Shown: positions 1 through 41,452 of the stretch, one piece after another
Layout: each line of letters begins with the position of its first letter
Position numbering within the stretch: position 1 is the first letter of the stretch
Virus record (IMG/VR): IMGVR_UViG_3300034168_000206
Span: 1-41,452 of that record
Source of the DNA: a virus
Direction: 5' to 3' (one strand)
DNA length: 41,452 nucleotides
Translations under genes and position numbers: made by a program
The notes under the pieces: model-generated
The model's input: only the letters and a program-made list of their open reading frames with translations
The model's database searches: none
Told to the model about the DNA's origin: nothing

Positions 1-1
1 T

Positions 2-982
2 GATGCTAAAGCAGATACTGCTGCCCCTACATTTACAGGAACAGTTGTTCTTCCATCTACAACATCAATTGGAACAGTAACCTCAACAGAATTAGGATAT
101 ATTAGTGGAGTAACCTCAGCAATTCAAACTCAGATATCTGGAAAGCAATCAGTTGTTGCTAATGTTTCAGATGTTGAGATTGGATATTTAGATGGCGTTA
201 CTTCTCCAATTCAAACTCAATTAGGAAATAAGCAAGCAGTTGTTGCCAATGTTTCAGATACTGAAATAGGATACCTTGATGGAGTTACATCCGCAATTCA
301 GACCCAACTTGACGCTAAACTAGCATCTGCAACAGCAGCATCAACTTATGCCCCTCTAGTATCTCCAGCACTTACTGGAACACCTACAGCACCATTGGCA
401 GTAACTGGAACTAATACAACGCAGGTTGCTACAACAAGTTTTGTACAGCAAGAACTTGCCGTATTAACAACTGGCGCACCAGCAGCACTAAATACGCTTG
501 ATGAACTGGCAGCAGCCCTAGGTGATGATGCTAACTATGCAGCTACAATTACAACAGCACTTGGAAATAAGGCTCCACTTGCCTCTCCTACATTTACAGG
601 AACAGTTACTCTTCCTGCAGCAGGAATTGTATTTACAGATGGCACACAAGCAAAAGAAGGTGTTCCTTCTCGTACACCAATTATTGCAAAGACAGATTCT
701 TACACACTGTCAGCATTAACTGAAAGAGATTCATTGATTGAAGTTGCAAAAGCAACAGCAACAACAGTTACAATCCCAACAGATGCAACTCTAAACTTCC
801 CAATTGGAACATCTATTGATATTCTTCAAACTGGAGCGGGACAAGTAACGATTGCCCCAGTATCAGGAACAGTTACAGTCAATGCTACACCTGGATTAAA
901 GCTTCGTACAACTTGGTCATCTGCAACTCTTCTTAAAAGAGCAGCAAATACTTGGGTTGTATTTGGCGATCTAACAGCGTAA
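2..982 (+). CDS. Tail fibre protein, 5' end outside window
   Basis: The frame is open from base 2 to the stop at 980-982, so at least 326 residues are present and the true start lies upstream; the ATG at 395 is internal. The protein has three 29-residue repeats beginning with E-[LI]-G-Y (codons at 89, 176 and 263) and two copies of a P-T-F-T-G-T-V segment (near 26-46 and 593-609), both typical of phage fibre and tail-collar proteins. The last ~100 residues are Thr/Val-rich and look like a beta-sandwich tip domain. It probably sits at the virion periphery and contacts the host surface. The next gene follows after 30 bases. The receptor cannot be read from the sequence. Confidence is high for fibre-like, low for exact role. 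Confidence 0.75.
   Translation, partial: DAKADTAAPTFTGTVVLPSTTSIGTVTSTELGYISGVTSAIQTQISGKQSVVANVSDVEIGYLDGVTSPIQTQLGNKQAVVANVSDTEIGYLDGVTSAIQTQLDAKLASATAASTYAPLVSPALTGTPTAPLAVTGTNTTQVATTSFVQQELAVLTTGAPAALNTLDELAAALGDDANYAATITTALGNKAPLASPTFTGTVTLPAAGIVFTDGTQAKEGVPSRTPIIAKTDSYTLSALTERDSLIEVAKATATTVTIPTDATLNFPIGTSIDILQTGAGQVTIAPVSGTVTVNATPGLKLRTTWSSATLLKRAANTWVVFGDLTA
89..325 (+). repeat. 87-base tandem coding repeats in tail fibre
   Basis: Three units of 87 bases (29 codons) start at 89, 176 and 263; the third is cut short after about 21 codons. They share the pattern E-x-G-Y-x-x-G-V-T-S-x-I-Q-T-Q. The second and third are closest, suggesting recent duplication or recombination within the fibre shaft. 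Confidence 0.8.
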
Positions 983-1012
983 TAAAAATTCAATAAAAAA
1001 TAGGAGATATAA

Positions 1013-1933
1013 ATGGCATCAGGTAAAAAAATAGGCAAGAAGTCTCAAGCGTCAAATGACTTCTTAGAGCCAATGGCTCCTACTGGTGTAACAGCAACAA
1101 ATGTTGGAACTGGAAGAGCCTTTAATAATGGAGCAGCTACAGTTACATTTTCTTTGCCTGCACTATCTCCTGCTGCTTCATCATTTACTGTAACCTCATC
1201 ACCTGGCGGATATACTGGCACTGGAGCATCTTCTCCAATTACAGTAGCTGGACTTCAATCTGCCACAGCCTATACATTTACCGCAACAGCTACTAATGCT
1301 GCAGGAACATCTGTAGCCTCTTCTGCTTCAGCTTCTATTACCGCAACAACAGTTCCAGCAACTATGTCTGCTCCAACCCCAACTGCTGGAGTTAATCAAA
1401 ACTCAATTGCTTTTTCAGCACCAGCAACTGGTGGATCTACAATTACAGGATTTACCGTAACAGGCTCTGATGGTACATCTGGAACTGGAGCATCTTCTCC
1501 AATTGTTATTGCAGACACTGGTGGAACTTCTCAGACATATACAGTTAGGGCAACTAATGCTAACGGTACTGGTTCAGCTTCATCTGCATCTGGATCTATT
1601 ACCACTACCCCGCCATTTTTCCCACCATTCTTCCCACCTTTCTTCCCGTTCTTCCCACCATTCTTCCCTCCGTTCTTCCCACCTTTCTTCCCACCATTCT
1701 TCCCATTCTTCCCACCATTCTTCCCACCTTTCTTCCCTCCATTCTTCCCACCGTTCTTCCCATTCTTCCCATTCTTCCCATTCTTCCCACCATTCTTCCC
1801 ACCTTTCTTCCCACCTTCATTCCCATTCTTCCCTCCATTCTTCACAGCACCTTCTTGCCACACTTGCAATGGCTCTGATGCCTACTGGGGCTACTATGGC
1901 TGTGGTTACCCAGGAGAAGTTGTTTGCAACTAA
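1013..1933 (+). CDS. Fn3-like protein with Phe-Pro repeat and Cys-rich tail
   Basis: 306 residues, with an AGGAG ribosome site 7 bases before ATG. Residues ~20-110 and ~112-198 are two Ser/Thr/Ala-rich beta domains resembling fibronectin type III repeats, each with a Y-T-[FV]-x-A-x-N strand. Residues 200-277 are almost pure Phe and Pro (36 Pro, 41 Phe, one Ser) in PPFF and PFF units. The last 29 residues are Tyr/Gly-rich with four cysteines (C282, C285, C297, C305), which could bind metal or form disulfides. No signal peptide or membrane span is visible. Position after the tail fibre suggests a virion surface or adhesion protein. The function of the Phe-Pro block is unknown; it is an obvious candidate substrate for the prolyl-hydroxylase-like enzymes encoded just downstream (inference). 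Confidence 0.7.
   Translation: MASGKKIGKKSQASNDFLEPMAPTGVTATNVGTGRAFNNGAATVTFSLPALSPAASSFTVTSSPGGYTGTGASSPITVAGLQSATAYTFTATATNAAGTSVASSASASITATTVPATMSAPTPTAGVNQNSIAFSAPATGGSTITGFTVTGSDGTSGTGASSPIVIADTGGTSQTYTVRATNANGTGSASSASGSITTTPPFFPPFFPPFFPFFPPFFPPFFPPFFPPFFPFFPPFFPPFFPPFFPPFFPFFPFFPFFPPFFPPFFPPSFPFFPPFFTAPSCHTCNGSDAYWGYYGCGYPGEVVCN
1610..1843 (+). repeat. Phe-Pro low-complexity coding repeat
   Basis: 234 bases encode 15 PPFF-type units (one is PPSF) and six PFF units. The Phe codons are almost all ttc while the Pro codons vary cca/cct/ccg, so the protein pattern is kept while the DNA drifts at third positions. The base repeat is 12 long with 9-base deletions of one Pro codon. Confidence 0.9.
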
Positions 1934-1950
1934 GCAGATATCAATGATTA

Positions 1951-1959
1951 TGATATACT
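1951..1959 (+). promoter_or_regulatory. Extended -10 promoter TGATATACT
   Basis: TGA-TATACT lies 22 bases before the ATG at 1982, leaving room for a start near 1966 and an AAGGAG site. No good -35 is seen. It matches the TGN-TATA(A/C)T pattern seen before many other genes here. Confidence 0.45.
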
Positions 1960-1981
1960 TGTATAAAGAAAAGGAGAACTA

Positions 1982-2428
1982 ATGATTAAAGATATTGATA
2001 TTCAACATAGTTTTAGTAGAGATAAGTTAGCAGGAGCACCATTAGTATTTGTTATTGATGGGGAGTGTCTTTATAATTTTAATGCAACACTTCCTGGCAT
2101 TGACCTATTTACAAAAAATAAAGGCATTACAGATATATCTGCTGACTACCCAGAGCACGATGGGGCTACACTTCAAATTGTTAAAGAAAATGATGAAATT
2201 GAAGTCTATCAAACTAACGAATACTTTGGTTCAGTTTTACTAAGCAATCCAACAGTTCTTGATTTAAATGATTATCCTTATGGACATCATGTTATGTCTC
2301 CAGATGCCTCATTTGATGGAGAAAAGTTTATTATTAAAAATAAAACGGTTGCTGAACATGTACGATTAACGGAATGGCATATTCACAATCCTAAAAATCC
2401 AAATTATGTACCCCATCCAAACGTTTAA
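1982..2428 (+). CDS. Hypothetical protein, 148 aa
   Basis: I do not recognise a family. The ATG has a good AAGGAG site 6 bases upstream and the frame fills the gap between the Phe-Pro protein and the Cys-rich protein. The product is acidic and soluble-looking, without membrane segments. It has a hydrophobic beta strand near residues 19-26 (A-P-L-V-F-V-I-D) and ends in a His/Pro/Asn-rich tail. Regular alternation of charged and hydrophobic residues suggests a mostly beta fold. Lying between tail-fibre-type genes and the oxygenase block, it could be a small virion or chaperone protein, but nothing in the sequence proves this. Confidence 0.65.
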   Translation: MIKDIDIQHSFSRDKLAGAPLVFVIDGECLYNFNATLPGIDLFTKNKGITDISADYPEHDGATLQIVKENDEIEVYQTNEYFGSVLLSNPTVLDLNDYPYGHHVMSPDASFDGEKFIIKNKTVAEHVRLTEWHIHNPKNPNYVPHPNV

Positions 2429-2439
2429 TTTTTTTATTA

Positions 2440-2445
2440 TATAAT
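2440..2445 (+). promoter_or_regulatory. Possible -10 box TATAAT
   Basis: TATAAT lies 19 bases before the TTG start at 2465, inside an AT-rich spacer. It lacks the TGN extension of the other promoters, so it is weaker evidence. Confidence 0.3.
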
Positions 2446-2464
2446 TACAACAAAGGAGTTTGTT

Positions 2465-2698
2465 TTGTCAGAAAAAAGCGCATGGGAAAAATATAAAGAA
2501 AAAAATGGGGTAACTCCACTAGATATGCTTAATCCACATACAAAGCGTATACCACATGAATCTGCTCAAAAAAGATTTGATATTTGTAAGGAGTGTCCAG
2601 AATTAATAAAACTTACTTCTCAGTGTAAAAAATGTGGTTGTTTCATGAAAGTTAAGACTACTCTTGAGATTGCTAAATGCCCACTAAATAAGTGGTAA
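2465..2698 (+). CDS. Small Cys-rich putative zinc-binding protein, 77 aa
   Basis: It starts at TTG with an AGGAG site 6 bases upstream; no in-frame ATG is available. The C-terminal half carries C41-x2-C44, C54-x2-C57-x-C59 and C72, ending in K-C-P-x-N-K-W. This spacing suggests a zinc ribbon or similar metal-binding module. From memory, small proteins with this C-x2-C-P-E...C-K-K-C-G-C-F-M pattern occur in other aquatic phages beside 2-oxoglutarate oxygenase genes; their function is not known to me. It precedes the oxygenase cluster by 73 bases and may work with it. Confidence is high that it is a real gene, low on function. Confidence 0.7.
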   Translation: MSEKSAWEKYKEKNGVTPLDMLNPHTKRIPHESAQKRFDICKECPELIKLTSQCKKCGCFMKVKTTLEIAKCPLNKW

Positions 2699-2711
2699 CA
2701 CTCGCTATATA

Positions 2712-2741
2712 TTGCTTTAAATAGCACTTTTATGCTATAAT
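2712..2741 (+). promoter_or_regulatory. Promoter of oxygenase cluster
   Basis: TTGCTT (2712-2717), an 18-base spacer and TATAAT (2736-2741) preceded by TGC give a recognisable -35 and extended -10. Transcription would start near 2748, 24 bases before the first oxygenase ATG. A short inverted repeat, GCTAT...ATAGC (2704-2708 and 2721-2725), overlaps the -35. Confidence 0.55.
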
Positions 2742-2771
2742 AAAACTATACCATTAAAAGATAGGAATCAC

Positions 2772-3491
2772 ATGCAAGCATATGATGAAAACGATAATCA
2801 CTGGTTTACTAAAGATAGATCAGAAACAGCCTCAACAAGAATTTCCCGATTGATGCCTCAAAGTAATATCCCGATTAGCAATCCAGGATTAGGTTTAAAT
2901 ATTTATCATAATGTTTTTTCAAAAGATGATTCAGATAGATATATCAATACTCTTGAGCACAATCTTTCAGGGGATAATAAGTATAAGTGGTCTGAAGCAC
3001 AGGTAACAAACTCTACTGTTCCAATCAAAAAAGCAAGAGATGCTGTAGACTTTAAATATAAGCAAGAAAATCTTGGTCCAAGAGATGAACATAATGCTGA
3101 TCTGATTGATTTGCATGAAGAGATATATCAAAAACTAAAATTGTGCATAGATGATTATGCACACTACTGGGGAATAAATGTTACATATTATGAAGCATTT
3201 AACTTTGTAAAGTATGAAGGTGAAGGAACTCACTTTAATATACATGCTGATCATGGTCCAGCTTATAATTGTACTGTTTCTGCAGTAATTTATATTAATG
3301 ATGATTACGAAGGTGGAGAAATTAAGTTTCCAAGATTAGATAATTTTGTTCATACCCCAAAGGTTGGAGATATAGCAATCTTTCCTTCAAACTATATATA
3401 TGAGCATGCTTCTTTGCCAATGAAAACAGGAACAAAATATTGTGTTGTCATTATGACAGACATTAATCTTTTAGGTCACACAGGAAATTAA
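2772..3491 (+). CDS. 2OG-Fe(II) dioxygenase 1 (prolyl-hydroxylase type)
   Basis: 239 residues, first of seven related enzymes. The family uses Fe(II), O2 and 2-oxoglutarate to hydroxylate a substrate, with succinate and CO2 as co-products. The iron triad is H158-x-D160 and H212. The strand Y-I-N-D-D-Y-E-G-G-E-I-x-F (residues 174-186) is the core signature of the P4H-like double-stranded beta-helix. The residue expected to hold 2-oxoglutarate is K222 (T-G-T-K-Y) rather than Arg. A TAGGA ribosome site and a promoter lie upstream. It is most similar to the next gene, with matching segments E-A-F-N-[FY]-[VI]-K-Y-E and D-H-G-x-x-Y-N-C-T. The substrate is unknown: protein proline, a nucleotide base or a small molecule are all possible. 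Confidence 0.85.
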   Translation: MQAYDENDNHWFTKDRSETASTRISRLMPQSNIPISNPGLGLNIYHNVFSKDDSDRYINTLEHNLSGDNKYKWSEAQVTNSTVPIKKARDAVDFKYKQENLGPRDEHNADLIDLHEEIYQKLKLCIDDYAHYWGINVTYYEAFNFVKYEGEGTHFNIHADHGPAYNCTVSAVIYINDDYEGGEIKFPRLDNFVHTPKVGDIAIFPSNYIYEHASLPMKTGTKYCVVIMTDINLLGHTGN

Positions 3492-3504
3492 CATAGGAGA
3501 AAAT

Positions 3505-4176
3505 ATGAATACAGAAAATACAACATCAGCACCTTGGAGCAGCTATGAAGAGATTGCTCCAGGAATTTTTGTTTACCACGACGTTCTGCCAACAGAATTA
3601 AACATTATTGATAGGCTGGAAGAGGTTTTGAATAATGACAGACCAAACTATAATTGGCAACCAGCCTATGTTGGTTATCAACAAAGAATGCCAGAGTATA
3701 GAGATTGCGTTGATTTTAAATTTAAGAAAACAGACATTGAAAGAGATGTATCTCCAGACTCCTTAAAACTTCAGGGCATTTGGCAAGACTGTTATGATAG
3801 ACAAAAGTTAGCAGTAGAAGATTACTGCAGACGCTTTAATATTAATAACCTAAGATACTGGGAAGCTTTTAATTACATTAAGTATGAGCCTGGTCAACAC
3901 TTTATGGAACATCATGATCATGGATTTTCATATAACTGTACATTGTCTCTAGTTGCTTATATTAATGATAATTTTGAAGGCGGAGAATTATTCTTTAGAC
4001 TTCAAGGAATTACGTATATTCCAAAAGCTGGGGATGTTGTATTGTTCCCATCTAACTTTATGTATCCACATCAAGCTAAGGTTGTTCATTCTGGGACAAA
4101 GTATTCTTTAGTAACAATGCTTGACTATAGCGATAAGTATCACACTCCAGAGATGTATCAAGAGACTGGATCATAA
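3505..4176 (+). CDS. 2OG-Fe(II) dioxygenase 2
   Basis: 223 residues, starting at ATG with TAGGAG upstream, 13 bases after dioxygenase 1. The triad is H136-x-D138 and H189, with K199 (S-G-T-K-Y) in the 2-oxoglutarate position. The core strand is Y-I-N-D-N-F-E-G-G-E-L. The near-identical layout with its upstream neighbour points to an old tandem duplication followed by divergence in the N-terminal third. The N-terminal 120 residues, which usually choose the substrate, differ more than the core. Its stop overlaps the next start (TAATG), so translation is probably coupled. Confidence 0.85.
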   Translation: MNTENTTSAPWSSYEEIAPGIFVYHDVLPTELNIIDRLEEVLNNDRPNYNWQPAYVGYQQRMPEYRDCVDFKFKKTDIERDVSPDSLKLQGIWQDCYDRQKLAVEDYCRRFNINNLRYWEAFNYIKYEPGQHFMEHHDHGFSYNCTLSLVAYINDNFEGGELFFRLQGITYIPKAGDVVLFPSNFMYPHQAKVVHSGTKYSLVTMLDYSDKYHTPEMYQETGS

Positions 4177-4889
4177 TGTCAATTATCACTGCTTATAGAA
4201 AAACACCAATGGCATTGAATATAGAGCCAATGTCTATAAAAAGAGATTGGATGGATGAAACTCCACAGGGTCATGCCTATAGATGTCATCCAGTCACATC
4301 TGCCAATGTTATTGGCTGGAGTATATCTTCACCAGTAGACATAAAGTTCATCTGGAATGGTGTTAATGATACAAGCGGAGATAATGTTACTATACTTGAA
4401 GGAAAAGAGTATGTTTATACTGGAAGAGGACAGTCAACAGTTAGTTTTAATACTGGATTTATTTTAAGAACAGATGAAAAAACTAGCGTATTGACAATAA
4501 CTCCACAAAACTATTTTAATGAAGATGTTGAGGTTATGTCCTCTCTCATATCTACTTCTTTTTTAAATACAGATTTTCCCTTAGCAATTAAATGCAAGGT
4601 AGCAAATAAAGAAATTACTATTAAGGCAGGTTCACCCATAGCAACCATAATTCCTATCTCTTTAACTTCTTTAAAAGATGAGTCTGTAGAGATAGTCAAC
4701 TTTGTACACACACAAGAATATTCTGATGCTTTAAACTCATATGGTAAAGCAGCTCAAGAAGTAAACCAGAGTGGAGAGTGGACTGACTGGTATAGAAATG
4801 CTGTAAATGAAAAAGGCGAGTCTATTGGATCACACGAAGTTAAAAATTTAAAATTAAACGTTATTGATAATACAGGAGGCAAACAGTGA
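4176..4889 (+). CDS. DUF6065-like protein
   Basis: 237 residues. The segment R-C-H-P-V-T-S-A-N-V-I-G-W followed by S-P-V-D-I-K-F-I-W-N-G (residues ~36-61) and a later A-G-S-P-I-A-T-I-I-P-I (~152-162) resemble the DUF6065 family, of unknown function. The last motif recalls the closing strands of a cupin-like beta barrel. It shows no H-x-D iron triad like its neighbours, so it is not simply another oxygenase. It overlaps dioxygenase 2 by one base and the following gene by four, hence is co-translated with the cluster. It could be a partner, substrate adaptor or small-molecule-binding protein. The family call is from remembered motifs and is moderate. Confidence 0.6.
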   Translation: MSIITAYRKTPMALNIEPMSIKRDWMDETPQGHAYRCHPVTSANVIGWSISSPVDIKFIWNGVNDTSGDNVTILEGKEYVYTGRGQSTVSFNTGFILRTDEKTSVLTITPQNYFNEDVEVMSSLISTSFLNTDFPLAIKCKVANKEITIKAGSPIATIIPISLTSLKDESVEIVNFVHTQEYSDALNSYGKAAQEVNQSGEWTDWYRNAVNEKGESIGSHEVKNLKLNVIDNTGGKQ

Positions 4890-5611
4890 AGATCATTGAG
4901 TTTATAACTAATAGGCCTTGGCTAAATAAAGATAGTAAATCAAAGCCAATACCAATTTCAAGATCAATGCCACAGTGGTATAAAGAAGCTGATAGGTTTG
5001 CTAAAAAACCAGATGGAGAATATTGGATAGGACCAGACAAAGGAAAGATCCCTACATGGAAAGCCTGTCCTGCAATTCTTGATATTTTAACAACTGGGTA
5101 TAGCCTTGTAACCCCCTGTGATATAGAATTTTTCCTTGATGGCGCAGGGCAAATTGATGTTAAAACTGAAGATCCAATGTATAAAGATTTTGCTACAAGA
5201 AGAACTCCCATGCCACAATTTCGTCATCCAGAAGGATATTATAATTATCACTTTGCATGGATGCCAGATTGGGCAGTAAAGGTTCCAGATGGCTATAGCG
5301 TTTTATATGTTGCTCCATTTAATAGATACGATCTTCCAATTATGACAGTTTCTGGAATTATTGATAATGACAAAGTTAACTTGCCTGGATCTTTTCCATT
5401 TTTTGTACAAAAAGGTTGGACTGGAGTTCTTCCAGCAGGAACTCCTTATGCTCAGTTGCTTCCATTTTTGAGGGAAGATTGGAAATCCGAAATAACTGTT
5501 CCAACTGCTTCTGAAATGATGAATCATAATATAGAAAATAGTAAAAAATATCGTGTCCCAGATGGCGGAGTTTATCAAAAAGAAGTCTGGACTAAGAGAT
5601 TCTACGAATAG
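4886..5611 (+). CDS. DUF6065-related hypothetical protein
   Basis: 241 residues, starting at GTG inside the previous stop (overlap GTGA) with an AGGAGG site upstream. It shares the upstream neighbour's plan: R-S-M-P-Q-W-Y (26-32), then C-P-A-I-L-D-I-L-T-T-G-Y-S and T-P-C-D-I-E-F-F-L-D-G, then a C-terminal A-G-T-P-Y-A-Q-L-L-P-F matching A-G-S-P-I-A-T-I-I-P-I. The two are therefore distant paralogues. Similar proteins occur in cyanophages and other aquatic phages as far as I recall, with no assigned activity. It ends 18 bases before dioxygenase 3, where a new promoter starts. Confidence 0.6.
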   Translation: MKIIEFITNRPWLNKDSKSKPIPISRSMPQWYKEADRFAKKPDGEYWIGPDKGKIPTWKACPAILDILTTGYSLVTPCDIEFFLDGAGQIDVKTEDPMYKDFATRRTPMPQFRHPEGYYNYHFAWMPDWAVKVPDGYSVLYVAPFNRYDLPIMTVSGIIDNDKVNLPGSFPFFVQKGWTGVLPAGTPYAQLLPFLREDWKSEITVPTASEMMNHNIENSKKYRVPDGGVYQKEVWTKRFYE

Positions 5612-5615
5612 GAAA

Positions 5616-5624
5616 TGGTATAAT
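5616..5624 (+). promoter_or_regulatory. Extended -10 TGGTATAAT, leaderless start
   Basis: TGG-TATAAT ends five bases before the ATG at 5630. A transcript starting at the usual distance would begin at or next to that ATG, giving a leaderless message. No ribosome site fits between them, though GGAAA at 5611 could act on read-through RNA. Confidence 0.55.
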
Positions 5625-5629
5625 AAAAC

Positions 5630-6310
5630 ATGAAACAAAATAACGAGTCGTACACAGTAGTTAAAAGAACACCATCTATAACTCCATCTGGTTGGTTTGG
5701 AGATAGCAAAGACATGATTGTCGAGCTAGAAAATTTTATGACCCCAGAAGAGATTGAGTTTTTAGAAAAAGCTGCTAAGTCTTTGACAATTTGGGATGTA
5801 ACTGAAAGCCATATGAATGAAAATGGGACTGTTACATATGACTCAAACTATTGGAAAGACAGAGTTGCTACTAGCCCAACATTAAATAAAAATGATCCAA
5901 CCATCGCACCAGTAATTGCTGGATTATTTCAAAGATTAAAACCAATTGTTGAAGAATTTTATAAGGTAGAAGTCGTTCCAACTGGAACAACTATTGTTAA
6001 ATGGCTTCCTGGACAATTTCAAAAACCTCATGCGGATAAAGAGTTACATGAAGGTCCTGATGCTGGAACTCCTAATGACTTTCCAAATTATGACCTATCT
6101 AGTCTATTTTATTTAAATGATGACTATGAGGGTGGAGAATTATACTTTCCTATACAAGGTGTACAGTTTAAGCCTAAAAAAGGAGCTGCATACTTCTTCC
6201 CAGGAGATAAAAACTATATTCATGGAGTTACTGAAATCAAAAGTGGCCTAAGATTTACATGTCCATTTTTTTGGGAAATTACTAAGCATACAGGAGATAG
6301 GCAACCATAA
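5630..6310 (+). CDS. 2OG-Fe(II) dioxygenase 3
   Basis: 226 residues with triad H134-x-D136 and H198, and R208 (S-G-L-R-F) as the canonical 2-oxoglutarate anchor. The core strand Y-L-N-D-D-Y-E-G-G-E-L-Y-F is the best match to consensus of the seven. The region F-M-T-P-E-E-I-E-F-L (37-46) is the helix typical of P4H-type enzymes. It opens a second transcription unit with its own -10 box placed for leaderless translation, and the following gene overlaps its stop (TAATG). The ending K-H-T-G-D-R-Q-P is short and basic. Function is hydroxylation by family; the target is unknown. Confidence 0.85.
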   Translation: MKQNNESYTVVKRTPSITPSGWFGDSKDMIVELENFMTPEEIEFLEKAAKSLTIWDVTESHMNENGTVTYDSNYWKDRVATSPTLNKNDPTIAPVIAGLFQRLKPIVEEFYKVEVVPTGTTIVKWLPGQFQKPHADKELHEGPDAGTPNDFPNYDLSSLFYLNDDYEGGELYFPIQGVQFKPKKGAAYFFPGDKNYIHGVTEIKSGLRFTCPFFWEITKHTGDRQP

Positions 6311-7197
6311 TGACATATCCTTGGCCAAACAATAATAAACTTGAGTCAATAGAAATATATCCAAATATTGTTGTGTACAAAAATCTTTTTAAAGATATTG
6401 AAAAATCTTATAAAATTTTAACAGATTCTTTATCAGAAACAGAAGATGGTTTGTTTAATCCTTGGACCACTTGGTCTGTTTTTGGGGAATACTTAAATCC
6501 AATAACTCCTCAATTTTCAATGAATGATAGATATGGAAATATGAAAGATGTAGAAACATCAACAGAAACGCAAGAAAATCATAAAAACTTTGTAATTGAA
6601 ATGATGGACAATTTTTATTTAGCTACAGAAGACTATATCAAGAGCCATAATTTAGACGTAGATTTAGATGCAATGTCTATAAATGATGATGGGAATCCTA
6701 TTCCAACATGGAGATGGGCTGGTGGAACTATAGGTAAATATCATGTAAGTAATGAAGACAGTAGAGTTGGAATGAACTATCATTCAGACTATATAAGAGA
6801 GCAAGGTCATACCCCAGGTTATAAGTTTGTAATAACATCTACAATATATTTTAATGATAACTATGAGGGTGGAGAAATTGATTTTGCAATGGGAGACAAG
6901 CTTGTAAAGTATAAACCAGAAGCAGGAGATGTTTTAGTTTTTCCATCAGGGCACCCAGACTATCTGACAGAAGAAGGAAAACCATATTTACATGGAGTTA
7001 TGCCATCATATAAAAATAATAAGTTTTTGTCAAGAATGTATTGGCAAAAATATCAAAAAGGAACTGATGATTGGTATGAAAAAGAAAAAGAGTTTGGAAA
7101 AGATGTTTGGGCGGAAATGCAAAAAGATTTAGACGAACAGTTTAGACTAAAGCACCCGCAAAGAGCTGTAATAGAAAATGGAGTAAGAATACAATGA
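6310..7197 (+). CDS. 2OG-Fe(II) dioxygenase 4, long form
   Basis: At 295 residues this is the longest of the seven. The triad is H158-x-D160 (Y-H-S-D-Y) and H228 (Y-L-H-G-V); the 2-oxoglutarate anchor aligns with K238. A Trp-rich insert (P-T-W-R-W-A-G-G-T, 132-140) precedes the first iron ligand, and a charged ~50-residue helical extension follows the core (from ~248). The added parts could form a distinct substrate pocket or a dimer contact. It overlaps both neighbours (TAATG at its start, ATGA at its end), so it belongs to a translationally coupled run. Confidence 0.83.
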   Translation: MTYPWPNNNKLESIEIYPNIVVYKNLFKDIEKSYKILTDSLSETEDGLFNPWTTWSVFGEYLNPITPQFSMNDRYGNMKDVETSTETQENHKNFVIEMMDNFYLATEDYIKSHNLDVDLDAMSINDDGNPIPTWRWAGGTIGKYHVSNEDSRVGMNYHSDYIREQGHTPGYKFVITSTIYFNDNYEGGEIDFAMGDKLVKYKPEAGDVLVFPSGHPDYLTEEGKPYLHGVMPSYKNNKFLSRMYWQKYQKGTDDWYEKEKEFGKDVWAEMQKDLDEQFRLKHPQRAVIENGVRIQ

Positions 7198-7952
7198 ACC
7201 TAGAGAATAAAGTTAGGCTAACAAAAGACATAGTTGTTTATAAAAATTTTATAAGCAAAGAGGATTGTCAAAAGATGATTCAAGCATTAGATGCTCAGGC
7301 AGATAATGGTGCACTCTCTTGGATGCCTATTTCATTTTATGAATCATACTCTTCTGTCCTTCCACAAGACAATGATCAAGAGTTGCTTGATGCTGAACTA
7401 TCTCCAACTATTTTTTCAGACATTGAAAAAACAATGCCAGAGGCAATTGCTTCAGTTCATGACTTAGATCCAAAGACAATTTCTAAGATTGGATACCATA
7501 CACAAAAGTGGGAGCCAGGAGCATACGCAAGAATTCACTCTGATAATACAGATGCTCAAGGAAATTCAGGAGCATTTACAAGAAGTCGTTATGCAGGGTT
7601 CCTATATCTAAACGATGACTTTGAAGGGGGACTGCTTAAGTTTCCAAGTCATAACATAGAGATTAAACCAGAAGTTGGAATGCTTGCTGTTTTTGACGGG
7701 GGATTTAGCAACATGCACGAAGTCTCCCTAATAGAAAGTGGAGTAAGATATACCATTGGATCTTTTTGGGATGACAGAGAAGAAGATGCTTACCCACAAG
7801 AATTAAGAGATGCCTGGGCTGCAGAAATGAAAGAGACTAGAGCAAAACAAGAAATTGAAAGAGCCGAATGGCAAGATCTTTTAAAAGAAGGATGGAAGTT
7901 GGATGCTGCTGGAAATAAATATAAGGTAGAAGATTTAGGGAATAATGTCTAA
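7194..7952 (+). CDS. 2OG-Fe(II) dioxygenase 5
   Basis: 252 residues, starting four bases before the end of dioxygenase 4. The triad is H115-x-D117 and H175, with R185 (S-G-V-R-Y) as anchor. The core strand is Y-L-N-D-D-F-E-G-G-L-L-K-F, with Leu replacing the usual Glu after Gly-Gly. The last ~60 residues (from D193) form a charged helical tail rich in Glu, Lys and Trp, similar in kind to the tail of dioxygenase 4. The pair may share a structural role for that tail. Confidence 0.85.
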   Translation: MNLENKVRLTKDIVVYKNFISKEDCQKMIQALDAQADNGALSWMPISFYESYSSVLPQDNDQELLDAELSPTIFSDIEKTMPEAIASVHDLDPKTISKIGYHTQKWEPGAYARIHSDNTDAQGNSGAFTRSRYAGFLYLNDDFEGGLLKFPSHNIEIKPEVGMLAVFDGGFSNMHEVSLIESGVRYTIGSFWDDREEDAYPQELRDAWAAEMKETRAKQEIERAEWQDLLKEGWKLDAAGNKYKVEDLGNNV

Positions 7953-8604
7953 TTTTCTAACAAGCATACTAAAAGAAAATAATTTTCAGGTTGAAGAAGT
8001 TACTGATGATATTGTTTTAGTTAAAGATTTTTTTTCTAAAGATGATCTAGATCAAGTTTTTAATATTATAGACTCAACTCCAAATGAAGAGTGGTTTATA
8101 GAATATCATGCTAACTTAAAAAACTTTTGTATGCAAAAATTTGGCAGAGATGATGTTGATAATTTAGTTGCAGAAGGTAAATTTGAAATAACTCAAAACT
8201 GGCAAGATAAAAATTTAAATATAGGACAACACCCATTTCAAAAAACCTTGTTCGATAGACTAAATAATTTAGTTCAAAATGTTGACAACACAATAGAGTT
8301 AAGTGGTTTTGCAACTATTCAAAGGATGCAAGAGGGTGTCGAGTTAAAAGCTCACACAGATCAAGATACAGATCCATCGATTAGGTACGCTGCCATTCTG
8401 TATTTAAATAATGATTATGTTGACGGAGAGTTGTTTTTTCCAAACAATGGCTTAGAGTTTAAGCCTGATCCTGGGTCAATGCTTATTTTTCCAGGCACAG
8501 CAGAATATAATCATGGAGTAAAGCATGTAGGTCCAGGACCAATTAGATATGTTTTGGTTGGATTTATTAAGGTTAAAAATTTTTATGATAACAATAAATA
8601 CTAA
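7945..8604 (+). CDS. 2OG-Fe(II) dioxygenase 6
   Basis: 219 residues, overlapping the previous gene by eight bases. The triad is H137-x-D139 (A-H-T-D-Q) and H190 (Y-N-H-G-V), with R201 as anchor. The core strand Y-L-N-N-D-Y-V-D-G-E-L-F-F is the most divergent of the set, with V-D replacing the usual E-G. There is no C-terminal extension. The active-site residues are all present, so it should be catalytically competent. Confidence 0.84.
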   Translation: MSNFLTSILKENNFQVEEVTDDIVLVKDFFSKDDLDQVFNIIDSTPNEEWFIEYHANLKNFCMQKFGRDDVDNLVAEGKFEITQNWQDKNLNIGQHPFQKTLFDRLNNLVQNVDNTIELSGFATIQRMQEGVELKAHTDQDTDPSIRYAAILYLNNDYVDGELFFPNNGLEFKPDPGSMLIFPGTAEYNHGVKHVGPGPIRYVLVGFIKVKNFYDNNKY

Positions 8605-8615
8605 AGGAGAAATAA

Positions 8616-9347
8616 ATGAATAAAGAACTACTAGACCCAAAGGTATACTATTATACTGACGCAATTGAAAATTTTGACAAATTTAAACAAGTTTGGAAAG
8701 AGTTAGACACTCTTGAGCAATATGATGAGTTAGGGGTAAATGTTTGGAACCCTTGGACATCTTCTAACGATAAAACTTTTATCTACGGAGAAACAAAAAC
8801 TTTTGATGCTAATGCAATAAGCAATCTTAGTGGAGATGTAGCAGAAAAAAGTAAATATATTTATGATGCCGTTATGACTACAATGTATAATGTTTGTAAA
8901 GACTATGCATCCTCTATGGGAGACTTTGATGAGCCAAGACTTTTTCCAACATTTAACATAAAAAAGTACAATACTGGAATGGCTATGGGGGCGCACTTTG
9001 ATCAACTCGATGGCGATAAGACATTGAGATATTCTTTGGTAATGTATTTAAACGATGACTGTGAAGGCGGAGAAATTTCTTTTCAGTTAAAGGACTATGA
9101 TGGTGGATGGACTAGCTCAGAAGGTTGGGTAAGTGGCGCACCAGCAGTAGAGTTAGACTATGATCTTGCAGTTGCAAACAAAGCTATTAGTTTTGGTGTA
9201 AAACCTAAAGAAAATAGCGTTGTAATATTTCCAGCATATGCTCCATATTTTCACACGGCACACACAGTTAAGTCTGGCGTAAAGTATATGATTCCTGGAC
9301 ATTGGATCCATAACAATATGGAGCTTAATCAAAGCCAGAGCATGTAA
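8616..9347 (+). CDS. 2OG-Fe(II) dioxygenase 7
   Basis: 243 residues, preceded by a strong AAAGGAGAAATAA ribosome site. The proximal ligands are H127-x-D129 (A-H-F-D-Q); the distal His is H213 or H216 (Y-F-H-T-A-H), and K223 takes the 2-oxoglutarate position. Between the core strand (Y-L-N-D-D-C-E-G-G-E) and the distal His lies a ~35-residue Trp/Gly/Ser insert (D-G-G-W-T-S-S-E-G-W) absent from the others. Its stop abuts the TTG start of the dehydrogenase, linking the two in expression. Confidence 0.83.
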   Translation: MNKELLDPKVYYYTDAIENFDKFKQVWKELDTLEQYDELGVNVWNPWTSSNDKTFIYGETKTFDANAISNLSGDVAEKSKYIYDAVMTTMYNVCKDYASSMGDFDEPRLFPTFNIKKYNTGMAMGAHFDQLDGDKTLRYSLVMYLNDDCEGGEISFQLKDYDGGWTSSEGWVSGAPAVELDYDLAVANKAISFGVKPKENSVVIFPAYAPYFHTAHTVKSGVKYMIPGHWIHNNMELNQSQSM

Positions 9348-10016
9348 TTGAAAACAGCAATTGTAACTGGAGCAAGTAAGGGTGTTGGATTAGCAACAGT
9401 TAAGCGCTTGTCTGAAAATGGGTATAAAGTAATTGCTGTTTCAAGAAACCTTTCAAAAGTCTCTGAACTAATATCTGATAATGTTGAGGTATATAATCTA
9501 GACATTACAGACTCTAAAGCAATAGAAGTGTTCTTTGAAAAATACAAAGACATTACTTTAGACCTTTTAGTTAATAATGCTGGAGGAGGGTCAGGCCCAA
9601 CTCATATTATTAATGAGACTCCAGAAAACTTTAGAAAAGCTTATGATATAAATGTAACTGGCCCTATGTACCTATCTCAACTATTTGCTCCATGTATGGA
9701 AAAGTCAGAGTCTCCAACAATTATCTTTATTACTTCTTTTGGAGGAAAGGTACCATATCGTGGTGGAGGAAACTATACAAATGCGAAGAGAGGTGAACGT
9801 GGTCTTATTGATACAATGAGACTTGAGTTTCCTCAATTTGGGATTAAGATTACAGAAATCTGTCCAGCAACTATTGATACCCAAGAACAAAAACGGGATC
9901 AAGCATTAACCGCAGAAGATTTAGCAGAAGCAATTTACTGGGTAGGATCATTACCAAGTCATGTTAATATAAATGAAATTGAAATCTGTCATATTCACAG
10001 CAGCAAGTATGGTTAA
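9348..10016 (+). CDS. Short-chain dehydrogenase/reductase
   Basis: 222 residues of the classical SDR family, which oxidise alcohols or reduce ketones with NAD(P). Visible motifs are T-G-A-S-K-G-V-G (7-14, cofactor loop), N-N-A-G (76-79), N102, catalytic S130 and Y143-x3-K147. R33 at the end of the second strand favours NADP(H). The start is TTG directly after the oxygenase stop; the cofactor motif begins six residues in, so no shorter start is possible. Placement suggests it acts on the same product as the oxygenases, for example oxidising a new hydroxyl to a ketone, but this is inference. SDRs are so broad that the substrate cannot be named. Confidence 0.85.
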   Translation: MKTAIVTGASKGVGLATVKRLSENGYKVIAVSRNLSKVSELISDNVEVYNLDITDSKAIEVFFEKYKDITLDLLVNNAGGGSGPTHIINETPENFRKAYDINVTGPMYLSQLFAPCMEKSESPTIIFITSFGGKVPYRGGGNYTNAKRGERGLIDTMRLEFPQFGIKITEICPATIDTQEQKRDQALTAEDLAEAIYWVGSLPSHVNINEIEICHIHSSKYG

Positions 10017-10060
10017 CTATTTCTTTATAACACTTTTGTTATATAAAAGTGCTAACCATA
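10008..10060 (+). promoter_or_regulatory. Nested inverted repeats after dehydrogenase gene
   Basis: An outer perfect 8-base pair of arms, TATGGTTA (10008-10015) and TAACCATA (10053-10060), encloses an inner perfect 7-base pair, CACTTTT (10031-10037) and AAAAGTG (10045-10051). The left outer arm overlaps the last codons and stop of the dehydrogenase. No T-tract follows, so it is not a classical terminator. It may protect the 3' end of the oxygenase message or bind a regulator. Confidence 0.45.
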
Positions 10061-10089
10061 AACAATAACTTTATAGATTGAAATCAAGC

Positions 10090-10148
10090 GTAGAATTGTT
10101 TTAAATTACCTGCTATACTTAGGAGTACTTTCAATTCTACAAAGTACT
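10090..10148 (+). promoter_or_regulatory. Ribonucleotide reductase promoter with interlocked inverted repeats
   Basis: TGC-TATACT (10111-10119) is an extended -10. It sits at the centre of a perfect 9-base inverted repeat, GTAGAATTG (10090-10098) and CAATTCTAC (10132-10140). A second perfect 8-base repeat, AGTACTTT (10124-10131) and AAAGTACT (10141-10148), uses the right arm of the first as its loop. If transcription starts near 10124-10126, the RNA begins with this hairpin. The layout suggests an operator over the promoter, a 5' stabilising hairpin, or both. Confidence 0.55.
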
Positions 10149-10178
10149 AATACAATAATAGAAAGGTGGCATACTTAA

Positions 10179-12209
10179 ATGTCAGATGTTTTTTCATTTC
10201 GTTTATCAGAGGATTTTGTAACAAAATATAGTAATACTCCAGCACCGTTTGGATTTGCAGATGCGGGGGAAAACTCTTTAGGAGAAATTACTTTTATTCG
10301 TACCTATTCTCGTGTAAAAGAAGACGGAACAAAAGAACGTTGGCACGAAGTTTGTCGTCGTGTTATTGAAGGCATGTATTCAGTTCAAAAAAATCATGCT
10401 AAAGATAATCGTCTAGGCTGGAATGACAATAAAGCTCAGAAGTCTGCACAAGAAGCATTCCAAAGAATGTTTGAATTAAAGTGGACCCCTCCAGGTCGTG
10501 GTATGTGGACATTTGGAACAGCCATGACTATGGAAAAGAAAAACTCAGCAGCGCTACAAAACTGTGCAATGGTTTCTACAAAAGACCTTGACAAGAATGA
10601 TCCAGGGGCTTTGTTTGCTTGGGTTATGGATGCCTTAATGCTTGGTATTGGTGTAGGGTTTGACACAATAGGACAAGAGAAGAATTTTTCTATTTATGCT
10701 CCAACAGAACCAGCAGTTATCTTTGAAATTCCAGATACTCGTGAGGGCTGGGTAGAATCAGTACGTATACTATTAAACTCTTACCTAAGATCAAATCAAC
10801 CTATCCAAAAGTTTAATTATGACCTTATCAGACCTCTAGGAGCACCAATTAAGGGCTTTGGAGGGGTCGCTAGCGGTCCAGCACCACTCATTGCATTACA
10901 CGATAAGATCAATCATGTCATAGGCTCTAGAGCAGGGGAAATCCTAGATTCTCGTGCTATTACAGACATCGTCAACCTTATTGGAACATGTGTTGTTTCA
11001 GGAAATGTCCGTCGTTCTGCAACCTTAGCTTTAGGTGCTCCAGGAGATGAAGATTTTATTAATTTAAAAAACCCAGAAGTATTCCCAGAACGTAACTCCT
11101 ATGATTCAGATAATCCAGGATGGGCATGGATGTCTAATAATTCTATTGCAGCAACAGTTGGAATGGATTATGAAAAATATACAGATTTAATTGTAAACAA
11201 TGGAGAGCCAGGTTTTATTTGGCTTGATGTTGCTCGTAACTATGGTCGTCTTGCAGATCCAGCGGATGGAAAAGACTATCGTGTTATGGGCTTTAATCCT
11301 TGTGCGGAGCAGCCATTAGAATCATACGAACTTTGTACACTTGTAGAAGTGCACTTAAACCGTCATGATTCCAAGGAGGACTTCCTCAAGACATTAAAGT
11401 TTGCTTACCTTTATGGTAAGACTGTAACTCTTCTTCCAACACATTGGCAGCAAACAAACGGTATTATGCAACGCAACCGTCGTATTGGTACATCTCTTAC
11501 TGGTATTGCATCATTTGCAGATCAAAATGGATTACCAATTGTTCGTGAATGGATGGACGAAGGTTATAACAAGATACGTTATTATGATAAAAAATATTCA
11601 GAGTGGTTGTGTGTTCGTGAATCAATTCGTGTAACAACTGTTAAGCCATCTGGATCAGTTTCAATTCTTTCTGGTGCAACCCCTGGGGTTCACTGGGGAC
11701 CTGGAGGAAACTTCTTCCTTCGTGCTATTCGTTTTGGAAACACAGATCCAATGCTTCATTTGTTTAAAGCAGCAGGGTATAAAATTGAAGACGATCTAGT
11801 ATCAGCAAACACATCAGTAGTTTATTTCCCAGTTAAATCAGGTCATCCAAGATCTGAAAAGGATGTAACCCTGTTTGAAAAGATAAACCTTGCTGCAACA
11901 GCTCAAAAGTATTGGTCTGACAATGGAGTATCTGTAACTCTATCCTTTGATAAGGAGACAGAGTCAAAGCATGTTCCAACAGTTTTGCATATGTACGAGG
12001 GACAACTAAAGGCAGTATCATTCCTTCCAATGGGAAATCATACTTATCCACAACAGCCATATACTCAGATCACAGAAGAAGAATATGATTACTATGTTGG
12101 TCGTATCGGTCATATTGATTTCTCTGCTATTTATGACGGGGTAGATAATCTTGAGGCACTTGGCGAAAGCTATTGCACTACAGACTACTGTGAGATTAAA
12201 ATTAAATAG
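10179..12209 (+). CDS. nrdJ: Class II (B12-dependent) ribonucleotide reductase, monomeric type
   Basis: 676 residues. It makes deoxyribonucleotides using adenosylcobalamin, needing neither O2 nor a second subunit. Active-site residues match the Lactobacillus leichmannii triphosphate reductase pattern: C129 (N-C-A-M), then N-P-C375-A-E377-Q and C386 (E-L-C-T-L), with the C-terminal redox pair C666 and C671 (C-T-T-D-Y-C). The R-R-S-A-T-L-A-L-G stretch (278-286) matches the loop joining specificity and active sites. Length is slightly below the ~740-residue reference. It has a private promoter and ~53-base leader with GAAAGGTGG before ATG. Arginine is written mainly as CGT, unlike the AGA-rich oxygenases. 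It supplies DNA precursors during infection and depends on host cobalamin. Confidence 0.93.
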   Translation: MSDVFSFRLSEDFVTKYSNTPAPFGFADAGENSLGEITFIRTYSRVKEDGTKERWHEVCRRVIEGMYSVQKNHAKDNRLGWNDNKAQKSAQEAFQRMFELKWTPPGRGMWTFGTAMTMEKKNSAALQNCAMVSTKDLDKNDPGALFAWVMDALMLGIGVGFDTIGQEKNFSIYAPTEPAVIFEIPDTREGWVESVRILLNSYLRSNQPIQKFNYDLIRPLGAPIKGFGGVASGPAPLIALHDKINHVIGSRAGEILDSRAITDIVNLIGTCVVSGNVRRSATLALGAPGDEDFINLKNPEVFPERNSYDSDNPGWAWMSNNSIAATVGMDYEKYTDLIVNNGEPGFIWLDVARNYGRLADPADGKDYRVMGFNPCAEQPLESYELCTLVEVHLNRHDSKEDFLKTLKFAYLYGKTVTLLPTHWQQTNGIMQRNRRIGTSLTGIASFADQNGLPIVREWMDEGYNKIRYYDKKYSEWLCVRESIRVTTVKPSGSVSILSGATPGVHWGPGGNFFLRAIRFGNTDPMLHLFKAAGYKIEDDLVSANTSVVYFPVKSGHPRSEKDVTLFEKINLAATAQKYWSDNGVSVTLSFDKETESKHVPTVLHMYEGQLKAVSFLPMGNHTYPQQPYTQITEEEYDYYVGRIGHIDFSAIYDGVDNLEALGESYCTTDYCEIKIK

Positions 12210-12217
12210 GTCTTCTG

Positions 12218-12226
12218 TGGTAAAAT
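12218..12226 (+). promoter_or_regulatory. Extended -10 TGGTAAAAT
   Basis: TGG-TAAAAT lies 14 bases before the ATG at 12241, with TAGGAG between. The predicted start falls close to the ribosome site, so only a very short leader would be made. One mismatch to the local consensus lowers confidence. Confidence 0.4.
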
Positions 12227-12240
12227 AGGTTAGGAGAACT

Positions 12241-15200
12241 ATGACTAACCCATCTAACTTATATGCTGAAAAGATTTTTGCGGAACATCCATTGGCTTTG
12301 TGGGCACTGGATGATAAGGTTGACTATATATCTTTAATCACTGAGTCTCAAAGAAATCTATCAAACTGGACAATAACTAATGGGTCTTCAGAGTCATTCA
12401 CCTTTGATTATCCAGTGTTTGATCAGCCCTTTCCAGAAAGTTATATTGGTTTATTTTCTGCCGATGTACCCTCTAACCCTATAGAGCAAATAGTTGCAAT
12501 AAGCGATGACATCTTAAACTTTAACGACTTCAGCTCTGAACTGTCAACATTTTCTGTAGGAGCTTGCTTATATTCTTTAAGTCCATATATTAATAGCGTT
12601 GAAATTGGATATGAGTATTACGATACAACAACCTCTTCTACTGTACAACACTTAAAAAGTTTTGACATATCGTTAACAGATCAGTGGTTTTTTATTTCTG
12701 AAACCTTTGGTATTCTTCCAGAAAGCGCAACAGTTAGAATTGTTGTTAAAATAAACTATTTGTCTGGATCGTTATCTGCAGAAGACTACTTGTTTTTAAT
12801 TAATGGAATTTCTTTGGGTCAATGGAGTGAAGAGTTTCAGTCGTATTCTTTAGGAATCAACCCTCAAACCTTGCCTGCTGGAATTTTTTCATCTACAACA
12901 AAAGGAATTAAAGCATATTCTTATGGATTAGAAGAAGAGTTTGGATACTACTTAACTGAGAATGAAACACTTTTATCTAAAAATTCAGGACTGCCAATTG
13001 TTTATGGATCTTCTAATGTTACGGCCTTATCGCCAAGTTCTAATGGTATGCCATCTTTAATAATTCCAGGCAAAGGCTTTTTAAATAAAATTGGTCAATA
13101 CAAAGACTATACTTTTGAGATGTGGTTAAAAGTAGCCGTAGACTCTACAGAACCTAAAAAAATATTTGGAAATCTTAGGGGAGACAACGGTCTATGGGTT
13201 GATGGTTCTTTCCTTATCCTTAAAATAGGATCAAGTCTTGGGTCTTATTTTGTTGGCGAGTGGGACAGGCCCATGCTAATCCACATAACTGTTTCAGAGA
13301 ATAACTCTTCTTTATTGGTTAATGGAGAAGAAGTAATCTCTCTAACTTATCTAAGCACAGATCTAGAATTTCCAGAAATTTATTCCGACACCCTAAGTAA
13401 TGACTGGCTTGGCTTTTGGTCTTATGACGACGTCTATCCTTTTCAAATTGATTGTGTTGCAATTTATCCTTACAGAGTTTCTTCTATTGTTGCAACAAGA
13501 AGGTTTGTATATGGACAAGGAGTTGAGTTTCCAGAAGGGATAAATCAGTCTTATAGCGGAACGTCTGTTTTTATTGACTATCCTTTTGCAGACTATACAA
13601 ACAACTACTCTTATCCTAATATGGCTAGTTGGAATCAAGGATCTGTTGATAACCTTACAACTAATAATGGAATTTTATCAACCCCAGAATACTTCCTGCC
13701 AGACATTGTTGTAAGTAATAAGACTGATCAAGATTTTTATTCAGATAATGCGTCTAGTCAAAATGAATCTGACCTATTCTTTTCTTTATATCCTGGAGGT
13801 CTAGATTCTTGGGACTACTCAGAAGGATATCTTTTATTTAATAATTTAAGTTTTTTACAAGAAGAAATTAAATGTTTCTATGGAATATTTAAATCTAAGT
13901 CTCCAGCAATTAATGAAATTCTTATTTACATTGACTCAGCAGACTCAAATGACTATTTTGAAATTTCTTTAAATGGCAGTGTAATTTCTTATAAGTTGAA
14001 TTATAATGGAATCTTAGAAACAGTATATCAATCGTATGGATATTCAACGGGAGAAACATTTGTTTCTGGAATTCATATAGACTCCTTTGTAAGTCATTTT
14101 GGTGGAAACGTAGCCTCATTTTTTGGTAATCGTGGGAGTTTAAGACCTTATGTCGGTGGCAAAAAAGAACTAGAGAATACTTTTAAAGGAAATATCTATA
14201 ATGTAGGATTCTCTAATAATAAAAACTATCAGCAAATTAAAGATTTTTTTAACGACATTGGCGTTCCAGTAAACTATGAGAATGTTTTTAATTTATACGG
14301 TAGCCTTGTAGACTATGATGCTGGAGAAACTTACTTTGGCAATCAGGCGTCTTATTGGCAGTTTTTATTAAACGGAGGGACTCCTTCAGGGTTTTCAACT
14401 TATATGCTTATTAACCATACAGCAAGCTACACCCTGTCTCCAGTATTATACTTTGGCGAATATAGTTTAGATATTGATATTAATGGTTCCTGGAAAGACT
14501 ATCTTCCACTTTCTTATTTTGCTCAATACGTAAAGAATGCAAAAGACGATTTTTATTACGATTTAGATTTTTTGCAATTTAATATTAACTACCCAGAACC
14601 TTCAAAGTTTGTTGAAGATCAATCTTCTGGCACTTGGACATATCAAGAACTTAAAGAGCAATACGCAATTCCTGTACAAAGAACATATGAGTCACTAGAT
14701 AATCAACTTTATACAGGGTACAACGATTATTCAGATTTGCAAAACAAGTCAATAAAAAACTATAAGTATGACACCTCTACATCAATGGTAAAGACCCATA
14801 TATCATTTGAGTACTTATCTTCTGGAGCCAATGCAATAGATGAATTTTTTACCTATGCTGAGCTAGCTCCTAAAGAAGGAGTTATTGAACCAGGGACCAA
14901 TTGGATAAACACAAAGTATGAAGTAGTTAATAATACAATCTTGTATCCTCCAAAAACTTCAGACATTTTAGATATTGCTGTAGTAACGCATGTTGACTTT
15001 ACTGTTAAATCCTCTTTAAAGAAAAGGGTTAATATTAAAAGTTTACAACTTTGCTCTCAAGCCTTTAATGATGTTTCTCCAAATCCTATTGGTACAAGAT
15101 TTGGAACTTCTATTTATCCATACAAAAAGACAGGGATTTACTATGACTATAAAAGTCCAAACCCTTTTACCATATACAAAGGAAGCTCTCCATATTTATA

Positions 15201-15954
15201 CACAACAAGGCATAGCGGTATAGAGTTAAAAGGAACTTATGACCCAATAGTTAATCGTGGAGTATCAATTCCAATAAATCAAAACGCAGTAAGCTCGTTT
15301 AAGGTTATTGCAATTCAGGCAGCAATTAGATATACTCAAGACTTTTTCCCTTTTGCAGCAACAGAAATATTTGAGATTGAGTCACGGGATAAGGTAATTA
15401 AAATTTATATGGTCGCCAATGATCCACAGGGTAGAAGAGCAAAACTCTATGCTGTTGATTCCTACAGTGGACAGATTTCAAATGATATTGGATTTTACTG
15501 GAATGGTAAGGTTGTTAAAGAGCCTATAATTACCACCAAGGATTGGGGCTTCTTAGGTCTTTCATTTATTAATGCTCTTAATTTTTCAAATATTGTGGGA
15601 TCAATTAAAATAACTGGACCAATTTTAACTAATACTATTTCTTATTATCAATCAACAAATTTACAAGAAAAGCAAAAGGTAGTAAATAGGCCATGGTTTA
15701 AAGTCAAGACAGATATATCTACTGAGCTTGACTGGAATTACTGGGATTCACCAAGCGTAACTTGGAATAATGTTTTGATTCTTGCCTCTAGCAGTTATTA
15801 TGGGGTAGATCCATCAATTATTTATAAGATTTACACAGGAACCAACAAGATCATTGTGGGAGACGGTCCAGATAAGATTTTAAAGTTTGGGTCTTACCAA
15901 TATCTATTCTATCAAGATGTTTTATGGACAAGCAACACAGAGAATGCTATCTAA
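12241..15954 (+). CDS. Large lectin-like minor tail protein
   Basis: 1237 residues, with TAGGAG before ATG. The opening L-Y-A-E-K-I-F-A-E-H-P-L-A-L-W-A-L-D-D is of a type I recall from minor tail proteins of actinobacteriophages. Residues ~281-425 (F-E-M-W-L-K ... L-L-V-N-G-E-E ... Y-R-V-S-S) fit a concanavalin/LamG-like jelly roll, a carbohydrate-binding fold. A second, weaker stretch of the same kind lies near 585-690. The protein is rich in Tyr, Ser, Asn and Phe, as in beta-structured adhesins, with no signal peptide. It probably helps bind host surface glycans at the tail or capsid. Its place before the portal gene, away from the other tail genes, is unusual. Confidence 0.7.
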   Translation: MTNPSNLYAEKIFAEHPLALWALDDKVDYISLITESQRNLSNWTITNGSSESFTFDYPVFDQPFPESYIGLFSADVPSNPIEQIVAISDDILNFNDFSSELSTFSVGACLYSLSPYINSVEIGYEYYDTTTSSTVQHLKSFDISLTDQWFFISETFGILPESATVRIVVKINYLSGSLSAEDYLFLINGISLGQWSEEFQSYSLGINPQTLPAGIFSSTTKGIKAYSYGLEEEFGYYLTENETLLSKNSGLPIVYGSSNVTALSPSSNGMPSLIIPGKGFLNKIGQYKDYTFEMWLKVAVDSTEPKKIFGNLRGDNGLWVDGSFLILKIGSSLGSYFVGEWDRPMLIHITVSENNSSLLVNGEEVISLTYLSTDLEFPEIYSDTLSNDWLGFWSYDDVYPFQIDCVAIYPYRVSSIVATRRFVYGQGVEFPEGINQSYSGTSVFIDYPFADYTNNYSYPNMASWNQGSVDNLTTNNGILSTPEYFLPDIVVSNKTDQDFYSDNASSQNESDLFFSLYPGGLDSWDYSEGYLLFNNLSFLQEEIKCFYGIFKSKSPAINEILIYIDSADSNDYFEISLNGSVISYKLNYNGILETVYQSYGYSTGETFVSGIHIDSFVSHFGGNVASFFGNRGSLRPYVGGKKELENTFKGNIYNVGFSNNKNYQQIKDFFNDIGVPVNYENVFNLYGSLVDYDAGETYFGNQASYWQFLLNGGTPSGFSTYMLINHTASYTLSPVLYFGEYSLDIDINGSWKDYLPLSYFAQYVKNAKDDFYYDLDFLQFNINYPEPSKFVEDQSSGTWTYQELKEQYAIPVQRTYESLDNQLYTGYNDYSDLQNKSIKNYKYDTSTSMVKTHISFEYLSSGANAIDEFFTYAELAPKEGVIEPGTNWINTKYEVVNNTILYPPKTSDILDIAVVTHVDFTVKSSLKKRVNIKSLQLCSQAFNDVSPNPIGTRFGTSIYPYKKTGIYYDYKSPNPFTIYKGSSPYLYTTRHSGIELKGTYDPIVNRGVSIPINQNAVSSFKVIAIQAAIRYTQDFFPFAATEIFEIESRDKVIKIYMVANDPQGRRAKLYAVDSYSGQISNDIGFYWNGKVVKEPIITTKDWGFLGLSFINALNFSNIVGSIKITGPILTNTISYYQSTNLQEKQKVVNRPWFKVKTDISTELDWNYWDSPSVTWNNVLILASSSYYGVDPSIIYKIYTGTNKIIVGDGPDKILKFGSYQYLFYQDVLWTSNTENAI

Positions 15955-15956
15955 TA

Positions 15957-15965
15957 TGGTATACT
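15957..15965 (+). promoter_or_regulatory. Extended -10 TGGTATACT, leaderless start
   Basis: TGG-TATACT ends seven bases before the ATG at 15973 and one base before the ATG at 15967. The usual -10 to start distance places transcription at the second ATG, giving a leaderless message and deciding between the two in-frame starts. Confidence 0.55.
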
Positions 15966-15972
15966 TATGGTT

Positions 15973-16377
15973 ATGAATATTGAAAATCAAAAGAAAAAGC
16001 GTAAACCAGCCCCTAAGATGAAGGGACAAGTTGGTGAGTCCAAGGTAAAAGTTATTGAAAAGCATTACGATTGGGGCTTGTATGTCTACAAAAAGGCTAG
16101 CGGTAAATGGTTTACAGACGGAAATGGCTCAGTTCTAAACATCCCCTCAATGAAGGGTGACCTTTCTAAAATTTCTGAACTCAAAACAGCAGCAAAGCAT
16201 TATGGTGATGAAGGAGATGGAACGTGTGTATTTGTTCCAGGACTTACTAGAATTTCAGAAGAAGAGTATTCTGAGCAAAAGCAAAGAATGTCAGAAGGCT
16301 TAATTCCTTCTTTAAACGATCTTGGTGCAGTCCAGGCAGCAAAAGATACAATTGCAAAATATGGAAGTGATGACTAA
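15973..16377 (+). CDS. Head-module hypothetical protein before portal
   Basis: 134 residues from the ATG at 15973; an upstream in-frame ATG at 15967 would add two residues but lies one base after a -10 box. The N-terminus is strongly basic (K-K-K-R-K-P-A-P-K). A middle segment, W-G-L-Y-V-Y-K-K-A-S-G-K-W-F, looks like a small beta domain, and the end is a helical charged tail. It overlaps the portal start (TAATG). The basic N-terminus could touch DNA or the portal. I know of no assigned function. Confidence 0.65.
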   Translation: MNIENQKKKRKPAPKMKGQVGESKVKVIEKHYDWGLYVYKKASGKWFTDGNGSVLNIPSMKGDLSKISELKTAAKHYGDEGDGTCVFVPGLTRISEEEYSEQKQRMSEGLIPSLNDLGAVQAAKDTIAKYGSDD

Positions 16378-17993
16378 TGTCAGATACAAACGATTATGTG
16401 ATTGGTGCAAGAATTGATAAGGCAATTGCAGCCGACGACACATTTGAAAAACAAGATCCATTTAATAAATCTTGGGATGATTTAAAAAACCTTAGCGGTT
16501 TAGATAATAACTTTAAACGTCGAAGCTCTCGTGTAGTCAAATCATTAGAGACAGATTTATCTAAAGTTGACGCATCACAAGGATATATTGATGCAGCTCG
16601 TGCTGTTAGCTCTGGTATTAACGGGGCACAATCAAAAGAGATAAATCCTGGATTAATTTATCGCAATGGATACGGACTATTTGATGTAATTACTCCACCT
16701 TGGAATATGTATGAGCTTGCTAATTTTTATGATACTTCATTTGCCAATCATGCTGCTATAGACGCAAAGGTAGAAAATATAGTTGGTCTAGGATATGACT
16801 TTGAAGTATCCCCAAGAACAATGTTAAAGCTTGAGTCTTCTTCAGATGCAGCCTCAATAGATCGTGCAAGAAAACGAATTGAAAGAGCAAAGATTGAAGT
16901 TAGAGACTGGTTAGAAAGTCTAAATAGCGATGACTCTTTTACAACATCTATGGAAAAGGTTGAGACAGATCTACAAGCAACGGGTAATGGTTACCTTGAA
17001 GTCGGCAGAACCGTAAAAGGAGAAATTGGCTACATTGGTCACATTCCTTCTACAACGGTTCGAGTTCGCAGACTGCGTGATGGTTTTGTTCAGGTAATTG
17101 CAAACAAGGTTGTCTACTTCCGTAACTTTGGAGCAACAAATCCAAACCCATTAGGCACTGACGCTAGACCAAATGAGATTATTCACTTTAAACAATACTC
17201 ACCGCTAAACACTTTTTATGGTGTTCCAGATATTATTTCGGCTATCAATTCTTTATATGGTGATAGCCTTGCTTCTCAATACAACATTGACTACTTCCAA
17301 AACAAAGCTGTTCCAAGATATGTCGTGACTCTAAAAGGTGCAAAGCTTTCCTCAGATGCAGAAGACAAAATGTTTAGATTCCTTCAAACTGGGCTTAAGG
17401 GTCAATCACATAGAACCCTTTACATTCCACTTCCAGGAGATTCAGAAACCAACAAGGTTGAGTTCAAAATGGAGCCAATTGAAAACGGCGTTCAAGAAGG
17501 ATCATTTGAAAAGTATCGCAAACAAAACCGTGATGATATTCTAATAGCTCATCAAGTTCCTTTGTCTAAGTTAGGTGGCAGCGACGCCTCTGGCATTGCA
17601 GCAGCACTTTCTCAAGACAGAACATTTAAAGAGCAGGTAGCAAGACCAGCACAAGATAAATTAAACAAAATGATTAGCAAGATTATTCGTGAAAAAACAG
17701 ACATCCTAGACTTTAAGTTTAACGAGCTTACTCTAACTGATGAGATCACACAGTCTCAAATTCTTGAGAGATATGTTAAGACTCAAATTATGGTTCCAAA
17801 TGAAGCTCGTACAATTTTGGGTATGCCACAAAGAGATGGTGGAGACGAACCTTTAGAGATGAAGCCAGAACAAGCAGCAGATGCTACTGCCAATAGAGCA
17901 AGAGATTCACAAAGAACCAACAATAATTCTGACAGCCCGTCAACTGTTGCTGGAAGAAACCCAAAAGGCGAAGGCCGTAAATTTGATGAATAA
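16377..17993 (+). CDS. Portal protein
   Basis: 538 residues. It forms the ring at one capsid vertex through which DNA enters and leaves. Supporting features are the conserved core G-N-G-Y-L-E-V-G (near 204), the strand E-I-I-H-F-K-Q-Y-S followed by F-Y-G-V-P-D-I (near 266-285), and the helical stem with A-H-Q-V-P-L-S-K-L-G before a charged C-terminal clip (about 388-520), as in the PBSX/HK97 portal group. The N-terminal ~85 residues are charged and probably flexible. It starts in the stop of the preceding gene and is followed by the protease-scaffold gene, the usual order. Confidence 0.85.
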   Translation: MSDTNDYVIGARIDKAIAADDTFEKQDPFNKSWDDLKNLSGLDNNFKRRSSRVVKSLETDLSKVDASQGYIDAARAVSSGINGAQSKEINPGLIYRNGYGLFDVITPPWNMYELANFYDTSFANHAAIDAKVENIVGLGYDFEVSPRTMLKLESSSDAASIDRARKRIERAKIEVRDWLESLNSDDSFTTSMEKVETDLQATGNGYLEVGRTVKGEIGYIGHIPSTTVRVRRLRDGFVQVIANKVVYFRNFGATNPNPLGTDARPNEIIHFKQYSPLNTFYGVPDIISAINSLYGDSLASQYNIDYFQNKAVPRYVVTLKGAKLSSDAEDKMFRFLQTGLKGQSHRTLYIPLPGDSETNKVEFKMEPIENGVQEGSFEKYRKQNRDDILIAHQVPLSKLGGSDASGIAAALSQDRTFKEQVARPAQDKLNKMISKIIREKTDILDFKFNELTLTDEITQSQILERYVKTQIMVPNEARTILGMPQRDGGDEPLEMKPEQAADATANRARDSQRTNNNSDSPSTVAGRNPKGEGRKFDE

Positions 17994-18026
17994 GCATGGT
18001 TTTTAAATAAACGAATAAAAAGGGAT

Positions 18027-18037
18027 TATAATATAAT
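18027..18037 (+). promoter_or_regulatory. Overlapping TATAAT boxes, leaderless GTG start
   Basis: TATAAT occurs at 18027-18032 and again at 18032-18037. The first is six bases before the GTG at 18039, the spacing seen at the other candidate leaderless genes. There is no Shine-Dalgarno in the preceding 20 bases apart from AGGGA at 18021, which is too far. Confidence 0.5.
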
Positions 18038-18038
18038 A

Positions 18039-19424
18039 GTGAATAGTATATCAAAAGCCCACTGGGATACAGATGGGGAAAATGTTCGTCTATCAATGCC
18101 ACTTACTAAGGTTGATAAGGAACGACGCATCGTTTCAGGCTTTGCATCACTAGATAATGTTGATAAACAAGATGACATCGTAACAGCAGAAGCATCAATG
18201 GATGCCTTTGCAAAGTTTCGTGGGAATATTAGAGAAATGCATCAACCTTTAGCAGTAGGCAAAATGGTATCCTTTAAATCAGATAAGTACTTCGATCCAG
18301 AAACAAAGAAATTCTATAATGGAGTTTTTGTCTCTGCCTATGTTTCTAAGGGCGCACAAGATACTTGGGAAAAGGTTCTTGACGGAACCCTACAAGGTTT
18401 TTCAATTGGCGGAAGAATGAACAAGTGGGATGACGCATATGATGAGAAAGCAGATAAGACAATTAGAGTTATTAAGCAATATGATTTGGTAGAGTTGAGC
18501 CTTGTTGATTCCCCTGCTAATCAGTTTGCAAACATTGTATCTGTTGAAAAAGTAGATGGCGTAGATGTTATTAAGGGCGATGAGACATTGCTCGAAAATG
18601 TATTTTGGGACAAAGAGTCTGGCCTTGTAATGGTTTCAGAAAATGAATCTGAGACAAGCCCAGTCAATGGCAATGAGATGTCAAATATAGGTTTCGTTGA
18701 AAAAACGGATAATGAAAAAACAAACATGATAAAGTTCTTAGTTGATAGTGCTAAAGGCATTAATACTTCTAAGATTAACAAGGAGGCAAATCCTATGGCA
18801 AAAACAACAAAAAACGTAACAGAAGAAATCGTTGAGAAATCAGAAGTTGCAGTTGAAGCAGTAGAGGTCGCTCCAGAGGCAGTTGCAGTTGCGGAAGCAA
18901 CAGAAGCAGTCGAAGCAGCAGTAGCAAAATCTGATACAGAGAAGGCAGTAATGCCATCTAATGGTAAAGAAGATGCTGAAGAAGATGCAGAAGAATCAAC
19001 AGAAAAAGCTGAAAAGCCAATGACTGATGAAGAAATTGCAGCTGCTAAAGAGGCTGAGGCAATGAAGCCAATGGCTCCTAAGTCAGATGAAGTTGCTGCA
19101 GATGCAGACAACTCTGTCGATCTTAACCAAGCCTTTAGCGATCTAGTATCAACAGTCAAATCTTTACAAGCAGAAGTAGAACTTCTTAAGTCTTCAAAGG
19201 TAGATGTAGATGAAGTAAAAAACTCATTTGAAGCGGTAGCAAAAGATATTGCAGCAGCATCAAATGTATTCAATGAATTTGGTAAGAGAGTAGATGCTGT
19301 AGAAGCAGATACTGCTTTCCGAAAGTCTGGCGATCTCGGCGAGATAGTACAGAATCAACCTGAAACGGTTGAAAAATCCCTATGGGGCGGTAGTTTCCTC
19401 AAAACAGCCGACTTATTCAATTAA
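18039..19424 (+). CDS. Prohead protease fused to scaffold domain
   Basis: 461 residues from GTG. Residues ~15-175 are a prohead serine protease of the XkdF/HK97 type: catalytic candidates are H68 (R-E-M-H-Q-P) and S122 (G-F-S-I-G-G), followed by E-L-S-L-V-D-S-P-A-N (152-161). Residues ~250-360 are Ala/Glu/Val-rich and ~360-450 form a likely coiled coil, as expected of a scaffolding protein. The protease trims the scaffold and capsid during head maturation. The fusion contains a second, internal start with its own ribosome site (next entry), so the scaffold is probably also made alone. The GTG has no Shine-Dalgarno and looks leaderless, consistent with low output. Confidence 0.82.
   Translation: MNSISKAHWDTDGENVRLSMPLTKVDKERRIVSGFASLDNVDKQDDIVTAEASMDAFAKFRGNIREMHQPLAVGKMVSFKSDKYFDPETKKFYNGVFVSAYVSKGAQDTWEKVLDGTLQGFSIGGRMNKWDDAYDEKADKTIRVIKQYDLVELSLVDSPANQFANIVSVEKVDGVDVIKGDETLLENVFWDKESGLVMVSENESETSPVNGNEMSNIGFVEKTDNEKTNMIKFLVDSAKGINTSKINKEANPMAKTTKNVTEEIVEKSEVAVEAVEVAPEAVAVAEATEAVEAAVAKSDTEKAVMPSNGKEDAEEDAEESTEKAEKPMTDEEIAAAKEAEAMKPMAPKSDEVAADADNSVDLNQAFSDLVSTVKSLQAEVELLKSSKVDVDEVKNSFEAVAKDIAAASNVFNEFGKRVDAVEADTAFRKSGDLGEIVQNQPETVEKSLWGGSFLKTADLFN
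18795..19424 (+). CDS. Nested in-frame scaffolding protein
   Basis: An internal ATG at 18795, in the same frame as the protease gene, is preceded by a perfect AGGAGG (18781-18786) eight bases upstream. It would yield a 209-residue protein identical to the C-terminus of the fusion (M-A-K-T-T-K-N-V ...): acidic, Ala/Glu-rich, ending in a coiled coil. Lambda makes its scaffold Nu3 from an internal in-frame start of the protease gene C in the same way, so the arrangement is known in principle. Scaffold is needed in hundreds of copies and protease in few, which fits the relative strength of the two start sites. Confidence 0.65.
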   Translation: MAKTTKNVTEEIVEKSEVAVEAVEVAPEAVAVAEATEAVEAAVAKSDTEKAVMPSNGKEDAEEDAEESTEKAEKPMTDEEIAAAKEAEAMKPMAPKSDEVAADADNSVDLNQAFSDLVSTVKSLQAEVELLKSSKVDVDEVKNSFEAVAKDIAAASNVFNEFGKRVDAVEADTAFRKSGDLGEIVQNQPETVEKSLWGGSFLKTADLFN

Positions 19425-19460
19425 AAAATCGATAAGTAAAAATCACTAGGAGGTGACAAT

Positions 19461-20609
19461 ATGTCGGAACAAAATATAGAAAAGAACCAGCCAGGTACTT
19501 CAGGTAACATTGGCGGAACAACTCCAGGACTCTATCAGGGTCAGGGAGCATTTGCATCAGGTTCAGATGCAGCAGTTAACACACCAGGCAATTACACTGA
19601 TGGCGGAGTATTAAACAATATCCCAACAGCACTATCAGGTATTACATCAGGTGCCAACGCAGTAAACCCTTCAGGTGAGGCTGGATCAGGTATCCTACGC
19701 CCAGAGCAAGCACGTCGTTTTATTGACTACGTGTGGGATGCAACCATTCTCGCCCAAGATGGCCGTCGTGTTACTATGAGAGCCAACACAATGGAACTCG
19801 AAAAGGTAAACGTCGGAGAGCGTGTAATTCGTTCTGCAACACAATCACTCGGAGAGTACACAAACGCTGGAGCAACTTTTACAAAGGTTGAATTGACTAC
19901 AAAGAAGATTCGTCTTGACTGGGAAGTAACTTCAGAAGCACTAGAAGATAACATCGAAGGTGCAGCACTTGAAGATCACATCGTTCGTCTTATGACAAAC
20001 GCATTCGGTAATGACATTGAAGACCTTGCCATTAATGGTGTAGGTTCAGGCAGCGATGCTTTCCTTGGAATTATGGAAGGCTTTGTTAATAAGGTCAAAA
20101 CAGAGGGTGATGCTCATGAGTCAGTTGTAACAGTCGCTAATAACGCCTGGACAACAGATGTAATGCAAGACATCATTCTAGCAATGCCACGCAAGTATCG
20201 TGCTATCAAGTCTAACTTGAAGTTCTATGCTGGTACAGATGCATTCCAGGGAATCGTTAAGAATAACGGTACTCTAGCAGACGCAGTTGCTGAAGCATTT
20301 GCTTCACAAGCTGGCGGAACTCCAACTAATCGTCAAGCATACCTTGATGGTGGAGCACAGACATTCGGCGGAGCACGTACAACACGTGTTCTTGGAATTG
20401 ACGTACAAGAAGTTCCTTACTACCCTGCAGGATATATCGACTTGACATTCCCACAGAACCGTGTATGGGGATTCCAGCGTGACATCACTGTTAACCGTGA
20501 ATACAAGCCAAAGAAGGACACTGTAGAATACACAGTCTTCGTTCGCTTCGGTATTACATGGGAAGAGCAAGATGCTATCGCATATGCTGATGCTGCATCA
20601 GATTCATAA
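19461..20609 (+). CDS. Major capsid protein, HK97 fold
   Basis: 382 residues with an ideal AGGAGGT ribosome site six bases before ATG. The first ~75 residues are Gly/Ser/Asn-rich and flexible. The stretch G-E-R-V-I-R ... T-K-K-I-R-L-D-W-E-V (about 118-156) fits the E-loop and the start of the spine helix, and the later domain has the hydrophobic P-domain pattern of HK97-type capsid proteins. Codon choice (CGT/CGC for Arg, frequent GTA/ATC) differs from the AGA-rich neighbours and suits high expression. It is followed by a strong terminator. Confidence 0.88.
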   Translation: MSEQNIEKNQPGTSGNIGGTTPGLYQGQGAFASGSDAAVNTPGNYTDGGVLNNIPTALSGITSGANAVNPSGEAGSGILRPEQARRFIDYVWDATILAQDGRRVTMRANTMELEKVNVGERVIRSATQSLGEYTNAGATFTKVELTTKKIRLDWEVTSEALEDNIEGAALEDHIVRLMTNAFGNDIEDLAINGVGSGSDAFLGIMEGFVNKVKTEGDAHESVVTVANNAWTTDVMQDIILAMPRKYRAIKSNLKFYAGTDAFQGIVKNNGTLADAVAEAFASQAGGTPTNRQAYLDGGAQTFGGARTTRVLGIDVQEVPYYPAGYIDLTFPQNRVWGFQRDITVNREYKPKKDTVEYTVFVRFGITWEEQDAIAYADAASDS

Positions 20610-20631
20610 TCTGTAAACAGTAAAATTTTAG

Positions 20632-20666
20632 GGGGAGTAGGAGTTAATTCTCTTACTCCCCTTATT
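20632..20666 (+). terminator. Strong hairpin terminator after capsid gene
   Basis: Arms at 20632-20643 (GGGGAGTAGGAG) and 20650-20661 (CTCTTACTCCCC) pair over 12 bases with one G-U wobble around the loop TTAATT, followed by TTATT. It lies 22 bases after the capsid stop and just before the next promoter. Confidence 0.85.
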
Positions 20667-20675
20667 AACTTATAA

Positions 20676-20684
20676 TGATATAAT
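20676..20684 (+). promoter_or_regulatory. Extended -10 TGATATAAT
   Basis: TGA-TATAAT, with another TATAAT at 20671-20676, lies 18 bases before the ATG at 20703. Transcription would restart near 20691, right after the capsid terminator, with AGGAGG at 20692-20697. Confidence 0.55.
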
Positions 20685-20702
20685 ACTATTTAGGAGGAAA
20701 TA

Positions 20703-21125
20703 ATGGAAAATATAAATGAAAACTCAACTGTAGAAGAAAATATTGAAACTCCAGTTGTTGAAGAAACACCAGAGGTTGCTGAAACCCCTGTAGTAGAAGC
20801 ACCAGTTGTTGAACAAGAACCAACAGCAATTGATACATCAGATTTTGGGAAATCAACTTCTGAGGTACAAGCAGTTGGTCAAGTAGATAATGGTGCAATT
20901 GGAGTTACAGCAGCACCAGTAGCACCTAAGCAATCCAAGAAGTCAAAGATGGATGCAGAAGAAAAAGTTGCTATTAGATCAACAAAAAATGTTTCTTGGT
21001 CAGAAGTTGGTAAAGTCTATGTTGGTATCAACATTGTGCCAGCATCTGCAGCTGAAAAATGGCTAACTAGATCACACATTTCACTTGCTACACCAGAAGA
21101 AGTTGCCAAGGAATTTGGTAAGTAA
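20703..21125 (+). CDS. Acidic head-associated hypothetical protein
   Basis: 140 residues, with AGGAGG before ATG. The first ~55 residues are repetitive and acidic (E-T-P-V-V-E-E-T-P-E and variants). Residues ~80-140 form a compact domain with S-W-S-E-V-G-K-V-Y-V-G and A-E-K-W-L-T-R-S-H, ending A-T-P-E-E-V-A-K-E-F-G-K. Domains of this C-terminal type are common between capsid and connector genes, but I know no firm function. It could be a decoration, capsid-assembly or connector accessory protein. Confidence 0.65.
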   Translation: MENINENSTVEENIETPVVEETPEVAETPVVEAPVVEQEPTAIDTSDFGKSTSEVQAVGQVDNGAIGVTAAPVAPKQSKKSKMDAEEKVAIRSTKNVSWSEVGKVYVGINIVPASAAEKWLTRSHISLATPEEVAKEFGK

Positions 21126-21128
21126 TTC

Positions 21129-22043
21129 ATGGAAATATTGAGGGTTCCGCCATATGATGATATTCTTGTAAATTTTGTTGTCCCAGCAGGGTATACCGAT
21201 GCAGACATCTACGCAAGAGTAACAGATATGGCGGATCTTTCAGTCCAAGATTTAGAGTTTTTAGAATGGTCTACAGGAGATAATATAAATATATATCTCC
21301 CTGGAAGATACGACAACGACTATAGAGTTGAAATTTTTACAATTGGTGAGGGTGAAGAATTAATTCACGAAGAATATTATGAACTAATAAGACCATATGT
21401 AAACCCAAACACATTAGGAACAACAGCATCTGAGATTACTGAGTATACAACATTAGAATTAGTAGCCAGATCAATTATTGATACTTTTGTCACAGAAGGT
21501 TTTTATAATAAAAAAATAACAGTGGTAGGTACTGGAAATGGAACAGACTACTTTCCTTTGTGGAACAGAGTTTATAGAGTATTTAAAGTATATGAGAATA
21601 ACGAACTATCTTATGACAAATCAACTCCAGATACTAATGAATATGAATACATAATTACAGCAGATAAAACAGCTATACAAAAAGTAGTATCTGGTGGATT
21701 AAATAGATATGAATCTACTGGTCCAAATCTTATTTCTGCAAGAGGAGATCTTGGATACTACGGGTATGACGGTGTTGGATTTCCACAAGGGTATGATTAT
21801 ACTTTTGTTGTTGACCAAGGATATTTAACAGTTCCAGCGGACATTGAGTATGCCTCAAAACTTTTGATTGAAGATTTAAAGTGTGGCAAGTTAGATTACT
21901 ATAAGAGATACGTCACAGCATACAACACAGACCAATTTAGAATTCAATTTGATAAAACAATGTTTGATGGTACTGGTAACTTCTTGGTAGATAGGATACT
22001 GGATAAATATATTAAAACCATTACCAAACCAGGGATAATTTAA
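21129..22043 (+). CDS. Head-tail connector (adaptor) protein
   Basis: 304 residues, three bases after the previous stop. By position it should be the first ring below the portal. The last ~70 residues, from the phrase L-T-V-P-A-D-I-E-Y-A, are helical (L-L-I-E-D-L-K-C-G-K ... N-F-L-V-D-R-I-L-D-K-Y), which fits the adaptor family. The N-terminal ~100 residues form a beta-rich domain (V-P-A-G-Y-T-D-A-D-I-Y) and the middle has a Gly/Tyr-rich strand set; these make it longer than typical ~120-residue adaptors. Its stop overlaps the next start (TAATG). Confidence 0.65.
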   Translation: MEILRVPPYDDILVNFVVPAGYTDADIYARVTDMADLSVQDLEFLEWSTGDNINIYLPGRYDNDYRVEIFTIGEGEELIHEEYYELIRPYVNPNTLGTTASEITEYTTLELVARSIIDTFVTEGFYNKKITVVGTGNGTDYFPLWNRVYRVFKVYENNELSYDKSTPDTNEYEYIITADKTAIQKVVSGGLNRYESTGPNLISARGDLGYYGYDGVGFPQGYDYTFVVDQGYLTVPADIEYASKLLIEDLKCGKLDYYKRYVTAYNTDQFRIQFDKTMFDGTGNFLVDRILDKYIKTITKPGII

Positions 22044-22489
22044 TGATATGCGAAGAGCCAGATTTTATATTCCCCATGCAAGCAGATGTCTACTATCCAA
22101 TTGTTGAGCAAGGCGCATATGGTAATGTTAAGAAGCAGTGGATTTTAGATAAAACAATTGCAGGTAGCTTTGCCTCAGCTGGTTCTGCATTTAAAGAAGA
22201 AGTAACTCCTAATGTAAATATAACCCAAGAATCACTATTGCTTGGAAGAGTAAAAACTGATATTAGAGTTTCAAGCAAAGATTCTAGAAACTCAATTACA
22301 AACATAGTTGTTACAAATATTCGTGATAAAAACTGTAATGAAATTTACACCGAAACCTCTGGTCCAAGATCTGGAAAGCCAACAATATTTGAAGTAGCCA
22401 CAGTAGAGCCTTTTGTAGGTCCATTTGGTGGAGTAGAGTATTATAAAATTGTTATACGCCGTTCTGAGAATCAGGCGGTAGACCTATGA
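22043..22489 (+). CDS. Head closure (stopper) protein, probable
   Basis: 148 residues between adaptor and tail-completion genes, overlapping both (TAATG before, ATGA after). The content is beta-rich, with an A-D-V-Y-Y-P-I-V start strand and a final Y-Y-K-I-V-I-R-R strand, matching the small beta-barrel head-closure proteins that seal the connector after packaging. The identification rests on order, size and predicted fold rather than a decisive motif. Confidence 0.55.
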   Translation: MICEEPDFIFPMQADVYYPIVEQGAYGNVKKQWILDKTIAGSFASAGSAFKEEVTPNVNITQESLLLGRVKTDIRVSSKDSRNSITNIVVTNIRDKNCNEIYTETSGPRSGKPTIFEVATVEPFVGPFGGVEYYKIVIRRSENQAVDL

Positions 22490-23157
22490 AAATGAACATA
22501 GACTCTAGAGCATTTAGAAAAGACATGAACAACATTGTTCAATATTCTTTTGGTTTTTTAGAAGGAGCACAAAAAGGTAAAACAGTTATGTACAGAACCC
22601 TTGGAGCAGGGGTATCAAAAATAATGTATGAGTATATTGATAGTAATGCCAGAGTAAGTCCAGCTACGCTACACCATGTATATGAGTGGTCAGAAATTGG
22701 AACACCACAAGGCCGTCTATTTGACATAGATTTTACTATTAGCAATCTAGGCCTTACCTTTAAAACCAATCTACAGCAGTCTACATCTATTAAAAATGGT
22801 TCTAGAGTTCCATTCTATGACAAAGCAAAGATTATGGAAAACGGAATTGCTGTAACTATTACTCCTAAAAAAGCAGAAGCCTTAAGGTTTGAAATAGGTG
22901 GAGAAGAAATTTTTACTAAAGAGCCAGTAACAGTTTTAAATCCTGGAGGAGAAACACAGGGTAAGTTTGAGCAGGTTATTGATACATTCTTTAATTTATA
23001 TTTTAGACAATCATTTTTAAGAATAAGTGGGCTAGAGTCACACTTTAATAATCCATCCGTATATAGAAAAAATTTACAGAGTGGAAAAAAGCAAGGAAGA
23101 TCTGCTGGAATTAAAACAGGGTTTCAGTGGGTCGCTAGTGCGGGAGTTGGTATGTAA
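22486..23157 (+). CDS. Neck / tail-completion protein, HK97 gp10-like, probable
   Basis: 223 residues. The N-terminal helix with a basic patch and the later I-S-N-L-G-L-T-F strand fit the minor tail/neck group that joins head and tail. A Gly-rich basic C-terminus (K-K-Q-G-R-S-A-G-I-K) is present. It starts in the stop of the closure gene and ends in the start of the tail terminator gene, so the whole connector run is translationally coupled. Assignment is mainly by synteny. Confidence 0.5.
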   Translation: MKMNIDSRAFRKDMNNIVQYSFGFLEGAQKGKTVMYRTLGAGVSKIMYEYIDSNARVSPATLHHVYEWSEIGTPQGRLFDIDFTISNLGLTFKTNLQQSTSIKNGSRVPFYDKAKIMENGIAVTITPKKAEALRFEIGGEEIFTKEPVTVLNPGGETQGKFEQVIDTFFNLYFRQSFLRISGLESHFNNPSVYRKNLQSGKKQGRSAGIKTGFQWVASAGVGM

Positions 23158-23738
23158 TGGCAAACGATAGTTTATTAAATACTCCAGTTTTATGGATTAA
23201 CAAATATCTACAAAGTAAGATTGAGTTACTTACTGACATAGAAACGCCATTTTTCCCATCAACCCCATCAACAATAAATGATTTAACTCAATACTTTCCT
23301 GATGGTGGAGTCATGGCTACATGGGACAGATTAATTAAAATGAATAAAAAAGGCTTTCCTCATATTAAGTGTGAGCAGCTGCTTTATTATTTTTATGCTA
23401 CTGCAGAGAACAGTGTAGAGAATATGATACAAATTCAAGAGTCAGTATTAAGACTAATGGACAGGTTTGATGAAACTGCAGAAGAGATTAACGCATGGTG
23501 TGCAAATAGAAGCATAAACATTGGAACAACACAATCTCCAGAGATAATTGACAACCAATTCTATTTCCACAACTTTAAAGTCTATCAGCTGGAAGAAACC
23601 AGAGACATCATTGATTTTGGAACAGCTCGTACATACGGTGGAAATAAGATAATCATTGATTTTGATTATCATCAAATGCCAGATTTAATTAACACAGAAG
23701 GACCCGAAAGCCGTTTGGCTACTAAAATAATTATATAA
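23157..23738 (+). CDS. Tail terminator protein, probable
   Basis: 193 residues, directly before the tail tube gene, where the tail terminator normally sits. It has an N-terminal helix, a central helical pair (Q-E-S-V-L-R-L-M-D-R-F) and beta strands ending I-I-I-D-F-D-Y-H-Q-M-P. The protein should cap the finished tail tube and dock it to the head connector. No motif is decisive, so the call depends on order and size. Confidence 0.55.
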   Translation: MANDSLLNTPVLWINKYLQSKIELLTDIETPFFPSTPSTINDLTQYFPDGGVMATWDRLIKMNKKGFPHIKCEQLLYYFYATAENSVENMIQIQESVLRLMDRFDETAEEINAWCANRSINIGTTQSPEIIDNQFYFHNFKVYQLEETRDIIDFGTARTYGGNKIIIDFDYHQMPDLINTEGPESRLATKIII

Positions 23739-23742
23739 AACC

Positions 23743-23770
23743 CGTGTTATACTTTATATGAGGAAACACG
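23743..23770 (+). promoter_or_regulatory. Tail tube promoter inside an inverted repeat
   Basis: TGT-TATACT (23745-23753) is an extended -10 with a predicted start near 23760, giving a ~47-base leader to the tail tube ATG. It is flanked by perfect 6-base arms CGTGTT (23743-23748) and AACACG (23765-23770), a possible operator or weak hairpin. Confidence 0.45.
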
Positions 23771-23806
23771 CCCACAATTTAATACAATCGAAAGAGGTGG
23801 AAAATT

Positions 23807-24478
23807 ATGGCATATTCAAGAGGCGACAGTACTAACATTATCGTTGGTGCAGCAGCACTTTTTACATACAATGACGGCATCCTAACTGATGCTGATCTTC
23901 CAGCGTATGCAGATGGAAAATCTTTTAAGGATTCTCTATCTGGTTATTCAGGCCAAGTTGCAGGAGATGCTGCAAAAGCAGCAAACTTCCGTAACGTTGG
24001 TTACACAATGAATGGTTTGGAAATTCAATTCCAGCCAGATTTCGGCGAAGTTGCCGTAGATCAGGTTCTTGACGTAGCAAAGTTGTTCAAGCAAGGTATG
24101 CAGGTTAACCTAAATACCACATTTGCTGAGTCAACATTAGAAAATCTTTTGTTTGCAATCGCAGGCAAGGGTGACGAATCAGCTAACCCAGATCTAACAA
24201 CAGTTTCAGGAAATCCAACACTCAACCTTTCAGCAGGAGACATCGGAGAATGTCCAGTTGAGCGTGGTTTGGTAGCAGTAGGTCCAGGTACAGGTGACTG
24301 TGCAATTGGTTCAGAGTTGGAAAGAATTTATGTTGCATACCGTGCACTCTCAATTGAGAATGTTTCAGTATCAGCAAAGCGTGATGAAGCAACAATGTTT
24401 GAGGTTTCATTCCGTCTACTTCCAAATGATGATGCATCATACGGTAAAATCGTAGATCGCACTATTCCAGAAGCATAA
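23807..24478 (+). CDS. Major tail tube protein
   Basis: 223 residues with AGAGGTGG before ATG. Size, place before the chaperones and tape measure, and Gly/Ala-rich beta content fit the tail tube subunit that stacks in rings around the tape measure. A phrase near 55-80 (A-A-N-F-R-N-V-G-Y-T-M-N-G-L-E-I) looks like the N-terminal strand pair, and A-L-S-I-E-N-V-S-V-S-A-K-R near the end like the closing strands. Codon use (CGT, TTC, GGC, GTA) resembles the capsid gene and suits high expression. It has its own promoter and is followed by a very strong terminator. Confidence 0.78.
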   Translation: MAYSRGDSTNIIVGAAALFTYNDGILTDADLPAYADGKSFKDSLSGYSGQVAGDAAKAANFRNVGYTMNGLEIQFQPDFGEVAVDQVLDVAKLFKQGMQVNLNTTFAESTLENLLFAIAGKGDESANPDLTTVSGNPTLNLSAGDIGECPVERGLVAVGPGTGDCAIGSELERIYVAYRALSIENVSVSAKRDEATMFEVSFRLLPNDDASYGKIVDRTIPEA

Positions 24479-24498
24479 TACAACTTAATAATACAGGG

Positions 24499-24536
24499 TT
24501 GCCCTTCATCTTCGGATGCGGGGCAATTTTGTTTTT
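24499..24536 (+). terminator. UUCG-loop terminator after tail tube gene
   Basis: Arms 24499-24510 and 24515-24526 pair with one wobble and one mismatch around a C-UUCG-G tetraloop (24511-24514), an exceptionally stable loop. The T-rich tail TTTTGTTTTT (24527-24536) follows at once. It ends the tail tube message before the lower-copy chaperone and tape measure genes. Confidence 0.93.
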
Positions 24537-24544
24537 GGTATACT
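24536..24544 (+). promoter_or_regulatory. Extended -10 TGGTATACT, leaderless start
   Basis: TGG-TATACT shares its first T with the terminator T-tract and ends six bases before the ATG at 24551. There is no space for a ribosome site, so the long chaperone would be translated from a leaderless message. Confidence 0.6.
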
Positions 24545-24550
24545 GTATTA

Positions 24551-25237
24551 ATGGCTACAAGAATATATAATAGTGAGTTGCTCTATTTAGTTGATGGAAC
24601 ACCCCTTTATATTACCCCATTAAAAATAAAATATTTAAGACAATTTATGGTTGCTTTTGAAATTGTTAGAAAGTCTCAAGGGGATCAAGACACTATTGAA
24701 AATCTAGTAGAGTGTGCCAGAATTGCTATGCAACAATATATGCCAGAAATAAAGACGGTAGAGGATCTAGAAGACAACTTTGACCTTCCCACAATATATA
24801 AACTAATAGATATTGCAGCAGGGATTAAAGTAGATAAAGATTCAGAGCAAAGCGTTAAAGAGCAAGCAGTAGAAAGTGGATCTTCTTGGGAAACATTAGA
24901 TTTAGCAAAGCTAGAGTCTGAGTTATTTTTGCTGGGTATCTGGAAAGACTACAATCAACTAGAAGAATCTTTGTCGATGCCAGAATTAATAGCAACCCTT
25001 GAAAGCAAAAGAGAGTCAAGATACGATGAACAGAAATTTTTAGCAGCAATGCAAGGTGTTGATCTTGACAAAGCAAGTAATAAGAGTACAGGCAATGCTT
25101 GGGAAGAATTAAAGGCTAGAGTTTATAGTGGCGGATCAGCAGCAAACTCAAAGGATGTTTTAGCGTTACAAGGAGCAAATGCACAAAAGGCTGGCTTTGG
25201 TATTGGTATGGGATTATCTTACGAAAGAATAGACTAA
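24551..25237 (+). CDS. Tail assembly chaperone, long form (G+T-like)
   Basis: 228 residues. Residues 1-~100 match the whole short chaperone encoded next (shared D-G-T, P-L-K-I, I-A-M-x-Q-Y, D-L-E-D, D-L-P-T-[IV]-Y-K). Residues ~112-228 are an added domain (L-F-L-L-G-I-W-K-D-Y-N-Q-L-E-E-S, then K-F-L-A-A-M-Q-G-V-D-L-D). In many phages these two products come from one gene by ribosomal frameshift, with the long form holding tail tube subunits and the short form coating the tape measure. Here the long form is a complete continuous gene with an apparently leaderless start. It acts during tail assembly and is not expected in the virion. Confidence 0.78.
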   Translation: MATRIYNSELLYLVDGTPLYITPLKIKYLRQFMVAFEIVRKSQGDQDTIENLVECARIAMQQYMPEIKTVEDLEDNFDLPTIYKLIDIAAGIKVDKDSEQSVKEQAVESGSSWETLDLAKLESELFLLGIWKDYNQLEESLSMPELIATLESKRESRYDEQKFLAAMQGVDLDKASNKSTGNAWEELKARVYSGGSAANSKDVLALQGANAQKAGFGIGMGLSYERID

Positions 25238-25252
25238 AAATAAGCCTGCCTA

Positions 25253-25261
25253 TGGTATAAT
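25253..25261 (+). promoter_or_regulatory. Extended -10 TGGTATAAT
   Basis: TGG-TATAAT lies between the two chaperone genes. Transcription would start near 25268, giving a ~20-base leader that contains AGGAGGT at 25276-25282, five bases before the ATG at 25288. Confidence 0.6.
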
Positions 25262-25287
25262 TAATCTACAACCACAGGAGGTTATAC

Positions 25288-25614
25288 ATGGCCACTAAGC
25301 CAATTGAAAAGAATGAGATCGTCTTTATCGACGGAACAAAAATTGACGCACAGCCACTTAAGATTTCTCTACTTAGACCGTTTATGAAATCTTTTGAAGG
25401 ACTAACAGCAGTAGCAACAGATAATGAAAAATCAATGGACATCTTAATTAATTGTGTCCACATTGCAATGAAACAATATAAAGCAGACGCAGACTACTCT
25501 GTTGCTGATTTGGAAGATCTAATTGATCTGCCAACAGTATACAAGATCATTGAAGCAGCATCAGGAATCAATCTAAACGATTCAGCATTACTTGCACTTG
25601 CTTCACAAGAATAA
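25288..25614 (+). CDS. Tail assembly chaperone, short form (G-like)
   Basis: 108 residues, paralogous to the first ~100 residues of the preceding gene and lacking its C-terminal domain. It has its own promoter and a perfect AGGAGGT ribosome site, so it should be made in larger amounts than the long form. No continuation exists in the -1 or +1 frame after its stop (both meet stops within a few codons), so it is not the first half of a frameshift pair. It is expected to bind the tape measure, which starts 30 bases downstream. Confidence 0.75.
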   Translation: MATKPIEKNEIVFIDGTKIDAQPLKISLLRPFMKSFEGLTAVATDNEKSMDILINCVHIAMKQYKADADYSVADLEDLIDLPTVYKIIEAASGINLNDSALLALASQE

Positions 25615-25644
25615 AAAAATAAAATAGGGGGTCATGGCGGTTAA

Positions 25645-28600
25645 ATGGCAGATATAAATAGCAATATTTTAATTAATATTGATACAACGCAGGCTATGTC
25701 CGCACTACGTGGGCTAGACAAGCAGATATCTGCACTTAACCGCTCCATGATCGTCGGCACTAAGGCTGCTTCATTAGCTCAAGCTGACTTTGCAAAATCA
25801 CTACTTCATAATGTTAATGCCACGGGCATGTTTAATGCCTCAATGGGCAAGATGTCTACTTCTACGGATCAGTTTTCAAAACGTTTAGAAGCTGGCAAAC
25901 TATCTCTTCGTGAATACTACCGATATGGAATGGCATCAACTAAAACATTTGGAAAAAATTACGGTAGAGAATTTCAAACAATTAGCAACCTTGCTGAAAA
26001 AAGAGTTAAGGCTCTTCAAAGCCAGTATGTCCAACTAGGTAAAGACGCACAGGGCGCAATACGCTCAATGCGAATTACACCAAAAGCACTAAATTATAAC
26101 GACGCACTAACAAGAATGTCAATGACTATTCAACGTCAACAGATAATGAATAAGCTGCTTGACGATGGTGCTACAAAACTTCTTAACTTTGGTAAAAATA
26201 CACAGTGGGCTGGTCGTCAGCTTATGGTTGGTTTTACAATTCCATTGGCCATGTTTGCAGGATCAGCAATAAAAGCATTTAAAGAAATTGAAACTCAGGC
26301 AGTTAGATTTAAAAAGGTTTATGGCGACATCTTTACAACACAAGATGACACTGATAAAGCTCTTAAAAACATGAAGGATATTGCTAAAGAATATACAAAG
26401 TATGGACTTAAAGTTTCTGAAACAATCAAGATGGCTGCAGATGCAGCAGCAGCAGGTAACTCAGGCCAACAGCTTGAAACTGTAGTAAAGCAAGCAAGCA
26501 AGCTAGCAGTTCTTGGTGGAGTAGCACAGGACAAAGCCTTAGAAACAACAATTGCTTTACAGAACGCATTTCAAATTGGCAGTGGTGAACTTGGTAAAAC
26601 GATGGACTTTCTCAACTCTGTTGAAAACCAAACTGTTTTAAGTCTTGAGGATTTATCTAATGCAATTCCAAGAGTTGCTCCAGTTATTAAACAGCTTGGC
26701 GGAGATGTAAAAGATTTAGCATTCTTCCTTACAGCAATGAAAGAAGGTGGTATCAGTGCAGAGCAAGGAGCTAACGCACTTAAGTCTGGTCTTGCATCTT
26801 TAATTAATCCATCAAAAGCAGCAACTGAAGCAACTTCAAAGCTAGGCATTAACCTTAAGGGAATTATTGAAAGCAATCAGGGTAACTTAAAAAATACTGT
26901 TGTTTCTTTTGCTCAAGCATTACAACCACTAACAGACCTACAAAGAGCACAAACAATTGAAAAAGTTTTTGGCAAGTATCAGTTTTCAAGAATCTCAGCA
27001 CTTTTAAATAACGTAACAAAAGAAGGAAACCAAGCAAGCAGAGTTTTAAAATTGGCATCTGCATCTGCAGAAGAGTTAGCGCTGTTATCTGAACGAGAAT
27101 TAAAAACACAGGAATCATCTCCTATGTATAAAATGCAGGCAGCAATTGAGAAACTAAAAGCATCTATTGCTCCAATTGGTGAATTGTTTGCAAAGGTGTT
27201 AACTCCAGTTATTAATTTCTTTGTTAACCTGTTTGATAAATTTAACAATGCTCCAGAAGGCATTAAAAAAGCAGTAGCAATTATCGTAGCAGCTGTAGCT
27301 GGTATTGGTCCAGTTCTTCTTATGACTGTTGGTCTTGTTGCTAATGGTTTAGCCAACCTAATGAAAATGTTTAACCTTATTCGTAAAGGTTTTCAAGGCT
27401 TAGCTTATGGATCAAAAGATGCAGCCCTTGGAACACAGTACCTCAGCAATGAGGAGCTAGAAAATATTGCTGTATCAAACAGTCTTGCAACAGCTCACAA
27501 ATCTTTGTCTTCCGCATATGTCCTTGAGTCGGCAAGCCTTGTTGCCTTAACTAATGCTTACAGAGAAGCAAAAGTTGCAATGTCTAGTTTTGCTAGTACA
27601 AACCCTGGAATGTTTATGCCAAGCAGGGGCAGAGTTACCCCTCCAAGACGTTTTGCTAAGGGTGTAACAAGTGTTCCTGGAACAGGTAATAAAGATACTA
27701 CCCCAGCCCTTCTAACCCCTGGAGAAGCCGTTATTCCTGCTGACATGGCTAAAAAGTATGCACCATTTATTGGACAGATGATTGACGGAACCCTTCCAGG
27801 CCACATGGCTGGAAGAATGCCATTATTTTTGGGTATGCCAAAAACTATTAAAGCAGTAACAGATCAACGTAAAGCAAGAATGACAATGGAAGAGATTGCA
27901 AAAGCAACAGAAGCAAGTAGATTTGGAAAGATGGACCCTACTGATTTTGGTGTACAACTTGAGGCAACCACAGGTCGTTCATTCCCAGTACGAGGAGTTG
28001 GCGGTTTATATCAAAAGCCAGATGGGACAAAGGTATTCGTTAAACCAATGCTCGATGAGACTGCTGCTTTAGCAGAACTAAGAGCAACTACTATTGCAAG
28101 AGAAGCACACGGACTAAATGCACCTCAACAAACAATTCGCACAATGATTGATCCGACTGATCCATTAAAGAAAAGAAAACTTATTGCATTAGAAGCACCG
28201 TACAATCCTGAGTTTGCTAAGCCAACTGGAAAGTTTTCAAAAGACGAATACTTTAGACAACTAGTTGCCTCTGGATTAAGAGGAGATAAAGATTTGCAGG
28301 TGGCCAATCTATCAGGAAATAACCTAGTAGATGTTGGACCAGCAGGTGTATTTAGTGCAGCATCTGGTCTAAGATCATATGCAAAAACTATGCCATCTGT
28401 TGAAGATCAGGTTCGTATAAACTTACTTGGTGTAAAGGGTTCAAATACAAGAAGATTCTTTGCTGAAGAAACAACCAATATTCCAAAGGGAATGACTCCT
28501 CAAGCATACAACCAAGCAATGGTAGACGAAATAGATTTGGTTTTGCCTAAACTTAGAAAGACAATAAAAGGCTTTGGTGATTTAAATCCAGAAGAACAAG

Positions 28601-31600
28601 GTATTTATCAAAACATGATTAAGCGTCTAGAAGATTCTAGAGGCGCTAACTGGAGAGAACTACATGGTGTTCACTCATCAGTAATTAAAAGCACAAAGAA
28701 GCCACTAACCCCTGCAGCAATAAAGAAAATAGAAGATGAAATTACATTAAGAGCAAGACAAAAAGGACATGGTGCATCTTTATCTGACAAAGACTTTATG
28801 GATGGCTTTGCTAAATGGGCACAAGGAAATGGTTTTGCTAAGGGTGGAGTAGTTCCAGGATACATGGCTGGAAGAACTGGCTTAACCTATGGCGCAGCAG
28901 CAGCAACGAAAGTTTCAGGGGCAAAAGAAGCAGCAACAGTTGCCAGTCTAGAATCTAGAACAAGATTACCACTAACTCCACTGCCTCCTGGCATGCCATT
29001 TAAAATTAGTAGACTTGAATCTGGAATGTCACAAATTCAAATAGGTGGTCAATCTATGACCGCAAAAACGTCAGAAGTTTCTAAGTTTGAAGAAAGATGG
29101 AAAGAGTTTGCAGCAGCCTATCCAGATAAAACAATTTATGCCCAAAAAGTAAAAGATTTAGAAGCAAGAATTTTAGATTATAAACTTAATCCTAGAATAG
29201 ACTCTAAAACTGGTCTCGAAAAGCCATTAAGATTATCTGGAACTGGCAATAATGGTTTATTTGCTAATGTCAATCCTTGGTCAGGATCAAGAACTAGAAA
29301 AACTCCACCAGAAGTAAAAAGTAGATGGCAAAAGGTTCTTGCTGACCCTAGTAAAAATAAGCCAGCCCAAAAACTATTAAATTATTATGCAGAAGAGCTT
29401 GCTTCTGTAAAGAAGAATCTTGTTGGCAAAGGTCCTGGAAAAATTTCAGAAGCAGATGCGCTTGCTGTATTAAAAGCACCAGACTTTAAAACTGCAATAG
29501 AGAGAGTCAGATCTGGCGAAGGCGGAATCGCAGCAAGTCATATAAAAGCTACTGGTAAAAATAGAGATTTAGAGTTTTGGCCAGCAGACAATGTTGTGAG
29601 AGATCAAACAGTTGTAAACTCTGGAATGAATGCACTTTCAAAAAGGATGGGCGCAATTCACGTAACAACTGAAAAAGAAGCATTGAGAGCAATTAGTAAA
29701 TTAGAAAGTAAAAAACATCAATATAAAGGTTGGGGTGCAAAAAATAAAACAGACACTTGGACAACTACAGATATAATTACTGAACACCTGCTAAGGAAAA
29801 GAATTCGTGATGGTTATTATAGAGATCAGAAGTTTAAAGATTCAGACTATATGCCAGCAGATACTCTTGCATTATCAAAAGGAATTTTTTCAGTTCCAGG
29901 GCCAAAGGGTGCGGGAGATATTCAACCAGCAATGCTATCTCCTGGAGAAGCAGTTATCCCAGCAAAGGCTGCATCTAAATATTCTTCATTAGTTTCAGGA
30001 ATGATTAATGGAACAATTCCAGAACATGGAAAAGGCAAGGGTGGAGTTCCAAGACCTCTTCCTGGATACACCATGGTCGATAAGGGTGATGGTTGGGGAG
30101 CAACTCCAGTAGCAAATACACCAGCACCTTCAAGGGGAGCAGATGTTCTTGGAAAAGCCACAGCTCAAGTTAGCAAGTTTGGAACGGCGGTAGTAACTGG
30201 AACTAAAGCAGTTGCTAATAATGCTAGGGTTCAATCAGCAAGTGCAAAAGCAATGGATAGAGTTAGAAAGATTGATGCTCGCCTGTCATCTATGGGTGGT
30301 CCTTCTGGTCCTGGTGGTCCAGGTGGTCCTAGCGGTCCTAAACCACATGGTGGTTATTGGACAGGGTACGGAAAAGTTGCAACCCATGATCAAGATGGTA
30401 AGGCATTAACTAAGGAACAAAGAATTAATGCAAGACAAGATTATAGAATGAAGTCATCTCAAACCATGATGGGTGTAGGAATGGCAGCCATGATGATTCC
30501 TATGCTTGCTCAAGGAATTGCACAAGGATCACCTGATTCAACATTAGGAAAAGCTGCAGCCAATAACATGCCAGCAATTATAGGAGCATCTATGCTTCCA
30601 ATGATATTGCCACTTCTTAATTCACCGCTAAAGAAATTAATTGCCACAGTAGTAGCATTAGGCGCTGCATTTAAGATGCAGAGTATGGCAATTAGAAAAT
30701 CTATTTCTGATGGAGTTAAACAGGGACAATCTATTGGAAATACCATTGAGTCTTTAGAAGGTTTTGGATCTATACTTGGATCAATGTCTGCAACACAGAT
30801 CATGGACAAAAAGAGAGAAGCAAACAGACTTGAGATAACTCCAATTGATCAAACATTTGGTAAAGATTTTTCAGGTAGTGAATTTGGAAAGAAGTTTATT
30901 GCTGAGTTTAACGCCTACGCAAAATCAAACGGTAGAGGTGCAGCTAAACAACTAGGAACAAAACTTGCTTCAGCAGTAAGTCAAGGAGTATTGTCTGCAG
31001 ATCAAGCAGAATCAATTATTGTAAATCTTGCAAGAGATATGGGAGATCAATCTTTAGAGATTGAAGCTAGAGGATTTTTAAGAGAAATCATCGGCCCCGA
31101 TGGAAAAGATCTAAAAGATAATCCTATTGGTGTTCAATTAAGAATATTGAAGAATCAAAAACAACTTACTACTCAGATGCAGAATATTTTTAGTGATGTT
31201 GTTGAAAAAGAAATGGGCGGATGGTTTGCTAACCTCATGCAGAATGTGCCTGGAGCAGGGGCTGTTGGACTAAGGACTGGAATCAATAAACGTGAGGGGT
31301 TTGAGCTTGCAGGAAGCACAGTCGGTGGCGCTCTTCTTGGCGCCCGTATTGCTAGTCAACTTGATAAAACAGGGGTTATAGCTGGGGCTAGAGCGCTACC
31401 TGCTGCAGCAACTTTTGCAAAAGAGTCACAAATAGCAGGAACTTTAGGAAAGGCAAGATTTGGCGCAGGAGTTATAAGAGGAGCAGCAGCATTAGGAACA
31501 GGTGCTTCTGCAACTGGCGCAGGAGTACTTCCTGGAGCAATTATATTAGCAACAACACTTGCTGCAGATCTAGCTCTTAGAAAGTATCAACAAGGTAGAG

Positions 31601-34600
31601 AGAAGAAAGCTGTAGGAGCAGTTGCTGGAGCAGTTGCAGGTAATTCAATTCAGTCGTTAGCCCAAGTTCAACAATCTATGGATCTACTACAGATGCAAAC
31701 TGATGCTCAAATTGAAAAACTTACTAAAGAAAAAGAGGCCGTTAAGACTGCAGAAAAAAGACTTGAAATTGAAAAGAAAATTAAAGATCTTAATGATCAG
31801 AATCTTAAAGATCAACAAGAATTAAGAAATCAAGGGGTAGCCGTTGTAGATCGAGCTACTGGTTTCTTAGACAACATTGATGGCAAAGATGCAAAGGTTA
31901 AATATGCAGAAGCATACAAGACCGCATTTGAGGATAAATATAAAGATTCCGTAGGTCCAGAAAAAATTGCAGCAACAGAACTTGGTGCATTGCTAAATCC
32001 AGATTCAGGAATGATTCCAAAAGAAGCTGGAATTTCTTCAGAAGAAAGAAAAGAATTAAAGAAACAACTAGCAGAGTCAGAAAAAAGAGTAGCAGAAATT
32101 CAAGCAAGAAGAGATTCCTACGATAGTAATAGTGGTGAATTTACTGCAGCGCAAGCAGAATATACTGCTGAAATGATAAATCAAGTAAAGATTATTCAAG
32201 GATTAAAAGCAAAAACATCTCAAGATGTAACAAAAATTGGAGTTATGGTTCAGGCATCAGTCGTATCTGGTGACATTTCTGCTAGTTCTGCAAAAGCTTT
32301 AATTGACAACTTTATAGCAACTGGAAAAAATATTGAAACAACCTGGAAATTAATGTTAGGAGGCCAAGGAGCTAAAGAGATGGATTCTCTTGGCTGGATT
32401 CTTCAAAATTTATCAGATCAAGAAAACATTAATACTGTAGTTAATGTTGCTGGTACTTTTAATGGCAAAGAAGGCCCTCAACAAGCTAGAGAATTCTACT
32501 CAATGTTAGAAGACTTTATTCAATTCCCTCCAGAGTTTAGAATAGATTTAAATATAGAATCAGACCCAGATGACATTCCCGTACTCAAAAAACTTGGAAA
32601 AGAAATTGATGCCCTTAGAAAACATTTTCCAGGAGGAAAGCTTACTAAGCCAGCGCTAATTGCGTATCAAGCTGAGTTAAAGTTAAAAGGGAAAAGCCCA
32701 AATGAAGCGCTTGATCGTGCAGTAAAAAATTGGGATCTATTAAGTAGTTATGATCCAACACTACAGCTAGAGGCATCAGTTACTTTAAATCAGTTGTTGA
32801 TATCAGATAACATCCAACAAGAGTTGAATGCAGAATTAATTAATGCGTTTAAGAAAAAAGGACTTTGGAAAGATGTTCCTCTTCCATTAGCAAACTCAGC
32901 AGCTCTCATACAAGCACAAATAGATCAGTTAAGCGCAGCAAATCCAGGAATTGCTAAAGGCACTTGGGATAAGTTACTAAAAGAAAGACTGGATTCTCTC
33001 TATGGTCCAAAGACTGCTGATCTAAAAAAGCTAGCTGCGCAAGAAGCTGCTGAAAAATTAAAATCAGCAAATTCTTTCCTAGATGATTTAGCAATGAAAC
33101 TAAAGCTATTTAGAGATTCAGCCTTTAACGCTCTCAGTCCATTAAAATCTATTATGGCTGCATTTGCAAATACTAAAGATGCTGAAAACGGTCTTGGAAG
33201 AATGTTTGAAAAGTTTAGGGGTCTCCAGCAAATAATGTTGGATGGTGGCAAAGATGCAAAGGGCAATAATATATCTGGTAGTTTGGCTCCAGGACTTATG
33301 GATGCAATTTCTGGAATGTCAGCAGAAGAGTTTGAAACTTTTAAAAATCAAGATCTAAACCCAAATGTAGAAGGAACACAAAAACCATTCATCCTAGATA
33401 AAAAGGGAAACGTAATTGGGTTATCTAAAGATTTGTTAGGTCTATCTGAAGCCTTTAACTCAGTAGCTGTAGGTATGGCTCAAATGGGAGCTGCACAAAG
33501 TATAGATAATATCAAAAAACAAAGAGAAGCTTTTGAGATTCTTAGGGCTTCAGGCATGTCTGTTACTGACGCACTTAAGGTAATTGAAGATCAATCTCTT
33601 GCTTCAGCTATTGCTGCTGGAACCCTTGGTGCTGCAGGGTCAGATGAAATGAAAAAGTTTATTAAAGATATTGCAGCTGCCAACAGCGCAATGGAAAAGA
33701 TGCAGGTTATAACTGACACCCTTACAAAGAATGCAGAGTTTGATGTATTTGCAAAAACTCCAGAAGTAGTAGGTGCAATGAAGTCTATGGGGTATTCTGT
33801 AGAGCAAATTGACGCAGTACTTGGAAACCCTGCAATGCTTAAGCAGTTCACCCAAAACATTAAAGATGGCAAAATTGATATAGCAGCCATTGAAGGTTCA
33901 ACTGGAGCAATCTCTGAGTTCCTAAAAGACATAGAGGCTAAAAAGTTAATTGATATTCAGATTAACTTTAACAAGGGAGACTATGCTCAAGTTGCTTCCT
34001 CTGGTCTTGATATGGTTAATCAAATGTTTGCGGTACAGGAAGATCTAATCACAACAGGTGTAGATGCAAGAAGCACTAAGGATGTAGCACAACTTGCTGC
34101 AAATGAAACAAAGGTTAAAGAGTTACAAAGTCAACTCCGCCCATACGAAGCACAGATTGAACAACTACAATATAAGATTAATGATATTCAAGCAGAAGTT
34201 TCTTTAAAGATTAGTCAGCAAGTTGAAGCGTATCAAGAAGAGATTAATGACTTACAACATGAGATTGACATTCAGTTTAATGAGCCTATTCAAGCATTGC
34301 AAGACCAGGCAAGTGTTCTTTCTCATGATATGGATCTTATTTCTTATGCTGCAGACAAAGTTAATAAGCGTTACGATCAGCAGGCAGAATCTCTAACAAC
34401 AATTAAAGATATTAATGATGCAATTTTATCACAACAAGAAAAGCAGATTAGCTTATCAGATGCCCTAACTAGTGGAGATATTTCAGCAGCAGGAAAAGCA
34501 ATGCAGGATATGCGAAAAGCAGACGCAGATCTATATGCTAATGCAGCACAAAAATCTTTTGACCTAGCCAGAAAAAATGAACTAGCCAGACTTGTAGGAA

Positions 34601-36609
34601 CTCAAGGCCTTAATGAAGAGCAGATAAAAGAAAGACAGTATCAAATTTCTCAAGATATTTACGCTCTAGAAACACATCCTGACAAAATAAAGTATCAGAA
34701 TCAGATTAAAGCCAAGACTGCCAGCATCTATGAACTTGAAGAAGCAAGAGAAGCATCTTTAAAGCAAGTCCAAGAATACGAAAATCAAATTGCTAAAATT
34801 ACTAAGGATCACGTTGTTGATAAAGAAAGAATGATTGCTGCTTTAAATACTGAAAACGAAACTATTCAAGCAAGACTTGATAAGTTGAATGCAGAAACTC
34901 TTGTTCTTGGAAAGAATAAAGCAGAATGGGCTGCGATTGAAGCTAGTATAAAAGCATACGACTTATCTCGTAAAGATTTAGACACTGCTTTTGCTGGACT
35001 ATATGCAGCATCAACAGCAATTAATGCTGAGTGGACTAAGATTATGGAAAAAATTGGAGTCTATTCTAAAACTCCTGCTGCAAATTCTAAAATAATGACT
35101 ACCGCACAAACAATTGTTACAAATTCTGGAAGTACCGCAAGTGTATCTAAGGCTGAAGCAGATGCAAAAGCTAAGGCAGATAAAGATGCTGCCGAAGCTA
35201 AAGCCAAGGCAGAAGCAGATGCAAAGGCAGCAGCTGATGCATCAGCCAAATCTATAGCAGAGGCAGAAGCATTACTCGCAGCAGCTTTAAAGGCAGCAGC
35301 AGAGGCTACGGCAAAAGCAGAGGCAGCAGCAGCTGCCAAAGCAGAAGACAAAGCCAAAGCAGAAGCAGAGGCTAAGGCTGCTCAAGACAAAGCGGATGCT
35401 GCTACAGCAGCAGCAGCTAACGCAGCAACAGCAGCAACAGCAGCAGCCGAAGCAGCAGCCGAAGCAGCTAACGCCGCAGCAGTAATGGCAGATGCAGCTT
35501 TAAAAGCAGCAGAGGCAATTGCAGCTAGTGCATCCGCTGCTCAACAGGTTGCAGACACTGCTATGTCTCAAGCAATTGCTGTAGCCAATGCTGTGATGGC
35601 GGATTTATTAGCATATAAACCTGCAGGGCTTGAACAAGCTTTAGCAAACGTTGATAATGCAAAACAGGCGTATGCTGATCTAGAAGATCGTTTTACGTTT
35701 ATGGATAGAATGGATGCAAACGCATTACAACAATTAAAAAATGCACAAGAGGAAATTACAAGAGCAGAAGATAGGTTAAACCTTGTTAAGTCAGGGCAAG
35801 CAGCAGAGCAAGATCTTGCTGCAGAGTTAAAGGCTATGGCAGAAAGAAGTTCACTTCTAACTACATCTACGGATAAATTAGCAGGAGCAAATGCATTACT
35901 AGCTGCAGCTTTAAAAGCTAAAAAAATAAAAGATGCTACCCCAACCGCTACGGCAACAGTTACACCGTCTTCTACTTCAACAGCCTCATCACCTACCTCA
36001 ACATCTTCATCTTCAACATCTTCATCTTCAACATCTTCAAGTACAACATCTTCCACAGCCACCGATCCAGAGTCCCCAGAACTATTTTTTACCCCTGGTG
36101 CACCACTTATTGGATCTTCATCTAAGCCAAAATGGACAATATGGGGAAATGATTATAAGAATGGTCAGGTTTACACAGATACAGGAGTTGGAGCGCTTAT
36201 CTATAGAAGTAAAACTGATACCTGGGACCCCTTTACTGGTAAGAAAGATGGAATTAATTATAAAGATGGCAAGCCAACTCTTTTTAATTTTAGCACTGAC
36301 TTTTCTACTAAATCTTCTGGTGGTTTAATTCCCCAGTTCTTTGCTTCAGGTGGTTATGCTATGGGGACAGATATAGTGCCAGCAATGCTTACTCCAGGAG
36401 AATTTGTAATGAGTAAATATGCTGTTAACACTCATGGTGCCGATAAAATGAAAGCTATTAATAATGGTGACTCAGTAGGCGACGCAGTGTATAATTATAG
36501 TATTAGCGTAAACGTAAAATCGGATGCAAATCCTGATGATATTGCTAGAGCAGTAATGACTCAAATTAAACAGATAGATTCACAAAAAATTCGGGGGAGT
36601 AGATTTTAA
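25645..36609 (+). CDS. Tape measure protein, giant multidomain (3654 aa)
   Basis: It sets tail length and is ejected ahead of the DNA. Residues ~193-470 match the TP901-type tape measure core (F-A-G-S-A-I-K-A-F, then M-A-A-D-A-A-A-A-G). Hydrophobic stretches lie at ~538-575, ~1613-1665 and ~1945-1975. Three P-A-[LM]-L-[TS]-P-G-E linkers stand at ~687, ~1429 and ~3579. Residues ~775-1065 look kinase-like, 1552-1566 is a Gly-Pro-X run, 3169-3322 a long Ala/Lys/Glu helix and 3433-3472 a Ser/Thr linker. The ATG at 25645 sits 12-13 bases after a GGGGGT site; an ATG at 25634 in another frame opens only seven codons. If all residues measured length at about 1.5 Angstrom each, the tail would approach 0.5 micrometre, but inserted domains make this an upper limit. 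Confidence 0.92.
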   Translation: MADINSNILINIDTTQAMSALRGLDKQISALNRSMIVGTKAASLAQADFAKSLLHNVNATGMFNASMGKMSTSTDQFSKRLEAGKLSLREYYRYGMASTKTFGKNYGREFQTISNLAEKRVKALQSQYVQLGKDAQGAIRSMRITPKALNYNDALTRMSMTIQRQQIMNKLLDDGATKLLNFGKNTQWAGRQLMVGFTIPLAMFAGSAIKAFKEIETQAVRFKKVYGDIFTTQDDTDKALKNMKDIAKEYTKYGLKVSETIKMAADAAAAGNSGQQLETVVKQASKLAVLGGVAQDKALETTIALQNAFQIGSGELGKTMDFLNSVENQTVLSLEDLSNAIPRVAPVIKQLGGDVKDLAFFLTAMKEGGISAEQGANALKSGLASLINPSKAATEATSKLGINLKGIIESNQGNLKNTVVSFAQALQPLTDLQRAQTIEKVFGKYQFSRISALLNNVTKEGNQASRVLKLASASAEELALLSERELKTQESSPMYKMQAAIEKLKASIAPIGELFAKVLTPVINFFVNLFDKFNNAPEGIKKAVAIIVAAVAGIGPVLLMTVGLVANGLANLMKMFNLIRKGFQGLAYGSKDAALGTQYLSNEELENIAVSNSLATAHKSLSSAYVLESASLVALTNAYREAKVAMSSFASTNPGMFMPSRGRVTPPRRFAKGVTSVPGTGNKDTTPALLTPGEAVIPADMAKKYAPFIGQMIDGTLPGHMAGRMPLFLGMPKTIKAVTDQRKARMTMEEIAKATEASRFGKMDPTDFGVQLEATTGRSFPVRGVGGLYQKPDGTKVFVKPMLDETAALAELRATTIAREAHGLNAPQQTIRTMIDPTDPLKKRKLIALEAPYNPEFAKPTGKFSKDEYFRQLVASGLRGDKDLQVANLSGNNLVDVGPAGVFSAASGLRSYAKTMPSVEDQVRINLLGVKGSNTRRFFAEETTNIPKGMTPQAYNQAMVDEIDLVLPKLRKTIKGFGDLNPEEQGIYQNMIKRLEDSRGANWRELHGVHSSVIKSTKKPLTPAAIKKIEDEITLRARQKGHGASLSDKDFMDGFAKWAQGNGFAKGGVVPGYMAGRTGLTYGAAAATKVSGAKEAATVASLESRTRLPLTPLPPGMPFKISRLESGMSQIQIGGQSMTAKTSEVSKFEERWKEFAAAYPDKTIYAQKVKDLEARILDYKLNPRIDSKTGLEKPLRLSGTGNNGLFANVNPWSGSRTRKTPPEVKSRWQKVLADPSKNKPAQKLLNYYAEELASVKKNLVGKGPGKISEADALAVLKAPDFKTAIERVRSGEGGIAASHIKATGKNRDLEFWPADNVVRDQTVVNSGMNALSKRMGAIHVTTEKEALRAISKLESKKHQYKGWGAKNKTDTWTTTDIITEHLLRKRIRDGYYRDQKFKDSDYMPADTLALSKGIFSVPGPKGAGDIQPAMLSPGEAVIPAKAASKYSSLVSGMINGTIPEHGKGKGGVPRPLPGYTMVDKGDGWGATPVANTPAPSRGADVLGKATAQVSKFGTAVVTGTKAVANNARVQSASAKAMDRVRKIDARLSSMGGPSGPGGPGGPSGPKPHGGYWTGYGKVATHDQDGKALTKEQRINARQDYRMKSSQTMMGVGMAAMMIPMLAQGIAQGSPDSTLGKAAANNMPAIIGASMLPMILPLLNSPLKKLIATVVALGAAFKMQSMAIRKSISDGVKQGQSIGNTIESLEGFGSILGSMSATQIMDKKREANRLEITPIDQTFGKDFSGSEFGKKFIAEFNAYAKSNGRGAAKQLGTKLASAVSQGVLSADQAESIIVNLARDMGDQSLEIEARGFLREIIGPDGKDLKDNPIGVQLRILKNQKQLTTQMQNIFSDVVEKEMGGWFANLMQNVPGAGAVGLRTGINKREGFELAGSTVGGALLGARIASQLDKTGVIAGARALPAAATFAKESQIAGTLGKARFGAGVIRGAAALGTGASATGAGVLPGAIILATTLAADLALRKYQQGREKKAVGAVAGAVAGNSIQSLAQVQQSMDLLQMQTDAQIEKLTKEKEAVKTAEKRLEIEKKIKDLNDQNLKDQQELRNQGVAVVDRATGFLDNIDGKDAKVKYAEAYKTAFEDKYKDSVGPEKIAATELGALLNPDSGMIPKEAGISSEERKELKKQLAESEKRVAEIQARRDSYDSNSGEFTAAQAEYTAEMINQVKIIQGLKAKTSQDVTKIGVMVQASVVSGDISASSAKALIDNFIATGKNIETTWKLMLGGQGAKEMDSLGWILQNLSDQENINTVVNVAGTFNGKEGPQQAREFYSMLEDFIQFPPEFRIDLNIESDPDDIPVLKKLGKEIDALRKHFPGGKLTKPALIAYQAELKLKGKSPNEALDRAVKNWDLLSSYDPTLQLEASVTLNQLLISDNIQQELNAELINAFKKKGLWKDVPLPLANSAALIQAQIDQLSAANPGIAKGTWDKLLKERLDSLYGPKTADLKKLAAQEAAEKLKSANSFLDDLAMKLKLFRDSAFNALSPLKSIMAAFANTKDAENGLGRMFEKFRGLQQIMLDGGKDAKGNNISGSLAPGLMDAISGMSAEEFETFKNQDLNPNVEGTQKPFILDKKGNVIGLSKDLLGLSEAFNSVAVGMAQMGAAQSIDNIKKQREAFEILRASGMSVTDALKVIEDQSLASAIAAGTLGAAGSDEMKKFIKDIAAANSAMEKMQVITDTLTKNAEFDVFAKTPEVVGAMKSMGYSVEQIDAVLGNPAMLKQFTQNIKDGKIDIAAIEGSTGAISEFLKDIEAKKLIDIQINFNKGDYAQVASSGLDMVNQMFAVQEDLITTGVDARSTKDVAQLAANETKVKELQSQLRPYEAQIEQLQYKINDIQAEVSLKISQQVEAYQEEINDLQHEIDIQFNEPIQALQDQASVLSHDMDLISYAADKVNKRYDQQAESLTTIKDINDAILSQQEKQISLSDALTSGDISAAGKAMQDMRKADADLYANAAQKSFDLARKNELARLVGTQGLNEEQIKERQYQISQDIYALETHPDKIKYQNQIKAKTASIYELEEAREASLKQVQEYENQIAKITKDHVVDKERMIAALNTENETIQARLDKLNAETLVLGKNKAEWAAIEASIKAYDLSRKDLDTAFAGLYAASTAINAEWTKIMEKIGVYSKTPAANSKIMTTAQTIVTNSGSTASVSKAEADAKAKADKDAAEAKAKAEADAKAAADASAKSIAEAEALLAAALKAAAEATAKAEAAAAAKAEDKAKAEAEAKAAQDKADAATAAAANAATAATAAAEAAAEAANAAAVMADAALKAAEAIAASASAAQQVADTAMSQAIAVANAVMADLLAYKPAGLEQALANVDNAKQAYADLEDRFTFMDRMDANALQQLKNAQEEITRAEDRLNLVKSGQAAEQDLAAELKAMAERSSLLTTSTDKLAGANALLAAALKAKKIKDATPTATATVTPSSTSTASSPTSTSSSSTSSSSTSSSTTSSTATDPESPELFFTPGAPLIGSSSKPKWTIWGNDYKNGQVYTDTGVGALIYRSKTDTWDPFTGKKDGINYKDGKPTLFNFSTDFSTKSSGGLIPQFFASGGYAMGTDIVPAMLTPGEFVMSKYAVNTHGADKMKAINNGDSVGDAVYNYSISVNVKSDANPDDIARAVMTQIKQIDSQKIRGSRF
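27652..27816 (+). repeat. Tape measure linker copy 1
   Basis: Residues 670-724. The plan is A-K-G-V-T-S-V-P-G, P-A-L-L-T-P-G-E-A-V-I-P-A, a K-Y helix, then D-G-T-L-P-G-H-M-A-G-R. It immediately precedes the kinase-like insert. Confidence 0.75.
27961..28842 (+). other. Kinase-like domain within tape measure
   Basis: Residues ~773-1066. G784-V-G-G-L-Y-Q-K-P-D-G resembles a nucleotide-binding glycine loop, followed by V-F-V-K800-P, a candidate ATP lysine, and acidic partners E811 or E820. G880-D-K-D883-L-Q-V-A-N888 has the Asp-x4-Asn spacing of a kinase catalytic loop, and D896-V-G-P-A-G-V-F fits the metal-binding Asp-x-Gly position. The short gap between N888 and D896 recalls the SelO-type kinase fold. 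No database search was possible; fold and activity are inferred from motif order alone. Confidence 0.45.
28855..28875 (+). repeat. Short tape measure repeat PGYMAGR
   Basis: Residues 1071-1077 repeat the P-G-H-M-A-G-R that ends linker copy 1 (718-724). The kinase-like segment is therefore bracketed by two copies of the same seven-residue motif. Confidence 0.7.
29872..30045 (+). repeat. Tape measure linker copy 2
   Basis: Residues 1410-1467: S-K-G-I-F-S-V-P-G, P-A-M-L-S-P-G-E-A-V-I-P-A, K-Y, then N-G-T-I-P-E-H-G-K-G. It aligns over its full length with copy 1 and closes the second inserted region (residues ~1078-1409), whose fold I do not recognise. Confidence 0.75.
30298..30342 (+). repeat. 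Collagen-like Gly-Pro-X run in tape measure
   Basis: Residues 1552-1566 are five consecutive Gly-Pro-X triplets with X being Ser, Gly, Gly, Ser and Lys. It is probably a flexible or extended linker before the next hydrophobic segment. Confidence 0.6.
35149..35610 (+). repeat. Ala/Lys/Glu-rich long helix in tape measure
   Basis: Residues ~3169-3322 are dominated by Ala with Lys, Glu and Asp, resembling the long helical stalk of TolA-like proteins. It should form a single long helix or coiled coil. Confidence 0.75.
35941..36060 (+). repeat. Ser/Thr-rich linker in tape measure
   Basis: Residues 3433-3472 are nearly all Ser, Thr, Ala and Pro, written as repeats of tcttcaacatct. It separates the helical body from the C-terminal domain. 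Confidence 0.8.
36340..36468 (+). repeat. Tape measure linker copy 3, C-terminal
   Basis: Residues 3566-3608: F-A-S-G-G-Y, P-A-M-L-T-P-G-E-F-V-M-S, then H-G-A-D-K-M-K-A-I-N-N-G. This is the form commonly found near the C-terminus of tape measure proteins; copies 1 and 2 appear to derive from it. Confidence 0.75.
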
Positions 36610-37232
36610 TGGCAACACAAACATACATTAATGGTAGAAGAAAGTATGCTAGACCACAAGCAATGCTTTGGGCTAACAACTCAGGCACCCTTACAAATGG
36701 CTTCTACGTTCCCAACGGTTATGAGATAAAATCTGACACTACGGGGATATCAGATCAATCTCTGTTAGATCAATTCTTAATATTATCTGATGATAATAGG
36801 GGAGAGATTAATTTTAATAACAACAGAATTGAAAAACGTGAAAGAATGATTAATGGTCGTATGCGCTCATATCATATTGCTGACAAACTAACTATCAGTA
36901 CATCTTGGAATATGCTTCCATCTAGATCAAGTGGAGTAGCTCCAGACTTTAATTCATCTGGTAAATCAGCAGAAACATCTTATACTACTGATGGTGGAGC
37001 AGGAGGAGTAGATCTTGTAGACTGGTATGATAGTCACAAAGGTTCTTTCTGGGTATATCTTGCTTATGATAAGTATTCTAATTTTGGTAAAGATGATTTA
37101 GCTTACGCACATCTTGGACAATATAATGAATTAATAGAAATGTTTGTTTCAGATTTTAGTTATACTGTTGTTAAGCGTGGTGGAAGTAACCATGACTTCT
37201 GGAATGTTTCTTGTACATTGGAAGAAGTGTAA
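36609..37232 (+). CDS. Distal tail protein, probable
   Basis: 207 residues, starting in the stop of the tape measure gene. Its place right after the tape measure is where the distal tail (Dit) protein normally lies, forming the hub to which fibres and the tail tip attach. The sequence is beta-rich with many Tyr, Asn and Ser. It contains N-G-R-M-R-S-Y-H-I-A-D-K-L-T-I-S-T-S-W-N-M, a strand pattern seen in tail proteins related to the tube, and ends in F-W-N-V-S-C-T-L-E-E-V. The fold is inferred by position and composition. It overlaps the next gene (TAATG). Confidence 0.6.
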   Translation: MATQTYINGRRKYARPQAMLWANNSGTLTNGFYVPNGYEIKSDTTGISDQSLLDQFLILSDDNRGEINFNNNRIEKRERMINGRMRSYHIADKLTISTSWNMLPSRSSGVAPDFNSSGKSAETSYTTDGGAGGVDLVDWYDSHKGSFWVYLAYDKYSNFGKDDLAYAHLGQYNELIEMFVSDFSYTVVKRGGSNHDFWNVSCTLEEV

Positions 37233-40200
37233 TGTTTAAGAGTGATGAATTAAAAAACCACCTAGAAACATCATCTGTCATTAAAAGCAGATCATCAATT
37301 GTTGGTGAGTGGAATATGAATATTGCTAATAATATTAGCCTTATTGGTAATTACAGATATAGACCTGCAGAAACTGGAACAACTTATTCAACATTACCAA
37401 ACACATTTGATGCAGGAGATGCTGGAAACTTTTATACTGGAGCAACCGATGCAGATATCTTAATTGATGGAGGAGTTGACGAGACCGAAACTCCGTTTAC
37501 CCTAGTTCAAACAAAAGAAAAAAATAAATTCTTATACTCATTAGAAGATTGTTTTAAACCGTTTAGACCAAGATCTGGAATAAATAAATCATCTTTCTTT
37601 GCTGGTAAATTTTTTATACATAATCCCAATATGTTTATGGCCCAACGCCCAAGATACTACATGCCAGATAAAACAGATGTATTTAAATACTGGACCTCTT
37701 ATAGAACTGAGAATGGTTACTCTTATGGTGTTTCTAGTTTACACAATAACGAGTATAAAATTTCAGATAGTGTTCCTTTTATAGTTTATAAGGATGCTGT
37801 TCCGACAAACAGAATTGTTGTAAAAATGCAAACAAATGTTGGAGACATAAATCTTGGCCCATTTACAAATAGAGGTAGTTCCTTTGTTGATCCTTACTAC
37901 GGAGATGTAAATAAAACTACTCCAAAAAAATGGAAAATTCAGTATTTAAAAAACAATAGCTGGGTAGATGCTATATCTTTTAAGCCACAAGATTTAAGAT
38001 CAGATGGATCTCCAATCATTAAATCAGATGGGTATTTAGAAATTGAGTATGGACTTAAGGTTCCAAATCAATATAAAGATATCTTTGTATTTGCTGAAAA
38101 ATATTCTTCTGCTAATCTTTTACCTGCAAAGTCTGTTAATGGTTATGCTTATTTAATTACAGCAAATGAAACAGACATTGGAACATTCCATATTTGGAAT
38201 CAACCTAACTTAAGATACGATACATTTACTCCAGAATATGCTTGGCAAATTCACGAAGAGACTGTTACAAGACTAACAAATTTTGTAACTGACGTAACAA
38301 GTCCACTATCATTTTTAAATCCAACAGACAGCCTAACAAGGTACAGAGAGTTTGAGTATATCAAAGGTTTAAGAGTTGTAGTTGAATCAATGAATACAAA
38401 TCAATCAACCTTTGATCTAATTGAATTATCTCCTAGACTGGCTGTTGACCTTACAGAAAAAACTTTAAACTACTCGGTAAACAAGATTGCTTCAGATTTA
38501 GGGTCTAGTGGTTTGCCAGTTGGACAACTCTTGGCGTCTAATGGCTCAGTTGAATTCTTTGATTATGATGATGCTTTTAATGAAAACAATTCTACAAGCA
38601 TTATTAGTAAATATAACTCAAGGTATATTCAGATTAAATTCTATGAAGTTATTGAAGAGGTTAATGGGTGGGACTATTTTGTACCACTAAAAACTTTATA
38701 CTCTGATGGCTTTTTGGCTAACAACAACTCTAGTAAAACAGTTAGCCTAGAGCTTAGAGATTTATATTTTTATTTAGAATCAATTAAAGCCCCAGAACTT
38801 TTACTTAAAGACATATCTTTTTCTTCGGCAGTTTCTATTTTAATGGATGCAACAGGTGTGTCAAATTACACCTTTAAAAGAATTTCTGGAGAATCAGAGC
38901 ATATAATTCCTTACTTCTTTGTACAACCAGACATTAGTGTTGCAGAAGTCTTACAGCAACTGGCTATTTCTACACAGACCGCAATGTTTTTTGATGAATA
39001 CAATAACTTTATCTTGATGAGTAAAGAGTATATGATGCCAACCGCAACACAAAGAACAACTGATATGACCCTTTATGGTTCTTCAGATCAGGTTAAGGAT
39101 GGTGCAATAAAAAATAAAACTAATAAAGATAAGATTGCCAACATTATTGAAATATCTTCACAAGACAGCAATGTTTACAATGATGGTTTAATTAACTATA
39201 CTTCTAGATATATTCAAAGAACTTTATCTTCTATAGATCAAACTAGTCAGGGTGAAGATAATGCAAAAACTTGGAGATATAAGCCAGCACTTTTGTGGGA
39301 AGTTGGAGCAAGCGAAAATACTCAAGCTCAAAATGAGACAGCAGGAACTCAATCATCTTATTCGTTATCAGCAATCCCACTAAACTCTGACCTTGCTAAC
39401 TCTATTCCTTATGTTGTAAACAATCAGGTTGTTAATAATATAATTGATCTAGGCGAGGGTATTAGTTTGTTGTCAAGAAATAATGGATACCTATACGCTA
39501 ACGGAGAAATCATTAAATACGATGCTGTTGAATATAACATACCTGGAGCAGAGCGACTACTTGAAACAGTGACAGCAAATGGACAAGACATTTATACTAT
39601 TACTGTATCACTAAATAGTCTTGGAAATGTTTGGGTTCAAAACACTGAAGAGTATCAAAGATATTTCTCACAACTACCATTTAATGGAAAGATGTATAAA
39701 ACTGGAAGATTAAGAATTTATTCTGAGCCAAACTATGAAGAGATCAATGGCGTAACAAAACTAAAAAATGGTCCAGTGGCCAAACATGGAAGAAGACAGT
39801 TTGGAACTTTTGCTACTGCACATACCGCTGGGCTAAATCCATACTGGTCAGATAATAAAAATGTTAGGGGCTGCACAATGCGTTCTGAATATTTATTTGG
39901 AAATCAAGATGTTGTTACGCTTACTGGAGTTACCTCAGCTGGAAATGTTATTACTACAAGTAGCACAACACTAGTTAAGGTTGGGCAAAGGGTAAAACTT
40001 ACTTCAGGTTTGTCTACTGGGCTTTTAGATTTATCCGTAGTTAATAAAGTTACAGAAATTGTTGACGCAACCAAATTTAAAATAAGTCTACCTCCTCAAA
40101 CGGCTTTGGTTAATGCAGACTTAGAGTTAGAAAAATTACCAACTACAGTAATAGGTGCAGCAGGGGTTAACCCTGCTTTAGCAGTTAAAACAACAAGAAA

Positions 40201-41452
40201 TGGAATAATAAAAAACTATGCCTCTTCATTTAAAACTGCAGAATCAGAAAATAACAAAAAGACTACTCCGATAAGAGGAACAGTTCAGTCTTCTGCATTA
40301 GTAATGAATGGCCCATCTTTTAATACAACAGAAAAACCTTTAGACTTTATTTCGTATGTTTATAGGCCATTAGAGAATAAGTTTAAGCACTTCGGAACAA
40401 GAATGAGAATTGTTGGAAGAATTGAAAATGACACTAACGTTGTTCAGACTGCTGTTGGAAGTACTATAAATTATACTATTGATGGCACAACGCCAAACGA
40501 ATCAATCAATGTTTCTGGTGGTTCTGGTGGTCTTGGGGTATTGCTAAATCCAACAACAAATAATGGATACTATTTTGAGATAATTGCACTTGGTACAAAC
40601 AGTCGTAGTAAAAACCTAGATGCAAATCTAAATGACGTCATTTTTTACAAAATTAAAAAAGATTCAGTAACTGGTGAAGCTATTCCAGAAATATTGTGGC
40701 AGGGCCTTCTTGGAGTTACAGTAGATAACGGCTTGTTTACTGGGCAGGGCAGACTCATTGGAGACTCACCAACTACTGTATATGACTTATCTGTTGAGTA
40801 TGAAAATTTAGGATCTAAAAAAGTTTTTTATCTTTTTATTAACGAGAATATTATAGCCAGAGTGGTTGATAATGAGCCTTTACCAGAGTACAACAACATG
40901 GCAATGTTTGTTCGTGGATCTTCAAGAGTTATGTTTGAGCATGTTTATGCACTAACACAAAACTATAGTCAAAATTCTGGCTTTGCTTTAGATACGCCAG
41001 TAAGTTCTGCCTTTGCAAATAAAGAAATTAATGCAAGCGAATCATTTAGAAAGTATGCTATCAGTGGGATAGTTCAAAATAGCTATCTGTCTGGTATTAG
41101 TTCTTCAGATCCGTTACGATACAACATATTCTTTGATGAGTTTGGAACGATTATGAGAGAAGTTGCATCGTTTAATGTTAAGTATGATAAAGCGTACCCA
41201 GCACTTTTTGCTAAATTATCTCCAACCTTTAATAGACTTAGAGGATATGTTGTTTCTGGTTTTAGAGCAGGAGCATATGGGGCAGAGTTTTTAATTTTTA
41301 ATACAACAGATTCTATATTATTTTTAGATGAAACTTCGGGGAACTATCTAAAGATTCAGGGTGTTACGTTTACCCAAGAAACAAAAAACACATTAACTGT
41401 TGATCAGTATTTTTCTAAGAATAGCAGCTTTTCTGGCCTTGAGTTTAATGGA
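37232..41452 (+). CDS. Large minor tail / tail-tip protein, 3' end outside window
   Basis: The frame is open from ATG at 37232 to the window end, at least 1407 residues with no stop. The ATG overlaps the previous stop. Near residues 568-590 the phrase V-A-E-V-L-Q-Q-L-A-I-S-T-Q-T is followed by M-F-F-D-E-Y-N-N-F, and near 752 by G-Y-L-Y-A-N-G-E-I-I-K-Y-D; I recall both from large minor tail proteins of actinobacteriophages. Residues ~1033-1245 (G-T-R-M-R-I-V-G-R ... L-F-I-N-E-N-I-I-A-R) resemble a lectin-like jelly roll with a possible glycan-binding role. It is likely the tail-tip or hub protein that carries receptor-binding elements. Fold assignments are from pattern only. Confidence 0.8.
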   Translation, partial: MFKSDELKNHLETSSVIKSRSSIVGEWNMNIANNISLIGNYRYRPAETGTTYSTLPNTFDAGDAGNFYTGATDADILIDGGVDETETPFTLVQTKEKNKFLYSLEDCFKPFRPRSGINKSSFFAGKFFIHNPNMFMAQRPRYYMPDKTDVFKYWTSYRTENGYSYGVSSLHNNEYKISDSVPFIVYKDAVPTNRIVVKMQTNVGDINLGPFTNRGSSFVDPYYGDVNKTTPKKWKIQYLKNNSWVDAISFKPQDLRSDGSPIIKSDGYLEIEYGLKVPNQYKDIFVFAEKYSSANLLPAKSVNGYAYLITANETDIGTFHIWNQPNLRYDTFTPEYAWQIHEETVTRLTNFVTDVTSPLSFLNPTDSLTRYREFEYIKGLRVVVESMNTNQSTFDLIELSPRLAVDLTEKTLNYSVNKIASDLGSSGLPVGQLLASNGSVEFFDYDDAFNENNSTSIISKYNSRYIQIKFYEVIEEVNGWDYFVPLKTLYSDGFLANNNSSKTVSLELRDLYFYLESIKAPELLLKDISFSSAVSILMDATGVSNYTFKRISGESEHIIPYFFVQPDISVAEVLQQLAISTQTAMFFDEYNNFILMSKEYMMPTATQRTTDMTLYGSSDQVKDGAIKNKTNKDKIANIIEISSQDSNVYNDGLINYTSRYIQRTLSSIDQTSQGEDNAKTWRYKPALLWEVGASENTQAQNETAGTQSSYSLSAIPLNSDLANSIPYVVNNQVVNNIIDLGEGISLLSRNNGYLYANGEIIKYDAVEYNIPGAERLLETVTANGQDIYTITVSLNSLGNVWVQNTEEYQRYFSQLPFNGKMYKTGRLRIYSEPNYEEINGVTKLKNGPVAKHGRRQFGTFATAHTAGLNPYWSDNKNVRGCTMRSEYLFGNQDVVTLTGVTSAGNVITTSSTTLVKVGQRVKLTSGLSTGLLDLSVVNKVTEIVDATKFKISLPPQTALVNADLELEKLPTTVIGAAGVNPALAVKTTRNGIIKNYASSFKTAESENNKKTTPIRGTVQSSALVMNGPSFNTTEKPLDFISYVYRPLENKFKHFGTRMRIVGRIENDTNVVQTAVGSTINYTIDGTTPNESINVSGGSGGLGVLLNPTTNNGYYFEIIALGTNSRSKNLDANLNDVIFYKIKKDSVTGEAIPEILWQGLLGVTVDNGLFTGQGRLIGDSPTTVYDLSVEYENLGSKKVFYLFINENIIARVVDNEPLPEYNNMAMFVRGSSRVMFEHVYALTQNYSQNSGFALDTPVSSAFANKEINASESFRKYAISGIVQNSYLSGISSSDPLRYNIFFDEFGTIMREVASFNVKYDKAYPALFAKLSPTFNRLRGYVVSGFRAGAYGAEFLIFNTTDSILFLDETSGNYLKIQGVTFTQETKNTLTVDQYFSKNSSFSGLEFNG

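Follow-up and report, generated by a model that had tools for sequence, protein, structure and literature searches.

A row of oxygenase genes behind a proline-phenylalanine repeat

What does a phage gain from seven 2OG-Fe(II) oxygenase genes standing in a row behind a gene with a long proline-phenylalanine repeat, and on what might these enzymes act? We addressed this question in a viral stretch of 41,452 nucleotides (IMG/VR record IMGVR_UViG_3300034168_000206, positions 1 to 41,452), here called the window. We consider it probable that the block works as a phage module for the post-translational hydroxylation of a repetitive proline-aromatic protein, which belongs to the tail-fibre region and is encoded just upstream. 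The genes are listed in Table 1. A megablast of window positions 1-25000 against named phages gave no match and a tRNA scan found none.

Table 1. Features of the window from the tail-fibre gene to the end of the oxygenase cassette
Feature	Positions	Strand	Basis
TF, tail-fibre/collar-like protein, 3' part as listed	395..982	+	PHROG tail fibre and minor tail families
Array protein: fn3 domain, 78-residue F/P array, Cys-rich tail	1013..1933	+	PF00041, composition
148-aa ORF between array protein and cassette	1982..2428	+	homologues at the same place in L007 and L055
DUF6171 Cys protein, 77 aa	2465..2698	+	PF19668 8.1e-07, phrog_13558 9.9e-18
ox1, 2OG-Fe(II) oxygenase	2772..3491	+	PF13640 41.8 bits, intact triad
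ox2, 2OG-Fe(II) oxygenase	3505..4176	+	PF13640 47.5 bits
DUF6065 protein a	4176..4889	+	PF19541 2.4e-32
DUF6065-like protein b, predicted dUTPase fold	4886..5611	+	phrog_7084 1.7e-33
ox3, 2OG-Fe(II) oxygenase	5630..6310	+	PF13640 36.9 bits
ox4, 2OG-Fe(II) oxygenase	6310..7197	+	PF13640 34.7 bits
ox5, 2OG-Fe(II) oxygenase	7194..7952	+	PF13640 33.2 bits
ox6, 2OG-Fe(II) oxygenase	7945..8604	+	PF13640 41.6 bits
ox7, 2OG-Fe(II) oxygenase	8616..9347	+	PF13640 39.5 bits
Short-chain dehydrogenase/reductase (SDR)	9348..10016	+	PF00106 1.4e-40

A first-pass annotation made from the letters of the window had described seven complete oxygenases with intact triad and core strand, two DUF6065-like genes, a Cys-rich protein, an SDR and, upstream, 36 prolines in a Phe-Pro repeat, and this gene content is directly observed: the accessory genes match PF19541/phrog_7084, PF19668 and PF00106, and the 78-residue array (positions 1610-1843) consists of exactly 36 Pro, 41 Phe and one Ser, with no Gly. 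A single codon of the array is neither Phe nor Pro, the Pro codons differ at the third base only, and the gene contains tandem repeats with units of 12 and 45 nt. As a description of the protein the repeat was correct and incomplete, leaving out a marginal fibronectin-III match (PF00041, 9.1e-06, 26.2 bits at a cut-off of 25), the Cys-rich C-terminal part and the intervening 148-aa ORF, which has no match in PHROG or Pfam. We rejected a collagen-like identity for the window array, an F/P array without Gly and without G-X-Y triplets.

The reading frame of TF is open upstream as far as base 2, and its LGDDANYA block is seen again upstream of array proteins in relatives. Array composition varies among these relatives; the enzymes stay. 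The array proteins of some relatives, though not that of the window, end in an intein-like Hint domain, whose profile (A4) matches the bacterial intein-like domain 2lwy (1.8e-8) and the intein 5bkh (2e-7) and whose Pfam matches lie below their cut-offs.

The seven oxygenases and the prolyl-hydroxylase likeness of ox2

All seven oxygenase ORFs are open, with short overlaps only, and every one exceeds the curated PF13640 cut-off of 27 bits (range 33.2-47.5 bits). The whole-record search found six of them; ox4 was missed there and was recovered by separate scoring against PF13640. Each carries H-x-D and a distal H, with K or R ten or eleven residues further on, together with the Y-[LIF]-N-[DN]-[DN] strand, and the triad pattern recurs in 749 of 754 oxygenase ORFs from loci L007-L285. 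Because pairwise identity is low (20-28%, with ox1/ox2 at 40% as the exception), the seven are not recent copies of one another. Values of dN/dS are low for the cassette oxygenases. PHROG labels on some oxygenase matches, such as 'DNA endonuclease V', we took as mislabels.

The AF2 model of ox2 (pLDDT 93.1) was compared with the PDB, and nearly all of the 50 matches listed were prolyl hydroxylases (exceptions 6n1f and 9blq); prolyl hydroxylases also rank first in the ox2 profile search. The modelled fold of ox2 is P4H-like, with protein prolyl hydroxylases as its nearest solved relatives. Closest are the Bacillus anthracis P4H (3itq, 5hv0) and the Pseudomonas P4H-EF-Tu complex (4iw3), with profile E about 5e-9 and, for the model against 4iw3, E 1.6e-10; identity to ox2 is nevertheless about 20% and the substrates of those enzymes differ. 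We know of no array cassette for either. The P4H fold also serves substrates other than protein proline. With these likenesses ox2, the most constant member of the cassette, is its best prolyl-hydroxylase candidate, with peptidyl-proline hydroxylation as a putative activity.

A viral precedent is vCPH of PBCV-1 (5c5t; ox2 profile E 2.5e-5), which like ox2 is a virus-encoded P4H-fold enzyme and for which the title of Eriksson 1999, as cited in PMC9301287, concerns 4-hydroxyproline in viral proteins and peptide substrates. vCPH is an algal-virus enzyme, whereas here a phage has a multi-enzyme cassette with DUF6065 beside a tail-fibre array.

Proline-aromatic arrays and oxygenases occur together

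The first-pass annotation had staked its reading on the co-occurrence of arrays and oxygenases in related phages, and we found such co-occurrence across head types and array types. An array scan blind to oxygenases returned 93 array ORFs in 119 loci. An oxygenase lies downstream of 66 of these (60 within 2 kb, 58 on the same strand) and only upstream of three; the locus has none for the remaining 24, of which 17 have less than 2 kb of sequence left and seven are followed by 2.3-9.3 kb. Where at least 6 kb follows the array (n=35), some oxygenase is present in 32 cases, the ox2 type in 32, DUF6065 in 31 and the ox3 type in 28. Among records of at least 30 kb, PF13640 genes occur in 30 of 33 (median 6), whereas 4 of the 49 controls chosen contain any, never more than two each.

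In 120 loci selected by tail-fibre genes, 20 of the 21 that have a Pro array also have an oxygenase, versus 13 of the 99 that lack the array (there one or two per locus), under an array definition adopted after some of the array-less oxygenase loci had been seen; the first count (8/8 with array, 25/110 without) was revised upon their inspection because the strict F/P pattern had overlooked variant arrays. In the same loci an oxygenase lies within 3 kb of 19/19 low-complexity ORFs rich in Pro and aromatics versus 10/71 others. With one genome per species, arrays of more than four F/P units occur in only two of 115 loci (L329 and L360), both with oxygenases; other loci have short F/P matches without an oxygenase, and L307 has an oxygenase without an F/P match. 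Since loci are partly related to one another, p-values are nominal. Portal, protease and capsid related to those of the window are absent from 5 of 14 mapped records. The recurring adjacency of array and oxygenases is a direct observation, and it persists when the array type or the head genes change.

Two pattern controls were run, in which loci already in the earlier set were not recounted. Collagen-like arrays (Pro-rich ORFs, nearly all without aromatics) are linked to an oxygenase in 1/44. The reversed pattern partly catches F/P arrays, so that 24 of 110 new loci were dropped; the 86 left include one oxygenase locus, L623, at whose edge an F/P-type ORF is visible. Of 25 Pro-array loci in the reversed-pattern set, 14 lack an oxygenase within the locus; several of these are cut short, and L560 has 4.3 kb left. 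A capsid-selected set was uninformative at the locus level (oxygenase in 0/2 with a Pro array, non-aromatic, and in 11/78 without).

Cassettes without a visible F/P array also exist. Eleven loci fetched by ox2 (L035-L045) have none, those mapped carrying ox2/ox3/ox5/ox7-type genes, DUF6065 and SDR, and the pattern is also absent from three whole records among them; G013, with six PF13640 genes, shows no F/P pattern either. Of the ox2-selected loci, 35/80 lack a Pro array within the covered stretch, many stretches being short. These cassettes, and the 13 array-less tail-fibre loci with oxygenases, favour an alternative in which the enzymes act on other proteins of the tail-fibre module (the TF/collar protein, the fn3 or Cys-rich parts) or on amino acids different from proline and the array is a passenger; in mapped loci of sufficient reach a TF gene does stand upstream of the array, and Asn, Asp and Tyr are abundant in some arrays. 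This alternative seems to us unlikely, given the preference for low-complexity ORFs with Pro and aromatics and the rise in oxygenase loci once an array is present.

The DUF6065 pair and a possible link to nucleotides

DUF6065b belongs to the same PHROG family as DUF6065a (phrog_7084) and has no Pfam match at E 0.001. Its AF2 model (pLDDT 92.4) gave in VIA-align 50 listed matches that were all dUTPases (Z 9.3-10.2, 115-139 residues aligned, rmsd 2.7-6.3), and Foldseek also returned dUTPases (best E 2e-4, TM by query length about 0.3); a dUTPase fold is predicted for the protein. The DUF6065 profile found nothing convincing among PDB sequences (best E 0.08). dUTPases have catalytic motifs I-V; the one motif examined, the motif-III-like I[IV]D[NSD][DE], is kept in 20/22 b-type and 0/24 a-type rows of alignment A1, and the window DUF6065a lacks it. 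A tblastn search of named phages found no homologue of DUF6065a and 49 haloviral records for DUF6065b; in halovirus HRTV-7 the homologue adjoins thymidylate synthase. We found no paper on DUF6065 in the open-licence literature.

The predicted dUTPase fold points to nucleotides, and we count this against a hydroxylation module. Combined with TET/JBP-like oxygenases and a ribonucleotide reductase after the SDR (10179-12209), the fold, the b-type motif and the haloviral neighbour could indicate DNA or nucleotide modification, as could the Tet_JBP match of ox3, which at 22.2 bits falls under the cut-off of 34.9 (the other six oxygenases have no match at E 0.001). We regard such a role as improbable: it does not account for the link with Pro-aromatic arrays in phages with different heads, the motif is absent from all a-type rows, the ox2 profile matches protein hydroxylases, and the reductase adjoins the cassette in some, not all, relatives.

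Comparison with other phages

A phage with many oxygenases is not new. Synechococcus phage S-SCSM1 carries 24 2OG oxygenase genes, read in PMC9602691 as serving host metabolism, and the first-pass remark that seven are 'not ordinary' is too strong because of this cultured example. As in the window, seven of the S-SCSM1 genes flank tail-fibre genes, and a low-complexity stretch of Pro, Arg and aromatics occurs in its short tail fibre SSCSM1_245; this stretch is RxPRxF-like, unlike the F/P array. Unlike the window cassette, the 18.5-kb region examined has no gene named as DUF6065. Published mass spectra of S-SCSM1 virions comprise 974 peptides, with 45 proteins detected (PMC9602691). Among six named-phage regions S-SCSM1 alone has a Pro-aromatic stretch: those of S-H9-1, S-MbCM7, Melnitz-3 and S-T4 contain no Pro-rich low-complexity ORF, and that of ACG-2014b contains one, without aromatics.

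For cyanophages, PMC3037559 and PMC9146016 propose auxiliary roles in setting 2OG/nitrogen level and in DNA repair. We give metabolic reprogramming or repair hardly any probability here, since lowering 2OG needs no seven divergent, low-dN/dS enzymes behind fibre genes and no repair gene is recognised in the cassette by Pfam or PHROG matches. Modification of host or virion glycans or lipids, which the SDR at the cassette end in some phages might suggest, is very improbable: the SDR is found in only some relatives of the window, and no glycosyltransferase or sugar-nucleotide gene was matched among the scanned window ORFs.

A proposed fibre-hydroxylation module

We return to hydroxylation of the array protein. 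The first-pass proposal that the enzymes modify the Phe-Pro protein gains from the co-occurrence and from the prolyl-hydroxylase likeness of ox2; hydroxylation itself stays a prediction from sequence and model. We infer a place in the virion for the array protein, a role of its array as the substrate with proline as the target residue, and a consequent change of the fibre. In this scheme the extended F/P array would be the binding site of P4H-type oxygenases, which would hydroxylate its prolines and have the ox2 type as their core enzyme; the remaining oxygenases may act on other positions or on phage-specific arrays and fibre parts. DUF6065, with its predicted dUTPase fold, is a frequent partner and, at a guess, a trimeric scaffold. 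The result would be an extension of the fibre with more stiffness and polarity, and perhaps with adhesiveness or protease resistance. It would be comparable to plant extensins, mussel adhesive and collagen, which are structural proteins with Pro-rich repeats and mature through the action of prolyl hydroxylases; these are cellular and secreted.

In the parts of the open-licence literature that we consulted we found no proposal of an array-hydroxylation system, the proposals there being DNA repair or host metabolism. More tentatively, and with considerable doubt, the cassettes may belong to a widespread, unrecognised system, the viral equivalent of extensin or mussel adhesive. In it a chemically matured fibre would bear a Pro-aromatic array on fn3/PASTA anchors, a P4H-type team with a repurposed dUTPase-fold partner would hydroxylate the array at many positions, and disulfides or intein-like Hint self-cleavage, which might link it to another molecule, would complete its C-terminus.

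The many 2OG oxygenases of aquatic phages are unexplained, and the Pro-aromatic fibre arrays beside them provide a concrete, testable substrate. In many uncultured phages prolyl-hydroxylase-like rows sit behind Pro/Phe-repeat genes of the fibre region, an arrangement suggesting that these phages harden or decorate their own fibres chemically, in the manner of extensin hydroxylation in plants and collagen hydroxylation in animals. If so, bacterial cells would be where phages produce hydroxylated structural proteins, and the enzymes together with their repeats could serve as a bacterial source of hydroxyproline materials.

The oxygenase cassette and its phage

The window, an IMG/VR virus record (41,452 bases, 36.9% GC), carries tailed-phage structural genes encoding a portal, a capsid-type protein, a 3,654-aa tape measure and a head protease nearest to those of Streptomyces phages such as Moab (49%); the first 25 kb of the window gave no DNA match to named phages. 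On the 5' side of these genes lie, in order, a tail-fibre-like protein (TF), a protein with a Phe-Pro (F/P) array, a 148-aa ORF, a DUF6171 protein, the oxygenases ox1 and ox2, two DUF6065-type proteins (DUF6065a and DUF6065b), ox3–ox7, a short-chain dehydrogenase/reductase (SDR) and a ribonucleotide reductase. The first-pass annotation had noticed seven oxygenases beside a Phe-Pro protein, and this observation is confirmed: all seven exceed the Pfam cut-off and retain the iron triad. With a pairwise identity of 20–28% (40% for ox1/ox2), the seven either diverged from one another long ago or were acquired separately.

Phe-Pro arrays co-occur with oxygenases

A scan of virus contigs for FFPPFFP-coding DNA, blind to oxygenases, returned at least 119 loci, which are the first ones found and not a random sample. 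By a first definition, 87 of the 119 loci listed hold an in-frame array; among the matches listed, and within the stretch covered, 60 of these 87 have an oxygenase and 40 have three or more. Among the matches listed, an oxygenase is also present in 16 of the 32 loci without such an array. Control patterns gave oxygenases in 2 of 118 loci (collagen-like) and in 1 of 86 (reversed pattern, after 24 of 110 loci were dropped as holding F/P arrays). All p-values are nominal, because loci of one lineage are not independent.

The co-occurrence expected by the first-pass annotation was borne out with a second definition, which yielded 93 array ORFs in the same 119 loci. Among the matches listed, 66 of the 93 have an oxygenase downstream (60 less than 2 kb away, 58 on the same strand), three have one upstream only and 24 have none in the locus, 17 of the latter having less than 2 kb of sequence left. 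Where at least 6 kb follows the array (n = 35), the matches listed include an oxygenase of any kind in 32 cases, ox2 type in 32, DUF6065 in 31 and ox3 type in 28.

Whole records gave a similar picture. Among 33 array-pattern records of at least 30 kb (all such records among 80 of the 119 loci), 30 encode PF13640 oxygenases, with a median of six and four or more in 26; the three without are L234 and L244, which have no in-frame array, and L176, which has one. In a hand-picked subset of 49 control records of at least 30 kb (28 collagen-like, 21 reversed-pattern), only four encode PF13640, with at most two genes apiece. Of the 33 array-pattern records, 24 also carry DUF6065 (PF19541), compared with 2 of 17 controls. 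Among 80 capsid relatives, 21 reach at least 30 kb. Four of these (G001, G005, G007, G017) carry an F/P array and encode 6, 7, 5 and 4 PF13640 genes, respectively; the other 17 encode 0–3, except G013 with six. The G007 array was seen with a looser pattern only, and the single stray matches of that pattern in G004 and in G018 were not counted as arrays.

The association recurs where head genes differ. Fourteen array-pattern records were mapped along all or most of their length and compared with the window by blastp (1e-5). G025, G029, G035, G039 and G044 have no match to its portal, protease or capsid protein, and all carry an array, oxygenases and DUF6065-type genes; G029 has a tape-measure match (23%). 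G045 and G049 likewise lack such matches, but these two records may be too short to include the genes; no array was seen in G049. In L329 and L360 (contigs titled as Verrucomicrobiales and Gammaproteobacteria MAGs) we found TF, an array and ox3- and ox2-type enzymes, with a glutathione-peroxidase-like protein between array and oxygenases (L360, 8.2e-6, just under the cut-off; L329, by eye); L329 additionally has DUF6065 and a TauD-family oxygenase.

Array or fibre gene as the correlate

Scanning with the TF motif LGDDANYA in place of the array pattern gave at least 120 loci. Among those listed, an oxygenase occurs in 20 of 21 with a Pro-rich array versus 13 of 99 without, counts that lean in favour of the array definition used here (a third one) because it was set after some of these loci had been read. 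The exception is L762, a 3-kb locus; the displayed part of its Pro-rich ORF contains a single aromatic residue. Low-entropy ORFs of the listed TF loci lie less than 3 kb from an oxygenase in 19 of 19 cases when rich in Pro and aromatics (several being near-copies of one another), 2 of 3 when rich in Pro only and 10 of 71 otherwise. Array types include FFPP/FFP, PPYF, PPGFF(S/A/G), PPFFPPSF with Cys, and NPPPYDN. Under this third definition, the reversed-pattern set has oxygenases in 11 of 25 loci with an array versus 2 of 85 without, leaving 14 arrays with no oxygenase in the locus.

Relatives selected by ox2 (282 stretches found, 80 loci kept) are no test of the array association, since ox2 itself selected them. 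They do show a recurrent order in most of 28 mapped loci, TF – array protein – ox1 – ox2 – DUF6065a – DUF6065b – ox3 – (ox4) – ox5 – (ox6) – ox7 – (SDR), with some DUF6065b/ox2 swaps and portal identity down to 48%. No Pro array was found in 35 of the 80 within the stretch covered. No F/P array was found in L035–L045, whose mapped members carry cassette enzymes and DUF6065, and the pattern is absent from three whole records of that group. Single oxygenases also occur beside TF genes without arrays. Therefore, either some cassette members act on other proteins or the arrays there are unlike our search patterns.

Predicted structures and array evolution

The ox2 model (pLDDT 93.1) has prolyl hydroxylases as its first structural matches; the best 50 listed include the Pseudomonas P4H–EF-Tu complex, PHDs from Dictyostelium and human, an algal P4H with (Ser-Pro)5, PBCV-1 vCPH and B. 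anthracis P4H, as well as 6n1f and PolD 9blq. Its profile matches B. anthracis P4H (~5e-9), PiuC-type hydroxylases (~2e-6), lysyl hydroxylase LH3 (~1e-5) and vCPH (2.5e-5). Searched alone, ox6 gave weak matches only, including WelO5-type enzymes.

A nucleotide role for the cassette is a rival to a fibre-array substrate. The strongest hint comes from DUF6065b, whose model (pLDDT 92.4) has a predicted dUTPase fold and whose kept motif resembles dUTPase motif III (20 of 22 b-type rows, 0 of 24 a-type rows); a DUF6065 homologue in halovirus HRTV-7 also adjoins thymidylate synthase. DUF6065a is a paralogue that lacks these residues.

The HxD/E...H...K/R pattern is kept in 749 of 754 oxygenase ORFs (at least 185 aa, clear of locus ends; loci L007–L285). 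Across nine cassette genes dN/dS between the window and L011 is 0.03–0.28, values that are imprecise because dS is 1.0–2.3; against L055, two of the nine gave no estimate. Close relatives differ in array length: the array protein is 306 aa long in the window and 328 aa long in L007. The flanks are identical where they were compared, implying that the array grows or shrinks fast. Its Pro codons in the window are 24 CCA, 9 CCT and 4 CCG, the last of the 37 falling just past the array, and one codon within is neither Phe nor Pro. Additional open frames over the array are probably by-products of the 12-nt repeat. The sequence after arrays varies: Cys-rich tails (window), short 'xFK' ends, other sequence, or a domain whose profile matches are intein-like (2lwy, 1.8e-8). 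Weak matches to the same Hint/intein superfamily also occur in L694 and L735, whose arrays are of other types.

Coordinates of arrays and associated features
Feature	Location	Remarks
Array protein, window	1013-1933 (+)
Array protein, L007	7443-8426
DUF6065b, window	4886-5611
Other open frames over array, window	1470-1982 (+); 1531-1869 (-)	Ser/His and Gly/Lys/Asn repeats
Repeats within tape-measure gene, window	30295-30339; 35405-35468	GGTGGTCCTGCTGGTCCT tandem repeat and CAG run
Relatives' array proteins ending in intein-like (Hint/BIL) domain	L028:2330-3670; L031:3897-5216; L226:6071-7390; L266:2791-4125; L021:3214-4509	Domain directly 3' of F/P or Y/F-P array; several end HN-K
PASTA domain, NPPPYDN array and weak Hint match in one protein	L735:7343-8299	Beside oxygenases
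PVTPTP array	L729:2-553	No aromatics; adjoins single oxygenase
Two DUF6065 genes	G060:C1 64433-66640	Control record without PF13640
Short tail fibre SSCSM1_245 of S-SCSM1	L811:5117-6382	Cultured cyanophage; Pro/Arg/aromatic low-complexity stretch

Relation to known phages

The rarity of many oxygenases in one phage is weaker than first supposed: published reports give nine in S-SZBM1 (PMC9146016), 24 in S-SCSM1, whose virion proteome was measured (PMC9602691), and numerous ones in 14 of 16 cyanophages (PMC3037559). Roles proposed there include repair of DNA as well as 2OG/nitrogen or host metabolism; PMC10436341, PMC13184970 and PMC10611076 add multiple functions or general protein modification, or iron uptake. 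A Baltic survey describes what viral prolyl 4-hydroxylase is used for as 'cryptic' and refers to hydroxyproline in proteins of PBCV-1 (PMC9301287). The tail-fibre genes of S-SCSM1 are flanked by seven oxygenase genes. The open-licence literature searched yielded no proposal linking fibre arrays to oxygenases. The suggestion that some of these enzymes modify the Phe-Pro protein is much strengthened by the co-occurrence of arrays and oxygenases; in chemical terms, the array is a putative substrate.
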